From assembly GCF_900128445.1 (NCBI RefSeq), contig NZ_LT671417.1, forward strand, positions 558,001 to 622,000: a DNA stretch of 64,000 nt, read 5' to 3'. This stretch comes from Thermophilibacter provencensis (GTDB lineage: Bacteria > Actinomycetota > Coriobacteriia > Coriobacteriales > Atopobiaceae). The translations under genes were made by a program, and so were the position numbers. Each line of letters begins with the position of its first letter. Position 1 is the stretch's first letter. Below, in pieces: positions 1 through 64,000 of this stretch. The notes beneath the pieces were generated by a model. It made no database searches. It was not told the origin of the DNA and worked only from the letters and a program-made list of their open reading frames with translations.

Positions 1-2
1 GC

Positions 3-623
3 ATGGGACAGCACAACGCGGCAGCAAACATCACGGCACATCACGTCGACGCGAGAAGAACGGCGCGCATCGGGGCCGTTGCGGCCATCTATGCGGCTCT
101 GACGCTCTGCGCCCTGCTCTTCCTTGGCAGCCTCGCCTGGGGGCCGGTGCAGTTCCGCGTCTCCGAGGCCGCGTGCGTCCTGGCGCTCTTCACCGCCGAC
201 GCCGTTCCCGGCCTGGCGCTCGGCTGCGCCATCGCCAACCTCGCCAACATCGCGCTCTCAGGCACCGGAATGCTCGGCATGCTCGACGTGGTCTTCGGCA
301 GCCTCGCCACCGCACTTGGCGCCTGGTTCACGTGGCGCAACCGCCGCCGTCCCGCGCTCGCGCTCATGGGGCCGGTGCTTGCCAACGCCCTCATCGTTCC
401 GCTCTACCTCCCGCTCATGCTTCAGGGAATCGGCTTCTACACCATCCCGTTCACCAGCATCGCCATCGACGGCGCGTACCCGGCCATGTACGTCTTCGGC
501 CTGATCGCCACCGGCGTCGGGGAGGCGGTGGTGATGTACGTGCTTGGCCTGCCGCTCGCCCGGGCCCTCTCCAAGACGTCGCTTCCCCGCCAGCTGGGCA
601 GCGATGGGTCGACGCAGGGGTAG
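3..623 (+). CDS. queT: QueT-type queuosine precursor transporter
   Basis: A 206-residue integral membrane protein with about five hydrophobic segments after a polar N-terminus of about 20 residues. The family (QueT/COG4708) is the substrate-binding membrane component of an energy-coupling-factor transporter that imports a queuosine precursor such as preQ1. Glycine/alanine-rich helices, a short basic loop near residue 105 (WRNRRRP) and overall length fit the family. The gene starts three bases into the window, so any preQ1 riboswitch in its leader cannot be seen. It stops three bases before the next gene, suggesting co-transcription although no functional link is obvious. Family assignment is from overall resemblance, not from a catalytic motif. 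Confidence 0.75.
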   Translation: MGQHNAAANITAHHVDARRTARIGAVAAIYAALTLCALLFLGSLAWGPVQFRVSEAACVLALFTADAVPGLALGCAIANLANIALSGTGMLGMLDVVFGSLATALGAWFTWRNRRRPALALMGPVLANALIVPLYLPLMLQGIGFYTIPFTSIAIDGAYPAMYVFGLIATGVGEAVVMYVLGLPLARALSKTSLPRQLGSDGSTQG

Positions 624-626
624 CGC

Positions 627-1910
627 TTGAATCCGGCCATCGTCATACCGTCGTACTGGGCCGAGGGGGCGCAGCCAGGAGTCCTCGGCGAGCGGGGGGT
701 CTATGACTACACCACCCCGATTGACAAGCCCCTGCCCGAGCTGGAGCTCTGCCTCTCGTCTCTTGACCAGGTGCGCGGCGTCATCCGCGTGATCGTGCTC
801 GTGGTGGCGCCCGTCACGTGCGAGGACTCGGCGCGCGCCCGCGTGGAAAGCATCTGCCGCGCGCACCCCGCGCTGAACCCCCTCGTCATCGGCGCCCGCG
901 AGGCCGCTCATGTGGAGCACGCCGTCGCCCGCATGGCGCACCACGTCACGGGCGAAACGGTCGCGCTGCGCGGCTACGGCGCCATCAAGAACATGGGCCT
1001 TGCGGTCGCTGCCGTCTTCGGCCACGACGTCGTGGTCTTCCTCGATGACGACGAGGTCGTTCTGGACCCCGACTTCCTCATCAATGCGGTGCACGGCCTC
1101 GGCTCGCTCACGAGGCAGAACCTCAAGGTCCTCGTCAAGAGCGGCTTCTTCATCGATGCCAACAACAGCCCATATGCCAATCCCACCGACGAGTGGACCG
1201 AGAAGTACTGGTCAAAGGCGACGGAGTTCAACCGCGTCATGGAGCGGATGCAGACATCGTCGTCGCGCTTCTCGCGGTCGAACCACCTCTGCGGCGGGTG
1301 CTGCGCCCTGCACGCCGAGGCATACTCGAAGGTCCCCTTCGACCCGTACATCACGCGCGGCGAGGACCTCGACTACGTGCTCAACCTGAGGGCAAACGGC
1401 ATGGACGCGTGGTTTGACAACGCGTGGTTCGTCCGCTCGCAGCCGCCCGAGGAGATGGCGGGCGTCCCGTCCATGTTCATGCAGGACGTCCATCGCTGGC
1501 TGTACGAGTATCGCAAGCTCGACGCCATGAACTCTCGTCGCGACCTGCGCACCATCACGCCCGAGTCCCTCATGCCCTATCCGGCGCCGTGGCTCTCCGC
1601 CGGCGTGCGCCGTCGCGTCTTCCAAACGGCCCTGCGTCGGTTCATCAAGGGCCCTAATCGCCTTGCGTACCTGCGCATCCTCACAAAGGGGCGCTACGAT
1701 GCCGACAAGTTCGCCCGCGCGGCGAGCTCGCGCTACCTGTCCTTCTCGATGATGTGGCCGGGCGTGGTCGCGGCCCTCTGGGAAGATCCGCTGCTCCAGA
1801 GCGCCATCAGGCGCACCGGCGAGGTCGTGCCCCCGGAGGAGCGCGCGGCGGCCACGGCAGACGACCTCGGAGACACCGGGTCGCTCCCGACGGTAGGTGA
1901 GGCCCAGTGA
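627..1910 (+). CDS. GT2-like glycosyltransferase
   Basis: A 427-residue soluble protein that begins with the typical nucleotide-sugar transferase strand (AIVIPSYW) and carries an acidic metal/nucleotide motif FLDDDEVVLD near residues 137-146. A Cys-rich CGGCCALH stretch and RGEDLDYVLNLRANG (near residues 245-260) resemble the ED-containing acceptor region of family 2 glycosyltransferases. It would transfer a sugar from an activated donor in the cytosol; donor and acceptor are unknown. The start is TTG at 627, three bases after queT, with AGGGG about ten bases upstream. Its stop overlaps the GTG start of the following histidine kinase by four bases, so translation of the two is probably coupled. 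Confidence 0.65.
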   Translation: MNPAIVIPSYWAEGAQPGVLGERGVYDYTTPIDKPLPELELCLSSLDQVRGVIRVIVLVVAPVTCEDSARARVESICRAHPALNPLVIGAREAAHVEHAVARMAHHVTGETVALRGYGAIKNMGLAVAAVFGHDVVVFLDDDEVVLDPDFLINAVHGLGSLTRQNLKVLVKSGFFIDANNSPYANPTDEWTEKYWSKATEFNRVMERMQTSSSRFSRSNHLCGGCCALHAEAYSKVPFDPYITRGEDLDYVLNLRANGMDAWFDNAWFVRSQPPEEMAGVPSMFMQDVHRWLYEYRKLDAMNSRRDLRTITPESLMPYPAPWLSAGVRRRVFQTALRRFIKGPNRLAYLRILTKGRYDADKFARAASSRYLSFSMMWPGVVAALWEDPLLQSAIRRTGEVVPPEERAAATADDLGDTGSLPTVGEAQ

Positions 1911-3304
1911 TAGGAAGGCTTCGCCCGCGCCGACGCTCCGCGGACGTTCTTCTCGCCGTGTGCGCCGTCCTTCTTGCCGCCCTGCTCATCACGAGCATGC
2001 GCGACGGCATCGTCGTGGCCGCCATGCTCGTGGGCTGCGGCATGGCCGCCGTTATCGTGATGAGCGGCGCCATCAGCGTGACGCCCGAGGACACGCGCTC
2101 CGAGGCAACGGAGCGCACGCTGCGCGTGGCAACGAACACGCTCGCCCACCTGCGAGGCGGACTTACGGAGGAGAACGCCCGCGCCATCTGCTCGATGCTC
2201 CTGCCCGAGACGGACGCCGCGGCCATCGCCATTACCGACACCGTGAAGGTGCTCGCCTACGAGGGCGCCGTCCAGACGCCCTTCCGCGCGGGCACCCCCA
2301 ACGCCAAGCCCACGCTCGAGGTGCTGGAGAGCCGGCGCATGGAGACCTTCGTCGCCGTGGACGACGACACGCAGGAGGCGCGCCTCTTCGCCGTGGGAAG
2401 CCGCGCCGAGGGCAGCGCCTTCGGCATCATCGTGCCGCTGCTCGTGCAGGACCGGGCGGTGGGGACCATCAAGTTCTACTACCGGCGCGACCTCGACATC
2501 GACCGCACGCAGCTCGCCATCGCCGAGGGCCTGGGGCTGCTCCTCTCCACCCAGCTCTCGTCCTACGAGCTGGACAAGCAGGCCGAGCTCACCGCCCGCG
2601 CGGAGGTCAAGGCGCTCCAGGCGCAGATCAACCCGCACTTCCTCTTCAACGCGCTCAACACCATCGCGTCGTTCACGCGGACCAACCCCACGAAGGCGCG
2701 CGACCTGCTGCGCGAGTTCTCGCTCTTCTATCGCCGCACGCTGGAGAGCTCGGAGAAGGCGCTCATCCCGCTCTCCCAGGAGCTCCAGCAGACGCGCAGC
2801 TACCTGCGGATCGAGAAGGCGCGCTTCGGCGAGGACCGCATCGTGGAGAGCGAGCGCGTTGAGAGCGGCTGCGAGAGCCTTCCGGTGCCGTCGTTTCTGG
2901 TGCAGCCCATCGTGGAGAACGCCGTCCGCCACGCCATGCGTGACGAGGGGCCTCTTCACGTTGAAGTTCAGGTAGCCACCGACGGAAATGATATCCTTAT
3001 TGCCGTGACTGACGACGGGCTGGGCATGGACGACGCCGTCGCCAGTCGGCTCATGGCCGAGGCCGTCGAGCCCCGCACCCCGACGGGCGCGGGTGCCGGG
3101 AAGGGCGCGGGCATGGCGCTGCGCAACGTGGCCGAGCGCATCGAGCGCTTCTACGGCGTCGGCTCTGGGGTGGAGATCGTCTCCAAGCCGGGCGAGGGCA
3201 CGTGCGTGACGCTCAGGCTCGCAGGGGCGAGAAGGTCGCTCGCCTTGGGGACGGCACAGAAGCAGGATGAGGGGGCACGCGGCCGCTCTGGCCGGGCGTC
3301 CTGA
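1907..3304 (+). CDS. LytS-family sensor histidine kinase
   Basis: A 465-residue sensor kinase. Two hydrophobic helices near residues 14-55 anchor it in the membrane; a GAF-like region follows (about 70-210). The His_kinase signature QINPHFLFNALN contains the predicted phosphorylated histidine at residue 244, and a C-terminal ATPase domain shows VENAVRHAM (N box) and DDGLGM (G box). Kinases of this class phosphorylate LytTR response regulators, and one follows immediately. The GTG start at 1907 overlaps the glycosyltransferase stop (GTGA), the most economical start and also the first in frame. The signal sensed is not deducible from sequence; cell-envelope stress is a guess from family precedents. 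Confidence 0.85.
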   Translation: MIGRLRPRRRSADVLLAVCAVLLAALLITSMRDGIVVAAMLVGCGMAAVIVMSGAISVTPEDTRSEATERTLRVATNTLAHLRGGLTEENARAICSMLLPETDAAAIAITDTVKVLAYEGAVQTPFRAGTPNAKPTLEVLESRRMETFVAVDDDTQEARLFAVGSRAEGSAFGIIVPLLVQDRAVGTIKFYYRRDLDIDRTQLAIAEGLGLLLSTQLSSYELDKQAELTARAEVKALQAQINPHFLFNALNTIASFTRTNPTKARDLLREFSLFYRRTLESSEKALIPLSQELQQTRSYLRIEKARFGEDRIVESERVESGCESLPVPSFLVQPIVENAVRHAMRDEGPLHVEVQVATDGNDILIAVTDDGLGMDDAVASRLMAEAVEPRTPTGAGAGKGAGMALRNVAERIERFYGVGSGVEIVSKPGEGTCVTLRLAGARRSLALGTAQKQDEGARGRSGRAS

Positions 3305-3324
3305 GAACGCGAAGGGGTACGTGT

Positions 3325-4041
3325 ATGCGCGCGATGATCGTGGACGATGAGGCTCCGGCACGCTCCGAGCTGAGGTACCTCCTCGAGGAGACCGGCAGGG
3401 TCGACGCCATCATGGAGGCCTCGAGCGCACGCGAGGCCGTCGAGAAGCTGATGGAGAGCAAGGCCGACATCATGTTCCTCGACATCCAGATGCCCAAGAC
3501 CTCCGGCATGCAGCTCGCGGAGGCGCTCCACCGTCTCAAGAACCCCCCTGCGATCGTGTTTGTGACCGCCTACAGCGAGTATGCGCTCGAGGCGTTTGGC
3601 GTGGATGCGATCGACTACCTTATGAAGCCCGTCGATCCCGAGCGCCTGAGCCAGGCGCTCGACAAGGTCCAGTCGCGCATGAAGCCGCAGCCCCAGAGTC
3701 ATTCCTCCGTGGAGCGCATCCCCGTGGTCAAGAGCGGCCGCAAGGTGCTGGTGCCCATCGACCAGATTCGCTACATCGAGGCGAAGGACGACTACTCCTG
3801 CATCTACACGGCGGACGACCGCTTCCTCTCCACGATCTCGCTCGCCAAGCTCGAGCAGAAGCTCGCGCCGCATGGGTTCTTCCGCGTGCACCGAGGCTAC
3901 ATCGTGAACCTCGAGTACGTGGAGGACGTCGAGGTCATCTCCTCCGGCATCCTCCAGCTGGGCGTCAACGGCATCGAGGGCAAGAAGATCTCCGTGTCGC
4001 GCCGCCGCGTTGTGGCGCTCAAGCGCGCCCTCGGGCTCTAG
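3325..4041 (+). CDS. LytTR-family response regulator
   Basis: A 238-residue response regulator. The receiver domain (1-120) has the acidic pair DDE near residues 7-9, the phospho-acceptor Asp53 in MFLDIQMP, and a conserved Thr/Lys (FVTAYSE, YLMKP). The second half (about 133-238) is a LytTR DNA-binding domain with RYIEAKDDYSCIYT and FFRVHRGYIVNLEYV, which are diagnostic. It lies 20 bases after the LytS-type kinase and would act with it. Family members bind paired imperfect repeats upstream of membrane or cell-wall genes; no such repeat was identified confidently here. Confidence 0.9.
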   Translation: MRAMIVDDEAPARSELRYLLEETGRVDAIMEASSAREAVEKLMESKADIMFLDIQMPKTSGMQLAEALHRLKNPPAIVFVTAYSEYALEAFGVDAIDYLMKPVDPERLSQALDKVQSRMKPQPQSHSSVERIPVVKSGRKVLVPIDQIRYIEAKDDYSCIYTADDRFLSTISLAKLEQKLAPHGFFRVHRGYIVNLEYVEDVEVISSGILQLGVNGIEGKKISVSRRRVVALKRALGL

Positions 4042-4065
4042 CGGACTCTCCCGGAAGGCTGGCAG

Positions 4066-4530
4066 GTGGCTGAGATCAGGCGCTACGACATCATTTCTGA
4101 CACGCACGGCTACCTCACGCCGGAGCTTCTCGACGCGCTCCAGGGTGCCGACGTCATCGTCCACGCGGGGGACATCTGCTCTCCCTCGGACTTCCGCACC
4201 CTGCAGCTCATCGCGCCCGTTCAGGCCTGCCTGGGGAACAACGACTACGCGTCGGACTATCCCCCCACGGTGCGCGCGCGCAAGGTGTTCTACGGAAGCG
4301 GCCTCAAGTGGCAGGTCTCTCATTACCGCGAGCGTCTCAACCTCTCGCTGTGCGACGTGGCAATCTGCGGCCACACGCACACGCCCTTCCTTGAGCGCGA
4401 CGAATGGACGGGCACGCTCGTGATGAACCCGGGGAGCCCCACGGCCCCTCGTCGCTCCCGGCCCTCGATGGGTCGAATCCTCTGTGAGGAGGGGCGCGTC
4501 ATCGACGCGCAGATCATCGCGCTGCGATAG
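4066..4530 (+). CDS. YfcE/MJ0936-type metallophosphoesterase
   Basis: A 154-residue calcineurin-like phosphoesterase of the small YfcE type. Metal-binding motifs appear in order: IISDTHG, VHAGDI, GNND, and CGHTHTP followed by MNPGS. The family hydrolyses phosphodiester or phosphomonoester substrates with Mn2+; the natural substrate is unknown. GTG at 4066 is the chosen start, 24 bases after the regulator. The N-terminus differs slightly from the usual MKIGVISDTH because five extra residues precede the first strand. A second protein of the same superfamily lies at 48300-48848. The transcript probably ends at the large hairpin at 4586-4663. Confidence 0.85.
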   Translation: MAEIRRYDIISDTHGYLTPELLDALQGADVIVHAGDICSPSDFRTLQLIAPVQACLGNNDYASDYPPTVRARKVFYGSGLKWQVSHYRERLNLSLCDVAICGHTHTPFLERDEWTGTLVMNPGSPTAPRRSRPSMGRILCEEGRVIDAQIIALR

Positions 4531-4585
4531 GGGTGCGGGCGGGACTTTGCCGCACGACTGCGACGCTCTCACCGCCGCGCCGAAT

Positions 4586-4663
4586 ATTAATCCGCCCTGT
4601 GGGGGCGCGACGAAAATGCCAACTGGGCAAATGTCGTTGCGCGTCGCCACAGGGCGGATTAAT
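4586..4663. repeat. Family G palindrome, convergent gene end
   Basis: A 16-bp perfect inverted repeat (4586-4601 and 4648-4663, arm core ATCCGCCCTGTG) with further partial pairing inside. It lies between convergent genes, and the stop codon of the PAP2 gene (4659-4661) is inside the right arm. It could terminate both transcripts. Only one copy was seen in the window, but its architecture resembles the other long-armed palindromes. Confidence 0.75.
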
Positions 4664-5378
4664 TATTGAGGTCGTCGCCCTCTTCGCCGCCGCGTGGGGC
4701 GTCCACCGCCATGAGTACGGGTGCCACCACGCGGGTGTAGAACGCCAGCCACACGAGCGAGACGCAGAACCCCGCAATCACGTCCGAGGCGTAGTGGACG
4801 CCAAGGTAAATGCGGCTCACCCCGACCATCACGATGACAAGGCCAAACGCGATGCACCAGATCGTGCGCATGACGTCACGCCGGTGATAGCGCCAGATCA
4901 TCCAGATGAGCAGGCCAAAGAACGCCATGGCAACCATGGAGTGCCCGGAGGGAAAGCTGTACCCCGTCTCCTCGACCAGCCGGAATCCCTCCGGCCGCGG
5001 GCGCTGGACGATGAGCTTGAGCAGTGCGTTCAGAGCGACAACGCACGCCAGGTTGATGGAGACGCACCATCCCGGGGCCTTCCCGGGGGCGAGCGCGGCT
5101 ATGGCCGCCGCCATCACGGCAAGCACGACGACAGAGGCGAGCGAGGTGAAGCCCTCCATGACAGGCGTCAGGGCGTCAGAGCGAAGGCCCTCGACGAACA
5201 CCTGGTAGGCCATGGCGTCAAGGCGCATGAGCTCACCCTCGGCGACCTCGCCAAGAAGGACGAGAAACACGAGTGCGGCCACCAGCGCGATGATCGCGCG
5301 CAGGTTGTCTCGGGCAAGGGCCAGGGCGCCGCGAGCAACGTCGCGAGCGCCCTGGGAGAAGTCTGATCTGTGGCCCAT
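4659..5378 (-). CDS. PAP2-family membrane phosphatase
   Basis: A 239-residue membrane protein with about five transmembrane segments. The three acid-phosphatase motifs are intact: KLIVQRPRP, PSGHS and SRIYLGVHYASDV with the catalytic histidine. Proteins of this family dephosphorylate lipid phosphates such as undecaprenyl pyrophosphate or phosphatidic acid at the outer membrane face. The start lies one base after the thioredoxin stop codon, so the two form an operon. The stop codon is embedded in the family G palindrome. Which lipid is used cannot be told from the sequence. Confidence 0.85.
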   Translation of the reverse strand: MGHRSDFSQGARDVARGALALARDNLRAIIALVAALVFLVLLGEVAEGELMRLDAMAYQVFVEGLRSDALTPVMEGFTSLASVVVLAVMAAAIAALAPGKAPGWCVSINLACVVALNALLKLIVQRPRPEGFRLVEETGYSFPSGHSMVAMAFFGLLIWMIWRYHRRDVMRTIWCIAFGLVIVMVGVSRIYLGVHYASDVIAGFCVSLVWLAFYTRVVAPVLMAVDAPRGGEEGDDLNN

Positions 5379-5379
5379 G

Positions 5380-5697
5380 CTAGAGGTTGGCCTCCAGCTC
5401 GGAGACGAGCGAGGGCTTGGGCATGTTGCCGACTATGGTGTGAACGGGCTGCCCGCCCTTGAAGAGGATGAGCGTGGGGATGGAGACGATCCTGAAACGC
5501 GTGGCAAGGTCGGGCTCCTCGTCGACGTTGCACTTGTAGACGGCGAGGCGGTCCGCCATCTCCTCGGAGACCTGTTCGACGGTGGGGCCGAGCGCGCGGC
5601 ACGGACCGCACCACGGCGCCCAGAAGTCAACGAGGACGGGCTTGTCGGACCCGGCGATGACGGAGTCGAACTCGGCCGCGGTGATTGCCTGAGACAT
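5380..5697 (-). CDS. trxA: Thioredoxin
   Basis: A 105-residue cytosolic thioredoxin, full length for the family. The active site WCGPC has Cys30 and Cys33, and the cis-proline is Pro74 in SIPT. It reduces protein disulfides using electrons from thioredoxin reductase, which is not in this window. A good ribosome binding site (AAAGGGAGGG on the coding strand) precedes the ATG at 5697. It leads a two-gene operon with the PAP2 phosphatase. One extra cysteine (Cys56) lies in KCNVDEEP, as in many bacterial thioredoxins. Confidence 0.95.
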   Translation of the reverse strand: MSQAITAAEFDSVIAGSDKPVLVDFWAPWCGPCRALGPTVEQVSEEMADRLAVYKCNVDEEPDLATRFRIVSIPTLILFKGGQPVHTIVGNMPKPSLVSELEANL

Positions 5698-5800
5698 GTG
5701 ACCCTCCCTTTGGTCGGTGATGTTCTTGATTGGCTTATGCCCGATTTACACTAGTTCAAACGATGACGAGAACATATGTGACAATTCTCATAACATTTTC

Positions 5801-5863
5801 CTGACAAAGGTGACAGGGTCATCTGTCAGGTTTTCTGACAGATGACCCTGTCACCTTTGTCAG
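5801..5863. repeat. Family B palindrome (29-bp arms)
   Basis: Perfect 29-bp inverted repeat, arms 5801-5829 and 5835-5863 with a five-base loop. Each arm carries TGACAAAGGTGACAGGGTCA and ends in TCTGTCAG. This copy has ATCTGTCA where the others have AACTGTCA, and the change is present in both arms. It lies between the divergent trxA gene and the next gene, ending 17 bases upstream of that gene's ribosome binding site. Confidence 0.9.
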
Positions 5864-5892
5864 GTGGCCGGACGCAACGAGAAAGGAGCGCA

Positions 5893-6447
5893 ATGGCATC
5901 GGAGCGAGACGCGCGGAGGCGCGCGTATCTGGATAAGGCCGCGGCAGAGGTCGACGCCCTTGAGGCGCGCGGCGTCATCATGGGCGGCAACGCGTTCTCC
6001 ACGGTCCTTCTCGCCAAGGGCGTGCTCTCAGAGGGCGAGAAGAGCGGCGAGGCCCCGTTCTCGGGCGCTGACGGCACGGCCCTCAAGGCATCGCTCAAGG
6101 CGCTCGGCTATGCTCCCGAGGAGTGGGAGTGGCTGCTCACGATCGATGCCGACGGAGAGCCCCTCGCCCCAGAGCTCCTGGCCGAGGCGATCTGCGCGCT
6201 CGATCCGGCCACGATCGTCTGCTGCGACGATGCCGCCGCCTCGGCTCTGCGAGACGCCTACGCGGACGACCTCGTGCTCATAGACGCGCTCGAGGAGGCC
6301 ATGCTCGCCCCGGGCGCCGTGGCCCGCGTGCGGGGCATGCGCGTCATCAACCTGGGAGGCTTCTCCGACGCCCTTGCGGACCCTCACGAGAAGCAGGTCA
6401 TGTGGGCACGCCTGAAGAAGATTCCGCCGCTGGGCGAGCCGTTCTAG
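5893..6447 (+). CDS. Conserved hypothetical protein, 184 aa
   Basis: A soluble, alanine- and leucine-rich acidic protein that I do not recognise. ATG at 5893 is chosen because GAAAGGAG lies five bases upstream; an in-frame extension would run into the family B palindrome. Visible features are an N-terminal basic helix (about 1-25), a GGNAFSTVLLAKG segment (about residues 30-42), and an alternating strand/helix pattern with DPATIVCCDDAAASALRDAY that resembles a Rossmann-like fold. No catalytic motif is convincing. It is followed 64 bases later by pgi but may be its own transcript. Confidence 0.6.
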   Translation: MASERDARRRAYLDKAAAEVDALEARGVIMGGNAFSTVLLAKGVLSEGEKSGEAPFSGADGTALKASLKALGYAPEEWEWLLTIDADGEPLAPELLAEAICALDPATIVCCDDAAASALRDAYADDLVLIDALEEAMLAPGAVARVRGMRVINLGGFSDALADPHEKQVMWARLKKIPPLGEPF

Positions 6448-6511
6448 CAGCTCGCCCTCGCGCGCGATATGCTTACTCTATCTGTAGCTTCCCGGGGAAG
6501 GAGCACGCACC

Positions 6512-8206
6512 ATGTCCACCATTGCCGCGCCCGTCGACGCAACCACCACGCCCGAGTGGGCGGCCCTCCAGGCCCACCATGACGAGCTCGTGAGCTCCGG
6601 ATTCAACCTCAAGGATGCCTTCGCCAGCGATTCGGACCGCGTGGAGAAGCTCTCGTTTGACACCGAGGACCTGCACTTCGACCTCTCCAAGAACCTCGTG
6701 ACCGAGAAGACCCTCGGCCTGCTCTGCGACCTCGCCCGCGCCGTGGGCCTCGAGGAGCGCCGCGACGCCATGTACGCCGGAGCGCACATCAACACCACCG
6801 AGGACCGCGCCGTCCTGCACACGGCGCTGCGTCGCCCGGCGGCTGAGAAGGGCACCGTCTTCGACGGCGAGCAGGACTGCGTGGCCGACGTCCGCGAGGT
6901 GCTCGACCGCATGTACGCCTTCGCCGAGCGCGTGCGCTCCGGAGAGTGGAAGGGCGTCACGGGCAAGCGCATCGAGCACGTGATGTCCATCGGCATCGGC
7001 GGCTCCGACCTCGGCCCCGTCATGGTCTACGAGGCCCTGAAGCCCATGGCCGACGCGGGTATCGACTGCCGCTACGTCTCCAACATCGATCCCAACGACA
7101 TGGCCGAGAAGGTCAAGGGCCTCGACCCCGAGACCACGCTCGTCATTGTTGTCTCCAAGACGTTCACCACGCTCGAGACCCTCACCAACGCGCGCGAGGC
7201 CAAGACCTGGCTGCTTGAGACGCTGCGCGCCCAGGGCGCGGTTGATGGCTCGGCCGAGAAGGACGCCGAGGCCATCCGCAAGCACTTCGTCGCCGTCTCC
7301 ACCAACCTCGAGCTCGTGGCCGAGTTCGGCATCGACCCCGAGAACGCCTTCGGCTTCTGGAACTGGGTTGGCGGTCGCTACTCCGTCGACTCCGCGGTTG
7401 GCCTCTCGCTCATCATCGCCTTTGGGCCGGAGCGCTTCGAGTGCTTCCTCAAGGGCTTCCACGACCTCGACACCTACTTCAAGGAGACCCCGCTCGAGAA
7501 GAACGTCGTTGCGCTCCTCGGCCTCATCAACGTCTGGTACGTGAACTTCTACGGCGCCGAGAGCCACGCCGTGCTGCCGTACAACCAGTACCTGCACCGC
7601 TTCGCCGCCTACCTCCAGCAGCTCACGATGGAGTCCAACGGCAAGAGCGTTCGCTGGGATGGCAGCCCGGTGACCTGTGCCACGGGCGAGATCTTCTGGG
7701 GCGAGCCGGGAACCAACGGCCAGCATGCCTTCTATCAGCTCATTCACCAGGGCACCCGCATGATTCCCGCGGACTTCATCGCCTTCGTGAACACGCCCAA
7801 CCCCGTCAAGGACGGTGGCCAGGACGTCCACGAGCTCTTCCTCGGCAACTTCCTCGCGCAGACCAAGGCCCTCGCCTTTGGCAAGACGGCCGACGAGGTC
7901 CGCGCCGAGGGCACGGCCGAATGGATGGTGCCCGCCCGCGTCTTCGAGGGCAACCGACCGACGACGTCGATCTTCGGCATCGAGCTCACGCCGCATGCGC
8001 TCGGCGAGCTCATCGCGCTCTATGAGCACATCACCTTCGTCGAGGGCACGGTCTGGGGGCTCGACAGCTACGACCAGTGGGGCGTCGAGCTGGGCAAGCA
8101 GCTCGCCAAGCAGATCACGCCCGCCTTCCACGACGACGATGCCCTCGCCGCCCAGGACGCGTCCACGCAGGCTCTCATCCAGTACTACCGCACCCACCGC
8201 AAGTAG
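6512..8206 (+). CDS. pgi: Glucose-6-phosphate isomerase
   Basis: A 564-residue phosphoglucose isomerase interconverting glucose 6-phosphate and fructose 6-phosphate in glycolysis. Two SIS-type sugar-phosphate domains are recognisable: the signature [11 protein letters not shown] (about residues 165-175), WNWVGGRYS, and the C-terminal [10 protein letters not shown] with the conserved lysine. ATG at 6512 follows GGGGAAGGAG. An AT-rich patch at 6465-6485 may hold the promoter. A strong intrinsic terminator follows at 8241-8275. Products of the trehalose and PTS genes in this window feed into this step. Confidence 0.97.
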
Positions 8207-8208
8207 CG

Positions 8209-8235
8209 TGCAAAAGGGACAGGCACTTTTGCACA
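8209..8235. repeat. Family A hairpin, single unit
   Basis: Arms GTGCAAAAG (8209-8217) and CTTTTGCAC (8227-8235) surround GGACAGGCA. It starts three bases after the pgi stop codon and directly precedes that gene's terminator. Confidence 0.85.
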
Positions 8236-8240
8236 CCTCG

Positions 8241-8275
8241 GGCCGCCGGGCACTTCTCGCCCGGCGGCCCTTTTG
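8241..8275 (+). terminator. Intrinsic terminator of pgi
   Basis: A perfect 12-bp GC-rich stem (8241-8252 and 8260-8271) with a seven-base loop is followed by TTTT. It lies 35 bases downstream of the pgi stop. Confidence 0.85.
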
Positions 8276-8435
8276 CGCATAACCCCATCTACCTGCGGCT
8301 CGCAACCGCTGGGCGCCTGCGCGTTGCCGAAAATGCAGCCCGCTGGTTGGTGGTGCGCGCCCGTCTGGTACCGTAACGTACGTGGTGCCGGCAGACCATG
8401 CGCTCCGCGCGCCCACCCCGAACGAAGGGCCAGCC

Positions 8436-9473
8436 ATGAGCTTTCGCGACAACCTCCAGCACCTCCGCGCCACGCGCAACATGACCCAGGAGCAGCTTGC
8501 CATGCTGCTCGGCGTCTCCCGCCAGTCCGTGACCAAGTGGGAGGCCGAGAAGAGCTACCCAGAGATGGACAAGCTCCTCAAGCTCTGCCAGATCTTCGAG
8601 TGCAGTCTGGACGACCTCGTGCAGGGCGACCTCACCGGCCGCTCGCCGGACCCCGCCGCGGCGACCGTTCCTGCCGGGCCGCCCACCGACGTCTGCGGCT
8701 ACGACGAGCACCAGCGGATGATGGCCTGGAAGGTGCCGACGGGAATCGCGGCCATTCTCGTGGGCATCGCGGTCGGCCTCTTCTTTGAGGGCGCGGCCGA
8801 CCTCGCGCCGGCGGGCGCCCGCGACGGCCTCTTCGTCATCATCATCCTGGCGGGCATCCTCGGGGGCCTGGCGTTTCTCGTTCCCGCCGGCATGGAGCAC
8901 GCCGCGTTTCAGCGGGCGCACCCCTACGTGGAGGACTTCTACACCGACGACGACCGCGCCGTTGCGCGCAGGTCCTTCTCGGCCGGGCTCGTTGGGGGCA
9001 TCGCGCTCATCTTTGTGGGAATTGGGTTTCTGCTCGTGCTCGGCGAGGACCGGGCGCTCGAGAACGCCGCCCTGTTCTTCCTGATGTTCTTCATCGCGCT
9101 GGGGGTGTGGAACATCGTCCACTACGGGATGCTGCTCGGTCGCACCAACGTTGCCGAGTACAACCGCTCCGTGGGCGAGGACCTCGAGGTGGAGGACATC
9201 GTGAGGGCGTCGCTGGACGACGCCCGTCGGGAGGCACTGCTCGAGGCAAAGAGGAGGGACGAGAAGGTCGGTGCGGTGTGCGCGGTCATCATGATTCTGG
9301 CCACGATTGTGGGGCTTGCGCTGCTGTTCGCACCCGTGTTTGCCTCGCCTGACCCGAGCGCCTTCGACCCCATCGGCACCTCGGCCATGTGGTTCTGGGT
9401 GGCCTGGCCCGTGGGAGGCATGGTCTGCGGGATCGTGGTCGTGCTGATGAGGGCGTTCGGGAAAGGCGAGTGA
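8436..9473 (+). CDS. HTH XRE regulator with membrane domain
   Basis: A 345-residue protein with an N-terminal Cro/C1-type helix-turn-helix (about residues 1-60; MTQEQLAMLLGVSRQSVTKW) and at least five hydrophobic segments in the rest. Membrane-tethered XRE proteins of this kind are common in Firmicutes and Coriobacteriia, and their ligands are mostly unknown. ATG at 8436 is preferred over an in-frame upstream GTG because the HTH begins directly after it; the ribosome binding site (GAAGGGC) is moderate. An acidic cytoplasmic stretch (about residues 245-285, EDLEVEDIVRASLDD) lies between helices. It stands alone between two palindromes. Confidence 0.75.
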   Translation: MSFRDNLQHLRATRNMTQEQLAMLLGVSRQSVTKWEAEKSYPEMDKLLKLCQIFECSLDDLVQGDLTGRSPDPAAATVPAGPPTDVCGYDEHQRMMAWKVPTGIAAILVGIAVGLFFEGAADLAPAGARDGLFVIIILAGILGGLAFLVPAGMEHAAFQRAHPYVEDFYTDDDRAVARRSFSAGLVGGIALIFVGIGFLLVLGEDRALENAALFFLMFFIALGVWNIVHYGMLLGRTNVAEYNRSVGEDLEVEDIVRASLDDARREALLEAKRRDEKVGAVCAVIMILATIVGLALLFAPVFASPDPSAFDPIGTSAMWFWVAWPVGGMVCGIVVVLMRAFGKGE

Positions 9474-9505
9474 CGCGGCGCCGCCCTGCTCGCCCGGCGA
9501 TCAAT

Positions 9506-9570
9506 GCACATAATCTGCTTTCATTCTAGATATCCGCAGGACGGATTCTCGGAAAAGTCAGATTATGTGC
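9506..9570. repeat. Family D palindrome, copy 1
   Basis: Arms GCACATAATCTG (9506-9517) and CAGATTATGTGC (9559-9570) enclose a 41-base interior. The right side, GAAAAGTCAGATTATGTGC, closely matches the second copy at 25583-25641. It lies between co-directional genes with no obvious T tract. Confidence 0.75.
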
Positions 9571-9721
9571 GTTAATCCGGCGGCCCGGCCCGGACCGGAC
9601 CGCCCCCGTCGCGGCCCGCCAGCCCCCGGCCCAGCGCAAACTACGGGCGGCGGCGCCGTCCTCGCGTTTTGTCCTGGCGTACAATCTCAACGCGAGGAAT
9701 GACGAGGAGAGGGGCCTCACC

Positions 9722-10918
9722 ATGGACACCGCCGGCAGCATCGCCAAGGTCTACTACACCAACCTGCGCACGTACGCCAAGGAGAGCCGGCTCGACAAGC
9801 TCAAGCGCCTCATCCGCCGCGCCGGCATCGAGCAGATCGACTTTGAGAACAAGTTCGTGGCCATCAAGATTCACTTCGGCGAGCTGGGCAACCTCAGCTT
9901 CCTGCGGCCCAACTACGCGCGCGCCGTGGCCGACGTGGTCAAGGAGCTGGGCGGCAAGCCCTTCCTCACGGACTGCAACACGCTCTACGTGGGCAGTCGC
10001 AAGAACGCGCTCGAGCACATAGACTGCGCGTACCAGAACGGCTTCACCCCGTACGCCACCGGCTGCCAGGTGATCATCGCCGACGGCCTCAAGGGTACCG
10101 ACGAGACCCTCGTCCCCGTGAAGAACGGCGAGTACGTGCACGAGGCCAAGATCGGCCACGCCCTCATGGACGCCGACATCGTCATCAGCCTCACGCACTT
10201 CAAGGGTCATGAGCAGGCCGGATTTGGCGGCTGCATGAAGAACCTCGGCATGGGCGGCGGCAGTCGCGCGGGCAAGATGGAGCAGCACGCCGCGGGCAAG
10301 CCGAGCGTCCATACCGAGAAGTGCGTCGGCTGCCGCGCCTGCGAGCGCATCTGCGCGCACGGCGCCATCAGCTTTGACGAGACGCGTGAGCGCGAACTCA
10401 AGAGCGGCAAGACCGTCACCGTGCCCGTGGCCCACATCAACCACGACGTCTGTGTCGGCTGCGGCCGCTGTATCGGCGCATGCAACCAGGACGCCATCGC
10501 GCCCGGCTCCGACGCCGCCGTCGACGTGCTCAACTGCAAGATCGCCGAGTACACGCAGGCCGTGGTGCAGGACCGCCCGAGCTTCCACATCTCCATCGCC
10601 ATGGACATCAGCCCCAACTGCGACTGCCACGCGGAGAACGACACGCCCATCGTGCCGGACCTCGGCATGTTCGCGAGCTTTGACCCCGTGGCCATCGACC
10701 AGGCCTGCATCGACATGGCGCTGGCCGCGCCCACGCTGCCCAACTCCGAGCTCACGGACATGAGGGCCAAGCTGGAGGCCGAGGGCGGCATCCCCGAGCG
10801 CTGCCAGCACGACCACTTCAACCTCACGCACCCGGACACCAACTGGCGCTCCATGATCGAGCATGGCGAGAAGATCGGGCTGGGCACGAGCCACTACGAG
10901 CTCATCGAGGTCAAGTAG
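9722..10918 (+). CDS. DUF362 protein with two [4Fe-4S] clusters
   Basis: A 398-residue protein combining a DUF362 domain (split around the insert) with a ferredoxin insert. The first cluster has Cys201, 204, 207 and 211 (CVGCRACERIC); the second has Cys244, 247, 250 and 254 (CVGCGRCIGAC). GCMKNLGMGGGSR near residues 175-190 is a DUF362 hallmark. Such proteins are cytosolic iron-sulfur proteins of anaerobes with presumed electron-transfer roles; no substrate is established. ATG at 9722 follows GAGGAGAGGGG. It is monocistronic and ends at a perfect palindrome at 10946-10981. Confidence 0.85.
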   Translation: MDTAGSIAKVYYTNLRTYAKESRLDKLKRLIRRAGIEQIDFENKFVAIKIHFGELGNLSFLRPNYARAVADVVKELGGKPFLTDCNTLYVGSRKNALEHIDCAYQNGFTPYATGCQVIIADGLKGTDETLVPVKNGEYVHEAKIGHALMDADIVISLTHFKGHEQAGFGGCMKNLGMGGGSRAGKMEQHAAGKPSVHTEKCVGCRACERICAHGAISFDETRERELKSGKTVTVPVAHINHDVCVGCGRCIGACNQDAIAPGSDAAVDVLNCKIAEYTQAVVQDRPSFHISIAMDISPNCDCHAENDTPIVPDLGMFASFDPVAIDQACIDMALAAPTLPNSELTDMRAKLEAEGGIPERCQHDHFNLTHPDTNWRSMIEHGEKIGLGTSHYELIEVK

Positions 10919-10945
10919 CGGCGGCGCGAGCGATAGCCGAACGGA

Positions 10946-10981
10946 CGAATCCCCCTGCATCATATGATGCAGGGGGATTCG
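10946..10981. repeat. Perfect 36-bp palindrome after the DUF362 gene
   Basis: Two 18-base arms (10946-10963, 10964-10981; core CCCCCTGCATCAT) meet without a loop. No T run follows, so it is an atypical terminator at best. It could instead be a single-copy member of the palindrome class. Confidence 0.75.
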
Positions 10982-11190
10982 CTGCGTGCGGACGCCGTCT
11001 CCCCGACTGCGGGGAAGGCGATTCGTGCAGGGCGTGGGCGCCGGGCTGAATTGCTTTGCGGCCGCGTGATCACATCCGGTCACGCCTGATTCCGCGCCGC
11101 TCGCGGTGTACATAACTCATTTACACTTCTTTTTGAATCATTTAGATACTATCAAATAGTCTGGAGCCCAAAACAGCATGAGGAGGTCCC

Positions 11191-13806
11191 ATGAGACCAA
11201 GCAAGCCGTTTCAGACTATGTGCCGCCTGCTGATTTTACTCACCATGTCCGTCGTCATGGCCATTTCCGTTCCTCTTATGGCTCTTGCCGATGAGGCGGC
11301 GCAGGCGACGGGGCCGGTATCCCACAACGCGATCGTCCTCGTTCTCGACAACTCGGGCAGTATGAGTGGCACCAAGGCACAAAAGCTGGAAGAGGCGGCG
11401 CAGCAGTTCAGCAAGAAGATTCTTGAGGCGGATCCCCGCAGTCAGATCGCAATCGTCTCGTTTGGCTCGGACGTCGTCGTACTCCCGTTCACGAGCGACC
11501 TCAGCGAACTGGAGTCGTTTGTAGAGAACGACATGAACGACTGGGGCTCAACAGATGTGACGAGCGCCCTTGAGTACGCGCATAGCACGGCCTTGCTGCT
11601 GCAGGACACCGGACTCGACCAGTATGCAAAGAGCATCGTAACGATGTCGGATGGAATGCCGGACAGCTCCAGCACCGCCATCGCGCAGGCGGAGACCATG
11701 TTCCCCAGCTACAACATGTACTCCGTTGGGTTTATGGCAACCTCAGCTTCGGAAATCAATTTCCTCAAGGCAATTCAGAACTCCGGATACTTTGAGGCCG
11801 ATGACCTCGATGCCCTTATCGAGAAGTTCGTTGAGATTGCGGAGGAGCTCCTCAACCCGGTCCAGATCGCACTCTCCCACACCCCCATCCAGACGGCCTC
11901 TCCCGACCAGGGGGCAAGCTACCGGCTTTCCGCCACCATCACCAACCCAAACAGCAAGGCCGTGCAGAATCTCACCGCCGACCTTGCGCTCCCGGGCGAG
12001 GCGACTCTCCAGAGCGGCGAATCGCATCAGGAGCTTGGCGCGCTGCTTACCGGCCAGTCCGTAACGCTCTCATGGGACATCACGGTTAGCCCCTCGGCCG
12101 TTGGGGAGATCACCTATTCAGTTACCGCGGGCGGGAGCAACATCGTCAACCTCACGCAGTCCGAGAAGATCGTTCTGGAGCTCACGGGCAGCGATGACAA
12201 CCAGTTTGTGTTTGGAACCGACAACTGGTCCTTCGCGAACAGCTCCACGTATTTTGGCAGCACGTACTACCTGAACTCAGCCGACTACAACGCCCTTCTG
12301 AGCGGCCTCAGCAACTCTGAGAAGCAGAACATCAAAAACAGCGTTAACGCTCAGTGGGGCGGAAGCTGTTATGGGTTTGCCGCGAGCTCCATCCTTAGCA
12401 AGATGGACGTTATCAACCCGCTGCTCCGTCAGCCGGGCGCCAGCAGCCTCTATGACATGACCGCTTCGAAAGACGTCCAGTCCTACATCAACTACTACAT
12501 GTTCACCCAGATGCTTGAGCCCATCCGTGCAGACCGTGCCGACTTCGTCTCTTTGACCGATGTCGAGAAGGTCAATCTGCTCAAGGAGCGCGTGAGCGCG
12601 GTGGCGACCGGGGGGAGCCCCGTGCTGCTTGGCTTCAACCTTGATTTTGACTATCTTGGACAGAACGCCGGTCATGCAATCGTGGGCGACCGCTACGACA
12701 GCGGAAGCTATACCCTTGACTCGGGTACGTACGATGGCAGGGTCCGCTACTACGACTCCAATGACCCTGACGGGCGGAACCACTACATCTACGTCAACAC
12801 CGAGACGGGGGCATGGGATATTCCTGACTACGGCGAAACCAACTCAGCCAGCTCAAGCGCCGATCTTACGCGGGCAAACAATGACCTCGCGCTCATGAAC
12901 ACGAAGGACATCGAGACTTCCGTGGAAAACTACAAGGCAATTCTCCGAGCCACCAGCGAGACAAACTTCACTAACGCCGTACTGCGATTCAAGAACATGA
13001 TCTACAGCTTCTTTGACATCGTGTCCGGCAAGACGGACCTTGCTCACTGGTTTGACGACCAGTCTGGGTCAGGCTCCCCGCTGTCCGTTGTCCTTCCCGA
13101 CAACAATGGTGACTACACCATCAGCTCGCCTGACGGCTATGGCTACTCCCTGCAGTACGCTGACATGCTGCTGAGCGTTGATGCGGACTCCGCCGATAGC
13201 GCAAGCTTCACCAGGAGCGGATCCGTCTCTCTTGAGGGCAACGACGGGGCGTACTCCCTGCAGGCAACAAGTGACGATGCCCAGGGCGAGCTCTATACCT
13301 TTGGCGTGCGCGGCTCCTCGTCCGGGAACGTGGCGCTCATAAAGACGGCCGAGGGCTACGTTGCCAAGGCGGACTCTCTTGACGGGGCTGTCGTGACCGC
13401 CGAGGGCGACAATACCTCCAAGGAGCTTCCCATCGAGGGGGAGAGGGATGAGCTGCTGATTACCTCTGATGGAACCGACGTCACGGCTTCCGCAGACGAA
13501 GACGGCGACGGCGCGTTTGAGACCGTCGTGGCCTCGACATCCGATGACAGCCAGACGCCTCCGCCCTCGACCCCCGGAGGAACCGACCCGTCCGATGATA
13601 ATGGGGCTTCCCAGCCCAACAAGGACGCCGATCCCTCCAAGGGCTCTGACAAGGGGAGCGGGGGAACTCCCAACACGGGCGACACCAGCATCGCCTTTGC
13701 CCCCATCATCACCGCCGTTGGCGTGATTGCCTGCGCCATCGGAGCAGTCATTCACACCGTTCTGGGCTGCGGAAAAGACGGACGCGGCGGCCCCGTCAAT
13801 TCCTAG
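11191..13806 (+). CDS. Sortase-type surface protein: VWA plus papain-like domain
   Basis: An 871-residue secreted protein. The signal peptide (about 1-34) ends near ALADEA. A von Willebrand A domain (about 45-215) has the MIDAS motif DNSGSM (53-58). Residues about 385-530 look like a papain-type cysteine peptidase: WGGSCYGFAASS with Cys393, GHAIVGD with His495 and YYDSNDP with Asn524. A Ser/Pro/Asp-rich linker leads to TPNTGD (826-831), a variant sortase signal with Thr at the Leu position, then a hydrophobic helix and short tail. Codon use is less GC-rich than its neighbours. The promoter region includes the dyad ACTAT-CAA-ATAGT at 11148-11160. Peptidase activity is inferred from spacing of the triad only. 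Confidence 0.75.
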   Translation: MRPSKPFQTMCRLLILLTMSVVMAISVPLMALADEAAQATGPVSHNAIVLVLDNSGSMSGTKAQKLEEAAQQFSKKILEADPRSQIAIVSFGSDVVVLPFTSDLSELESFVENDMNDWGSTDVTSALEYAHSTALLLQDTGLDQYAKSIVTMSDGMPDSSSTAIAQAETMFPSYNMYSVGFMATSASEINFLKAIQNSGYFEADDLDALIEKFVEIAEELLNPVQIALSHTPIQTASPDQGASYRLSATITNPNSKAVQNLTADLALPGEATLQSGESHQELGALLTGQSVTLSWDITVSPSAVGEITYSVTAGGSNIVNLTQSEKIVLELTGSDDNQFVFGTDNWSFANSSTYFGSTYYLNSADYNALLSGLSNSEKQNIKNSVNAQWGGSCYGFAASSILSKMDVINPLLRQPGASSLYDMTASKDVQSYINYYMFTQMLEPIRADRADFVSLTDVEKVNLLKERVSAVATGGSPVLLGFNLDFDYLGQNAGHAIVGDRYDSGSYTLDSGTYDGRVRYYDSNDPDGRNHYIYVNTETGAWDIPDYGETNSASSSADLTRANNDLALMNTKDIETSVENYKAILRATSETNFTNAVLRFKNMIYSFFDIVSGKTDLAHWFDDQSGSGSPLSVVLPDNNGDYTISSPDGYGYSLQYADMLLSVDADSADSASFTRSGSVSLEGNDGAYSLQATSDDAQGELYTFGVRGSSSGNVALIKTAEGYVAKADSLDGAVVTAEGDNTSKELPIEGERDELLITSDGTDVTASADEDGDGAFETVVASTSDDSQTPPPSTPGGTDPSDDNGASQPNKDADPSKGSDKGSGGTPNTGDTSIAFAPIITAVGVIACAIGAVIHTVLGCGKDGRGGPVNS

Positions 13807-13835
13807 CCTGACTCACGCCCCTATGGCCTAAAATC

Positions 13836-13878
13836 CGTCGGCCCGTCGCAGTTCATTGGACCTAGCGACGGGCCGACG
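13836..13878 (+). terminator. Terminator of the surface-protein gene
   Basis: Arms 13836-13849 and 13865-13878 (core CGTCGGCCCGTCGC) form a 14-bp perfect stem with a 15-base loop, followed by TCTTA. It lies 30 bases beyond the stop codon. Confidence 0.7.
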
Positions 13879-14025
13879 TCTTATGAGAGGGCAATTCGTC
13901 TTTCACAGGCGTTTCTCGCCAGCGGGGGTGGCGGGGCGCAACCCTCGCTCCGCGTTGAAGCCCGCTGCACAGCGAGGCAAAAGAGTGGAAAATAGTGCCG
14001 TCAACCATCACAGAGAGGAGGCTCC

Positions 14026-14934
14026 ATGCCCAAGGTTATCGTTTTCGGCAGCATGAACATGGACCTCTCCATCGACGCGCCGCGCGTGCCGGCCGCCGGC
14101 GAGACGCTGGTGGGCTCCCACTTCATGACGGCGGCGGGCGGCAAGGGCGCAAACCAGGCCGTCGCGGCGGCCCGGCTCGGCGCGGACGTACGCATGGTCG
14201 CGGCCGTGGGCGCGGACGGCTTTGGCGACGAGCTGACGGCCGGTCTCGCGGCGGCGGGGGTGGACGTCTCGCTCGTGCGCCACGTCGCGGACCAGACCAC
14301 GGGCGTTGCCGTCATTCTCCGCACGGCGGGCGAGAACCGCATCGTGCTGCATGCGGGTGCCAACCATGCGCTCGATGCGGACGATGTGGTCTCTGACCTG
14401 CGTCGCATTGGCGAGAAGAACGACATACTCGTCACTCAGGGAGAGTGCGATCCCGCAGCGACGGAGGCTGCCCTGCGAGAGGCGCATGACCTGGGGCTCT
14501 ACACGGTCTTCAACCCCGCCCCGGCGCGTCCCGCGCCAGATGACCTGTGGTCTTGCGTCGACCTCGTCTGCCTCAACGAGACTGAGTGCCAGATCATGTG
14601 CGGCGTGCTGCCTTCTGACGACGACGCGTGCCTGGCGGCGGCGCGCCGTCTGCGTGAGCTGGGTTCCGGTGCCGTCGCGATCACGCTCGGGGCGGCCGGG
14701 TCGTTCGGCCTTGACGCGGACGGCCCCGTTCGCGTCCCCGCTGCCCCGACGGTCGTCGTGGACACCACGGGCGCCGGGGACACGTTCATCGGCGCGCTTG
14801 CGGCCGGGCGGGCACGGTCCTTCTCGCTTGCCGAGTCCATGGACTGGGGCGCCCGGGCTGCGGCCCTCGCCGTGAGCCGGCTGGGCGCCCAGCCCTCAAT
14901 ACCCACCGCAGACGAAGTGGGGGCCGCTCGATGA
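14026..14934 (+). CDS. rbsK: Ribokinase
   Basis: A 302-residue PfkB-family sugar kinase that phosphorylates ribose to ribose 5-phosphate. Signatures are the N-terminal GSMNMDL, GGKGANQAVAAARLG (about residues 37-51) and DTTGAGDTF (246-254) with catalytic Asp252. A strong ribosome binding site (GAGAGGAGG) precedes ATG 14026. The stop overlaps the start of the next gene (ATGA). The partner is a nucleoside hydrolase, which would release ribose for this kinase, so the operon is a nucleoside salvage unit. Confidence 0.9.
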   Translation: MPKVIVFGSMNMDLSIDAPRVPAAGETLVGSHFMTAAGGKGANQAVAAARLGADVRMVAAVGADGFGDELTAGLAAAGVDVSLVRHVADQTTGVAVILRTAGENRIVLHAGANHALDADDVVSDLRRIGEKNDILVTQGECDPAATEAALREAHDLGLYTVFNPAPARPAPDDLWSCVDLVCLNETECQIMCGVLPSDDDACLAAARRLRELGSGAVAITLGAAGSFGLDADGPVRVPAAPTVVVDTTGAGDTFIGALAAGRARSFSLAESMDWGARAAALAVSRLGAQPSIPTADEVGAAR

Positions 14935-15902
14935 GCGGGCGCAAGAAGCTGATACTCGATCTTGACACCGGCATCGATGACGCCTTGGCGCTCGCCTACG
15001 CGCTCGGAAGCCCCGAGGTCGAGCTTGTGGGCATCATCGCGAGCTACGGCAACGTGACCCTGCATCGGGCGGAGAGGAACGCCCGCGCGGTGCTCGAGGC
15101 CCTCGGCCATCCCGAGGTGCCCGTCTTCCGTGGGGCCGATCGCGCCCTCTCGGCGGAGGGGGAGTTTGCCCCCTCGGAGGCCGTCCTCCGCATCCATGGG
15201 AGCAACGGCCTCGGCGAACAGGATTTCTGCGCCGCAGCTGATGGCTGGTGCTACTCGGCGCCGCGGGATGGGATGGCGTTTCTCGCCCGGTCCGTAGACG
15301 CGTATGGGGATGATTTGCTCTACGTGCCGACGGGGCCCCTCACCAACCTCGCCATGGCGCTCGTGCGCGAGCCGCGCCTGGCACGCGCCCTTCCGTGCGT
15401 GACGTTCATGGGCGGTGCCCTGGCGGTGCCCGGCAACGTCACCCCCTGCGCCGAGGCGAACATCCACAACGACCCCGAGGCCGCCGACGTGGCGCTGAGC
15501 CTCGGCCTTCGGCTGCGCATGATTGGCCTCGACGTGACGCACCAGGCCATCCTGACACGCAGCGACACGGCGTCCTGGCGCGAGCTGGGCACGGAGGCCG
15601 GTCGGCTCTACGCTGACATGACCGACCACTACATCGGCACCTACGAGCAGAACAACCCTCACATGGGAGGATGCGCCCTGCACGACCCTCTTGCGGTGGC
15701 GGCGGCGATCGACCCCTCGCTCGTGGAGTGTCTCCGGACGAATCTGCGCGTGGACCTGTCCGGCGCGACGCGCGGCCGCACCGTCTGCGATCCCAGGCGG
15801 CTCAGGGACGCCGAGAAGAACCACGAGGTCGCGCTCGCCGTCGATGTCCCGCGCTTTCTGAGGCTCTTCCGTGAGCGCGTGGGACGCGCGCTCGCGTCCT
15901 GA
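14931..15902 (+). CDS. Inosine/uridine-preferring nucleoside hydrolase
   Basis: A 323-residue nucleoside hydrolase that cleaves the N-glycosidic bond of nucleosides to ribose and a free base. The calcium site shows as LDLDTGIDDALAL with Asp10, Asp12, Asp16 and Asp17, and a late HDPLAVA (about residues 250-256) supplies the distal Asp. FMGGALAVPGNVTP and AEANIHNDPEAA are typical family blocks. The gene overlaps ribokinase by four bases, so translation is coupled. Base preference (purine or pyrimidine) cannot be settled from sequence. The adenine deaminase at 23670 would act on one possible product, adenine. Confidence 0.9.
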   Translation: MSGRKKLILDLDTGIDDALALAYALGSPEVELVGIIASYGNVTLHRAERNARAVLEALGHPEVPVFRGADRALSAEGEFAPSEAVLRIHGSNGLGEQDFCAAADGWCYSAPRDGMAFLARSVDAYGDDLLYVPTGPLTNLAMALVREPRLARALPCVTFMGGALAVPGNVTPCAEANIHNDPEAADVALSLGLRLRMIGLDVTHQAILTRSDTASWRELGTEAGRLYADMTDHYIGTYEQNNPHMGGCALHDPLAVAAAIDPSLVECLRTNLRVDLSGATRGRTVCDPRRLRDAEKNHEVALAVDVPRFLRLFRERVGRALAS

Positions 15903-15939
15903 TGCCCGGGGCGTGGCCCGCCTCGGAACCCTTGGCCGA

Positions 15940-15999
15940 GTGACGCGTTTTGGACATACGGGGTGGATTCTGCGGCCCCATACGTTCAAAACGCGTCAC
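15940..15999. repeat. Family E palindrome, copy 1
   Basis: Arms GTGACGCGTTTTG (15940-15952) and CAAAACGCGTCAC (15987-15999) enclose an interior with GGGG and GCGGCC blocks. Its layout matches the copy at 62290-62353. It lies between convergent genes and may also act as a bidirectional terminator. Confidence 0.75.
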
Positions 16000-16057
16000 C
16001 CGGACAAGGGGCTATGCCACATAAGCCCGGCGCCAATGGCCCGCCCGCGCCGACGGC

Positions 16058-16921
16058 CTACTGGTTCTCAGGCGGACGGAGCTTGGTGAGGGCGGTGTAG
16101 TCCACCTCGGCCGAGCTCGGCTTCATGGGGCCGGGGGCGTACCAGTCGAGCGCGCAGTCAATCCAGGCGTTCCAGAACGGCCACTCGTGCGCGCCTATCT
16201 CCGGCTCCCAGTAGGTGACGTCAAAGTTGGCGTCACGCAGCAGGTGAACGAGGTCGCGGTTGTTCTGGCAGAGGTTGTCGTGCAGGCCGCACGCGGCGTA
16301 GAAGCGCGGCTTGGGCAGCTCGGGGTCTTGCCGGAACTTGTCGATGAGCGCCACGTAGTCCTTGTCAGACCCGATCACGGTGTCGAGGTCGCCGAAGAAG
16401 CGCTCGTAGTACTTGCGCTTGCGCGGGGAGTGCGAGTCCACGGCCTCGAGCACGCGGTCGCGCATGAACGCGCCGGAGAGGATGACGATGTTGCCAAACC
16501 GGTCGGGGCGCAGCAGGCCGTTGATGAGCGCGGTGTAGGCGCCGATTGAGATGCCTGCGAGCGCGGTGTCCTCGCGCTTGGTGGAGAGCGGGAAGAGACG
16601 GCGCGTAAAGTCCACCAGCTCCTCGCTGATGAACTTGCCGTGCCACTCGTTTATCTCGGGCTTGTTGAGATAAAGCCCGTCCTCGCCCGAGGGGAGGATG
16701 AGGGCGACGTCGCGCGCCTCGGCCGTCTCGACCACGTGCGTGCGGTCAATCCAGTCGACGTCCTGTCCGAAGAGCCCGTGCAGCAGATACATTGTCCGGT
16801 ATGGCCCACGACGCTTCTTCGCGAGCTTGTCGCCGTCCATCTTGTCGGCGGGAATCACCGCCGTGAGCACGACGTTGCGCTGAAGATAGTGAGAGTAGAA
16901 GTCGACTCTGAGCAGTGCCAT
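16058..16921 (-). CDS. Esterase D/tributyrin-esterase family hydrolase
   Basis: A 287-residue alpha/beta hydrolase of the EstA/S-formylglutathione hydrolase type. The oxyanion region is LLHGLFGQDVDW, the nucleophile elbow GISIGAY, and the catalytic histidine sits in GAHEWPFWNAWID. It probably hydrolyses short acyl esters; the biological substrate is unknown. ATG at 16921 follows AGGGAGG. It is 57 bases downstream of a close paralogue on the same strand, so the pair probably arose by tandem duplication and is co-transcribed. No signal peptide is visible, so it is cytosolic. Confidence 0.85.
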   Translation of the reverse strand: MALLRVDFYSHYLQRNVVLTAVIPADKMDGDKLAKKRRGPYRTMYLLHGLFGQDVDWIDRTHVVETAEARDVALILPSGEDGLYLNKPEINEWHGKFISEELVDFTRRLFPLSTKREDTALAGISIGAYTALINGLLRPDRFGNIVILSGAFMRDRVLEAVDSHSPRKRKYYERFFGDLDTVIGSDKDYVALIDKFRQDPELPKPRFYAACGLHDNLCQNNRDLVHLLRDANFDVTYWEPEIGAHEWPFWNAWIDCALDWYAPGPMKPSSAEVDYTALTKLRPPENQ

Positions 16922-16978
16922 CCCGAGTCCCTCCCTGCGCGGTCGGATTAGATGGAGTCCCGACTCCGCCGCATGACG

Positions 16979-17833
16979 CTAGAGGAGCCAGTCGAGCGCC
17001 TGCGGCAGGGCTGCGTTCCAGAAGTCCCAGTCGTGGCCGCCCGCCATCTCATGATACGTGACCTCAAGACCGGTGTCGCGCATGCGACCTGCCAGCATCC
17101 GGTTAGCTTCGGCGAGCGGGTCCTGGTTGCCGCAGGACATGTAGATGCGCGGGCGGGGACGATCGCAGTAGACGAGGTCCGCCGCCAGGCGCGCCGGGTC
17201 CTTGTCGCTTCCGCGCACCTCGTCGAGCTTGCCGAAGGTGTGCTCGAGGAAGGGGCGGGACAGGAAGAAGAGGTCGTCGGAGATGATCTGGTCGAACCCG
17301 TCGATGATCATTGCGGAGGAGAGGGCCACGATGGAGCCGAAGGTCTCGCAGTACCTAAGGCCGTTGCGCAGGGCGCCGTACGCGCCCATCGAGATGCCGC
17401 CGATGAAGGTGTCCTCGCGGCGGTCTGAGAGCGGGAACATCCGCCGCGCCACCTCGACGAGCTCCTGACCAACAAAGCGACCGTAGTAGTCATGCGTCTC
17501 GGGCTGGTCCAGGTAGAACGCGTTGTATCCGGAGGGCATGACCACGGCGATGCCGTGGCTCTCGGCCCAGTGGCGGATGCGCGTCTCTGAGATCCAGTCG
17601 GCGTGGTTGCCGGAGATGCCATGAAGCAGGAAGAGCGTCTTGAAGGGCTCCTTCTTGGGCGGGTAGGGCATGCGCTCCCACGCGCCGTCCTGAGCCTCGA
17701 CCGTCTTCTCGGCGTGGCGCAGGTTGGAGTTGACGGCGTAGGCGGCGCCCTGGTCGTCGAAGGGAAGGATGACCTCAAGCGTGGTGGTGCGCATGAGGCT
17801 CGAGGAGAAGTAGTCAACGCTGATGAGGGCCAT
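16979..17833 (-). CDS. Paralogous esterase D/tributyrin-esterase hydrolase
   Basis: A 284-residue paralogue of the downstream esterase, sharing the N-terminal pattern MALISVDYFSSSL, LLHGISGNHADW, nucleophile GISMGAYGAL and the histidine block GGHDWDFWNAALPQ. ATG at 17833 is chosen because AAGGAGG lies just upstream; a longer frame would read into the family A palindrome. It is the promoter-proximal gene of the pair. Relative to its partner it has an insert near residues 25-45 (AAYAVNSNLRHAEKTVE), possibly a lid or cap change that alters specificity. Confidence 0.85.
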   Translation of the reverse strand: MALISVDYFSSSLMRTTTLEVILPFDDQGAAYAVNSNLRHAEKTVEAQDGAWERMPYPPKKEPFKTLFLLHGISGNHADWISETRIRHWAESHGIAVVMPSGYNAFYLDQPETHDYYGRFVGQELVEVARRMFPLSDRREDTFIGGISMGAYGALRNGLRYCETFGSIVALSSAMIIDGFDQIISDDLFFLSRPFLEHTFGKLDEVRGSDKDPARLAADLVYCDRPRPRIYMSCGNQDPLAEANRMLAGRMRDTGLEVTYHEMAGGHDWDFWNAALPQALDWLL

Positions 17834-17907
17834 GGGGCCTCCTTGTTGTGGGTTAGCGTAACCACGCAAGTATAGCGTGCCGACGGCCGTGTGGGCGGTG
17901 CAGGGGG

Positions 17908-18022
17908 GCGTGCGAAGGGGACGGCGTGCAAAGGGGACAGGCACTTTTGCACGGAACCGTGCAAAAGTGCCTGTCCCCTTTGCACGCCGTCCCCTTCGCA
18001 CGCCGCCTGTCCCCCTTGCACG
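17908..18022. repeat. Family A compound palindrome (47-bp arms)
   Basis: Arms 17908-17954 and 17957-18003 are perfectly complementary around a two-base centre, giving a 96-bp near-perfect palindrome. Each arm contains two diverged family A words, TGCGAAGGGGACGG followed by TGCAAAGGGGACAGG. A third partial copy (CCTGTCCCCCTTGCACGC) continues to 18022. It separates the esterase promoter side from the 3' end of treR. Confidence 0.9.
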
Positions 18023-18034
18023 CGACTGCGGTGG

Positions 18035-18757
18035 TCACACCCGCTGGCGGACGGCGGTGTCGCGGAAGCAGAAGTGGTCCGGCCGGTGCCTGGACTGCGT
18101 CCACTCGATGAGGACCCCCTGGGAGTCAAAGGTCTGGCTCGAGACAACGGCGAGGTAGTCGATGTCGTCGAGGTCGAGGAGCGCACGGTCCTTCTCGCTG
18201 GCGCGCTCCACGGTGATGGTTCGCTTGCTCATGGCGATCGCTATCCCGAGGGTCTTCTCGATGTGGTCGTAGATCGACCTGCGCGCGACCTCGACGGTGA
18301 TGCCCGGAATCGAGGAGGTGCGGAAGTAGCTGTGGTCGAGGATGAGCGCCTCGCCGCCGATATGGCGCACGCGGATGACGTAGGTGAGCTCGTCGCCCGC
18401 GGAGAAGCCCGTGAGCCCGGCCAGCCGGTCGTCGACGACGACCTGCTCCACGCGCGCCACCTCCGTCCGCGTGTCAAGGTGAGCGCGTTCCCCCGCCTCG
18501 CGGAAGGACTCTATCCCTCCCACCGTGAATGAGGTTCGCTCCTGCGGCTGGTAGACGACGCGCACCCCCTTGCCGTGGACCGGCTGTACGTAGCCCTGCT
18601 CGCGAAGCAGTCCCAGGGAGCGGCGCAGCGTATTGTGCGAGCAGCCGAAGGCCGCCGTGAGCTCCGCCTCTGACGGGAGGAACGACTGAAAGGGGAACTC
18701 CCCTCGCTCGATGCTGTCCCGAATCTCCCGGAATATGACGTCATAGCGCGCCTTCAT
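18035..18757 (-). CDS. treR: Trehalose operon repressor, GntR family
   Basis: A 240-residue GntR/HutC-type regulator. The N-terminal winged helix (about 1-70) includes LPSEAELTAAFGCSHNTLRRSL and GYVQPVHGKGV. The C-terminal UTRA effector domain (about 85-235) would bind trehalose 6-phosphate. It is divergent from treB, and three copies of the palindrome CTTATTCAAATAAG lie in between, consistent with autoregulation plus control of treB-treC. The start at 18757 follows GGAGGAGGGG on the coding strand. Confidence 0.88.
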   Translation of the reverse strand: MKARYDVIFREIRDSIERGEFPFQSFLPSEAELTAAFGCSHNTLRRSLGLLREQGYVQPVHGKGVRVVYQPQERTSFTVGGIESFREAGERAHLDTRTEVARVEQVVVDDRLAGLTGFSAGDELTYVIRVRHIGGEALILDHSYFRTSSIPGITVEVARRSIYDHIEKTLGIAIAMSKRTITVERASEKDRALLDLDDIDYLAVVSSQTFDSQGVLIEWTQSRHRPDHFCFRDTAVRQRV

Positions 18758-18784
18758 AACCCCTCCTCCTCATGTGCTGTACAT

Positions 18785-18798
18785 CTTATTCAAATAAG
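18785..18798. promoter_or_regulatory. TreR operator candidate O1
   Basis: CTTATTCAAATAAG, a palindrome with a two-base centre, lies 27 bases upstream of treR and is identical to two further copies in the same intergenic region. Confidence 0.8.
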
Positions 18799-18859
18799 AA
18801 TTCTGTCGCAAAACGAGCCGTTTACGGACATTCTTCAACCGTTCACCGTCGATGTCAAA

Positions 18860-18873
18860 CTTATTCAAATAAG
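18860..18873. promoter_or_regulatory. TreR operator candidate O2
   Basis: Second identical CTTATTCAAATAAG, extended to ACTTATTCAAATAAGT. It is 75 bases from O1 and 35 bases from O3, measured centre to centre. Confidence 0.8.
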
Positions 18874-18894
18874 TAGTGAGACACTGACCATGAA

Positions 18895-18908
18895 CTTATT
18901 CAAATAAG
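18895..18908. promoter_or_regulatory. TreR operator candidate O3
   Basis: Third identical copy, extended to AACTTATTCAAATAAGTT. It lies about 60 bases upstream of the treB start and probably covers its promoter or the transcript start. Confidence 0.8.
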
Positions 18909-18967
18909 TTTATGCGCCTGGGGGCGCACGCGGAAGGTCGGGTAAGGTTACCAAGAGGAGGTAGCTT

Positions 18968-20944
18968 ATGGGCAAGTACACAGAGGACGCCGGGAGGCTC
19001 CTCGACCTCGTGGGAGGCAAGGGGAACATCTCCGCCGTCACCCACTGCATGACGCGCATGCGCTTCGTGCTGGTGGACCCGGGCAAGGCCGACGCCGAGG
19101 CCATTGAGGAGCTGCCGAGCGCGAAGGGCACCTTCACACAGGCGGGGCAGTTCCAAGTCATCATCGGGAACGACGTCGCCGACTTCTACCAGGAGTTCAC
19201 CGCGATCTCCGGCATCGAGGGGGTCTCCAAGGAGGCCGCGGGCGCCAACCAGAACCCGCTCCAGCGCGCCATGGGCATCCTCGGCGAGATTTTTGCCCCC
19301 ATCATCCCTGTCCTCATCTGTGGCGGTCTCATCCTCGGCTTCCGCAACATCATCGGCGAGGTCAACTTCTTCACCGACGCGGGGGCCTTCGACCTCCAGC
19401 ACGGCACCAAGTCGATCGCCGACATGTGGACGTTCTGGAACGGCATGTACAACTTCCTGTGGGTCATCGGCGAGGCCGTCTTCCACATGCTGCCCGTGGG
19501 GATCTGCTGGTCGGTCACGCGCAAGATGGGAACCACCCAGATCCTCGGCATCGTCCTCGGACTGACGCTCGTCTCGCCGCAGCTGCTCAACGGCTTCTCC
19601 GTGGCCACCGCCACCGCCGAGGACATCGCGGCGCACACCTATGACTTCGGCTTCCACTCCTTCCTCGGGACCGGCTACCAGGGCCAGGTCATCGCCTCGC
19701 TCATGGCGGCCTTCGTGCTGGTGTGGCTCGAGAAGTTCTTCACCCGGGTCACGCCTGAGATCGTCCGCATGATCGTCGTGCCGTTCATGTCGCTCGTGCC
19801 GGCCGTCTTCATCGCGCACCTGGTCGTGGGCCCCATCGGCTGGGCCATCGGCAACGCGATCGCCGAGGTGGTCAACTGGGGCCTCTCCTCTGACGTCCGC
19901 GTGCTCTTTGCCGCGCTCTTCGGCGCCGTGTACGCCCCGCTCGTCATGACCGGCCTGCACCACATGACAAACGCCATCGACACCCAGCTCGTGAACCAGC
20001 TCGGCTACACCACGCTCTGGCCCATGATCGCGCTCTCCAACATCGCGCAGGGCTCCGCGGTCCTTGCCATGACGGTGCTCCAGCGCCGCAACGAGCGCGC
20101 CGAGCAGGTCAACATTCCCGCCTGCATCTCGTGCTACCTCGGCGTCACCGAGCCCGCGCTCTTCGGCGTCAACCTCAAGTACAAGTTCCCGCTGGTCTGC
20201 GGCATGATCGGCTCGGCCTGCGCCGCCATGGTCTGCACGGGCTTCGGCGTCCAGGCGCTCTCCATCGGCGTCGGCGGCCTGCCGGGCATCCTCTCGATCG
20301 TCTTCAACTTCTGGGGGATCTTCGCGGCGTGCATGCTCATCGCCATCGTGGTCCCGTTCGCGCTCACCTACTTCGTGGGGATGCGCCAGCTTGGCGAGAA
20401 GGACCGCGGCGTTGTGACCGCGGCCGCCCCCGCCAAGGCTCCCGAGGCCGCCGCGCCCGCCCCGTCTGCCGCCGCCACTGACCGCGTCCTTCTCGCCCCG
20501 CTCTCCGGGACGGTGCGCCCCATCACCGAGATGCCCGACCCGGTCTTCTCCAGCAAGGCCATGGGCGACGGCCTGGCCATCGAGCCCGCCGCCGGGGCGG
20601 ATACCGTTGTCGGGCCCGCCGACGCCACCGTTGTCGCCACGATGCCCGGCTCCAACCATGCGATCGGCCTCGTGCTCGATGACGGCATGGAGCTTCTTGT
20701 CCACGTGGGCGTGGACACTGTCGAGATGGGCGGAGACGGCTTTGCCTGTCTCGTTGAGCAGGGCCAGCGCGTGAGCGCCGGCCAGCCGCTCATGACCTTC
20801 TCCGCCGAGAAGATACGCGCGGCGGGGTATCCCACCGCCGTCGCCTTCGTGGTGACGGGCGAGGGCTCCGCTACCGGCCTTGCGCTGCTCGACGGCATGG
20901 ATGCCGAGGCCGGCGTTACGACCGTCGCCACCTATCGCGCCTGA
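18968..20944 (+). CDS. treB: Trehalose PTS transporter, fused IIBCA
   Basis: A 658-residue phosphotransferase permease. Domain order is IIB (about 1-90; Cys27 in HCMTRMRF), membrane IIC (about 100-475, about ten hydrophobic segments, GLHHMTN), an Ala/Pro linker, and a glucose-type IIA (about 500-650) with His579 in LLVHVGVDTV and a second histidine in GSNHAI. It imports trehalose as trehalose 6-phosphate. The fused IIA removes dependence on a separate Crr protein. AAGAGGAGG precedes ATG 18968. treC follows in the same direction, and three TreR operators precede it. Specificity for trehalose rests mainly on neighbours. Confidence 0.9.
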   Translation: MGKYTEDAGRLLDLVGGKGNISAVTHCMTRMRFVLVDPGKADAEAIEELPSAKGTFTQAGQFQVIIGNDVADFYQEFTAISGIEGVSKEAAGANQNPLQRAMGILGEIFAPIIPVLICGGLILGFRNIIGEVNFFTDAGAFDLQHGTKSIADMWTFWNGMYNFLWVIGEAVFHMLPVGICWSVTRKMGTTQILGIVLGLTLVSPQLLNGFSVATATAEDIAAHTYDFGFHSFLGTGYQGQVIASLMAAFVLVWLEKFFTRVTPEIVRMIVVPFMSLVPAVFIAHLVVGPIGWAIGNAIAEVVNWGLSSDVRVLFAALFGAVYAPLVMTGLHHMTNAIDTQLVNQLGYTTLWPMIALSNIAQGSAVLAMTVLQRRNERAEQVNIPACISCYLGVTEPALFGVNLKYKFPLVCGMIGSACAAMVCTGFGVQALSIGVGGLPGILSIVFNFWGIFAACMLIAIVVPFALTYFVGMRQLGEKDRGVVTAAAPAKAPEAAAPAPSAAATDRVLLAPLSGTVRPITEMPDPVFSSKAMGDGLAIEPAAGADTVVGPADATVVATMPGSNHAIGLVLDDGMELLVHVGVDTVEMGGDGFACLVEQGQRVSAGQPLMTFSAEKIRAAGYPTAVAFVVTGEGSATGLALLDGMDAEAGVTTVATYRA

Positions 20945-20990
20945 CGCGGCGCGCCACCGTTCAGGCCCTACGTTGAGAGGAGGCTGCCGG

Positions 20991-22676
20991 ATGGCAGCGA
21001 TCGAGAAGGACTTCCGCAGGAGCGTGGTCTACCAGATCTACGTTAAGAGCTTCTGTGACAGCGACGGCGACGGCGTGGGTGACCTGCCTGGCATTACGGG
21101 CAAGCTCGACTACCTGGCTCGGCTGGGCGTGGACTACCTGTGGCTGACGCCGTTCTACCCCTCGCCCCAGCGTGACGGCGGCTACGACATCTCGGACTAT
21201 CGCGCCGTCGATCCCGTGTATGGCACGATGGACGACTTTGACGAGCTCGTCGCACAGGCCCACAAGCGCGAGATCGGCATCATGCTCGATATGGTGCTCT
21301 GCCACACCTCCTGCGATCACGAGTGGTTCCAGCATGCCCTTGCCGGGGACGAGCGGTATCGCGCGTACTACATCCTGCGCGACGGGCGGGGCTCCTCCGG
21401 CCCGGGCGACCCCGGGCAGCCACCCACCAACTGGGACTGCGCCTTCGGGGGCAGCGCCTGGAAGTGGGAGCCGCGCCTCGGCAAGTGGTACCTCCACCTG
21501 CACGACGTGAGCCAGCCCGATCTTGACTGGACCAATCCCGAGGTGCGCGAGGCGTGCGCCGCCGTGGTGCGCTTCTGGAAGGAGCGCGGCGTGGACGGGT
21601 TCCGCTTCGACGTGGTGAACCTCATATCCAAGCCGGAGGTCTTTGAGGACGACCTCTCCGGCCGGGGGCGGAGCCTCTTCTCAGACGGGCCCCACGTGCA
21701 CGAGTATCTGCGCGAGCTCGTGGCGCGCGCGGGGATTGACGGCATGATGACCGTGGGGGAGATGGCCTCGACCACGCTGGAGAACTGCGTGCGCTACACG
21801 CGGCCGGAGGACCACGAGCTCTCCATGAGCTTCAGCTTCCACCATCTTAAGGTCGACTACGCCGCCGGCAAGAAGTGGGAGCTCGCAGAGCCCGACATCG
21901 GGCAGCTGCGCTCGATTTTCCGCACGTGGCAGGAGGGCATGCAGGCCGGGGGCGGCTGGAACGCGCTTTTCTGGGACAACCATGACCAGCCGCGCGCGGT
22001 GACACGTTTCGGCGGTCGCGCGGGCGTGGGAGAGCGTGGGGGCAGCTGGGAGCGCGTGGGGAAGATGCTTGCCGTCTGCGACTTCCTCATGAAGGGGACT
22101 CCCTACGTCTATCAGGGGGACGAGCTCGGAATGGTCAACCCCGGCTACGACTCCATCGAGCAGCTCCGCGACGTGGAGAGCCGCAACTACTACCAGATCA
22201 TGCTCGAGATGGGAAAGGGCCCCGCAGAGGCGCTGCACGTGGTGAACGAGCGCTCGCGCGACAACGGCCGCACGCCCATGCAGTGGAGCTCCGCCCCGGC
22301 CGCGGGCTTCACCTCGGGGGAGCCGTGGATTGGGATCCCGGCGTCGGCGAGGCTCGTAAACGCCGAGGCCGAGGTGGGCGTCGAGGGGTCGATGTTCGAG
22401 TTCTACCGCTCGCTCGTCAAGCTGCGGCACGCGTCCGACGTGATCGCGACGGGGGAGGTTCGCTTCCTCGATGCCGGGGAGGAGGCGCCCAAGGTCATCG
22501 CGTACGAGCGCACGCTCGGCGACGAGCGGCTGGTGGTGGCGTGCTCCTTCTCCGACGCGCCGTGCCGGCTCGCGGACCTAGGGGTCGAGAAGTACGAGGT
22601 TGTTCTCGGCAACTACGACGATGCGCCCGCGCCCGGCGCGCTGCGCCCCTATGAGGCCGTTGTCTGGCGCAGCTAA
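20991..22676 (+). CDS. treC: Trehalose-6-phosphate hydrolase (GH13)
   Basis: A 561-residue alpha-amylase-superfamily glucosidase that would split trehalose 6-phosphate into glucose and glucose 6-phosphate. Catalytic residues are Asp207 (GFRFDVVN), Glu257 (VGEM) and Asp332 (DNHDQPR). The N-terminal VVYQIYVKSFCDSDGDGVGDL is characteristic, and VGEM plus early DYLWLTPFYPSPQ fit the TreC/oligo-1,6-glucosidase subgroup. ATG at 20991 has GAGAGGAGG seven bases upstream. It follows treB by 46 bases, supporting the trehalose-6-phosphate assignment over oligo-1,6-glucosidase. Confidence 0.88.
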   Translation: MAAIEKDFRRSVVYQIYVKSFCDSDGDGVGDLPGITGKLDYLARLGVDYLWLTPFYPSPQRDGGYDISDYRAVDPVYGTMDDFDELVAQAHKREIGIMLDMVLCHTSCDHEWFQHALAGDERYRAYYILRDGRGSSGPGDPGQPPTNWDCAFGGSAWKWEPRLGKWYLHLHDVSQPDLDWTNPEVREACAAVVRFWKERGVDGFRFDVVNLISKPEVFEDDLSGRGRSLFSDGPHVHEYLRELVARAGIDGMMTVGEMASTTLENCVRYTRPEDHELSMSFSFHHLKVDYAAGKKWELAEPDIGQLRSIFRTWQEGMQAGGGWNALFWDNHDQPRAVTRFGGRAGVGERGGSWERVGKMLAVCDFLMKGTPYVYQGDELGMVNPGYDSIEQLRDVESRNYYQIMLEMGKGPAEALHVVNERSRDNGRTPMQWSSAPAAGFTSGEPWIGIPASARLVNAEAEVGVEGSMFEFYRSLVKLRHASDVIATGEVRFLDAGEEAPKVIAYERTLGDERLVVACSFSDAPCRLADLGVEKYEVVLGNYDDAPAPGALRPYEAVVWRS

Positions 22677-22690
22677 ATCGTGTAGGCGCG

Positions 22691-22771
22691 CGAGGCGTGC
22701 AAAGGCGTGCAAAGGGGACAGGCACTTTAGCACGGTGTGCCGTGCGAAAGTGCCTGTCCCCTTTGCACGCC
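22691..22771. repeat. Family A palindrome (32-bp arms)
   Basis: Arms 22704-22735 and 22740-22771 pair with a single G-T mismatch, carrying TGCAAAGGGGACAGGCACTT. A short tandem duplicate of GGCGTGCAAA precedes it. It lies between convergent treC and the YcxB-like gene. Confidence 0.88.
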
Positions 22772-22795
22772 TCGTGCGCCCCTGCCAGGTCGTGC

Positions 22796-23353
22796 TTATC
22801 GCTGGTCTTCGAGGAAGCGGATGAGGTCGCGATAGCGGTTCTCGCTCAGGCAGCGACGGGGGATGTAGACGTAGCGCCTGCGGCCGAAGCTCGCGAGGAG
22901 GCACTCATCGGTGGCGCTCACCCACTTGAGGTCGGAGAGCGGGTAGGTTGTCGAGCTGCCGAGGTTGGTCTGCACGTGGACCGCGTCGTCGCAGACGACC
23001 ACGTGCCTGCGCTCGTTGGGGCCCTCGAGCGCGAGGCTGCCCCGGCGGGCGAGGCGCAGCTGGATGGTGTTCCAGTTGGCCCAGACGTAAAGCAGGGCAA
23101 ACGCGATGACGGCCAGCACGATGAGCAGAGCGTTGTTGTCCCGGAAGTTCCAGGCGCAGAACACGAGGATCAGCAGGGACGCAAGGTTGACGAAGGTCAG
23201 GTACTGCTTGGTGCGCGGGTGGATGCGCTCGGCGGCGCGCGCCAGGACAAGCTCGTTGTAGTCGTACGTCATGGAGGCTCGGACGTTCTCAAAGGCGTCG
23301 TCGCTGAACTCGCTTTGCTCACTCCGGCGCCGAACGGCGGACTTCTTTGCCAT
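22796..23353 (-). CDS. YcxB-like membrane protein
   Basis: A 185-residue protein. A charged N-terminus (about 1-30) is followed by two hydrophobic helices (about 53-93) and a C-terminal soluble region ending in ISR-type strands with RRRYVYIPRRCLSE, resembling the YcxB-like domain found in many Firmicute and actinobacterial membrane proteins of unknown role. ATG at 23353 is supported by AAAGGAG seven bases upstream. A second protein with the same layout is at 31470-31994. No function can be assigned. It converges on treC. Confidence 0.65.
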   Translation of the reverse strand: MAKKSAVRRRSEQSEFSDDAFENVRASMTYDYNELVLARAAERIHPRTKQYLTFVNLASLLILVFCAWNFRDNNALLIVLAVIAFALLYVWANWNTIQLRLARRGSLALEGPNERRHVVVCDDAVHVQTNLGSSTTYPLSDLKWVSATDECLLASFGRRRYVYIPRRCLSENRYRDLIRFLEDQR

Positions 23354-23576
23354 GCTCACTCCTTTGGGTCGGTGCACCCGATACATCCTATCGCGGCTGT
23401 GGAGGTCTTGTCGGCGAGATGTGCTTCGTCGGTGAATATGACCGTTCACCGCAATGTTGCCTCGGTGACGCAACGCATTGGGAATGATATACGCCGTGCA
23501 GGGAGCGACGGCACGACGGATTGACGTCCGTGCCGACGCACTGTGTGAGCGTAATTGCTAGGCAGCTGCCAAAAGT

Positions 23577-23612
23577 GGGGGCCCGGGGCGCGTACGATGC
23601 GCCGACGGGCCC
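23577..23612 (-). terminator. Probable ade terminator
   Basis: An imperfect GC-rich stem (GGGCCCGGGGCGC pairing with GCGCCGACGGGCCC). Reading the minus strand, ACTTTTGG follows. It lies about 60 bases downstream of the ade stop. Confidence 0.45.
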
Positions 23613-23637
23613 TCGTCTATGTGTGTCGGCGGGGCGA

Positions 23638-23667
23638 CATGACGGTTGACCCTGTCACCTTTGTCAG
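23638..23667. repeat. Family B half-palindrome
   Basis: A single unit, read as ATGACGGTTGACCCTG then TCACCTTTGTCAG, with one change (ACGG for ACAG) from the common arm. It ends two bases from the ade stop codon. Confidence 0.85.
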
Positions 23668-23669
23668 GT

Positions 23670-25484
23670 CTACTCCACGAGCAGGCTCTCCATCTCGAAG
23701 GTGAGGCAGTTCACGTAGCCGCGGTTGGTGAGGCGCAGCTCGGGGACGCACGCGAGCGACATCACGCCCATCGTCATGAAGGGCGAGGGCATCGTGCAGC
23801 CCATCTGCTCCCATGCCCTTCTCGCCCCCGCGACCTTCTCGGCGACGACCTCGACGCGCTCGGTGCTCATGAGGCCGCACACGGGCAGCTCCACGAGGGC
23901 GAGCACCTTTCCGTCCGCCACCGCGACCTCGCCCCCGCCGCACTCCGCGAGCGTGCGCGCCGCAAGCGCCATGTCCTCGTCGTTGTCGCCCATGACGAGC
24001 AGGTTGTGAGCGTCGTGGGAGACGGTCTGCGCGAGCGCCCCGTGGATGCCAAAGCCCGTGACGAAGCCCTGGGAGCGCGTTCCCGCCTCTCCGTGGTGGC
24101 GGTCGAAGACGCAGACCTTGAGGATGTCGTGCCCGGGGTCTGCGAGCAGCGCCCCGTCGCGCACGGGCACCTCCACGACGATGTCGCGTGTGAGGGTGTC
24201 GCCTGGCTCGATGCCCATGGCGCGCACGCGCGCGGTGCCGTCCGCGCGGCCGCAGGCGTCAAAGCGGAACGTCTCGGGCGTGGGAACGAAGCCGAGTCTC
24301 ATGGTGTGCGTCATGAAGTCGGGCCACTCGTAGGGCGAGGGCGAGAAGAGGGCGCGGCCGTCCTCGGCCACCAGCTCGCCGTCAATGAAGACCTTACGCG
24401 CATGGAAGCCCTCGAGGTCGTCGAGAAGAACGATGTCGGCGCACTTGCCCGGCGTGATCGAGCCCATATCGTGCGCAAGCCCGAAGTACTGCGCGCAGTT
24501 GATCGTGGCCATCTGGAGGGCGGTAACCGGGTCGAGCCCAAGCTCGACGGCCGTCCGCAGGATGCGGTCCATGTGGCCCTCGTCCACGAGGGTGTGCGGG
24601 TGGTTGTCGTCGGAACAGAGCAGGCACAGGCGCGTGTCAACGCCGCTCGCCACGAGCTGCGGGAGATAGCCGGGCAGGTTGAGCCAGGCCGAGCCCTGGC
24701 GCAGCTGCACGTACATGCCCAGGCGGAGCTTTGCGAGCACCTCGTCAAAGCCACCGGACTCGTGACAGGAGGAGACGCCGGCGGCGACGTAGGCGTTGAG
24801 GCCGCGGTCTCGGTCGGGGGAGGGGAAGTGCCCGGTGACAACGCGGTCAGCCTTGAGCGTCTCACGCACTTCATCAATCGCGTTCTTCTCGCCCGCAAGG
24901 ATGCCGGGGAAGTTCATCATCTCCCCGAGGCCGACGACGTTATCCCACGCCATGCTGTCCGCGATGTCCGCCGCGGTGATCTCGGCGCCGGTGTCCTCCA
25001 CGCCCGTCACGGCCGGCACGCAGGACGGCGGGGTCATCATGGCCTTGAGCGGCGTGCGGCGGGCGTCATCGAACATAGCGCGGACGCCCTCCATGCCGGC
25101 AACGTTTCCGACCTCGTGCGGGTCGCAGAAGATGCCGGTGGTCCCGTGCGGCACGACGGCGCGCGCGTATTCGGCCGGGCCGATCATGGCACTCTCGATG
25201 TGGATGTGGCTGTCCATGAGGCCGGGGGCGGCGTAGAGGCCGCGCGCGTCCACGACCTGCGTGTCGGGACCGATGCAGTGCTCGGCCGTGTGCTCGCCCA
25301 GGCCGAGGTAGGCCACGCGTCCGCGCGCGATGGCAATGTCGGTGTCCGGAAGAACCTCGTGCGTGGTTACGCTCACGAGGTTAGCGTGGCGAATCACGAG
25401 GTCGGCGGGACGTGCGCCCTGCGCTACGCGTACGAGCTCGTCGTTGCACTCCCAGAGAGGGGTCTTGCAGAAGTTGTTGCGCAT
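23670..25484 (-). CDS. ade: Adenine deaminase
   Basis: A 604-residue metal-dependent amidohydrolase that converts adenine to hypoxanthine and ammonia. Metal-binding motifs are present: HIHIES (about residues 93-98), GTTGIFCDPHEVGN, GHFPSPDRDRGLNAY, SCHESGGF and LCSDDNHP. The C-terminal third has GDNDEDMALA and the PSPFMTMGVMSLACVPELRLT block of the Ade family. ATG at 25484 follows AAGGAGG on the coding strand. It is monocistronic. It fits with the nucleoside hydrolase and ribokinase in purine salvage. Confidence 0.95.
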   Translation of the reverse strand: MRNNFCKTPLWECNDELVRVAQGARPADLVIRHANLVSVTTHEVLPDTDIAIARGRVAYLGLGEHTAEHCIGPDTQVVDARGLYAAPGLMDSHIHIESAMIGPAEYARAVVPHGTTGIFCDPHEVGNVAGMEGVRAMFDDARRTPLKAMMTPPSCVPAVTGVEDTGAEITAADIADSMAWDNVVGLGEMMNFPGILAGEKNAIDEVRETLKADRVVTGHFPSPDRDRGLNAYVAAGVSSCHESGGFDEVLAKLRLGMYVQLRQGSAWLNLPGYLPQLVASGVDTRLCLLCSDDNHPHTLVDEGHMDRILRTAVELGLDPVTALQMATINCAQYFGLAHDMGSITPGKCADIVLLDDLEGFHARKVFIDGELVAEDGRALFSPSPYEWPDFMTHTMRLGFVPTPETFRFDACGRADGTARVRAMGIEPGDTLTRDIVVEVPVRDGALLADPGHDILKVCVFDRHHGEAGTRSQGFVTGFGIHGALAQTVSHDAHNLLVMGDNDEDMALAARTLAECGGGEVAVADGKVLALVELPVCGLMSTERVEVVAEKVAGARRAWEQMGCTMPSPFMTMGVMSLACVPELRLTNRGYVNCLTFEMESLLVE

Positions 25485-25582
25485 GGGGCCTCCTTGCGAT
25501 CGGGTTGTGACAAGGGTAGCGCGCCGTCGGGCGGGGATGGCGGCCCATCGGCGGGCGGTTATGGGTCTGGTACCCCGGTCAG

Positions 25583-25641
25583 CTGCGCATAACCCGACAA
25601 ATCGGAGGATTATTCCGGTGAAATAGTCAGGTTATGCGCAG
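25583..25641. repeat. Family D palindrome, copy 2
   Basis: Arms CTGCGCATAACC (25583-25594) and GGTTATGCGCAG (25630-25641). The right side, GAAATAGTCAGGTTATGCGC, matches copy 1 at 9506-9570 apart from a few bases that are changed in both arms. Confidence 0.75.
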
Positions 25642-25763
25642 CCTGGGACTGCGTGGGTGGCGCCAGGGGAGGGTGTGACGGCGGTGGGCAAACGCGGAGA
25701 GCGTTTGCGGCGGGCGAGGCGGCCGCCCTCATGCGCCGCGCGAGCTTCTGCTACACTCATGGG

Positions 25764-25871
25764 GAGCGCGTTCGATGGGTTCGGGTGACGCAACACCTCG
25801 AACCTGGTCAGGGCCGGGAGGCAGCAGCCATAAGGGGCCTCTGGCGGGCACCCGTTCCCATCGAGCGCGCT
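25764..25871 (+). ncRNA. ffs: Signal recognition particle RNA, small bacterial type
   Basis: The conserved SRP domain IV core is present: GGTCAGGGCCGGGAGGCAGC at 25806-25825, with the asymmetric loop bound by Ffh. The two ends, AGCGCGTTCGATGGG (25765-25779) and CCCATCGAGCGCGCT (25857-25871), pair along 15 bases with one G-U, closing the long hairpin. About 108 nucleotides is normal for the 4.5S class. TACACT at 25752-25757 is a reasonable -10 element. A terminator follows at once. Exact ends are estimated from pairing. Confidence 0.92.
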
Positions 25872-25873
25872 TG

Positions 25874-25905
25874 GGCGCCTTGGGCTGCGGCCCGGGGCGC
25901 CTTTT
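25874..25905 (+). terminator. Terminator of the SRP RNA gene
   Basis: Stem GGCGCCTTGGGC (25874-25885) with GCCCGGGGCGCC (25890-25901), including two G-U pairs, then TTTT. Confidence 0.8.
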
Positions 25906-25947
25906 GCGTTTCTGAACGTGTGGAAGGCTCGTCAGGGAGAAAGAAGG

Positions 25948-26037
25948 CGGAGGAGGAGGGATTCGAACCCTCGGAACGGGGGTTACCCGCTCGACGGTTT
26001 TCAAGACCGCTGCAATCAACCACTCTGCCACTCCTCC
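25948..26037 (-). tRNA. tRNA-Ser (anticodon TGA)
   Basis: On the minus strand the acceptor GGAGGAG pairs with CTCCTCC, the T arm is GAGGGTTCGAATCCCTC, and a long variable arm typical of serine tRNAs is present. The anticodon loop CTTGAAA gives TGA. The discriminator is G and CCA is not encoded. Length is 90 bases. Confidence 0.95.
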
Positions 26038-26098
26038 GAGTGTGCGAGCACTAGTATCCTACCCCATGTGGGGAAGATGCGGACGCGAGGGACAAAAG

Positions 26099-26584
26099 AT
26101 GGGCGCTGGCGAGAAGGACCTGGGGCCGGATGAGTCCTATATGGGCATGGCCCTCGAGGAGGCCGAGCTGGCCGCTGCCGAGGGCGAGGTGCCCATCGGC
26201 GCCGTGGTGGTGTGCGATGGGCGCGTGGTGGCGCGTGCGCACAACCGGCGAGAGGCCGACGCCGACCCGTCTGCCCATGCCGAGTTCTCCGCGATGGTCG
26301 CCGCCGCGCGCGAGCTGGGCCGTTGGCGCCTCACGGGCTGCACCGTCTACGTGACGCTTGAGCCATGCCTCATGTGCGCGGGGCTCATGGTGAATGCCCG
26401 AATCGACCGCTGCGTGTACGGCGCTTCGGACCCCAAGGGGGGAGCGCTCGGCACGCTTTACGACGTGAGCCATGACCCGCGGCTCAACCATGAGTTCGAG
26501 GTTACGGGCGGAGTGCGTGCGGAGGAGGCGGCCAGTCAGCTGAGGGGCTTCTTCCGCGCCCGTCGCGCGGCATCTAAACGCTAG
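26099..26584 (+). CDS. tadA: tRNA-specific adenosine deaminase
   Basis: A 161-residue zinc deaminase that converts A34 to inosine in tRNA-Arg(ACG). The zinc site is His60 with Glu62 (AHAEF) and Cys90/Cys93 (PCLMC). Substrate-binding NRRE and DPKGGALGT blocks are also present. ATG at 26099 is preferred because the protein then starts at the usual family length; upstream in-frame ATG codons at 26042-26066 would add a non-conserved leader beginning near the tRNA-Ser gene. The stop codon overlaps the stop of the convergent DeoR gene. Confidence 0.92.
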   Translation: MGAGEKDLGPDESYMGMALEEAELAAAEGEVPIGAVVVCDGRVVARAHNRREADADPSAHAEFSAMVAAARELGRWRLTGCTVYVTLEPCLMCAGLMVNARIDRCVYGASDPKGGALGTLYDVSHDPRLNHEFEVTGGVRAEEAASQLRGFFRARRAASKR

Positions 26585-27372
26585 TGCATCGCCGGTGCTG
26601 GGCCATTAACTGCGTTGCCGCAGATGATGTCACAGCCGACCTGCTCGACTTTCTCATACCACGCATCGTCGAGCGGGCGGTCGGTAACGATGGCCGTGAG
26701 CTCGTCGAACCCGCTGATTCTGACGAACGAGGTCTGGCCGAATTTCGTGTGGTCTGCGACGAGGTAGCGGCGATCGGAGTGCTCGATCATAAGGTGTCGA
26801 ATGAGCGCCCACTGGTCGGTGGACTCAGTGACTCCGTTGGTCAGGGAGAGCGAGCGGCACGAGATGAACGCCTTGTCCACAAAGTACTCGCGCAGCGTCT
26901 TGAGAGCGATGGTCCCATAGAAGGACTGCTCGGTTACCGAGAACTCACCGCCCACGCTTACGAGCCGTATGTTCTCGCTCTTTGAGAACAGGCTTATGAT
27001 CATGAGGTTGTTGGTGACTACGGTTACGTGCATGTCTGCGATGGCGCGTGCGATGTAGTAGCAGGTGGTCGAGTTGTCCAGGAAGATGGCGTCGCCATTG
27101 CTGATGAGTTGCTCGCAGAGCGCGGCGATCTCCTCTTTTTCCTGCTTGTAGGCATTTTTTCTGATCTCGGCGTCGACGAGGTTCTCAACGCCGGACTGGA
27201 TGAAGGCGCCGCCGTAGGTGCGGATGAGGACCCCCTCCTTCTCCAGGTACTTGAGGTCGCGTCGGATTGTCTCGTCGGTGACCGAGAAGAGCTTGGCAAG
27301 AGCTGCGACCGACGCGCTCTTCTTCTCGAGGATGATCTCGCGAATTCTCTGCTTGCGCTCAGCTGCCAGCAT
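26581..27372 (-). CDS. DeoR-family transcriptional regulator
   Basis: A 263-residue repressor. The N-terminal helix-turn-helix (about 1-60) has RKQRIREIILEKKSASVAALAKLF and TDETIRRDLKYLEKEG. The sugar-phosphate sensor domain (about 75-250) contains DNSTTCYYIA, NNLMIISL, and SCRSLSLTNGVTE. It is divergent from the PTS/aldolase operon and is the likely local regulator, responding to a phosphorylated sugar intermediate. Its 3' end overlaps the tadA stop by four bases. Base composition is lower in GC than the neighbours on the left, like the operon it faces. Confidence 0.88.
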   Translation of the reverse strand: MLAAERKQRIREIILEKKSASVAALAKLFSVTDETIRRDLKYLEKEGVLIRTYGGAFIQSGVENLVDAEIRKNAYKQEKEEIAALCEQLISNGDAIFLDNSTTCYYIARAIADMHVTVVTNNLMIISLFSKSENIRLVSVGGEFSVTEQSFYGTIALKTLREYFVDKAFISCRSLSLTNGVTESTDQWALIRHLMIEHSDRRYLVADHTKFGQTSFVRISGFDELTAIVTDRPLDDAWYEKVEQVGCDIICGNAVNGPAPAMH

Positions 27373-27523
27373 AGCGTCTCCAACCTTCTAGCAACTCGAT
27401 GCTCTGCCTATCATATCCGACGTCTATCGCCTTCTGTCCGGTTTCTTGCAGAACAGCGTTAAACCGCTCACAAGTCAAATGCTACCACTCAAACAATCAA
27501 CACGATTATAGACACAATCCAAA

Positions 27524-27551
27524 TTGACACAGTAAAAATCAACGATATAGT
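27524..27551 (+). promoter_or_regulatory. Promoter of the PTS/aldolase operon
   Basis: TTGACA (27524-27529), a 16-base spacer and TATAGT (27546-27551) match vegetative consensus well. It sits in an AT-rich 226-base gap, about 48 bases before the first aldolase. DeoR-type regulators usually bind in such a region; no clean repeat was singled out. Confidence 0.65.
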
Positions 27552-27598
27552 CAGACAAACCAACACGAACTAATGAAAAACAACAAAGCGAGGTATTC

Positions 27599-28327
27599 AT
27601 GAGAGAGGGCGAAGCCGGCGAGGCAATTGTCGGCGCGGGGCGACGTCTGTGCGACGGGGGCTATGTGGTCTCCAACGACGGCAACATCAGCGTGCGACTT
27701 GATGACGGGAGCATTCTTATCACGCCATCCGGCGTCTCGAAGGGCGCGCTCAGCCCTGACGAGCTAGTCAGGTTGAGCCTGGAGGGCGAGGTGCTCGCAC
27801 GAGGGGTCCGTGTCCCCAGCAGCGAGTCAAAGATGCATCTTCGCGTTTACCGGGAGGACCCGTCGGTGGGCGCGGTGGTCCACGCTCATCCTATCTATGC
27901 GACATCTTACGCCATAGCGGGCATTCCCCTTGACGACCCGATTCTTTCGGAGGCGATGATTCAGGTGGGCGCTGTCCCTGTTGCAGGGTACGCAAAACCT
28001 GGGACGGAGGGCGTACCAGAAAGTGTCGCCCCCTTCGTGCGCGACTACGGAGCGGTTCTTCTTGCCAACCACGGTGCCCTCACATGGGGAGCGTCACTCG
28101 ATGAGGCGCTGGCCCACATGGAGGTGCTCGAGAACTATGCCCACATCAGCTACATCGTTCGGCAGCTCGGAGGGGGCCGGGGCCTGAGTGAGGCCCAGGT
28201 CGCTGAGATGGCGGACGTGCGGGCGGGCTTTGGCCTGCCTCCCGTCAGGATGCCAAGGGGCTTGTCCGTGACGGGAAACGTTAGGCACGTGATGCCTAGG
28301 ACCAGCGGCGCGGAAGAGGAGAGGTAG
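27599..28327 (+). CDS. Class II aldolase/adducin family protein 1
   Basis: A 242-residue sugar-phosphate aldolase of the fuculose-1-phosphate/ribulose-5-phosphate 4-epimerase fold. Metal ligands are conserved: His95 and His97 (VHAHP) and His158 (ANHG), with Glu76 (SSESKMHL) as the catalytic acid. SNDGNISVR and TPSGVSKG bind the phosphate. It would split a ketose 1-phosphate into dihydroxyacetone phosphate and an aldehyde. It is the first gene of a five-gene operon and ends one base before the PTS IIA gene. A 20-residue C-terminal extension is present. The substrate is unknown. Confidence 0.82.
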   Translation: MREGEAGEAIVGAGRRLCDGGYVVSNDGNISVRLDDGSILITPSGVSKGALSPDELVRLSLEGEVLARGVRVPSSESKMHLRVYREDPSVGAVVHAHPIYATSYAIAGIPLDDPILSEAMIQVGAVPVAGYAKPGTEGVPESVAPFVRDYGAVLLANHGALTWGASLDEALAHMEVLENYAHISYIVRQLGGGRGLSEAQVAEMADVRAGFGLPPVRMPRGLSVTGNVRHVMPRTSGAEEER

Positions 28328-28786
28328 ATGGTACTCAAGAAAGAGCTAATTGCGGTGGGGGAGTCCTTCTCGTCTCGGGAGGAGGCGCTGCTGACCATCG
28401 CCAACCGTTTTGTCGATGCGGGATACGCAAGGGGCAGCTACCCGCAGGCGATTATCGAGAGAGAGCGCGTGTTTCCTACGGGGCTTCCGGCAGAGGCATT
28501 TGACATTGCCATCTCGCACTGCGACAGCGAGCACGTACTTGAGAGCGCAATTGGTGTATCTGTGCTCGAGAGGCCCGTAGAGTTCTGCATGATGGGCAAC
28601 CTGAGCGACGAGCCGCTTCACCCCATAATAATTTTTATGCTTGCAATTAAAGATCCAAAGTGTCAAGTTCCTACACTTCAAAAGATGATGGAAGTTATCC
28701 AAAACAAGCACCTGCTTGAGCAGCTGCGGGGCGCGGCGAGTGAGGAGGAGGTGTTTGACCTTCTGGCCCCAGCGCTCAAGAACTGA
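28328..28786 (+). CDS. PTS IIA component, galactitol/fructose type
   Basis: A 152-residue cytosolic phosphocarrier of the mannitol-fructose IIA fold. RERVFPTGL precedes ISHCD, where His64 is the predicted phosphorylated residue; the usual PH is SH here. It would pass phosphate from HPr to the separate IIB protein encoded 53 bases downstream. Translation begins directly after the aldolase stop, with GAGGAGAGG as ribosome binding site. Its closest functional family is GatA. Confidence 0.85.
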   Translation: MVLKKELIAVGESFSSREEALLTIANRFVDAGYARGSYPQAIIERERVFPTGLPAEAFDIAISHCDSEHVLESAIGVSVLERPVEFCMMGNLSDEPLHPIIIFMLAIKDPKCQVPTLQKMMEVIQNKHLLEQLRGAASEEEVFDLLAPALKN

Positions 28787-28839
28787 CGCGACAAGTAAGG
28801 AAACGGAAGGCAAGCGGATAGAGGGCAAGGAGAGGAACA

Positions 28840-29142
28840 ATGGCCACTAAGATACGGATTCTTTCGGTCTGTGGGTCGGGCGTGGTGACGAGCCACATGG
28901 TCGCCAACAAGCTCGTCGAGATGTTCGAGGACGAGGGCTACAGCGTGGACACTGACGAGTGCAACCCCAGTGAGCTCGACGGCTACCTCATGCGCGGTGA
29001 CTATGACTTCATTGCGTACTCGAGCCCCATCGGTGACCCCAAGGGTACTCCCGCGTTCAGCGCCATGGGTCTCATTACTGGTCTTGGTGAGGATGAGTTC
29101 AAGGAAGAAGCTCTCGGGGCTCTCCGTCGAGCGGGCAAGTAG
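28840..29142 (+). CDS. PTS IIB component, galactitol type
   Basis: A 100-residue protein with the GatB-type start: Cys11 in SVCGSGVVTS is the phosphorylated cysteine of the P-loop. YDFIAYSSP fits the second half of the small fold. It accepts phosphate from the IIA protein and gives it to sugar crossing the IIC channel. It lies between the IIA and IIC genes in the usual order for galactitol systems. Confidence 0.88.
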   Translation: MATKIRILSVCGSGVVTSHMVANKLVEMFEDEGYSVDTDECNPSELDGYLMRGDYDFIAYSSPIGDPKGTPAFSAMGLITGLGEDEFKEEALGALRRAGK

Positions 29143-29221
29143 AACGGCGGCGGAAACCAGAATCTAGGGCGAGCGTCGCAACTAGCGAGAGGCGGCGCCG
29201 TTCATTAAAGAAGGAGATGAC

Positions 29222-30658
29222 ATGGAAGGGTTTCTCAGCGCGCTGAACATGTTCTTTACAACGTTCCAAGCAGCGGTTTTCGTACCGATCTTTATCTTCA
29301 TTATTGCGGTGGCAATGGGAGTCAAGCCGAAGAAGGCGTTCTTTTCGGCGCTCTCTGCCGGAGTGGGACTCCAGGGCTTCTCTCTGGTAATTGGGTCGTA
29401 TAGCCCGATTCTCTCGCCGATTATCGACAACATGATTAACAGCGTGGGGATCAATCTGCCCATTGTCGATCTTGGCTGGCAAACGACGTCGATTATCGCT
29501 TACTCTTACCAAGTAGGTATGATTTACATTGCCGTTGCTATCGCGCTTCAAGTTATCCTTTACTTGGTCAGATACACAACGGTTTTCCAGGCGGGCGATC
29601 TTTGGAATAACTACTCGTACTTTGCTTGGGGCTCTTGCCTCTTCGTCCTGACTGGCAACTTCTGGCTTTCAATGGCGTGCATGGTCGTTCAGCAGCTCTA
29701 CACGCTCCTTTGTACGGAGATTATCGCCAAGCGCTGGTCGACGTACTACGGGTACCCCAACTGCACTATTGCCTCTCTGCACACGGCCACCGTAGGCATC
29801 TTTGCTGTGCCGCTCAACGTGCTGCTTGACAAACTCGGTCTCTATAAGATCAATGCTGATCCTGTGACGCTGCGCCAGAAGCTCGGCTTCATTGGTGAGC
29901 CGATGACCTTGGGCCTGTTCCTCGGTCTCTTCATCGGCATCATCGGTGACTTCAACAAGCTGGGCGAGCTCGCCACTTGGGGTGAGATTACTACTTGCGG
30001 CATTGCCACTGCTGCCGTCATGGCGGTTTTCCCCAAGGTGTCCGGCATCTTTGCCGGGTCCTTCTCGGCAATTACTGAGGCTGGCAAGAAGAAGATGAAG
30101 GCTGCCGGCACCGCCGACCGCGAGTGGTACCTTGCAGTAAACGACGCCACTGGTTACGGTGAGGCGGCAACGCTCATCACTGGCATCCTGCTCATGCCCA
30201 CAACGCTCATCGTCTCTTTCATCCTTCCTGGCAACCTCGTCCTGCCCATGCTCGATCTTGTTGCAATCCCATATATCATTCAGCCCTTCGTTGCATGCTC
30301 CAACGGGAACATTCTCAAGTCGTTCATCGGCGGCCTGCTGTTTATGATTGCCAACCTCTACATGTGCACGCTCACGGGCGCGGCGTTCACTGAGGTTGCC
30401 GTCTCTACCGGCATTGACCTTCAGGGAGCGACGATGATCACCTCACTGGTCATTCTCGGCCAGCCGGTCGGCGCGGTGATTTTCCTCGCCTTTCTGACCC
30501 AAAATCCCATCGTGATTGGTGCGGTCATCGTTGTGTATGTCGTGGCATATGTCCTAGTGCACAAAAACATGGACGCCATTCACGAGTTCATCGAGAACAG
30601 CGCGCTCAACCATGCTGTGGGTAGGGTTGCATCGACTGAGGTCGAGCCCAGGGGCTAG
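29222..30658 (+). CDS. PTS IIC component, galactitol type
   Basis: A 478-residue membrane permease with about ten to twelve hydrophobic segments. GatC-like features are the N-terminal FFTTFQAAVFVPIFIFII, GVGLQGFSLVIGSYSPI and YPNCTIASLHTATVG. It forms the sugar channel. AAGAAGGAG lies just upstream of ATG 29222. Galactitol itself is not certain because no galactitol-1-phosphate dehydrogenase or tagatose enzymes are nearby. A second aldolase follows 116 bases downstream. Confidence 0.85.
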   Translation: MEGFLSALNMFFTTFQAAVFVPIFIFIIAVAMGVKPKKAFFSALSAGVGLQGFSLVIGSYSPILSPIIDNMINSVGINLPIVDLGWQTTSIIAYSYQVGMIYIAVAIALQVILYLVRYTTVFQAGDLWNNYSYFAWGSCLFVLTGNFWLSMACMVVQQLYTLLCTEIIAKRWSTYYGYPNCTIASLHTATVGIFAVPLNVLLDKLGLYKINADPVTLRQKLGFIGEPMTLGLFLGLFIGIIGDFNKLGELATWGEITTCGIATAAVMAVFPKVSGIFAGSFSAITEAGKKKMKAAGTADREWYLAVNDATGYGEAATLITGILLMPTTLIVSFILPGNLVLPMLDLVAIPYIIQPFVACSNGNILKSFIGGLLFMIANLYMCTLTGAAFTEVAVSTGIDLQGATMITSLVILGQPVGAVIFLAFLTQNPIVIGAVIVVYVVAYVLVHKNMDAIHEFIENSALNHAVGRVASTEVEPRG

Positions 30659-30774
30659 GAGGAAGAATCGCGTGGCGGGACGCTGGGTTCTTGGGTCGAG
30701 CTGCGGTTTGCATTTCGATTCGGCGTCCCGCTCCGCGTAGAGCCGCTCACGCAAACGAAGAATGGAGAAGGATT

Positions 30775-31449
30775 ATGGTGCGGGACGGAAGGGTGAGAAG
30801 CGACTATAAGACCCTCGTCAAGGAGGCGGGCGCCCGAATGCTGGACAGCGGGCTTACCGTTGCCACATGGGGTAACGTCAGCTTCTGTGACCGCGAGAAC
30901 GGCCTGCTTTACATTACGCCAAGTGGGATGGACTACCACCAGATTGTCGAGGATGACATCTGCGTGTTCGATATGTCGGGAAATCATATCGAGGGCAATC
31001 GGCGCCCTTCGATTGAGCTCAAGATGCACTTGGGGGTTCTCAATGCACGGCAGGAGGCGGCGGCGTGCGTCCACACGCATCCAATCTTCTCGACGGTTTT
31101 TTCCACTGCAGGCGAGAATATTCCCATTGACGTGCACGATGAGGCTGCTCAAGCGCTCGGCGACACGATTAGGTGCTGTCGCACGTACGCGTTGCCCGGC
31201 ACCGAGGAGTTGGCAGAGTGCGCGCGCGAGGCGCTCGGCGAGCATGCCAACGCCTGCATGTTGAGGAACCACGGCCTCGTGTGCATCGGTAAGGACATGG
31301 AGGCGGCATTCAAGGTGTCGACGGTGGTTGAGATGGTGAGTGAGATTCTTTGGCGAGTTAGGGCGATGGGGCGCGACTACGTTCCCATATCGATGGATAA
31401 CGTCGTGGCCATGCAGGAGTTCGTCAAGACCGGTTACGGTCAGTATTAG
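30775..31449 (+). CDS. Class II aldolase/adducin family protein 2
   Basis: A 224-residue paralogue of the first aldolase. Metal ligands are His100 and His102 (VHTHP) and His166 (RNHG); the catalytic acid is Glu81 (PSIELKMHL). ATWGNVSF and TPSGMDY are the phosphate-binding blocks. ATG at 30775 follows AATGGAGAAGG; an in-frame upstream start would add 28 non-conserved residues. The two paralogues differ widely, so they may act on different intermediates or one may be an epimerase. It is the last catabolic gene of the operon. Confidence 0.82.
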   Translation: MVRDGRVRSDYKTLVKEAGARMLDSGLTVATWGNVSFCDRENGLLYITPSGMDYHQIVEDDICVFDMSGNHIEGNRRPSIELKMHLGVLNARQEAAACVHTHPIFSTVFSTAGENIPIDVHDEAAQALGDTIRCCRTYALPGTEELAECAREALGEHANACMLRNHGLVCIGKDMEAAFKVSTVVEMVSEILWRVRAMGRDYVPISMDNVVAMQEFVKTGYGQY

Positions 31450-31469
31450 ACGTATGAGGTGACGAGCGG

Positions 31470-31994
31470 ATGATGCCAGAGAGCTATGCGTTTTCGTTTA
31501 GGGTGGACGCTGAGACATTCAGAAGAGCGCTCTACTTTAATACGTTCTTTAAGCAGCGCCTGCAAGTGGTGCTTGTCGCCATTATGTGGCTGATCGGCGC
31601 CGGCATTGCTGTGGCTGGATTGGCGTTGCACCATGAGCTCTCTAATGTGATGTGGCTTTGTGGCACCGTACTTCTCGTTACCCTCCCGCTGCTGATCTTT
31701 TCCTGCGAACACGGCTATCGGCAGTATCGGGACTCTGGTCTGGCGTCCAAGTGCAGGCGTATGAGCCTGAGCGACTGCTGGCTCAAGCTTGGAGTTTCTG
31801 GCGTCCCCGATTCGGAAAAGCTCGAGTGGAGACAGGTCTCTTCGGCATTTGAGCTTTCCGACATGTTCATCATTTACCGCGACGCCAACCTTATGGTTGT
31901 GCTTCCAAAATCCAGCATGACCTCAGCTGAGGAAGATGGAGTCAGAGGGGTTCTTGCATACCGCCTTGGGAAAGCGTTCCACAACCGGACGTAG
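31470..31994 (+). CDS. YcxB-like membrane protein, operon end
   Basis: A 174-residue protein with two hydrophobic helices (about 33-78) and a C-terminal soluble domain with SAFELSDMFIIYRDANLMVVLPKSSM, a good match to YcxB-like proteins. It starts 20 bases after the second aldolase and is probably co-transcribed, though no catabolic role is evident. Codon use matches the lower-GC operon. Compare the similar protein at 22796-23353. Confidence 0.7.
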   Translation: MMPESYAFSFRVDAETFRRALYFNTFFKQRLQVVLVAIMWLIGAGIAVAGLALHHELSNVMWLCGTVLLVTLPLLIFSCEHGYRQYRDSGLASKCRRMSLSDCWLKLGVSGVPDSEKLEWRQVSSAFELSDMFIIYRDANLMVVLPKSSMTSAEEDGVRGVLAYRLGKAFHNRT

Positions 31995-32069
31995 GCGAGG
32001 GGGTGAGGAGGGGCCGTTCCTTCCCCCCTCTGCCCGTCGCCCGGCGGAACGGCTTGCCGCTAGCTGACG

Positions 32070-33620
32070 CTACAGCACGAGTGACCCCACGTATACAAGA
32101 ATCGCCATGGCGATGGCAAAGCCGAAGGCGTACTTGGCAATCTTGCCAAGGATTTCGCCGTCCTTGCCCACGAGCCCGCAGGCGGCGCAGCCGATGGCGA
32201 TGTTCTGCGGGGAGAGCATCTTGCCCGCGGAGACGCCAAGAGAGTTGGAGGCGACGAGCCAGGTGGGGTCGACGCCGATGGACTGCGCGGCGCTGAGCTG
32301 CACGTTGCCGAAGAGGACCTCGCTCGAGGTGCCGGAGCCGGTGACAAAGGTTCCAAGCGCGCCGAGCAGCGGCGCGACGAGCGGGTAGAAGCCACCGAGC
32401 GTGCCCACGAAGAACGCCGCGATGCTTGCGATCATGCCGGAGTAGCCCATGATCTTGGCGCAGGCAAGCACGCCGAGCATGGTGAGGATGGTCTTGCCCA
32501 TCTGCCTGCACGTGTCGAGGAGCACCTGCAGCAGCTCACGCACGCTGCATCCCTGAATGAGGCCGCCAACGATACCGCAGACGATGATGATCACGCCCGG
32601 GGTGTCGATCCAGGTGAAGGTGAGGGTTGCCGTGGGGTCGCCCGCGTAGATGTTGACCGTTGTGGCAATGGACGAAAGCGGCTCGTAGATGGCGGGAACG
32701 AGCTGGCTTGTGAGCAGGAGCGCGACGAGGATGAGGATGAACGGGGACCAGGCGAGAAGAATCTGCAGCGCCGGGCCGCCAAAGCCCTCGTAGTGATGAA
32801 CGTTGGTGAGCCGGTACTCGTCGGGCGCCTCCCCGCCGCGCAGGGTGAGCGCAAAGAGGAACGTCGCCACGAGGGAGCATGTTGCCGCAACCACATCGGC
32901 GAGGGTGGGGCCCACGAACTGAGCGGCGGCGATCATGGGAAGCCCGAAGGAGAGGCCCGCGACAAGTGCGGCGGGCAGCGCGCCCCTGAGCGCCCTGGGT
33001 CCGCCCCCGACGAGCATGACCATGAGAATCGGGCAGGCGATGACGAAGGGGAGGACCTGGACCGCCTGCGTGAAGGCGAGCTGGAACGCGTCGATGCCCG
33101 TGATGGAGGCGAGCGTGGTGGTGGGGATGCCGATGGAGCCGAACATCGTTGGCACGCCGTTGGCGATCAGGCACGCGAGAATCGCGGTCACGGGCGAGAC
33201 GCCGAGCGCCACAAGCATGCTCGCAGGGATGGCAACTGCGGTGCCGAAGCCCGCCATGCCCTCGAGAAATCCGCCGAAGCACCAGGCGATGAGCAGCGTG
33301 AGGATGCGCCTGTCGTCGGAGACCGAGCAAAGCATGGCCTTGATGGTCTCCATGCCGCTTGTGTGAACGGTAACGTTGTAGGTGAACACGGCGGCTATGA
33401 TCACGATGACGATGGGCCAGATTGCCATAGCAAAGCCCTCGAGAGCTGCCGTCGCCATGTTGATGGGCGTCATCCCCCACCCGAGCATCGCGCAGGCGGC
33501 GGCGACGACGAGCGCGCCGAGGCTTGCCACGTATGCCTCCATGTGCAGCCCGCACAGCGCGATGACAAGCCAGATGATGGGGGCGAGTGCGAGGACAAAC
33601 ATGCCAAAGAGCTCGAGCAT
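32070..33620 (-). CDS. lctP: L-lactate permease family transporter
   Basis: A 516-residue membrane protein with about twelve or more hydrophobic segments. Family motifs include FGGFLEGMAGFGTAVAIPA, IGIPTTTLA and LGALGTFVTGSGTSSEVLFG. LctP proteins exchange lactate or glycolate with protons. It is alone on its transcript with the ATG at 33620. Whether it imports or exports lactate in this organism is not decided by sequence; no lactate dehydrogenase lies nearby. Confidence 0.9.
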   Translation of the reverse strand: MLELFGMFVLALAPIIWLVIALCGLHMEAYVASLGALVVAAACAMLGWGMTPINMATAALEGFAMAIWPIVIVIIAAVFTYNVTVHTSGMETIKAMLCSVSDDRRILTLLIAWCFGGFLEGMAGFGTAVAIPASMLVALGVSPVTAILACLIANGVPTMFGSIGIPTTTLASITGIDAFQLAFTQAVQVLPFVIACPILMVMLVGGGPRALRGALPAALVAGLSFGLPMIAAAQFVGPTLADVVAATCSLVATFLFALTLRGGEAPDEYRLTNVHHYEGFGGPALQILLAWSPFILILVALLLTSQLVPAIYEPLSSIATTVNIYAGDPTATLTFTWIDTPGVIIIVCGIVGGLIQGCSVRELLQVLLDTCRQMGKTILTMLGVLACAKIMGYSGMIASIAAFFVGTLGGFYPLVAPLLGALGTFVTGSGTSSEVLFGNVQLSAAQSIGVDPTWLVASNSLGVSAGKMLSPQNIAIGCAACGLVGKDGEILGKIAKYAFGFAIAMAILVYVGSLVL

Positions 33621-33722
33621 TGCAACTCCCGTGGTCGCGCGTCAGTCAATCAGCATATAAATGTAGCACTCGACGGGCGACGACCCGGGACCGATTTCAG
33701 ATATGTTCGCCGACGGGGGGCC

Positions 33723-34985
33723 CTACACCACCTGAAAGACGAAGAAGTCCAGGTAGTGGCTTTCGGGGAAACCCCAGAGGATGGGGTGATCGGGCGCCTG
33801 CTGACGCTCCTCAACCTGCTTGAGCTGTACGTTTGCCTGATGTGCGGCCTCGGCGATCGCCTTGGCGAGAAGGTCGCGCGTCATGAAGTGGGAGCAGCTG
33901 CAGGTGGCGAGGTAGCCACCGCGGGGCAGCAGGCGCAGGGCCTCGAAATTGATCTCCCGGTAGCCGCGCGCAGCGTGCGAGACGGTGCCGCGGCTCTTGG
34001 TGAATGCCGGCGGGTCCAGCACGATGAGGTCGAACGGGCCGCCCTCCTCGCGCAGCCGGGCGCGGTTCCGGGCGAGCTCGGGCAGGTAGTCGAGGACGTT
34101 CGCGCAGGTGAAGTCCATGCGGCCATCTAGGCCGTTGAGGCGGGCGTTCTCGTGCGCGAGTTCGATCGCGGTCTCACTCACGTCGACGCACCGCACGAAC
34201 TCCGCGCCACCCGCCGCCGCGTTCAGGCCAAAGGGGCCCACGTGGCAGAAGCAGTCGAGCACGCGCCGGCCGGCCGCAGCCTGGCGCACGGCGCGGCGGT
34301 TGTACTTCTGGTCGAGGAAGAAGCCGGTCTTTTGGCTGTTCTCCAGGTCAAGATTAAAGCGCAGACCGTTCTCGCGCACCATAAGGCGCGCGGTCTCCGG
34401 TGCGGGCAGCCCGTCCCACCAGCCCTTGTACTGCGGCAGCCCCTCCTTGGCGCGCGCGGCGCCATCGTTGCGCTCATAGACGGCGTCGATCTTCTCGCCG
34501 TCCGCGGCGAGGGCGTCTACGAGCGCGCGATACACGACGGGGCGCAGGCGCTCCATGCCCACGGTGCCCACCTGCGTTACCAGCACGTTCTCGTAGCGGT
34601 CGGCCACGAGGCCCGGCAGACCGTCGGCCTCGGAGAAGACCACGCGGCAGCAGGTGGTGTCCGGCTCGGCGCCGGGCAGGCCGCGACCTCCCAGGGTCGT
34701 GCGGCGGTGCTGCCAGGCCCACGCGATGCGGCGCGCCCAGAAGGCGTCGTCAAAGCGGTCGTTGGCGTTGCGGCTCACGATGCGCACGCGAATCTTTGAC
34801 TCCTGGGAGAGCAGTCCAGCGCCCTGCCACGTGCCGTTCTCCTCGAAGACGTCCACGATCGAGCCGTTTTCCGCGCGCTCTGCGGTGATGACCTCGCCCT
34901 CGAAGACCCACGGGTGACCACCGGCGAGCGATCGCGCCGCCTTGCGGGTGACTGTGACGCGCGGGTACGGACGCGCCTGCTTCAT
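33723..34985 (-). CDS. RlmI-type rRNA cytosine-C5 methyltransferase
   Basis: A 420-residue SAM-dependent methyltransferase. A PUA-like domain (about 1-80; RKAARSLAGGHPWVFEGEV) precedes a Rossmann methyltransferase with VLDCFCHVGPFGLNAA (SAM site), NPP-like VLDPPAF and TCSCSHFM. The family methylates 23S rRNA cytosine 1962 (RlmI). ATG at 34985 is chosen because GGAGGA lies four bases upstream; a longer in-frame version would read through the family C repeat. It uses a different promoter from the helicase gene further upstream. Confidence 0.85.
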   Translation of the reverse strand: MKQARPYPRVTVTRKAARSLAGGHPWVFEGEVITAERAENGSIVDVFEENGTWQGAGLLSQESKIRVRIVSRNANDRFDDAFWARRIAWAWQHRRTTLGGRGLPGAEPDTTCCRVVFSEADGLPGLVADRYENVLVTQVGTVGMERLRPVVYRALVDALAADGEKIDAVYERNDGAARAKEGLPQYKGWWDGLPAPETARLMVRENGLRFNLDLENSQKTGFFLDQKYNRRAVRQAAAGRRVLDCFCHVGPFGLNAAAGGAEFVRCVDVSETAIELAHENARLNGLDGRMDFTCANVLDYLPELARNRARLREEGGPFDLIVLDPPAFTKSRGTVSHAARGYREINFEALRLLPRGGYLATCSCSHFMTRDLLAKAIAEAAHQANVQLKQVEERQQAPDHPILWGFPESHYLDFFVFQVV

Positions 34986-34997
34986 ACGTCCTCCTGT

Positions 34998-35067
34998 ATG
35001 TGAATTGGGGACAGTCCCCAATTCACATAAATGATTTGTGCAAATTGGGGACTGTCCCCAATTTGCA
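34998..35067. repeat. Family C double hairpin, copy 1
   Basis: Two adjacent hairpins: ATGTGAATTGGGGAC pairing with its complement around A35013, and TGCAAATTGGGGAC around T35053. They are separated by a short AT-rich linker. An almost identical pair lies at 48218-48282. It begins a few bases upstream of the ribosome binding site of the methyltransferase and ends next to the helicase stop codon. Confidence 0.9.
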
Positions 35068-35069
35068 GG

Positions 35070-36332
35070 CTAGTAGTGACGGCCGTAGCGGCCACCGGCG
35101 ATGCCGCGGCCGCGGCTGCGCGAGCCGGCGAACATCGTGCGCGTGGACCGCTTGGTCGGGCGGTCTGCCTGCGGGACGATGCGTCCGGAGTCATAGGTGA
35201 AGCCGTCGAGGTCCCACACCGGCACGAGCTTCTTGGTGAAGTACTCGATCTCGCGCAGGGGGCTGATCTCGTCCGGCGCCACGAAGGTGTAGGCGTGGCC
35301 GGTGGCGCCCGCGCGGCCCGTGCGGCCGATGCGGTGGACGTAGTCCTCGGGGTCCATGGGGACGTCGAAGTTCACCACGGCGTCGATGCCGGAGACGTCG
35401 ATGCCACGGCTCATGACGTCGGTTGCTACAAGGACCTGGACCTTGCCCTCGCGGAACCTCTCGAGCGCGCGCTCGCGGGCCTTCTGCGGACGGTCGGCGT
35501 GCATAACGTCGACCTTGACGCCGGCGGCCTTGAGCGTCTTGGAGACGTCGTCCACGCGGTGCTTGGTGCGGCAGAAGACCAGCACGCGCTCGGGCTTCTC
35601 CCCCGCTGCGCCGCCGGTGTCCAGGAGGGCGCGCAGAAGCTCGGTCTTCTGGCCCTGGGTGATTGGGCAGAGGTGCTCCTCCACGGTGTCCGCGGTCTCT
35701 CCGACGCGGGCGATCTCCACGGTGGCGGGGTCGGTGAGCAGCGCGTCGATGGTGGACTTGATCGACGGCGGGATGGTGGCCGAGAAGAGCAGCGTCTGGT
35801 GCTCGGCGGGCAGCGCGTGCATGATGCGGCGCACGCTCGGCCAGAAGCCCATGTCCAGCATGCGGTCCGCCTCGTCGAGCACAAGGACCTTGACCTGCCT
35901 CAGGCTCACGTGGTTGTGCTCCATCAGGTCGATGAGGCGTCCGGGGGTGGCGACGAGCAGGTCGCAGCCGCGCTCGAGCTCCTTGATCTGGCGGTCGAAC
36001 TTGGCGCCGCCCATGACGATGACCGCACGCTGGCCGGTCTTCTCGCATACCACGGAGACGACCTTCTCGATCTGAGCCGCGAGCTCGCGCGTGGGCGTGA
36101 CCACGAGCGCGTGCGGGCCCTTGCCCTTGGCGCCGGCCACGAGCTGCAGTGCGGGCAGCGCGAAGGCCGCGGTCTTGCCCGTGCCCGTCTGAGCGGAGGC
36201 CACGATGTCACGGCCTGTGAGGACCACGGGGATGGCCTGCTCTTGGACGGGGGTGGGGGTGGTGAAGCCGAGGGCGTCCACCCCGGCGAGAATCTGCTCG
36301 TTTAGCCCGAGCTCGGCGAATGTAGTAGTCAT
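35070..36332 (-). CDS. DEAD-box RNA helicase
   Basis: A 420-residue ATP-dependent RNA helicase. Motifs in order are Q motif (FTTPTPVQEQAIP), AQTGTGKT, PTRELA, TPGR, VLDEADRMLD, SAT, the C-terminal FCRTKHRVDDVS, RGIDVSG and HRIGRTGRAG. It ends with an RGR-rich basic tail (about 395-420) for RNA contact. ATG at 36332 starts MTTTFAELGL; longer in-frame versions overlap the divergent metA gene. Proteins like this assist ribosome assembly or mRNA turnover, often in the cold. Confidence 0.95.
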   Translation of the reverse strand: MTTTFAELGLNEQILAGVDALGFTTPTPVQEQAIPVVLTGRDIVASAQTGTGKTAAFALPALQLVAGAKGKGPHALVVTPTRELAAQIEKVVSVVCEKTGQRAVIVMGGAKFDRQIKELERGCDLLVATPGRLIDLMEHNHVSLRQVKVLVLDEADRMLDMGFWPSVRRIMHALPAEHQTLLFSATIPPSIKSTIDALLTDPATVEIARVGETADTVEEHLCPITQGQKTELLRALLDTGGAAGEKPERVLVFCRTKHRVDDVSKTLKAAGVKVDVMHADRPQKARERALERFREGKVQVLVATDVMSRGIDVSGIDAVVNFDVPMDPEDYVHRIGRTGRAGATGHAYTFVAPDEISPLREIEYFTKKLVPVWDLDGFTYDSGRIVPQADRPTKRSTRTMFAGSRSRGRGIAGGRYGRHY

Positions 36333-36405
36333 GGGGCTAAGTATAAAGCATGGGCGGCTTGGCGTGGGTATACTGGACAGGTTAAGCCGCAGAAACGGAG
36401 TCCGC

Positions 36406-37380
36406 ATGCCCATCAACATCCCCGACGGCCTGCCCGCCAAGACCATCCTCCAGCAGGAGCGCATCTTTGCGCTTGAGGAGGAGGTGGCCAGCCACCAGGA
36501 GATCCGCCCGCTGCGCGTGGCGATCTTGAACCTCATGCCCACCAAGATCGAGACCGAGACCCAGATCCTGCGCCTCATCTCCAAGTCCCCGCTGCAGGTG
36601 AGCTGCGATTTCATGCGCGTCTCCACCCACGAGTCCACGCACGTCTCGCAGGACCACCTGGTCAAGTTCTACGACACGTTCGACTCTTTCCGCGATAAGA
36701 ACTACGACGGCCTGATCATCACTGGCGCGCCCGTGGAGCACCTCGAGTACGAGGAGGTCGACTACTGGGACGAGTTCTGCAAGATCGTGGACTGGAGCCA
36801 GGAGCACGTGTTCTCGACGATGTTTTTGTGCTGGGGCGCGCTGGGCGCCCTCTGGCACCTCTACCAGATTCCCAAGCGCCAGCTCGGCGCCAAGCTCTTC
36901 GGCGTCTTCAAGCAGCGCCTCTGTGACGAGTACAGCTTCCTCACCAACGGCTTTGACGAGGTGCACTACATGCCGCACAGCCGTCACGCTGCCATCGACA
37001 CCGGCGAGCTGGCCAAGCACCCCGAGCTCTGCACGCTCTCCGAGGGCTTCACGAGCGGCCCGTCACTGCTGGCTACGCGCGACTTCCACGAGGTCTATGT
37101 GACCGGCCACTTTGAGTACGGCCGTGACACCCTTGCCGATGAGTTCTGGCGCGACTTCCACAGGGGCCTCCCCATCCGCGTGCCTGAGAACTACTTCCCG
37201 GACGACGACCCCGAGAAGCAGCCGCTCTTCACCTGGCGCGCGCACGCCAACCTGCTGTATCGCAACTGGCTCAACTGGGTCTACCAGATGACGCCGTATG
37301 ACCTGGACGAGATTCCGGCCGCGATTGCCGATCTGCGCGCGCGGAGCACGGCCGCGACCGGTCACGTGGACAAGTTTTAG
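36406..37380 (+). CDS. metA: Homoserine O-acetyltransferase, MetA family
   Basis: A 324-residue MetA-family enzyme that activates homoserine for methionine synthesis. The nucleophile is Cys142 (FLCWGA), with His/Glu in HFEYGRD. At position 111 this protein has Glu (GAPVEH). In characterised MetA proteins Glu111 goes with acetyl-CoA and Gly111 with succinyl-CoA, so O-acetylation is predicted. ATG 36406 is preceded by AACGGAG, and TATACT at 36369-36374 is a candidate -10. No SAM riboswitch fits in the 73 bases to the helicase start. A weak hairpin (GCGGC/GCCGC) follows the stop. Confidence 0.92.
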   Translation: MPINIPDGLPAKTILQQERIFALEEEVASHQEIRPLRVAILNLMPTKIETETQILRLISKSPLQVSCDFMRVSTHESTHVSQDHLVKFYDTFDSFRDKNYDGLIITGAPVEHLEYEEVDYWDEFCKIVDWSQEHVFSTMFLCWGALGALWHLYQIPKRQLGAKLFGVFKQRLCDEYSFLTNGFDEVHYMPHSRHAAIDTGELAKHPELCTLSEGFTSGPSLLATRDFHEVYVTGHFEYGRDTLADEFWRDFHRGLPIRVPENYFPDDDPEKQPLFTWRAHANLLYRNWLNWVYQMTPYDLDEIPAAIADLRARSTAATGHVDKF

Positions 37381-37403
37381 GCGGCTTTTGGGGCCGCTCC
37401 TTC

Positions 37404-37623
37404 TGCAGTTGGCGGGATAGTGCGAAACAATCGGCGCTCCGTCTGCAATCAGCGGGATAGTGCGAAGGGTTTTCAGCGGGGTGCCGAGTAGGCGCCTCGC
37501 CGTTTCCTGCGAAAACGCGGATGTCGAGTGGCCGAAATCGCCTGCTTGAGCAAAAATGCCTTCACACTATCCCGCTGACTGCACGTCCGCTGGTCGATAT
37601 TTCGCACTATCCCGCTCATTGCA
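37404..37623. repeat. Family H: four-unit inverted repeat array
   Basis: Four 24-base units with core GCGGGATAGTGCGAA. Two are direct (37404-37427, 37444-37467) and two inverted (37560-37583, 37600-37623). Start-to-start distance is 40 bases in both pairs, and 92 bases separate the pairs. It fills the 315-base gap between metA and the next gene, which holds no other gene. Confidence 0.85.
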
Positions 37624-37695
37624 AGCACACGCTCCGCGCATCATGATGGTGGACGGGGAGGGCCTCGTCCCGTCGTACGAGAAAGGTGATGCGCC

Positions 37696-38136
37696 ATGTC
37701 CAATGAGCGTCTGACAGAGGAGCTGCTTGAGCGCCTGCTGGCGTCGTCGACGCCGGAGGCCTATCTCGACGAGGGCCTGACCGTCGACCGCGAGCTTCCC
37801 GACTACCTCTTCCAGCTGCTTGGCGAGAAGGGCATGAAGCGCTCCGAGGTGGTGCGCGCCTCGGGCCTCAACAGCACGTTCGTCTACGACGTCTTCAACG
37901 GCGACAGCCGCCTTGGGCGCGACAAGGCCATCATGCTGGCACTTGGCATGGGGTGTACCCTGCGGGAGGCCCAGCGGCTGCTGCGCCTTGATGGCGTCTC
38001 CGAGCTCTGGGCGAAGAACCGTCGCGACGCCGTGATCATCTGGTGCGTGGAACACGGCTATAGCCGAACTCAGACGGATGACGAGCTGTACCGCCTAGGC
38101 GAGAAGACCCTGCTGGGCACCGGCCCGCTCCGTTAG
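37696..38136 (+). CDS. HTH protein upstream of the Ser/Thr kinase
   Basis: A 146-residue protein with a central XRE-like helix-turn-helix (about residues 35-95; LLGEKGMKRSEVVRASGLNSTFVYDVFNG) and a C-terminal segment about 50 residues long (LWAKNRRDAVIIWCVEHGYS). The N-terminal 30 residues are acidic and helical. It precedes the membrane Ser/Thr kinase by about 120 bases in the same direction. Comparable XRE-kinase neighbours exist in Firmicutes and Coriobacteriia, suggesting a signalling role, which is inference. GAAAGGTGATG precedes the ATG. Confidence 0.7.
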   Translation: MSNERLTEELLERLLASSTPEAYLDEGLTVDRELPDYLFQLLGEKGMKRSEVVRASGLNSTFVYDVFNGDSRLGRDKAIMLALGMGCTLREAQRLLRLDGVSELWAKNRRDAVIIWCVEHGYSRTQTDDELYRLGEKTLLGTGPLR

Positions 38137-38166
38137 CCGCCGGCGCGCCAGACGCACGCCGCTCAT

Positions 38167-38181
38167 TCAGTTGCGAACTGA
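38167..38181. promoter_or_regulatory. Operator candidate TCAGTT-N3-AACTGA
   Basis: The palindrome TCAGTTGCGAACTGA, followed by GGAAT, recurs at 39875-39889 with the same flanks (AT before, GGAAT after). It lies about 73 bases upstream of the kinase start. Confidence 0.6.
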
Positions 38182-38185
38182 GGAA

Positions 38186-38200
38186 TCAGTCCATGACTGA
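38186..38200. promoter_or_regulatory. Second operator candidate TCAGTC-N3-GACTGA
   Basis: TCAGTCCATGACTGA is a second palindrome of the same type, 19 bases downstream of the first. TATAAC at 38202-38207 directly follows and could be a -10 element, so a bound protein would block the promoter. Confidence 0.55.
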
Positions 38201-38253
38201 ATATAACCTTTGCTATTGTTGGCTGAGTGTGGGGACGAGCGGATGGCGCTGAG

Positions 38254-39837
38254 GTGAACGACGAGCAGGTCATGCATGCCATGGGCATAGACGACGCATA
38301 TCACGTGGAGCGCGTGCTTGCCAGCGGAGCCGGTGGCACAACGGAGCTCGTGACCTTGGACGGGTCCGGCCCGTTTGTTCGGAAGCGCATCCCCGCCAAG
38401 CTGGCGCGCCGCGGCGTGTGGGCGACGCTCGCAGAGTGCGACTCGGCCCGCCTGCCACGCGTCGAGGCAACCTACGAGATGCCCCGAGAGTTCGTTGTGG
38501 TGTGCGACTACGTTCCAGGAGAGAATCTCGAGCAGATGGTCGCCTCCCGCGGGCATCTTGACGAGAAAGGCGCGCTGCAGATTGTGGCCCAGCTTTGCGA
38601 GGCGGTCGGCGCCCTTCACGCGCGCGGGATCATCCACCGCGACATCTCGCCCGCGAACGTAATCGTGGCCGCGGACGGCGCGCACCTCATCGACCTGGGG
38701 ATTGCTCGCTTTAGGGTGGAGGGCGCCACGCGCGATACCACTCAGCTTGGCACGTACGGATTTGCGTCTCCCGAGCAGTATGGTTTTGCCCAGACCGACG
38801 CCCGGTCGGACGTCTACTCGCTTGGCCGCATGCTCGGCTACCTGCTCACAGGCGTCATGCCGGCAGAGGGCGAGAAGTACGAGGCCGCGCTCGAGGACGA
38901 CTCTCTGATCTCGCCGGACCTGCGTGCGGTCATCCAGCGCGCAAGTGCGATGGAGCCGAGCGCGCGCTACCAGAGCGCCGAGGCCTTTGCGGCGGCGCTG
39001 AACGGCAAGGAGGTTGCCGAGCCAGAGCCGCCTGCCGACTCGGTGGAGCCGCCGGCGTTTGAGCCTGCGCCGCGGATGCGCAACTGGGTGAAGGTTCTTC
39101 TCGCCGTGATGGCGGCCGTGGCGTTCGTGGCTGCGGTGGCAATTCTCCTGACGCAGACGTTCGGGGCTGGCGAGAAGGGCGTGGACGCTCCGCCCACGGA
39201 CGAGCCTGCGGCGAGCGTGACCACGGATGACGCGCCCGCCGGGGGCGACGCGCCCGCGACTGAGGCCGTTGACCTCGAGATTGTCGAATCCGGGTGGTCA
39301 GTGGACTCGCAGGGCTACGTGCATTACGCGGTCGGGCTGCGAAACAACGGGGACGCCACTATTGATAACCCCGGGTATACGGTGACTGGTCGCGATGAAT
39401 CTGGAAGAGTGGTCTTCTCTGACGAGCAGCGTGTTTTTGCTGTTCCGGCTGGTGAGACGATCTATTTTGGGTCGTTGACCGGAAACGGCACCGCGCCGAC
39501 CTCCGTTGACTTTTCTCTCATGGGCGTCGATCAGGATCAGATCAGGCCCGAGATGGACGTACCCGTCTTCTCCGTACTCGACGCCGGCATCGTCGAGGGC
39601 ACCCTCGGGGGCTTTAGCGTCGTGGGAGAGATTGAGACTGAGCACGCGGGCGATGAGAGCATCGGCATGGGTGACGCTCTGGTTGCCGTGGTTCTCCGCG
39701 ATGCGGGCGGCAACATCGTTTATGGCGCGCTGACCTTTGTGGGACGTCCTGACGAGGGCGAGTCGACCCCGTTTGAGATTAACGTCGCCGATGACGTGGA
39801 TTACGCGACATATGAGGTGTACACGCAGGCGTGGTAA
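38254..39837 (+). CDS. Membrane Ser/Thr protein kinase
   Basis: A 527-residue Hanks-type kinase. The kinase domain (about 1-255) is apparently active: Lys44 (FVRKRI), HRDISPANV with Asp130, DLGIARF and GTYGFASPEQYG. A transmembrane helix (about 283-305) follows a Pro/Glu linker. The outer region (about 320-527) holds an Ig-like FxLYD-type domain with Asp/Ala-rich stretches, not PASTA repeats. GTG at 38254 is used; an earlier GTG at 38227 is possible but lies close to the predicted promoter. It is probably induced through the TCAGTY palindromes and co-regulated with the next gene. Confidence 0.82.
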   Translation: MNDEQVMHAMGIDDAYHVERVLASGAGGTTELVTLDGSGPFVRKRIPAKLARRGVWATLAECDSARLPRVEATYEMPREFVVVCDYVPGENLEQMVASRGHLDEKGALQIVAQLCEAVGALHARGIIHRDISPANVIVAADGAHLIDLGIARFRVEGATRDTTQLGTYGFASPEQYGFAQTDARSDVYSLGRMLGYLLTGVMPAEGEKYEAALEDDSLISPDLRAVIQRASAMEPSARYQSAEAFAAALNGKEVAEPEPPADSVEPPAFEPAPRMRNWVKVLLAVMAAVAFVAAVAILLTQTFGAGEKGVDAPPTDEPAASVTTDDAPAGGDAPATEAVDLEIVESGWSVDSQGYVHYAVGLRNNGDATIDNPGYTVTGRDESGRVVFSDEQRVFAVPAGETIYFGSLTGNGTAPTSVDFSLMGVDQDQIRPEMDVPVFSVLDAGIVEGTLGGFSVVGEIETEHAGDESIGMGDALVAVVLRDAGGNIVYGALTFVGRPDEGESTPFEINVADDVDYATYEVYTQAW

Positions 39838-39874
39838 GGCGCGGCGGTTCGGCTGCCTTGACCGTTCACGTAAT

Positions 39875-39889
39875 TCAGTTGGCAACTGA
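39875..39889. promoter_or_regulatory. Operator candidate, third copy
   Basis: TCAGTTGGCAACTGA with the same AT/GGAAT flanks as the copy upstream of the kinase. It lies 72 bases upstream of the ATG at 39947, matching the distance at the kinase gene. Confidence 0.6.
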
Positions 39890-39904
39890 GGAATTGCTTC
39901 AGCC

Positions 39905-39940
39905 CTCCTTTCAGAATGGGCGTCAACCTTCTGAAAGGAG
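39905..39940 (+). promoter_or_regulatory. Hairpin that contains the ribosome binding site
   Basis: CTCCTTTCAGAA (39905-39916) and TTCTGAAAGGAG (39929-39940) are perfectly complementary over 12 bases with a 12-base loop. The right arm contains the AAAGGAG ribosome binding site of the ATG at 39947. It could repress translation or serve as terminator of the kinase transcript. Confidence 0.6.
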
Positions 39941-39946
39941 TTTGGA

Positions 39947-40480
39947 ATGGGCGCGAAGAACGTGGAGACGAAACGCGTTGCGGTTATCGCGACGATTATC
40001 GCGGCGGCTCTGTTAGTAGTGGCGTTCTTCCTGCCGTATGCGGCAGGAACGCAGGAGTTCCGCGATGGACTGGACTTAATGTCCGCCAATCCCTACTCCG
40101 AGACTCTGGGCATGAGTAATGAGGATCTCACCGACATCTCGCTCTTCGAGTACGCGCAAATCTACGGCTCGTCTATTGATCTTGGTATGGGCGAGACGTT
40201 TGCGATGGTTTACGTTCCGCTGACGGTGGCGCCGGCGGTGCTCGGCGCGCTGACGCTGCTGTTCGCGCTGCTGCGCAAGCCGATTCCCGCGATTGTGTTC
40301 TCTGTGTTTACGGTGGCCATGACGCTCCTTTTGAGTTGGGACTTCGAGGACCGCGGCGTTATCCCCAGCGACAGCTACGACTGGGGCGTCGCGAAGTGGG
40401 TGTATCTGCTGGCGGGCATTGTTGTGGTTGCATGCGCGGTGTGGCAAATCGTGCTGCGCAGGCAGTCAAAGAAGGCATAG
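39947..40480 (+). CDS. Four-helix membrane protein of unknown function
   Basis: A 177-residue protein with hydrophobic segments at about 10-31, 81-105, 107-127 and 146-166. An extracellular loop of about 50 residues between the first two helices is polar and acidic (MSANPYSETLGMSNEDLTDISLFEYAQIYG). The tail is basic (RRQSKKA). I do not recognise the family. It is preceded by an operator palindrome like that of the kinase and by a hairpin over its ribosome binding site. It lies 27 bases upstream of the lipoprotein gene, in one operon. Confidence 0.65.
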   Translation: MGAKNVETKRVAVIATIIAAALLVVAFFLPYAAGTQEFRDGLDLMSANPYSETLGMSNEDLTDISLFEYAQIYGSSIDLGMGETFAMVYVPLTVAPAVLGALTLLFALLRKPIPAIVFSVFTVAMTLLLSWDFEDRGVIPSDSYDWGVAKWVYLLAGIVVVACAVWQIVLRRQSKKA

Positions 40481-40507
40481 GGAGCTCGAGCAAGAGGAGT
40501 GGCAGTC

Positions 40508-41563
40508 ATGAAGCGGATAATTCGGACCTTGTGCGCAGCTGCAATGGTTGTGACGCTTGCGGCATGCGGTGGCGGCGGTGATGGCGGGGAACCCGCTCCC
40601 CAGCAAGCTCCCTCGAGCGAATCCGAGAGCACTGCTCCAGCAAATAGCCTCGAGGAGATAATCCAACGCGCCCAGGCTGACTTCGTCGAAACAAGTCAGA
40701 AGCTGCTTGACGAGCAGGAGAAGGTGTTCTCTGAGGTTGGAGACGGCTACGAGGACTACCTTGCCAACATCGACATGATTCAGGCGTGGTACGAACTGTC
40801 CATTAGCGAGACGGAGGCACTTGGCGAGCGCGCTGTCGAGTATGGGCGCGAATACTACAAGGCGGTTGTCGACAACGTTGACGTGACGGACGATCGCGAG
40901 CTCGACAAGGCGACCGAGGAGTTCTACGACACCGTTTATGAGGACGCGTACGACGATTATTACGACGCCATCTACGAGGATGCATACGATGAAATGTATG
41001 ACACGTACTACGATGGCATTATTCATGATGCGTACGACACGACCCCGTACGACGAGTGGTCAGATACGTCCAGCGATGCATATGAGGCGTACTCTGACGC
41101 TCGAAGTGACGTCTATGAGGCAATTTCCGACGGCCGTTCCGATGTGTACAGCGACTACTCCGATGTGCGTAGCGCTTTTTACTCAAATGACTTTGATGTA
41201 GAGGGAATCTTTGCCCCCGTACAGACGAATGAGGGGGGCAAGGAGAGTGATGCGGCAGAACCCGTGGCTGATTCCTCTGAAGACGGTGCTGTGGATGCCT
41301 CGGCTGTTGATCCGACGTTCAAGGAGACAATGGACGGGTATGAGGCGTTCTTCGGCGAGTACGTCGAATTCATGAGGGCATATGAGGCTGACCCCACTTC
41401 GGTTGAGCTCATTGGACAGTACTCAGATTTGATGACAAGGTATACGGAGACCATAAACGCGCTGGGGGAGATCGACGAAGACTCCCTGACGCCGGCCGAT
41501 GCCGCATATTATGCCGAAGTGACTGCGCGCATATATGAGATGTTGGCCGAGGTTGGACAATAG
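40508..41563 (+). CDS. Lipoprotein with Tyr/Asp repeats
   Basis: A 351-residue predicted lipoprotein. The lipobox LAAC gives a lipidated Cys20. The central part has a tetrapeptide rhythm Y-[DE]-x-x from about Tyr140 to residue 180, followed by three 11-residue repeats (192-202, 203-213, 214-224; pattern YEAxSDxRSDV). The C-terminal region (about 255-351) is helical and predicted to be coiled-coil-like. It is strongly acidic and lower in GC than average. Such 4- and 11-residue spacing places Tyr on one helix face. Function unknown. ATG 40508 follows AAGAGGAG. It belongs to the same operon as 39947. Confidence 0.7.
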   Translation: MKRIIRTLCAAAMVVTLAACGGGGDGGEPAPQQAPSSESESTAPANSLEEIIQRAQADFVETSQKLLDEQEKVFSEVGDGYEDYLANIDMIQAWYELSISETEALGERAVEYGREYYKAVVDNVDVTDDRELDKATEEFYDTVYEDAYDDYYDAIYEDAYDEMYDTYYDGIIHDAYDTTPYDEWSDTSSDAYEAYSDARSDVYEAISDGRSDVYSDYSDVRSAFYSNDFDVEGIFAPVQTNEGGKESDAAEPVADSSEDGAVDASAVDPTFKETMDGYEAFFGEYVEFMRAYEADPTSVELIGQYSDLMTRYTETINALGEIDEDSLTPADAAYYAEVTARIYEMLAEVGQ

Positions 41564-41565
41564 GG

Positions 41566-41781
41566 CTAGCAGTCGATTAGGCTGCGCGCCGGGACATCAA
41601 GAGCTTTTGCGATGCGGATAAGGACGTCAATGCCAACGTCAGCCGTTCCTGTCTCGATTTTCCAGAGATAGGAACGGCTCGTGCCCGACATGAGCGCGAG
41701 CTGTCGCTGAGATATGCCGCACCGGGTGCGCTCGGCGCGTATTCGGGCACCGATGGCCCGCTTCTCTTCCGCATTGTCCAT
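41566..41781 (-). CDS. Small XRE-family regulator
   Basis: A 71-residue single-domain helix-turn-helix protein: IGARIRAERTRCGISQRQLALMSGTSRSYLWKIE is the recognition region, and VLIRIAKALDV ends the fold. It converges on the Tyr-repeat lipoprotein gene (stop codons two bases apart) and diverges from the DUF4839-like lipoprotein gene. A 16-bp perfect palindrome lies between the divergent starts and is a natural operator. The short length and low complexity fit an autoregulator. Confidence 0.8.
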   Translation of the reverse strand: MDNAEEKRAIGARIRAERTRCGISQRQLALMSGTSRSYLWKIETGTADVGIDVLIRIAKALDVPARSLIDC

Positions 41782-41815
41782 GCGGGAAAGGATAGAAGCG
41801 GTACCATTGGCTCAT

Positions 41816-41831
41816 GCTCTCTATAGAGAGC
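41816..41831. promoter_or_regulatory. Perfect 16-bp palindrome between divergent genes
   Basis: GCTCTCTATAGAGAGC lies 35 bases upstream of the HTH start and 17 bases upstream of the lipoprotein start. It is a candidate binding site for the small XRE protein. Confidence 0.55.
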
Positions 41832-41847
41832 CGATTCATACGGATGA

Positions 41848-43134
41848 ATGGAGCGAATGTTGTCTAGCTTCGGGTATCGGGCCATTCGTGGCCTGTCATG
41901 CATGCTCCTTACGGCGGCCATGGCCCTATCTCTTATTGGCTGCTCGGAAGGTCAGGCGGAGGCAGAGTCCAACCGAGGGGATGAATCAAGCGTATCCATT
42001 ACCGTTGAGTGCGAGTCAAATATCTTATTGAGCAAGTACGACATTGCCGTTTATGTTGACGCGGACTCTTTGGGGACTCTTGACCATGGGACAACCAAGA
42101 CATTTGAGGCGACCCTGGCCGACGGGGACCATGAGCTGAGATTCGCAAAAGAAGATGACGGAAACGTTGATGGATCGGTGGGGATATCCATCAACGGTGA
42201 TACGTCGCTCAAATATCGAGTTAAGTGCACCTCTTCCCAAGTAGAGATTGAGCAGATTGATTCGGTTTCCCCGCCGATTTCGTCCGACGAGGCATCGGCG
42301 AAATATCACGATGAGCTCTATCGCGCATTCGAAGACGCGGGATTCACCAATATAAGAGAAGAAGAGTTGCGTGATTTGACGCCGGACCAAAGTGGCAAGA
42401 ACTGGCTTGTGGGGAGCATCTCCATTGGGGGCGTGGAGAGCTTCAGCGTGCAGGATGCGTTTGCCGCTGATGATGAGGTCGTAATTAGCTATCACGTTCT
42501 CGCGGACCTCAATCCTCCCGCCTCTTCTGATGAGCTTGAAGGAATGGGCTACGAAAACGTTGTTGAGCTGTTTGAGGGCGCCGGATTCATCAATGTGACG
42601 ACTGCGTTGACGAGTGCTTCCGGAGTTGGCGGAACGGTCTCCTCCGTGAAGATCGGAGGCGTTCTCGGGTCATCTGACTTCACAACAAGTGATTCATTCT
42701 CCTTTGACGCGGGAGTTGAGATTACGTATTACGAAGGCGCTTCAACATCGGACGAGCCGACGCAGCCCTCTACCGAGGAGGTCCCCGAAGAGGACCTCAG
42801 CTCGCTGCTCTCCTCAAGCGATACTGATGCCAGTTGGTTTAGCTCTGCGTATCGGGGCAGGACCATCACCTTTGATGGCTGGGTTGCCAACATGGTGAAC
42901 CACGAAAACTATGACACCCGTTACGACGTACTTATCCTCGCAGGAGATAACGGCGTAAGTCCAATGACAGGGCCAAACTTCAGACTCACAGACGTGAACT
43001 TCTATGACATGAACGTGACAAACGCTGACTCGCTCCGCGGAGGCGACAATATCACCATTACTGCAATCGTCGGCGAGTACAACTCAACAGCGGACTGGCT
43101 TGAGCTTGACCCGGTGTCTATTTCGGTTCGTTAA
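41848..43134 (+). CDS. DUF4839-like lipoprotein
   Basis: A 428-residue predicted lipoprotein (lipobox LIGC, Cys32 from this start). After a Ser/Glu-rich segment come an Ig-like domain (about 50-135), a region with two copies of a motif like YENVVELFEGAGFINV (about 150 and 230), reminiscent of PASTA folds, and a C-terminal DUF4839-like domain (about 325-428; FDGWVANMVNHENYDTRYDVLIL, GPNFRLTDVNF). ATG 41848 is uncertain; ATG 41857 is equally possible. It is at the edge of the signalling cluster and has lower GC. Function unknown. Confidence 0.65.
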   Translation: MERMLSSFGYRAIRGLSCMLLTAAMALSLIGCSEGQAEAESNRGDESSVSITVECESNILLSKYDIAVYVDADSLGTLDHGTTKTFEATLADGDHELRFAKEDDGNVDGSVGISINGDTSLKYRVKCTSSQVEIEQIDSVSPPISSDEASAKYHDELYRAFEDAGFTNIREEELRDLTPDQSGKNWLVGSISIGGVESFSVQDAFAADDEVVISYHVLADLNPPASSDELEGMGYENVVELFEGAGFINVTTALTSASGVGGTVSSVKIGGVLGSSDFTTSDSFSFDAGVEITYYEGASTSDEPTQPSTEEVPEEDLSSLLSSSDTDASWFSSAYRGRTITFDGWVANMVNHENYDTRYDVLILAGDNGVSPMTGPNFRLTDVNFYDMNVTNADSLRGGDNITITAIVGEYNSTADWLELDPVSISVR

Positions 43135-43227
43135 GGAGCCCATGATGTATTGCCCAAGTGTTGAGGGCCTTCGAAGTCGATTGTGCAGAACTCGATTCTG
43201 CCTTTGAGGCTATGCGCCGGCAGTGTC

Positions 43228-43268
43228 AATGCGGCCTGAGTCGCCCATAGAGCGACTCAGGCCGCATT
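43228..43268 (+). terminator. Probable terminator of the DUF4839-like gene
   Basis: A perfect 17-bp stem with a seven-base loop, about 95 bases past the stop codon. No U tract follows, so it is an atypical terminator or a repeat. Confidence 0.5.
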
Positions 43269-43545
43269 GGACGGAAGATGATATTTGCCAGCCCGGCCAA
43301 TTCGAGCCCAAAAAGCTTGGCGGCTATACACGAGTGGCTCTCCGATCTCCCGGAGCGCCACACGGACGGCGGCGATCTTGACGACGCGACGAACATGGCT
43401 GCAGAGGGTTCGGGCTCGTAATCAAGCCCTTTATCGGGAACGGCCGCGCGCGTTGGGACAACGCTCGGCGCATCGGTTTCGGAGAGCGTTCAAGAGTCGC
43501 TCCCTCGGTGGACATTGATCCCTAGAGTTCCAGTCGACGAAAATG

Positions 43546-43581
43546 CGGCCGGGCCCGAACACTCACGTCCGGGCCCGGCCG
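43546..43581 (-). terminator. Terminator of the fused flavoprotein gene
   Basis: CGGCCGGGCCCG (43546-43557) pairs perfectly with CGGGCCCGGCCG (43570-43581). On the minus strand CATTTTCG follows. Confidence 0.7.
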
Positions 43582-43583
43582 AT

Positions 43584-43610
43584 GTGCAAAAGTGACTGTC
43601 CCTTTTGCAC
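43584..43610. repeat. Family A hairpin, single unit
   Basis: Arms GTGCAAAAG and CTTTTGCAC around TGACTGTCC, the inverse orientation of the core GGACAGTCA. It lies one base from the stop codon of the following minus-strand gene. Confidence 0.85.
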
Positions 43611-43611
43611 G

Positions 43612-46191
43612 CTAGCAGGTGGCGCCGCCGATGATGGTCTTGCTGAGGATGGCGTCCTTGTCGATGGGCGCGGTCAGCAGCTTGTCCTGCACGTAGTCAA
43701 AGCCGAGGCGCGCCACGGTGTCGGCAAAGCGCTCGCCGCTTAGGCCCCCGTCGCGGAAGAAGAGGATCGCGCGCTCCACGAGGTCCATGACCTCGTCCTC
43801 GCTGGTGAAGATCTTGTCAAGCGCTCGGCCGTGCGCGACCTTCTTGCCCCAGCGCCCGCCAATGTAGACCTTATAGCCCGTAAGCCCCTCGGTAACGGCG
43901 CCGAACGGGCACGCGCCCACGCAGCGGCCGCAGTGGTTGCACGCGGATTCGTCGATGGTGATCTTGCCGTCCGGCCCGATCTGCGCGTCGCCCATCGGGC
44001 ATGTCTTCACGACCTGGCAGACCTTGCAGGCGCGGCACTTCTCGAGGTCGACCTGCGGCACGCGCTGGCCAACAATTCCCAGGTCGTTGAGGTCGGGCTT
44101 GACGCACATGTTGGGGCAGCCGCCCACGGCGATCTTGAACTTGTGCGGCAGGTCCACGCCGTGATAGCCCACGTAGAAGCGCTCGTGCAGCTTCTCGGAG
44201 AGGTCGAAGGTGTCGATGAGGCCGTACTGGCAGGTGGTTCCCTTGCAGCTCACCACCGGGCGCACCTTGGAGCCGGTGCCGCCGGCGTCCAGGCCGCGGT
44301 CCTGGAGAAAGCCGATGCACGCGTCGATGCTGTCGTACTTCACGCCCTGGATCTCCAGCGTGAGGCGCGTGGTCATCGTGACCTCGCCGGAGCCAAAGCG
44401 CTCGGCGGCCTCGGCCACGGCGCGCTGCTCGTCTACCGTGATCTTGCCGTTGCGCGTGATCACGCGGATGTTGAAGACGTCGTCGTAGCGCTTGTCCAGC
44501 AGGCAGCCCAGGCCCTTGAGGCGCTTGATCTCGGCGGCGGGGAGCTTCTTGCCCGCCGGGCGAGGCACGCGGACCTCGTTGAACGTCACGCCGCCCTCGA
44601 GCACGCGCGTCGCTGTGTATCCGGCGGCCTTGAGGCGGTTCTGCGCAAAGTAGCCGCGCTTGCCCTTGGCGCACACCAGCAGGAGCTTCTCGCCCTTCTC
44701 GTGACCGGGCAGCCCGTCCGGGCCGATTCTGGTGAGGTCCACCCACTCCGCGCCGGGAATCGTGGGCGCGGGCAGCACGTCGATGACGTGGTAGTCTGCG
44801 GCGGCGCCGGCGGCGTACTCGGCCGGGGTGAAGCTCTCGAGCTCGCCGGCGAGCTTGTTCTCCAGGATGTAGCCCGTTGTGACCAGCGGGTGAATGGCGG
44901 TCGAGAAGGGCGGCGCATAGGAGAGGTCCATCAGGTCCAGGTCCTCCACGCGCGCCTTCTGGTAGAGCGCGGTCACGACGACGTCCACGACCTTGTCCAC
45001 GGCGCCGGCGCCCAGCACCTGCACTCCGAGCAGGCGGTGCGTTGCGCGGTCCGCGAGGAGCTTCACGCAGAAGCTCGAGGAGCCGGGGTAGTAGTGGGCC
45101 TTGTCGTCCACTACGGAAACCACGCTCACCGGGTCAAAGCCCGCCTCGCGCGCCGCGGTCTCGGTGAGTCCGGTGCGGCCGCCGTTCAGCGTGGGCAGCA
45201 GGCGCACCACGCCGGTGCCGAGCGCGCCGGGGTAGGGGGTCGGCGTGCCCGTGAGCGTGCGGGCGATTGCGCGGCCGGCGATGTTGGCCGTGGACCCCAT
45301 GGCGCTCCAGAACGGGCGGCCGGTGATGGCGTTCTTGACCTCGGCGCAGTCTCCGGCGGCGTAGACGTCCTCCAGGTTGGTGGCACCGAACTCGTCCACG
45401 ACCACGCAGCCCTTGTCGAGCGCGATTCCGGAGCCCTCGAGCCACGCGGTGTTGGGCCTGATGCCAATGGAGAGAATCACGAGGTCCGCCGGCAGCGTCC
45501 CCGCGCCGGTCTCCACGCCCTCGACCCTGCCGCTGCCCGTGATGGCCTTGAGCGGGCATGACGTCATGACGCGCATGCCGGCGGCCTTGAGCTGGCGCTG
45601 AGCGAAGCCGGCCATCTCGGGGTCAAAGACGTTGGGCAGAATCTGCGGCAGCGCATCGATCACGGTGACGGAGAGGCCGCGTGCGAGCAGGTTCTCGGCC
45701 ACCTCCAGGCCGATGAAGCCGGCGCCCACGATCACTGCGCGGCGCGCCCCGGCGTCGGCGTAGTCACGGATCGCCTCGGCGTCGTCGGGCGTGCGCACGG
45801 TGAAGACGCCGGGTAGGTCGGTTCCGGGGATGCCTGCGGGCACGAGCGGCGATGCGCCGGTGGCAATGACCAGCCTGTCGTAGGGCTCGGCGTGCTCGGA
45901 GCCGTCCTTCTCGCGAACCGTAACCTCGTGCGCGGCGGCGTCAAGCGCCACGGCCTCCACGCCCGCGCGCACCTCCGCGCCGGTGAGCCCCTCATAGGCG
46001 GCCGGCGTGTTGACGATGAGCTCGCCGCGCGTCTGGATGCCCCCTCCGATGTAGTACGGCAGGCCGCAGCCGGCGTAGCTGATGTCCTCGCTCTTGGTCA
46101 CAACCACGACCTCGGCCGAGCGGTCGCACCGCTTGAGCTTGGCCGCGACCTTGGTTCCGGCGGCCACGCCGCCTACGATCAGGTACCTCAT
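43612..46191 (-). CDS. Fused CoA-disulfide reductase/rhodanese/sulfite-reductase-like/ferredoxin
   Basis: An 859-residue fusion. The N-terminal flavoprotein (about 1-450) has GGVAAGTKVA, the redox Cys42 in YAGCGLPYYIG and ATGASPL, and resembles CoA-disulfide reductase/NADH oxidase. A rhodanese-like domain (about 460-540) has Cys507 (CAKGKRG). A siroheme-protein-like part (about 560-705) has Cys649, 654, 692 and 696, close to but one residue shorter than the C-x5-C...C-x3-C pattern. Two [4Fe-4S] motifs (CRACKVCQVVKTC, CNHCGRCVGAC) follow, then about 90 residues. It probably handles sulfane sulfur or sulfite with a flavin and clusters. Substrate unproven. Confidence 0.8.
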   Translation of the reverse strand: MRYLIVGGVAAGTKVAAKLKRCDRSAEVVVVTKSEDISYAGCGLPYYIGGGIQTRGELIVNTPAAYEGLTGAEVRAGVEAVALDAAAHEVTVREKDGSEHAEPYDRLVIATGASPLVPAGIPGTDLPGVFTVRTPDDAEAIRDYADAGARRAVIVGAGFIGLEVAENLLARGLSVTVIDALPQILPNVFDPEMAGFAQRQLKAAGMRVMTSCPLKAITGSGRVEGVETGAGTLPADLVILSIGIRPNTAWLEGSGIALDKGCVVVDEFGATNLEDVYAAGDCAEVKNAITGRPFWSAMGSTANIAGRAIARTLTGTPTPYPGALGTGVVRLLPTLNGGRTGLTETAAREAGFDPVSVVSVVDDKAHYYPGSSSFCVKLLADRATHRLLGVQVLGAGAVDKVVDVVVTALYQKARVEDLDLMDLSYAPPFSTAIHPLVTTGYILENKLAGELESFTPAEYAAGAAADYHVIDVLPAPTIPGAEWVDLTRIGPDGLPGHEKGEKLLLVCAKGKRGYFAQNRLKAAGYTATRVLEGGVTFNEVRVPRPAGKKLPAAEIKRLKGLGCLLDKRYDDVFNIRVITRNGKITVDEQRAVAEAAERFGSGEVTMTTRLTLEIQGVKYDSIDACIGFLQDRGLDAGGTGSKVRPVVSCKGTTCQYGLIDTFDLSEKLHERFYVGYHGVDLPHKFKIAVGGCPNMCVKPDLNDLGIVGQRVPQVDLEKCRACKVCQVVKTCPMGDAQIGPDGKITIDESACNHCGRCVGACPFGAVTEGLTGYKVYIGGRWGKKVAHGRALDKIFTSEDEVMDLVERAILFFRDGGLSGERFADTVARLGFDYVQDKLLTAPIDKDAILSKTIIGGATC

Positions 46192-46333
46192 GGCGTTCCT
46201 CTCCGTTGGCGCCGCCCCTCGCGGCGCACATTCCCATGGTAGGACCGCGCATCGAGGTTTTTATCGGCAATCGGCGAGGAGCACGCTCAACTCGGCCTAT
46301 CATGCTGCTCAGGCGAGAAGAACGGGAGGTCCC

Positions 46334-47131
46334 ATGCCCCGCACGGCAGTTTTCAGCGACATCGACGGAACGTTGCTCAACTCCGCCCATCAGGTGACGA
46401 CGCGCACGCGCGACGCCATCCGCGCGGTGCAGGCGGCGGGCGTGCCCTTTGTCATCGTGACGGCCCGCGGTGTCTCAGGGACCTATCCGCTCCTCGAGCA
46501 GCAGGACATCTCATGCACGGTGGTCACCTACAGCGGCGGCGTCATCATGGACGAGGGGCGCAACGTCATCCACCACCACGGGCTCACGCGCGCGCAGGCC
46601 CAGGAGGTCGTCGACTTTGCCGAGGCCGAGGGGCTGGACATGACCTGGAGCGCCTACTCCTTCGAGGACTGGGTGGCGCCCGACCGCGCCGACCCGCGCC
46701 TGCTCCAGGAGGAGCGCATCGTGATGGCCGAGGCGCGCGAGGGCACCATCGCCTCCATAGGGCGCGACGAGGTGCAGAAGATCCTCTGCCTCTGCACGCC
46801 CGGCAGCACCAAGGAGGTCGAACGCCGCCTCAAGGGGCGCTTCCCCGAGTTTGCCATCGCCATCTCCTCAGAGACCCTCATCGAGGTCATGCCCGCCGGG
46901 TCGAGTAAGGCGGGCGCGGTCCACACCCTCTGCGATCTCTGGGGGATTGATCCGGCCGACGCCCTCGCGTTCGGAGACAACTACAATGACCTTCCCATGC
47001 TCGACGCTGTCGGCCACGGCTACCTCATGGGCAACGCGCCGGCGGAGCTCCTGGCCCGCGCATCGCTCGTCGCCCCCACAAACGACGAGGACGGCGTGGC
47101 CCGCGTGCTCGAGCGCCTTGGCCTCATATGA
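46334..47131 (+). CDS. Cof-type HAD hydrolase
   Basis: A 265-residue HAD-superfamily phosphatase. Motif I is FSDIDGTLL near residues 7-15, motif II IVTARG, and motif IV GDNYNDLPML near residues 215-224, with Lys in SSKAGAV. Length and cap placement fit the Cof/YwpJ-type sugar phosphatases. Substrate unknown. GGGAGG precedes ATG 46334. Its TGA stop codon (47129-47131) forms the first three bases of a family B repeat. It is divergent from the fused flavoprotein. Confidence 0.88.
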   Translation: MPRTAVFSDIDGTLLNSAHQVTTRTRDAIRAVQAAGVPFVIVTARGVSGTYPLLEQQDISCTVVTYSGGVIMDEGRNVIHHHGLTRAQAQEVVDFAEAEGLDMTWSAYSFEDWVAPDRADPRLLQEERIVMAEAREGTIASIGRDEVQKILCLCTPGSTKEVERRLKGRFPEFAIAISSETLIEVMPAGSSKAGAVHTLCDLWGIDPADALAFGDNYNDLPMLDAVGHGYLMGNAPAELLARASLVAPTNDEDGVARVLERLGLI

Positions 47132-47155
47132 CAAAGGTGACAGGGTCAACTGTCA
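47129..47155. repeat. Family B unit spanning a stop codon
   Basis: TGACAAAGGTGACAGGGTCA followed by ACTGTCA. The first TGA is the stop codon of the HAD gene. It is a half palindrome, with inner TGAC-AGG-GTCA. The ribosome binding site of the next gene starts six bases later. Confidence 0.88.
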
Positions 47156-47174
47156 CAAACGAAAGGAGAACCCC

Positions 47175-47537
47175 ATGAAGGTTGCCATTCCTACCCTGGG
47201 CAAGGGCGGTCTGGACTGCGAGCGCTCCGGCCACTTTGGCCACTGCGACTGCTTCACCGTGGTCGACGTGCGGGATGGCGAGGTCGGCGACGTGACCGTC
47301 ATCGACAACCCGCCCCACGAGGAGGGCGGCTGCATGCGCCCCGTGGCGCTTCTTGCCCAGAACGGCATCGACGCCATCGTGGCCGCGGGCATGGGCATGC
47401 GCCCGATGATGGGCTTTGCGCAGGCCGGCATCACCGTCTTCTTTGAGAACCAGACCCCGGGTGTCGGCGACGTCGCGCAGATGGCCGCCGCCGGCACGCT
47501 CCCCGTCATGGGCGAGGAGCACGCCTGCCACCACTAG
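47175..47537 (+). CDS. NifX/NifB-C-terminal-like iron-molybdenum cofactor protein
   Basis: A 120-residue protein of the dinitrogenase iron-molybdenum cofactor biosynthesis superfamily (NifX/NafY/IssA type), with VAIPTLGKGGLDCERSGHFGHCDCFTV at the N-terminus and AAGMGMRPMMGF as the second hallmark. Members bind iron-sulfur or metal clusters; a nitrogenase is not implied. C-terminal EEHACHH may add metal ligands. GAAAGGAG precedes ATG 47175. It lies one base from a CbiK-like gene and may cooperate in metal or cluster handling. Confidence 0.8.
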   Translation: MKVAIPTLGKGGLDCERSGHFGHCDCFTVVDVRDGEVGDVTVIDNPPHEEGGCMRPVALLAQNGIDAIVAAGMGMRPMMGFAQAGITVFFENQTPGVGDVAQMAAAGTLPVMGEEHACHH

Positions 47538-47538
47538 C

Positions 47539-48222
47539 GTGCCCCGTGCCCTGGTCATAGCCGGCTGCCTTTCCGGCGAGAAGGACGACGCGGGCGTGGC
47601 CGCGCTCGTGGACGGGCTTGCGTCGGCGGTCGGCGCCGACATGACGCTGAGGGCGCGAACGGGCGGCAGGCTCGTGGGCCAGGCCCTGCCGGACGTGCTG
47701 GCCGATCTGCGCTCCGGAGGCGTGCGCCGCGCCCTTGTGGTTACGACGCATGTGGCGGATGGCCGGCTGCAGCGCGCGGCGGCGTCGGCGGTGCGCGACG
47801 CCGCGCCCGGCTTTGAGTCGCTGGGCCTCGCGCCCCCCTTGCTTGCGGGCGAGAGGGACCATGCGGCCGTTGCCGCGGCGCTCGACGAGGCCCTGCCCGC
47901 GCGTCCCGGTCGAGTCGTGGCCCTTGCCGGGCACCGCGGGCCGGAGTGCGAGGCCGCGCTTGCCGGCATCGAGGGCGCCCTTCGGGAGCGCGGGCGCGGC
48001 GACGTGCTCGTGGATGCTCCGGAGCGCCTGGTCGCGCGTCTGGAGGGGTCGGACCCCAAGGTCCTTCTCGGCCCGTTTTTGATGGCGCTCGGCCACCACG
48101 CGCGCCACGAGGTGCTGGGCGAGCTTGCGCGGAGCCTCTCGGCGGACGTCTGGCCCCACGCCCTCGCCGAGCTGTCCGCCATCCGGCGTCTCGTAATCAG
48201 CCATGCCATGAGCAGCCTGTGA
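47539..48222 (+). CDS. CbiK-like chelatase-type protein
   Basis: A 227-residue protein starting with GTG one base after the NifX-like gene. It has repeated Rossmann-type halves; a histidine block (VALAGHRGPE) near residue 132 and PFLMALGHHARHEVLG near residues 178-193 resemble the metal-site segments of anaerobic cobalt chelatase CbiK. The family inserts cobalt into sirohydrochlorin. No other cobalamin gene is in the window, so the function may be different, for example handling another tetrapyrrole or metal. The assignment is tentative. Confidence 0.5.
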   Translation: MPRALVIAGCLSGEKDDAGVAALVDGLASAVGADMTLRARTGGRLVGQALPDVLADLRSGGVRRALVVTTHVADGRLQRAAASAVRDAAPGFESLGLAPPLLAGERDHAAVAAALDEALPARPGRVVALAGHRGPECEAALAGIEGALRERGRGDVLVDAPERLVARLEGSDPKVLLGPFLMALGHHARHEVLGELARSLSADVWPHALAELSAIRRLVISHAMSSL

Positions 48223-48282
48223 ATTGGGGACAGTCCCCAATTCACATAAATCATTTGTGCAAATTGGGGACTGTCCCCAATT
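48218..48282. repeat. Family C double hairpin, copy 2
   Basis: First hairpin 48218-48231/48233-48246; second 48262-48271/48273-48282. The linker and nearly all bases match copy 1 at 34998-35067, but the second hairpin has lost its outer pairs. It overlaps the last codons of the CbiK-like gene and ends three bases before the ribosome binding site of the next gene. Confidence 0.9.
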
Positions 48283-48299
48283 GACAGAAAGGACCGACC

Positions 48300-48848
48300 A
48301 TGAAGCTCGTCATTGCCTCTGACATCCACGGCGCCGCCGATGCCTGCGCGCGGCTCATGTCTGCCATCGAGGCGGAGTCCCCTGACCGCGTGGTCCTTCT
48401 CGGCGACCTGCTCTATCACGGGCCGCGCAACGACCTGCCCAGGGACTACGCGCCCAAGCGCGTCATCGAGATGCTCAACTCCATCGCGGACCGCGTGATC
48501 GCCGTGCGCGGCAACTGCGAGGCCGAGGTCGACCAGATGGTCCTCGCGTTCCCCTGCATGGCGGACCACAACGTTCTTCTTGACCCCGGGGCGGAGGGCG
48601 GCCCCTACACGCTCTTCCTCACTCACGGCCACGTCTACGGTCCCGGCTACCACAACAGTGTGGACTCCTGGCCCGTGCTTCCGCCGCGCTCTGCGCTGGT
48701 CTACGGCCACACTCACATCAAGGTCAGCGAGAAGGACGCGGAGCACGGCGCCTGGGTCTTCAATCCCGGGTCGGCGGGCATCCCCAAGGACGGATCGGCC
48801 AGCTATGGCGTCTACGAGAGCGGGCGCTTTGAGCATCGGATGCTGTAG
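48300..48848 (+). CDS. yfcE: YfcE-type phosphodiesterase
   Basis: A 182-residue metallophosphoesterase. Motifs appear in order: IASDIHG, VLLGDLLYHGPRND, VRGNCEAE, THGHVYGP, YGHTHIK and NPGS. This is the full-length YfcE pattern, including the GPRN block absent from the 4066 gene. The enzyme hydrolyses phosphodiesters with Mn2+ in vitro. AAAGGA precedes ATG 48300. It lies upstream of the dnaK promoter region but is probably a separate unit. Confidence 0.92.
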   Translation: MKLVIASDIHGAADACARLMSAIEAESPDRVVLLGDLLYHGPRNDLPRDYAPKRVIEMLNSIADRVIAVRGNCEAEVDQMVLAFPCMADHNVLLDPGAEGGPYTLFLTHGHVYGPGYHNSVDSWPVLPPRSALVYGHTHIKVSEKDAEHGAWVFNPGSAGIPKDGSASYGVYESGRFEHRML

Positions 48849-48893
48849 GTGCCCCCTTTGCTCTCCTGACCCCTCAACAACGTGCTTTAAAAA

Positions 48894-48916
48894 ATCTCAT
48901 GTGTAGAGACTTAGAT
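48894..48916. promoter_or_regulatory. Heat-shock operator candidate at dnaK
   Basis: ATCTCAT-N9-CTTAGAT. The right half and the sequence TGTAGAGACTTAGATT are shared with the clpB site; the spacing is the same as in the perfect hsp20 site. TATAGAAT at 48921-48928, four bases further on, is a -10 candidate. A likely HspR site. Confidence 0.65.
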
Positions 48917-49023
48917 TATGTATAGAATCGAGGCGCAGAGGGGATAAACTCAACCGTACAGACGGGAAACAGGCGAGCGGGTCCGCGCGGGGCGCGGGCC
49001 CCACGCAGGAAAAGGAGAGCATC

Positions 49024-50925
<1,902 letters not shown>

Positions 50926-50956
50926 TTCACGGGCCGTACGTAACAGATTGGGAACG

Positions 50957-50984
50957 GGGGCGGCCACGGCTACGCGGCCGCCCC
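50957..50984. terminator. Hairpin between dnaK and grpE
   Basis: GGGGCGGCC (50957-50965) pairs with GGCCGCCCC (50976-50984). No T run follows, so it may be an attenuator or mRNA-stabilising stem within the operon rather than a full terminator. Confidence 0.5.
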
Positions 50985-50986
50985 TC

Positions 50987-51027
50987 GTGCAAAGAGGACC
51001 GTGCAAAAGGGACAGGCACTTTTGCAC
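50987..51027. repeat. Family A repeat inside the dnaK operon
   Basis: A diverged partial copy (GTGCAAAGAGGACC) precedes a full hairpin with arms 51001-51009 and 51019-51027. It ends 13 bases before the grpE ribosome binding site. Confidence 0.88.
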
Positions 51028-51051
51028 GCCGAACAGTTCGAGGAGGGTGAC

Positions 51052-51783
51052 GTGAAGGTGCCCATCGAGGTAGAGGACGAGAAGAACGAGGCCATGGAGC
51101 CGGAGGACGTCGAGCCGGAGCCGGAGGACGTCGAGCCGGAGGCCTCCGAGGCGGACATGGATTCGGACGAGGAGCGCGCTCGCGTGGAGGCCGCCATCCG
51201 CGCCGGCGAGGAGGCTGCCGAGCGCGAGCTTGCCGCCGATGCGAGCAAGATCCGCGAGGAGCGCGACGAGCTGCAGAAGAAGCTCGCCGACGTTGAGGAC
51301 CAGATCGAGGCCGCCAAGAAGGAGGCCTCCGAGGCCACGGAGCGCATGCTGCGCCTCCAGGCCGACTGGGACAACTATCGCCGTCGCACCGCCGCCGAGC
51401 GGCTTGCCGAGAAGGAGCGTGCGGCGGAGAAGCTGGTCACCGACCTGCTGCCGGTGATCGACGACATCGAGCGCGCCATCGAGCACGCCGGCGTCACCGA
51501 GGGCGACACGCAGTTCCAGCAGTTCGTTGACGGCGTCTCCGCGGTTCACGCCAAGATGCTCGGCGTGCTCGAGAAGGAGGGCGTCGAGCCCATCGACCCG
51601 GCGGGCGAGCCGTTCGAGCCGCTCGCGCACCAGGCCGTCGGCCGCGTCGAGGACAAGGACGCCTATGACGAGACCGTGGCCCAGGTCTATCAGAAGGGCT
51701 ACAGGATGGGCGACAAGGTCATCCGCACCGCCATGGTGACGGTGACCTACGGCGGCCCCAAGCGCCCCGCCGAGGAGGAGTAA
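51052..51783 (+). CDS. grpE: Nucleotide exchange factor GrpE
   Basis: A 243-residue GrpE. An acidic N-terminus (about 1-50, EPEDVEPE repeats) leads into a long coiled coil (about 60-120), then the beta-domain with PAGEPFEPLAHQAV and YQKGYRMGDKVIRTAMVTV. It exchanges ADP for ATP on DnaK. GTG at 51052 is chosen because AGGAGGG lies five bases upstream; a longer ATG frame would start inside the family A repeat and is unlikely. It lies between two family A repeats. Confidence 0.9.
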   Translation: MKVPIEVEDEKNEAMEPEDVEPEPEDVEPEASEADMDSDEERARVEAAIRAGEEAAERELAADASKIREERDELQKKLADVEDQIEAAKKEASEATERMLRLQADWDNYRRRTAAERLAEKERAAEKLVTDLLPVIDDIERAIEHAGVTEGDTQFQQFVDGVSAVHAKMLGVLEKEGVEPIDPAGEPFEPLAHQAVGRVEDKDAYDETVAQVYQKGYRMGDKVIRTAMVTVTYGGPKRPAEEE

Positions 51784-51791
51784 CGTCGCCA

Positions 51792-51871
51792 GCGTGCAAA
51801 GGGGACAGTCGCTTTTGCACGCGCGCGGATTGGTTGGACGGCGCGCAAAGGTGACTGTCCCCTTTGCACGC
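51792..51871. repeat. Family A palindrome between grpE and dnaJ
   Basis: Outer arms match for 19 bases (GCGTGCAAAGGGGACAGTC at 51792-51810, complement at 51853-51871); inner parts pair imperfectly. It fills most of the 114-base gap and ends a few bases before the dnaJ ribosome binding site. Confidence 0.88.
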
Positions 51872-51897
51872 CCTATCAGGAGGGAGGCTCGTGCAGG

Positions 51898-52863
51898 ATG
51901 GCAACTAAGCGAAGCTACTATGACGTTCTGGGCGTGAAGCGCGACGCCTCTGATGACGAGATCAAGAAGGCGTTCCGCAAGCTGGCGGCCAAGTACCACC
52001 CGGACGCCGGCGGCGACGAGCAGAAGTTCAAGGAGGTCAGCGAGGCCTACACCACGCTCTCTGACCCCAAGAAGCGCCGCGAGTACGATCAGATGCTCAT
52101 GTTCGGCGGCATCCCGGGGGCCGACTTTGGCGGCTCGGGCGGCCGTGGGCGCTACACCTACACCACCAACGTGGGCGGCGACTGGTCCGACATATTTGAC
52201 AACATGCGCGGCGGCGACGGCGGCTTTGGCGGTTTCGACTTCTCGTCGATCTTCGGCGGGGCCGCGGGCCGCGCCGCCAACCGCCCCGTCAAGGGCAGCG
52301 ACCTCACCATGTCCGTGGACGTCACCGCCGAGGAGGCCTTCCGCGGCGCCACGCGCAAGGCCACCTACCGCGTGCCCTCCACGGGCGAGGAGCAGACGCT
52401 CACCATCAAGATCCCGGCCGGCGCCGTGGACGGCGGCAAGCTCCGCTACCGCGGGCGCGGCGAGTACGGCGCCAACGGCGGCGACCGCGGCGACCTCGTG
52501 ATCACCACGCACGTGGCCGAGCACCCGATCTTCAAGCGCGACGGTGCGGACGTGCGGATGGACCTTCCCATCAGCATGTACGAGGCCGCGCTCGGAGCCA
52601 CCGTGGAGGTCCCCACGCCCGACGGCACCGAGGTGCGCCTCAAGGTCCCGGCCGGCACGCAGGACGGCAAGACCTTCCGCTTCCGCGACCTGGGCGCCCC
52701 CAACGTCAAGCGCAAGGGGACGCGCGGCGCGCTCTACGTGACGGTGCGCGTGAAGGTCCCGACGCTCGTCACCAAGAAGGAGCGCGATGCGCTCGAGGCG
52801 CTGCGCGACGCCGATACGCGCGACTATCGCGAGGAGGTCAAGCGCTATGGCACGCAGCACTAG
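51898..52863 (+). CDS. dnaJ: DnaJ-type co-chaperone without zinc finger
   Basis: A 321-residue J-protein. The J domain (about 1-70) has the HPD motif in KYHPDAGGD; a Gly/Phe-rich stretch (about 72-125) follows, and two C-terminal beta-domains (about 130-310). The four CxxCxGxG zinc modules of DnaJ type A are absent, so this is a type B/CbpA-like protein, as in several actinobacteria. It still sits in the classical place after grpE and presumably stimulates DnaK. ATG at 51898 follows GGAGGGAGG. Its end overlaps the next gene by 17 bases. Confidence 0.92.
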
Positions 52864-53326
52864 CGAGGAGCGCGGCCGGGGGGTCGGTCCGGAGCGCGGT
52901 CGGGAGGGCCGCGACCGCGACAAGCCCCTCTACATGATCAGCGTTGCCGCCGAGCTCACGGGCATGCACCCGCAGACCCTGCGCGTCTACGAGCAGAAGG
53001 GCCTCGTCACGCCCGGGCGCTCGCGCGGCAACACGCGTCTCTACTCGCAGTCCGACATCGACCGGCTGAACCTCATCTCCAAGCTCACCGATGAGGGCAT
53101 CAACCTCGCTGGCGTTGTGCGCATCCTCGACATGCGCGAACGCATGCTCGCGCGCGAGGACGAGCTTGAGGAGCTGCGCCGGCGTGTTCGCGAGCTCGAG
53201 GACGAGGTCCACGAGTTTCGCATGCAGGAGAAGATCACGGCGCTCGCCCGCTACGACAGCGCGGGCAGCCCCGAGCAGGTCATGAGGCGCCTGCTGCTTA
53301 ACGGCGCCCCGGACCCTGAGAAATAG
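52847..53326 (+). CDS. hspR: HspR, MerR-type heat-shock repressor
   Basis: A 159-residue regulator. A winged-helix MerR domain (about 25-95) contains [25 protein letters not shown] and [13 protein letters not shown], as in HspR. The N-terminal tail is Arg/Glu-rich, and the C-terminal part is coiled coil. HspR represses dnaK and clpB in actinobacteria using DnaK as a co-repressor. ATG 52847 overlaps the dnaJ end by 17 bases with GAGGAGG upstream; an alternative start would only lengthen the N-terminus. Its presumed sites are described at 48894, 53529 and 58898. Confidence 0.92.
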
Positions 53327-53528
53327 GATAAATTCGCCTTCCACCGGGTTGCCGCGCCGTTCGGGAGTGCCGCCTGAGGCGGTCATCGACGTGCCCGGGT
53401 GGCAGAAAGGTGGCCGGACGTTGCTTCGCAGTGCACAGCATTGTCCCTCCGCACCGCCAAATCGCATGTATCCCGATGCCCTTCCGCCCCGTTCTTCTCG
53501 ACAGCCCTTCGGCATGCGCGCAGAGAAA

Positions 53529-53551
53529 ATCTATCATGTAGAGACTTAGAT
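53529..53551. promoter_or_regulatory. Heat-shock operator candidate at clpB
   Basis: ATCTATC-N9-CTTAGAT, with TGTAGAGACTTAGATTT as in the dnaK site. TATACG at 53557-53562 follows five bases later. It lies 70 bases before clpB in a 294-base gap (53327-53620) in which I see no gene. Confidence 0.65.
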
Positions 53552-53620
53552 TTGCGTATACGCCCCAGCTGGCGCGGGAACAATAGTCGTTGATGAACAA
53601 CGACCCAGAAGGGGGCAACC

Positions 53621-56257
<2,637 letters not shown>

Positions 56258-56283
56258 CGCCCGCCAGCGTCGGTCGCCGACAG

Positions 56284-56350
56284 CCTGACAAAGGTGACAG
56301 GGTCAACTGTCATGATTTTCATGACAGTTGACCCTGTCACCTTTGTCAGG
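56284..56350. repeat. Family B palindrome (32-bp arms)
   Basis: Arms 56284-56315 and 56319-56350 are perfect complements with a three-base loop TTT. It starts 27 bases after the clpB stop. Confidence 0.92.
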
Positions 56351-56427
56351 CCTTAGTCGGGCCCTGTCGCCCTTGTCGGCCTTTGATTTACGATAGAGGC
56401 ACCACTCATCGACAGGTTGGGGACGAC

Positions 56428-58071
56428 ATGGCACAGGACGAGAAGAACCCTCTGGGCGAGACCGTGGCGATGCCGCCCGACTCCGACCCAGGCGCCACGC
56501 AGCTTGCGGACGCGGCGCCGACGCGCCGCGTCGCATCAGAGGCCCTGCCAACGATCGTGCTGCCCTCCGAGAAGGACGCGCCCAAGCAGCCCGCCGAGGC
56601 GGGTGACGGCATCGACGCCCTCGGCGACCCGTACTTCTCGCCCGTCGTGCCAAACGACCTCACGGAGGCGCGCGTTCCCGTCTCCATCCCGTCCCCGGTT
56701 CAGAGCCTGCCCGAGCGCAAGCGCCGTCTGCCGCGCTGGGCGGTGGCCCTCATCGTCGTGGTCCTTCTCGCCTGCGCGGGCGGTGTTGCGTACTACACCT
56801 ACGACCAAGAGCTATGGGGCGGCAAGACCATTCCCCGCGTCGTCGGCCTCACGCAGGAGGAGGCGACGCGCGCCCTCGAGAACCTCGGCTTTGTCGTGAG
56901 CGTGGAGTCCGTCGCGGCGGATGACGGGTTTGGCGTCGTGCGGGCGTGCAGCCCGTCGGAGGGCCAGCGCGTCGACCCCGCAGATGGCGCCACCATCTCC
57001 GTGGCAAGCCAGCGCACCATACCCCAGATCGTGGGAATGGACGTCGAGTCCGCCCATCAGGCTCTTCTGGACGCGGGCGCGGAGAACGTCACGCTCTCGT
57101 ACCAGAACTCAGACCAGCCCGCCGGGACGGTTCTGGCCGTGAGCCCCGAGGAGGGAAGCGCGTTCGTCTCGTCCGACCCCATCACCGTGACCGTGGCGCG
57201 GGCGTTCACCGTCCCGGCGCTCGAGGGGATGTCCCTCTCAGACGCTCAGGCCCAGCTCGAGGCAGGCGGCCTGACCTCGTCCGTCATCTACGTCGAGTCC
57301 GATGCGGAGAAGAACACCGTGGTGAGCCTCGACCCGCCCGCGGGAACCGAGGTCGCGGCAGGCGCAACCATCACCTTGGCGGTGGCGACGCCCATGCCCA
57401 GCGAGCCCTATGACCTGATGGGGTATCTCGAGGCGGCGCCCCAGGCGCTCTCCGCGTACCTTGCGGATGCGGGATACACGCTCGACTACGGCGAGATCTA
57501 CGCCTCGGGCGGCAACGCGCACGTCGCCTATACGGGTGCCTCGGGCGACCTCATCCAGATAACCAACGAGCCCGAGACCGCCCATTACGCGGGCGGATCC
57601 CAGGCCGACGTGCTCGCGCGCGGCGCGGGGGTGGGCGGCGTGCGCTATGCGTTCTCTGCGGAGACCCTGCCCGAGGGCGGCGCGACCGAGAGCGAGTCGG
57701 GCATCCGTGCCGTCATGGAGGCATGCGGGCTCGAGGGCCTGCTCGACACCTGCACGGAGGGCGATATCGTCGCACCCATACCGGAGGAGGAGCCCCAGGA
57801 GCCTACGGAGCCCGAGGATCCCGCGGATGAGGGTGGCGCCGGCGAGGACAATGCCTCGGCGGGGGAGTCCACGGAGCCCGCCCATCACTTCATCTGCGGC
57901 TATGGCCGGCAGGGTGACTACACGTGGGCGGTCATCATCGGCGGCTACGAGGGGTCCACGCGCGTGGTGGCGCTCGCAGCGCCGACGGCGCACTTCTCTT
58001 CCGTCGACCTCTCGAGCTTTGGCGGGAGCGTCTGCGACTACATTGCCTACATCGACCAATATACGGGGTGA
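56428..58071 (+). CDS. Membrane PASTA-domain protein without kinase
   Basis: A 547-residue protein. A polar N-terminus (about 1-105), one transmembrane helix (about 107-128) and three PASTA repeats (about 134-200, 203-270, 272-335) are followed by a separate extracellular domain (about 340-547). PASTA domains bind muropeptides, usually on Ser/Thr kinases and penicillin-binding proteins; here no kinase domain is present. The C-terminal part is Glu/Pro-rich (about 450-490) and then globular. ATG 56428 is weakly supported (GGGGACGAC). A 47-residue gene follows. Confidence 0.75.
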   Translation: MAQDEKNPLGETVAMPPDSDPGATQLADAAPTRRVASEALPTIVLPSEKDAPKQPAEAGDGIDALGDPYFSPVVPNDLTEARVPVSIPSPVQSLPERKRRLPRWAVALIVVVLLACAGGVAYYTYDQELWGGKTIPRVVGLTQEEATRALENLGFVVSVESVAADDGFGVVRACSPSEGQRVDPADGATISVASQRTIPQIVGMDVESAHQALLDAGAENVTLSYQNSDQPAGTVLAVSPEEGSAFVSSDPITVTVARAFTVPALEGMSLSDAQAQLEAGGLTSSVIYVESDAEKNTVVSLDPPAGTEVAAGATITLAVATPMPSEPYDLMGYLEAAPQALSAYLADAGYTLDYGEIYASGGNAHVAYTGASGDLIQITNEPETAHYAGGSQADVLARGAGVGGVRYAFSAETLPEGGATESESGIRAVMEACGLEGLLDTCTEGDIVAPIPEEEPQEPTEPEDPADEGGAGEDNASAGESTEPAHHFICGYGRQGDYTWAVIIGGYEGSTRVVALAAPTAHFSSVDLSSFGGSVCDYIAYIDQYTG

Positions 58072-58077
58072 TGCGTC

Positions 58078-58221
58078 ATGGATGACAAGAAAAAGGGCGA
58101 GAAGGACGTCGAGCGGGACGAGTTCGTGCGCGCGGAAAACGAGGACGACGACGGGTACGACCCCTATTCCGACCGGAGGCCGGACCCCGAGCCGCTCTTC
58201 GAGCGCGACCCCTGGTCGTAG
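58078..58221 (+). CDS. Small acidic protein, 47 aa
   Basis: A short open frame from ATG 58078 to TAG 58221. The product is highly charged, with Lys-rich N-terminus (MDDKKKGEKDVERDEF) and a Pro/Asp-rich tail (DPEPLFERDPWS). It is seven bases after the PASTA gene stop and in a plausible operon position. No homologue is recognised. Coding status is moderate; support is position and high GC at third codon positions. Confidence 0.45.
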   Translation: MDDKKKGEKDVERDEFVRAENEDDDGYDPYSDRRPDPEPLFERDPWS

Positions 58222-58237
58222 GGCCGGACCCGACGGA

Positions 58238-58314
58238 GGCGACCTGACAAAGGTGACAGGGTCAACTGTCATGTTTTTCATGACAGTTGACCCTGTCACC
58301 TTTGTCAGGTCGCC
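58238..58314. repeat. Family B palindrome (36-bp arms)
   Basis: Arms 58238-58273 and 58279-58314 are perfect with a loop of five T. It lies at a convergent gene junction. Confidence 0.92.
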
Positions 58315-58328
58315 CCTGTCGGGCTGCG

Positions 58329-58775
58329 TTAGCTCGTGGCGCCCCAGTTGGTTTGCATGTAGCCCCAGAGGAAGTAGACGACCACCGCAAGAACGAAGAG
58401 GACGACGATGAGGGCAATGGCGGTCTTAATGCGGGTCTTGCGTTCGCGAGAGACGAAGATGTCGCGTCGCCCCTTGGGAATCTCGAGGTACTGACCATAG
58501 TGAAGGTCGCGGCGAAGCTGCTGCCCGTCGGCGCGAGAACGGCGATACCCCCGTCCCGAGAACGCCCCGCCGCCTATCGTGTACCCGGAGTCGTGGGCTA
58601 TCTGGGCGGGCTCATCCTCCTCGTTGGCAAAGTCGTCGATGGGTTCTACGCTGCGGTGAGCGGGCCTCTGGCGGACGTAGGGCGTACGCGCCACCCGCTC
58701 AGGCGCCTTCTGCGTGGCTCCGGAAGGCTCGCCGGTGACATCGGCGAGGTCATCGCACTCATTATCGTTGGTCAT
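58329..58775 (-). CDS. Single-helix membrane protein of unknown function
   Basis: A 148-residue protein: polar, charged region (about 1-112) followed by one transmembrane helix (about 117-138) and a short outside tail. RERKTRIKT before the helix is positively charged, suggesting that the N-terminus is cytoplasmic. The region has repeated acidic stretches but no recognisable domain. It converges on the 47-residue gene and is divergent from the hsp20 operon. ATG at 58775 lacks a strong ribosome binding site. Confidence 0.6.
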   Translation of the reverse strand: MTNDNECDDLADVTGEPSGATQKAPERVARTPYVRQRPAHRSVEPIDDFANEEDEPAQIAHDSGYTIGGGAFSGRGYRRSRADGQQLRRDLHYGQYLEIPKGRRDIFVSRERKTRIKTAIALIVVLFVLAVVVYFLWGYMQTNWGATS

Positions 58776-58897
58776 GTGTGCTCCCGTTAGCAGTCATGAA
58801 CAGCAATGCACACATCATACGGCAGGGCGGCCGCGCGCCGCTCGAGGTCGAGAAGACTTCTAAAACTGTAAGAATCCCAAGCAGCTCCGACCGAAAT

Positions 58898-58920
58898 ATC
58901 TAAGTCATCAACGCTTAGAT
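58898..58920. promoter_or_regulatory. Heat-shock operator candidate at hsp20
   Basis: ATCTAAG-N9-CTTAGAT, symmetric out to ATATCTAAG/CTTAGATAT. The most perfect of three related sites. GTATAGAAATCGAGGC near 58960 resembles GTATAGAATCGAGGC next to the dnaK site. It lies about 125 bases upstream of the hsp20 ATG. Confidence 0.7.
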
Positions 58921-59044
58921 ATGGTGAGTATATGACGCTGAGAAAAGTTTCCATCGAGCGTATAGAAATCGAGGCAAGGGGAACAAATAGCAATGTACAG
59001 CAAGGGCGCCAAGGCGGCGCCCGCATCACAAGGGAGTGATTATC

Positions 59045-59473
59045 ATGGCACTGGTTCCTTACGATCGTTATTCTCGCGCTCTTCGCAACTGGCCGTTCGA
59101 CGCGCTGGACAACTTCTTCGACGCGCCCTTCGCGCCGCTCTCCTCGACCGCCGCGGGCTTCAAGATGAACGTCGAGGACGCGGGCGACAAGTACGTCGTC
59201 TCCGCTGAGCTCCCCGGAGTCAAGCGTGAGGAGATCGACGTTGAGCTCAACGAGGGTCGCCTCTCCATCTCCGTCGAGCGCAAGGAGTCCGATGAGGAGA
59301 AGGGCAAGAACTACCTCTACAAGGAGACCGGCGAGTGGAGCGCCACGCGTGGCGTCTATCTCAAGGACGCGGCCGTTGCCGGCCTGACCGCCAAGCTCGA
59401 GGGTGGCGTCCTCACCGTGAACGTCCCCAAGCAGCAGGAGAAGGCCAACGCCACCAAGGTCTCCATCGACTAG
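59045..59473 (+). CDS. Hsp20-family small heat-shock protein
   Basis: A 142-residue alpha-crystallin chaperone. The ACD begins near residue 40 (FKMNVEDAGDKYVVSAELPGVKREEIDVEL), and the C-terminal GGVLTVNVPKQ is the conserved edge strand. It holds unfolding proteins for DnaK/ClpB, the other heat-shock genes here. ATG at 59045 is favoured over GTG 59036 because AAGGGAG lies nine bases upstream. The transcript ends at the terminator at 59497. It probably belongs to the HspR regulon. Confidence 0.92.
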   Translation: MALVPYDRYSRALRNWPFDALDNFFDAPFAPLSSTAAGFKMNVEDAGDKYVVSAELPGVKREEIDVELNEGRLSISVERKESDEEKGKNYLYKETGEWSATRGVYLKDAAVAGLTAKLEGGVLTVNVPKQQEKANATKVSID

Positions 59474-59496
59474 CTCGTTCGGGCGAGATGACGCGT

Positions 59497-59530
59497 CGGG
59501 CCGGAACCGATGGGTTCCGGCCCGTTTTTT
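59497..59530 (+). terminator. Terminator of hsp20
   Basis: CGGGCCGGAACC (59497-59508) and GGTTCCGGCCCG (59513-59524) form a 12-bp perfect stem with a four-base loop, followed by TTTTTT. Confidence 0.92.
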
Positions 59531-59549
59531 GACGGAGCCCGGTAAAGGA

Positions 59550-59631
59550 TGACAAAGGTGACAGGGTCTGACAAAGGTGACAGGGTCAACTGTCATGAAA
59601 ATCATGACAGTTGACCCTGTCACCTTTGTCA
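59550..59631. repeat. Family B palindrome with tandem half-unit
   Basis: A 19-base unit TGACAAAGGTGACAGGGTC (59550-59568) is directly duplicated at the start of a full palindrome (arms 59569-59598, 59602-59631; loop AAA). The only family B copy here with a tandem partial duplication. Confidence 0.9.
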
Positions 59632-59643
59632 TCACCGCGCCCG

Positions 59644-60720
59644 TCAGGCCAGGACGGTGATGCCCTTGGGGTAGCTGTTGAGGACCTCGCAGCCGTCCTC
59701 GGTCACGATGACCAGGTCCTCGATGCGGACGCCCATGTCACCGGGCAGATAGATGCCCGGCTCGATGGAGAAGCATTGTCCGGGCTGCACCGGCTCGTCA
59801 TGTGTGGAGCTGACGTCTCCCGGCTCATGGTCGACGAGCCCAATCTGGTGCCCGAGGCGGTGCGTGAACGCCTGGCCCCATCCCGCGTCCTCTATGACGC
59901 GCCGCGCCGTGAGGTCAATCTCGGCAAAGGTGACCCCGGGCCGCACGATCTTCTCGGCCTCCTCGTTCGCGCGCCGCACCGCGTCGTAGACCGCCCGCTG
60001 ATGCTCGGTGGGCTTGGCGGAGAAGAACGTGCGCGTCATGTCGGAGCAATACCAGTCGCGCTTGCACCCCACGTCAAAGAGGACCATGTCGCCCGGAGCG
60101 AACGGCGTGTCGTCAGGCTCGTGGTGAGGATCGGCGGCATGGTCGCCAAAGCTCACGATGGGAGAGAAGGAGTGTCCCTGCGCCCCGAGGCGGCGATACT
60201 CGCCGAGCAGCCCGTCGGCGATCTGGCGCTCGGTCACGCCGGGGCGCACCTGGTCGACGAGCCACGCCATCGCCTCGTCGTTCGTGCGCGACGCGGCGCG
60301 CATGAGCTCGCGCTCGCGAGCGTCCTTGATCGAACGCGCGTCGTCCACGGCGTCGGACGCGAGGACGAAGCGCGAGGCGGCCCCGGCCTCCATGAGGGGC
60401 ACGAGCCAGCGGGCGGCGAGCTCCTTGTCCACCCCGAGCGGACGGTCGTGCATGGTGGCCTGTGCCACCAGGGAAACGGGGTCGTCGGTGTCGGAGAACT
60501 CGACCACGCGCGCTCCGCATCCAGACGCGTCTGGGAAGAGGCGGTTCGCAAAGAGCGTCGGCACGCCCTCTGCGGGGACATAGAGGGCGAGGAAGCGCTC
60601 GTAGGGCTCGGTGTAGTAGCCGCAGAGCCACCAGATGGAGAGCGGGTCCACCACGAGCATCTGATCGACGGTTCTTCTCGCGAGGTTTTCTCTCACGCGT
60701 GCGAGGCGGCTCTCGTCCAT
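59644..60720 (-). CDS. Xaa-Pro aminopeptidase-like M24 peptidase
   Basis: A 358-residue creatinase/prolidase-fold metallopeptidase. The five metal ligands are recognisable: Asp in FDVGCKRDWYCSDMTRTF, His in HRLGHQIGL, Glu in SIEPGIY and Glu in GVRIEDLV. An N-terminal creatinase-like domain (about 1-130) precedes them. It removes N-terminal residues before proline or cleaves Xaa-Pro dipeptides. ATG at 60720 is chosen because AAGGAG lies upstream; an in-frame upstream ATG adds 18 residues without sense. It is divergent from veg. Confidence 0.88.
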   Translation of the reverse strand: MDESRLARVRENLARRTVDQMLVVDPLSIWWLCGYYTEPYERFLALYVPAEGVPTLFANRLFPDASGCGARVVEFSDTDDPVSLVAQATMHDRPLGVDKELAARWLVPLMEAGAASRFVLASDAVDDARSIKDARERELMRAASRTNDEAMAWLVDQVRPGVTERQIADGLLGEYRRLGAQGHSFSPIVSFGDHAADPHHEPDDTPFAPGDMVLFDVGCKRDWYCSDMTRTFFSAKPTEHQRAVYDAVRRANEEAEKIVRPGVTFAEIDLTARRVIEDAGWGQAFTHRLGHQIGLVDHEPGDVSSTHDEPVQPGQCFSIEPGIYLPGDMGVRIEDLVIVTEDGCEVLNSYPKGITVLA

Positions 60721-60884
60721 TGTGTCTCCTTCGGCCGTGGGTGCAGTCCTCCTGCCATGGTACGCCGTCGTCATGTGGCGGCATCGTGGCGTCCACCGGG
60801 CAGTTTGTTGCTTGCGTGAAGTCAGAGTAAGATAGAACTTCGCTCATTCTGGGCATTTTGCCCATGAGACGAATGGAGGCATCC

Positions 60885-61181
60885 ATGGAGAACGACATTC
60901 CTCCCGTTAACCGGGTTGACGAGATTCGTGAGGAGCTTGGCAGGCTTGAGGGCAAGCGCCTCAAGGTGAAGGCGAACATGGGCCGCTCCCGTATCGTGGA
61001 GCGCGCCGGCACGCTCGTGCACGCGCACCCCTCGCTCTTCGTCGTCGAGGTGGAGGAGCGCCGCGGTCGCACCTCTCGCCAGTCCTATCAGTACGTCGAC
61101 GTGCTCACTGGCACCGTGGAGCTCTACGACACGGAGACCGGCGAGCGCCTCTTCGACTTCGTCGAATCCTTCTCGGAGTAG
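60885..61181 (+). CDS. veg: Veg family protein
   Basis: A 98-residue protein matching Bacillus subtilis Veg: VDEIREELGRLEGKRLKVKANMGRSRIVERAGTLVHAHPSLFVV has the family order KANxGR..., then RQSYQYVDVLTGTVEL. Veg influences biofilm and spore-related gene expression in Bacillus; its role here is unknown. The usual veg-ispE neighbourhood is conserved, and ispE starts 12 bases downstream. ATGGAGGC upstream gives ATG 60885. TTGTTG-N17-TAAGAT at 60805-60833 is a possible promoter. Confidence 0.92.
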   Translation: MENDIPPVNRVDEIREELGRLEGKRLKVKANMGRSRIVERAGTLVHAHPSLFVVEVEERRGRTSRQSYQYVDVLTGTVELYDTETGERLFDFVESFSE

Positions 61182-61193
61182 GCCCGGCGCACG

Positions 61194-62165
<972 letters not shown>

Positions 62166-62175
62166 CGTAGATGCA

Positions 62176-62206
62176 GGGCCGTCGGCGATACGCCGGCGGC
62201 CCTTTT
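62176..62206 (+). terminator. Terminator after tRNA-Pro
   Basis: GGGCCGTCGGCG (62176-62187) and CGCCGGCGGCCC (62191-62202) with one G-U pair, followed by TTTT. Confidence 0.88.
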
Positions 62207-62289
62207 GCGTGCGCTGGGGCGAGAAGGGCGCGCGGCCTGCCGTCGGCGCATCCCCGGGCGTCGCGCAACATCGTCGCACGCCACAAAAA

Positions 62290-62353
62290 GAGTGACAGGT
62301 TTCGAACGGATGGGGCCGCAAATGCGGCCTCGTTTGTTCGAAACCTGTCACTC
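62290..62353. repeat. Family E palindrome, copy 2
   Basis: Arms GAGTGACAGGTTTCGAAC (62290-62307) and its complement (62336-62353). An inner hairpin GGCCGC-AAAT-GCGGCC (62314-62329) lies at the centre, as the GGGG/GCGGCC blocks of copy 1 at 15940-15999. It lies at a convergent junction. Confidence 0.8.
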
Positions 62354-62391
62354 ACGAATGGCGGACTGACGGGGCCCGCGCCGCTGGCGAC

Positions 62392-64000
62392 TTAGGAGCG
62401 CCGCTCGCGGACGATCAGGATGGAGCCGACGGCGACGAGGGGAATCGCCGCGCCGAGCAGGAAGAGGGGGACATTGGTGGTGGCGTCGCCGGTTTCAGGG
62501 ATGCCGGCCCTCTGCCGCGCGGAGGCCTTCTTCGTGCCGGACTTCTCGGAAGTGGGGTCGCCGCCACGGACGCCGTTCTTCTCGCCCTGCGGAGAGGTGG
62601 ACGAGCCGTCCTTCCCGTCCTGCTGGCCCGAGGTGCCCGGGTCCTTATCGACGGGCTTCCACTGGGCATAGAGGGTGAGGTCGTGGTTGGCGTAGGGGAG
62701 CGAGAGGTGCGCGCCCGCGTCGTAGGCGGTTCCCGTCCCGTCGGCCTTGGTGTTCCAGCCGACGAACGCAAACCCCTCGCGCGTGGGCTCCTGCGAAGAC
62801 ACCGCAGTCTCGAGGGTCGCCGCCGCGGCGCGGCTCTCCTCCGTCGCGGGGGCGCCGGTGCCGCCATTGGCGTCGTACGCTATCCGATAGTCGCCCATCA
62901 CCGTGACGGAGGCGGCGCGAGAGGTCTCGTAGTCCCCGCCCGAGGCGGCGTTCCCGCTGGGGTGGTGGTAGAACCGGACCGCATAGACGCCAGGCAGCGT
63001 GGTGTCCACGTTGTGCTCGACGCGCGCGTGCGTGGTGTCGTCGAGGCTTACCTGGCTTCCGGCGTGGTCGACCATGCTCACGAGGCTGTCGCTGGGCTGC
63101 CACGCGTCGCCGACGGACAGCTCGAGGTCGCGCGTCTGGATGGTGGGGCGCAGGCGCACATGCACGCTGCCGATTCTGATGCCGTCGGCGTTGACGCCGT
63201 CCAGGATGGCCTTGCTGCCGTCGGGGTTGACGATGTCGGCCTCGGCGGCCGCCTTGCGGTAGCGATACTCCTGCATGAGGTCGTCGGACGGGTCGTCGTC
63301 CACGCTGAGGACCCAGTCGGGAAGTCCGGGGTACACCACGGCCGAGCTGCCGGCGCCCACCGACCAGCCGAGGTCCTTGATGGCGTCGCGAATGCGGCGC
63401 AGGTCGATGGTGTAGACGCTGCCCGAGTACATGCTCTGGTTGTCGTCGGGGCTGTGCCGGTCGAGATAGTTGATGTTGTCGATGTGGAAGTCCTCCAGAG
63501 AGACCTCCGGAATGGCCTCCTGGACCTCAGCGGGGACGGGGGTGAACGTTCCGGAGAGGGGACTGCCGTCAGGCAGGAGGGTGACGCCGAGGTACTTCCC
63601 TCCGCCGGAGAAGAGGTCGACCGTCTTGCCGTCGGCGTCCTTCTCGGTCAGCTGCTCCGCGAAGCGCAGGAACGTGCTGGCGCCGGTGTTGCGGCCCTCG
63701 AGCGTCGAGCTGCTCCAGAGCCCTACCCGGGCAAAGCCGTGTCCGTAGAGAACCTCGCGGCTCCGGTTGGTCAGCTCGAGCGGCAGCGTGATGGTCACGG
63801 TCTCCGACGGCTGGATGGAGCCGCTCAGCGCGATGGTCTTGAGGTCGGCCCAGGAGTTGGCGCCGGCATAGGCGCCCGCGGCGTCGCCGAGGGACACGAG
63901 CTCCGTGGAGCCGGAGTCCGCGGAGAGCTTCGCGAAGAGCTCGGTGTCGGGGGCGGTCGTCTCGATGGTCGCCGGGCCGGAGAGCCTCACCACGGGGCGG
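62392..64000 (-). CDS. LPXTG surface protein, N-terminus outside window
   Basis: At least 536 residues of a cell-wall anchored protein, truncated by the window edge. Near the C-terminus an InlB-type B-repeat (YRIAYDANGG ... FVGWNTKADGTG) precedes a Gly/Lys/Ser-rich linker, the sortase signal IPETGD, a hydrophobic segment and the charged tail RERRS. The upstream part looks like beta-sandwich repeats. It probably has an extracellular adhesive role, which is an inference from domain type. Sortase is not in the window. Confidence 0.8.
   Translation of the reverse strand, partial: RPVVRLSGPATIETTAPDTELFAKLSADSGSTELVSLGDAAGAYAGANSWADLKTIALSGSIQPSETVTITLPLELTNRSREVLYGHGFARVGLWSSSTLEGRNTGASTFLRFAEQLTEKDADGKTVDLFSGGGKYLGVTLLPDGSPLSGTFTPVPAEVQEAIPEVSLEDFHIDNINYLDRHSPDDNQSMYSGSVYTIDLRRIRDAIKDLGWSVGAGSSAVVYPGLPDWVLSVDDDPSDDLMQEYRYRKAAAEADIVNPDGSKAILDGVNADGIRIGSVHVRLRPTIQTRDLELSVGDAWQPSDSLVSMVDHAGSQVSLDDTTHARVEHNVDTTLPGVYAVRFYHHPSGNAASGGDYETSRAASVTVMGDYRIAYDANGGTGAPATEESRAAAATLETAVSSQEPTREGFAFVGWNTKADGTGTAYDAGAHLSLPYANHDLTLYAQWKPVDKDPGTSGQQDGKDGSSTSPQGEKNGVRGGDPTSEKSGTKKASARQRAGIPETGDATTNVPLFLLGAAIPLVAVGSILIVRERRS

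Follow-up and report, generated by a model that had tools for sequence, protein, structure and literature searches.

The block of genes described here lies between positions 37696 and 43134 of a 64,000-nt stretch of DNA (the window, to which all coordinates refer) taken from a genome of 2.63 Mb. All six open reading frames that an earlier note had assigned to it were found. That note had read them as a single module on the basis of shared operators, operon spacing and lower GC content, each of which held only in part. Spacing of the operon kind (27 nt) was seen between the genes for a four-TM protein and a DUF6591 lipoprotein but not elsewhere, the remaining intergenic gaps being 66-117 nt or the gene ends being convergent and 2 nt apart. 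GC content was lower from the ectodomain of the kinase onward (0.53-0.60), but not in HTHa (0.651) or in the catalytic half of the kinase (0.671), against a window mean of 0.649. A common operator is present at two promoters but not at the second HTH gene, whose palindrome differs. At the end of the block is a perfect 18-bp hairpin with a 7-nt loop (43227-43269), terminator-like in form and a putative terminator of the block. No tRNA was found in window positions 30000-50000, and no Rfam match at the gathering score in positions 34000-47000.

The first gene (37696-38136, plus strand) encodes HTHa, an XRE/Cro-C1-like DNA-binding protein of 146 amino acids, recognised from its reading frame and from profile matches. 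The Cro/C1 match is weak and below cut-off (Pfam HTH_26, E = 0.0032, 18.1 bits against 22), and a methyltransferase model matches about as weakly (E = 0.0028); a profile made from 43 HTHa-family sequences matches C.AhdI at 5.8e-4 and an immunity repressor at 9e-4. It is followed by a membrane Ser/Thr kinase (38254-39837, plus strand; GTG start, ATG at 38281 possible) with a catalytic domain at about 38281-39015 and one hydrophobic, putatively transmembrane segment at about 39076-39132. The kinase matches Pkinase (Pfam, E = 5.7e-26), its model has PknB as best fold match (Z 27.3, 2.7 Å over 231 residues), and its HRD and DLG residues are intact; the earlier note had called it active-looking.

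The claim that the kinase lacks PASTA repeats and has an Ig-like domain outside the cell was also supported. It scored 118.8 bits against NF033483, the NCBIfam PASTA kinase equivalog, and did not reach the cut-off of 450. Its ectodomain (39259-39834, plus strand) gave no PASTA match at an E limit of 10, although the filters of HMMER already discard most hits with E over 0.1, and a set of 26 homologous ectodomains gave none with E of 0.1 or less. Because a fold search with the whole kinase was filled by kinases, the ectodomain was modelled separately. AlphaFold gave a confident model (pLDDT 93.3, pTM 0.88) with 13 strands divided between two domains, which would form two tandem Ig-like beta-sandwiches. 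Its best fold match, a moderate one, was a domain of beta-galactosidase (Z 9.9, 2.2 Å, 88 aligned residues) with GH2 enzymes next; the matched domain is presumably their Ig-like domain. Foldseek returned weak matches (best E 9.1e-5, TM 0.25), and no solved structure was related in sequence to the ectodomain at E up to 1. Of 26 ectodomains, 14 were matched by the FxLYD model at E<=0.1, with 5e-8 as the best value; that of the window kinase scored 19.7 bits (E = 5.6e-4), under the cut-off of 23.

Downstream on the plus strand are genes for a 177-residue protein with four hydrophobic segments (39947-40480), in agreement with its description as a four-helix protein, and for a lipoprotein (40508-41563; GTG at 40499 possible) with a lipobox recognised by eye and a C-terminal DUF6591 domain (Pfam, 4.7e-28). 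The latter is the Tyr-repeat lipoprotein of the earlier note, and its Tyr/Asp-rich stretch has 21 Tyr in 140 residues. Two further genes diverge from each other: HTHb, an HTH_3 regulator (41566-41781, minus strand; Pfam, 4.5e-14) and second of the HTH proteins noted, and a lipoprotein confirmed as DUF4839-like (41848-43134, plus strand; Pfam, 4.5e-31). Two stretches of this lipoprotein looked PASTA-like by eye, and neither had a Pfam PASTA match at an E limit of 10.

The operator palindrome, TTCAGTTGNNAACTGAGGAA, has exactly two occurrences in the whole 2.63 Mb genome when two mismatches are allowed, O1 before the kinase gene (TTCAGTTGCGAACTGAGGAA, 38166-38185, plus strand) and O2 before the four-TM gene, ahead of the surface-protein genes regarded as cargo (TTCAGTTGGCAACTGAGGAA, 39874-39893, plus strand). 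Adjoining O1 is another palindrome, TCAGTccatgACTGA (38186-38200, plus strand), which the consensus of 18 kinase promoters identifies as a feature of kinase promoters in the genus. After O2, with a spacer of 18 nt, comes CAGAAT (39912-39917, plus strand), a putative -10 element that is kept in cargo promoters (consensus of 29 strand hits). Since the operator is placed 3' of the HTHa gene in the genus, regulation of HTHa itself is not required there. A paralogous locus (C3:951258) has no copy of TTCAGTTGNNAACTGAGGAA, and in seven aligned paralogue leaders a conserved CTCTGCTAnGAT directly before the kinase start was the only feature shared.

HTHb has a perfect and conserved palindrome of its own, GCTCTCTATAGAGAGC (41816-41831), between it and the divergent gene, and in two genomes (G095 and G098) HTHb and its divergent cargo are kept at a locus that yielded neither an HTHa nor a kinase match. 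Among the HTHb loci, L042 and L049 lack GCTCTCTATAGAGAGC at one mismatch, and L049 has a two-mismatch form. We therefore reject the six-gene unit and divide the block into two neighbouring modules: module 1 (37696-41563) with HTHa, the PknB-like membrane kinase, the four-TM protein and the DUF6591 lipoprotein, and module 2 (41566-43134) with HTHb, the DUF4839 lipoprotein and the palindrome between their genes. Of the earlier interpretation, the single module has to be given up, while the conserved neighbourhood, the operator and the non-PASTA, Ig-like ectodomain model are supported; the sensing role and the self-regulation that it proposed are inferred.

The operator is nearly restricted to HTHa-kinase loci. 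In 31 genomes of the genus there were 51 near-matches of TTCAGTTGNNAACTGAGGAA (control, none), 49 of them at such a locus and two elsewhere; 44 shared a contig with HTHa and were no more than 11 kb from it, and five were on contigs holding the cut-off remainder of a locus (G092 and G112). All 22 genomes with a type-1 HTHa (E<1e-60) had an operator site, and none of the eight without one did (G087, G088, G095, G096, G098, G099, G103 and G104). Across the order, sites were found in 67 of 395 genomes (control, 3). Outside the genus, 61 of 70 sites had an HTHa-family gene no farther than 6 kb away, where about 1% would be expected; the other nine were at 9.5 kb (one), at 153 kb (one), on contigs with no detected HTHa (six) and in a genome with no HTHa match (one, G032). 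When the fetched regions were scanned at a threshold of at least 15 of 18 positions, sites were present in 19/19 loci of the genus (4 control hits) and, outside it, in 10/10 loci with an HTHa at least 65% identical (1 control hit); they were present in 8 of 15 loci at 50-64% identity (seven had none; 1 control hit) and in 1 of 17 below 50% (no control hits). The genomes are related, and these counts are not independent of one another. The operator tracks the HTHa gene across the order, and, judged by distribution, the link between the two is strong.

The earlier note had proposed asking whether the genes co-occur in other genomes. The full gene set of the block was seen in the genus only here and in G097, but the HTHa-kinase head is conserved among relatives with variable cargo, so that a conserved neighbourhood of HTH, kinase and surface-protein genes does exist. 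HTHa matches were present in 112 of 140 genomes of the family and 232 of 329 of the class (E<=0.001, some weak); in the phylum outside Coriobacteriia they were weak (best 1.4e-7) and mainly limited to the HTH part. Every one of the 61 fetched regions had a kinase match no more than about 2 kb from HTHa, and the pair was also found on a faecal contig and in Listeria; Listeria innocua, too, has a match to the HTH protein. A mobile element was considered and rejected on plasmid and phage records and on the tRNA and Rfam scans given above: HTHa matches occurred in three plasmid and six phage records, all below 60% identity. All three plasmid entries come from Listeria and, at 0.39, 0.48 and 2.9 Mb, are probably chromosomal; the phage records carry no annotation.

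No SPFH domain was found by Pfam in the six proteins of the block, whereas 7 of 19 loci of the genus encode an SPFH-domain protein; cargo in relatives comprises an SPFH-SHOCT protein and a DUF6591 membrane protein, and in type-B relatives an SPFH-domain protein stands beside membrane-protein genes. The kinase genes are mosaic, with catalytic halves 100% identical joined to ectodomains 59% identical, or 71% with 93%, and the ectodomain and cargo are swapped between strains with the head retained. (L044 is absent from the kinase alignment: owing to a gene insertion, its kinase fell outside the range selected.) Empty sites also occur. Co-evolution of ectodomain and cargo as partners was rejected, as similarity of the two showed no general association over 153 pairs from 18 loci (the partial rank correlation was 0.07, a value reached in 981 of 5000 permutations); of the 19 kinases, L040 was excluded, as its contig breaks off after the kinase gene. 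Direct recognition of cargo by the ectodomain gains no support from this result. In the four pairs with the most similar cargo (>=0.78), the ectodomains were at least 91% identical.

The exchange of ectodomains and cargo around a constant head, together with the empty sites, might indicate that these parts vary as targets of phage, bacteriocins or host immunity, the block being an island of antigenic variation or immunity. Exchange by itself, however, cannot separate selection by recognition from selection by signal, and what PADLOC returned for the kinase was confined to its kinase domain and for HTHb to generic HTH models, with nothing for the other four proteins of the block; we think this account improbable. 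More improbable still is a HipBA-type toxin-antitoxin pair or an anti-phage kinase system of the PD-T4-6 or Stk2 kind. HipBA-type pairs have a small XRE protein beside a kinase and palindromic operators, as seen here, the HTHa profile matches HipB weakly (E = 0.0093) and in PADLOC, a library without curated cut-off, the kinase is matched by PD-T4-6 models, at best with 3e-38. That best match, however, spans residues 75-262, the kinase domain only, and the kinase is PknB-like in sequence and fold (Pkinase/PknB matches, with no HipA model among the nine Pfam and 25 of 27 NCBIfam matches listed), is apparently anchored in the membrane with an ectodomain, and shares its operator with surface-protein genes.

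A simpler account, which we hold to be unlikely but take more seriously than either of these, is that HTHa simply represses or activates the genes of a variable surface-protein hotspot around it. The kinase gene would then be just one of its targets, and the kinase would signal elsewhere, to the cell wall or division, rather than to HTHa. XRE-type proteins often act without a kinase, the operator precedes kinase and cargo alike, and phosphorylation of HTHa by the kinase is a step that we infer. Against this, the invariable pairing in the 61 regions despite widely differing cargo, and its recurrence in Listeria and on the faecal contig, argue for a functional link between HTHa and the kinase.

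Among known systems, PASTA kinases (PknB of Mycobacterium, PrkC/Stk1 of Bacillota) have the same fold and the same order of catalytic domain, one TM segment and ectodomain; unlike them, the window kinase has two modelled Ig-like sandwiches outside, and its gene stands with an HTH gene and with cargo that shares its operator. The Listeria cluster has an HTH protein (40% identity) and a membrane kinase (35%) homologous to the window pair, but their genes are divergent, the kinase gene is followed by one for a DUF5067 lipoprotein, and the kinase, as judged by eye, ends in a hydrophobic multi-segment C-terminus with no window-like ectodomain. No four-TM or DUF6591 gene was among 19 annotated neighbours. 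This kinase is probably lmo0618, deletion of which is reported to have lowered intracellular replication (PMC3091722). The phage-shock operon pspA-ydjGHI of Bacillus subtilis, with the SPFH protein YdjI and YdjG/H, resembles the type-B relatives, although not the window block, which has no SPFH gene; it has a Sigma-W promoter, and the consulted passages mention no HTH-kinase pair (PMC8581546). In open-access papers we found no description of the HTHa-kinase pair, and none with DUF6591.

The reading that we favour, with a probability of about 0.55, is that module 1 is an envelope-signalling regulon, in which the kinase senses the state of the envelope and, with HTHa, controls its own gene and an exchangeable cargo. 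HTHa, very likely the operator-binding protein, is predicted to bind TTCAGTTGNNAACTGAGGAA just 5' of a -10-like element in kinase and cargo promoters. The two-domain Ig/FxLYD-like sensor would detect a change at the surface, upon which the PknB-like catalytic domain inside would phosphorylate HTHa, a plausible substrate, or a partner. Residues T7 and T138 of HTHa, which hardly vary among 43 aligned homologues, are the first candidate sites. Operator occupancy would be altered, and the kinase and surface cargo (here the four-TM protein and DUF6591 lipoprotein, in relatives the SPFH-SHOCT protein and DUF6591 membrane protein) would rise or fall together. That the signal is envelope state is plausible from the type of cargo, SPFH proteins in relatives and lipoproteins, and by analogy. 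More tentatively, and with somewhat less confidence than we place in that reading, the pair may represent an undescribed HTH/Ser-Thr-kinase family, widespread in Coriobacteriia and extending to Bacillota. It would be a modular receptor kinase in which HTH protein, operator and catalytic domain stay fixed while surface cargo and sensor are replaced, the sensor by recombination close to the ectodomain border, and a single regulatory core would thereby be tuned to different envelope signals.

To our knowledge, bacterial Ser/Thr receptor kinases are known mostly from PASTA kinases, and their route to transcription and the signals of non-PASTA ectodomains are largely open. In the present case the kinase comes with a neighbouring HTH gene, a defined operator and a few surface genes, so that signal, kinase and output could be tested with one reporter. 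The natural mosaics with identical catalytic halves and different ectodomains, such as the L055 and L056 types, are ready-made swaps for finding the signal of the sensor. HTHa relatives are common in Coriobacteriia, and the probable kinase of the Listeria relative has a reported deletion phenotype. The HTHa-kinase-operator module of this gut bacterium looks like an unstudied form of modular envelope sensing.

All six open reading frames that the earlier note had grouped into one envelope signalling module are present within 37696-43134. The XRE/Cro-C1-like protein HTHa (146 aa, 37696-38136) has a Cro/C1 HTH-like middle part; the similarity of HTHa alone lies under curated cut-offs, and a profile of 43 sequences of its family matched C.AhdI at E=5.8e-4. 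It is followed by a kinase (38254-39837; Pkinase 5.7e-26) with one hydrophobic transmembrane segment, the modelled catalytic part of which matched PknB (Z 27.3, 2.7 A, 231 residues), by a protein with four hydrophobic segments (39947-40480; no Pfam match over cut-off) and by a lipoprotein that combines a stretch rich in Tyr and Asp (21 Tyr in 140 residues) with a C-terminal DUF6591 (4.7e-28). HTHb is encoded on the minus strand (41566-41781), and the last gene specifies a lipoprotein ending in DUF4839 (4.5e-31). The lower GC claimed for the block was seen from the kinase ectodomain onward (0.53-0.60; window 0.649) but not in HTHa (0.651) or the catalytic half of the kinase (0.671), which are ordinary. 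A further low-GC stretch (0.53-0.59) lies at 27-32 kb of the window and presumably encodes a DeoR-type regulator, class-II aldolases and a PTS IIC-like transporter.

HTHa and the kinase co-occur, as a module would imply: a kinase match was found within about 2 kb of HTHa in 61 of 61 fetched regions, which are part of all HTHa hits, and in one of these (L093) the two are divergent. HTHa matches were present in 112 of 140 family genomes, in 232 of 329 class genomes (E<=0.001, some weak; sample requested at 90% completeness) and in 72 of 396 genomes drawn evenly from the phylum, where strong matches fell only within Coriobacteriia and the rest were weak and mostly HTH-only. The own genome codes for a second HTH-kinase pair at C3:951258 (identity 49% for the HTH, 38-40% for the kinase); at this locus (L003, C3:950.5-953.1 kb) the C-terminus of the kinase contains three hydrophobic segments, and immediately upstream is a gene for a DUF4190/DUF4352-like protein. 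Some loci in other genera have another HTH of this family after the kinase, namely L062, L063, L065, L068, L069, L074 and L098, where a small lipoprotein or membrane protein comes next, and L073, L075 and L094; some such loci have nearby what we take to be a dnaK-type chaperone operon. A faecal contig filed as phage carries a related HTH (31%) and kinase (33%), with a lipoprotein gene further along. Listeria monocytogenes has an HTH gene of 40% identity, divergent from the gene for a 380-aa kinase, with a DUF5067 lipoprotein next after the kinase; for the kinase, this length agrees with the description in excerpts of PMC4379056 and fits the kinase being Lmo0618. Excerpts of another study report that ten Listeria deletions, including that of lmo0618, each lowered intracellular growth (PMC3091722).

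The shared operators that had been proposed were confirmed for two genes: TTCAGTTGNNAACTGAGGAA occurs once before the kinase and once before the four-TM gene, with no further site in the 2.63 Mb genome at <=2 mismatches (a third match row is the second site on the opposite strand). Across 31 genus genomes, CAGTTGNNAACTGAGGAA at <=1 mismatch gave 51 matches and the reversed control none. It can be seen that 44 of the 51 lie on the contig of HTHa, less than 11 kb from it, and five are on contigs bearing the broken-off remainder of a locus (in G092 the kinase is cut by the contig end; one in G112 carries cargo, the variable surface-protein genes beside the HTHa-kinase head, and the CoA-reductase flank). 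The remaining two (G084:C1:130524, L113; G101:C19:4092, L114) are an identical string away from the locus, within near-identical hairpin-like stretches. Eight genus genomes without type-1 HTHa (match at E<1e-60) had no matches. In other genomes the operator, with near or full symmetry, also lies between divergent cargo genes. The cargo promoter consensus reads.TCAGTTG.CAACTGAGGAA, 12 unconserved positions, then cCtT.tcAgaATG (29 strand hits, including one displaced kinase promoter, L044), and a second half-palindrome immediately 3' of the operator is common to 18 kinase promoters.

At <=1 mismatch, TTCAGYTGNCARCTGAGGAA matched in 67 of 395 order genomes (control, 3 hits). Outside the genus 61 of 70 sites lay less than 6 kb from an HTHa-family gene, about 1% being expected, and outside the family 29 of 34, although the genomes are related and sites are not independent events. 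When the fetched regions were scanned (site, >=15/18 positions), the share of loci with an operator dropped with HTHa identity, from 19/19 in the genus to 10/10 at >=65%, 8/15 at 50-64% and 1/17 below 50% (48, 25, 9 and 1 strand hits; control 4, 1, 1 and 0). At L061 and L066 a site stands in front of HTHa itself. Because HTHa is the regulator present at all these loci, HTHb being found at only 9 of 19 in the genus, this distribution suggests that HTHa very probably binds the operator.

HTHb appears to belong elsewhere. G095 and G098 retain HTHb, a DUF4230 gene and sequence resembling the DUF6591 proteins of the locus while lacking the HTHa-kinase pair at the locus; HTHb is therefore part of another module, and the single six-gene unit has to be given up. 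The palindrome upstream of HTHb, GCTCTCTATAGAGAGC (41816-41831), occurs at <=1 mismatch in exactly one copy in each of 12 of the 31 genus genomes (the G112 copy has a mismatch; the control gave a single hit, read on both strands, in another genome). It is immediately upstream of HTHb in 11 of these and placed to the locus contig only in G105; the HTHb loci L042 and L049 lack it at this threshold. The gene divergent from HTHb differs among loci (DUF4230, others). For the DUF4839 lipoprotein, long matches in the genus were found in G000 (the own genome), G097 and G112; G008 also gave a long match, of 35% over residues 18-300, and matches of any length occurred in 18 of 140 family genomes.

The relatives bear the names Olsenella and Thermophilibacter or are Atopobiaceae metagenome bins. 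In the genus the block is flanked by genes that we take to encode MetA and CoA-disulfide reductase. In G087, G096, G103 and G104, without type-1 HTHa, the gap between these is 123-918 bp and contains no module genes, that is, an empty site. G088 has the MetA gene and no CoA-reductase match in the 14 kb fetched, and a search for MetA in G099 gave no match. Most genomes without type-1 HTHa carry a diverged type-2 HTH at other sites. Between the MetA-like gene and HTHa (37395-37623), AGCGGGATAGTGCGAA occurs four times, two direct and two inverted, against 0.01 expected at <=2 mismatches, and the close relative G097 also has a single exact copy in front of HTHa; this may be a repeat or a mobile element of palindromic type. 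Genes presumed to encode DUF4143-like ATPases occupy varied positions at L042, L043, L044, L046, L047, L054 and L057; at L044 the gene sits between HTHa and the kinase.

For the 19 kinases compared within the genus, that of the window and those of 18 loci, pairwise identity averaged 79% in the catalytic domain and 53% in the ectodomain, and over the 171 pairs the two were barely correlated (r=0.21). The catalytic domains of L055 and L056 are identical and their ectodomains 59% identical, DNA identity going from 95-99% in the catalytic part through ~75-87% at the juxtamembrane region to ~60%; L051 and L052 are similar (98% and 53%). L039 and L052 show the opposite pattern (71% and 93%), HTHa and the catalytic part being 65-87% identical in DNA and the stretch between the ectodomain start and the profile end, 1.8 kb further, 88-97%; a single BLAST match extends across the cargo to +5.0 kb. 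L042 and L053 have a common ectodomain (75% and 93%) and differ directly 3' of it. These patterns argue that head, ectodomain and cargo would have been exchanged separately; a general match between ectodomain and cargo was looked for and not found.

Modelled alone from 26 sequences, the ectodomain forms two beta-sandwiches (pLDDT 93.3, pTM 0.88). The best structural neighbours were beta-galactosidase and GH2 enzymes (Z 9.9, 2.2 A, 88 residues), matching chiefly the first domain; Foldseek alone gave weak matches. FxLYD matched 14 of the 26 ectodomains (best 5e-8) and PASTA none, in agreement with the claim of a non-PASTA kinase. Among the 19 genus loci (L039-L056, L097), some regions of which end early so that counts are minima, the four-TM gene was found at at least 10, an SPFH protein at 7, HTHb at 9 and a protein resembling the DUF6591 lipoprotein or membrane protein at 16. 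The SPFH cargo (Band_7_1 plus SHOCT) adjoins a DUF6591 membrane protein (1.2e-67). In the rest of the family this position is taken by DUF5067, DUF6591, BLIP/DUF3862-like or tRNA_anti-like proteins, and by some without any match.

We favour reading module 1, from HTHa to the DUF6591 lipoprotein, as a regulon built on an HTH protein and a receptor kinase, in which sensor and cargo can be exchanged, and of which we found no description in the open-access literature, the sole literature covered. Its ectodomain and operator set it apart from PASTA kinases, and its regulator from the phage-shock operon. That the kinase signals to HTHa is slightly favoured. It is slightly more likely than that that the signal is the state of the envelope, since in the B. 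subtilis phage-shock response, according to excerpts of PMC8581546, YdjI-type SPFH proteins act with membrane partners.
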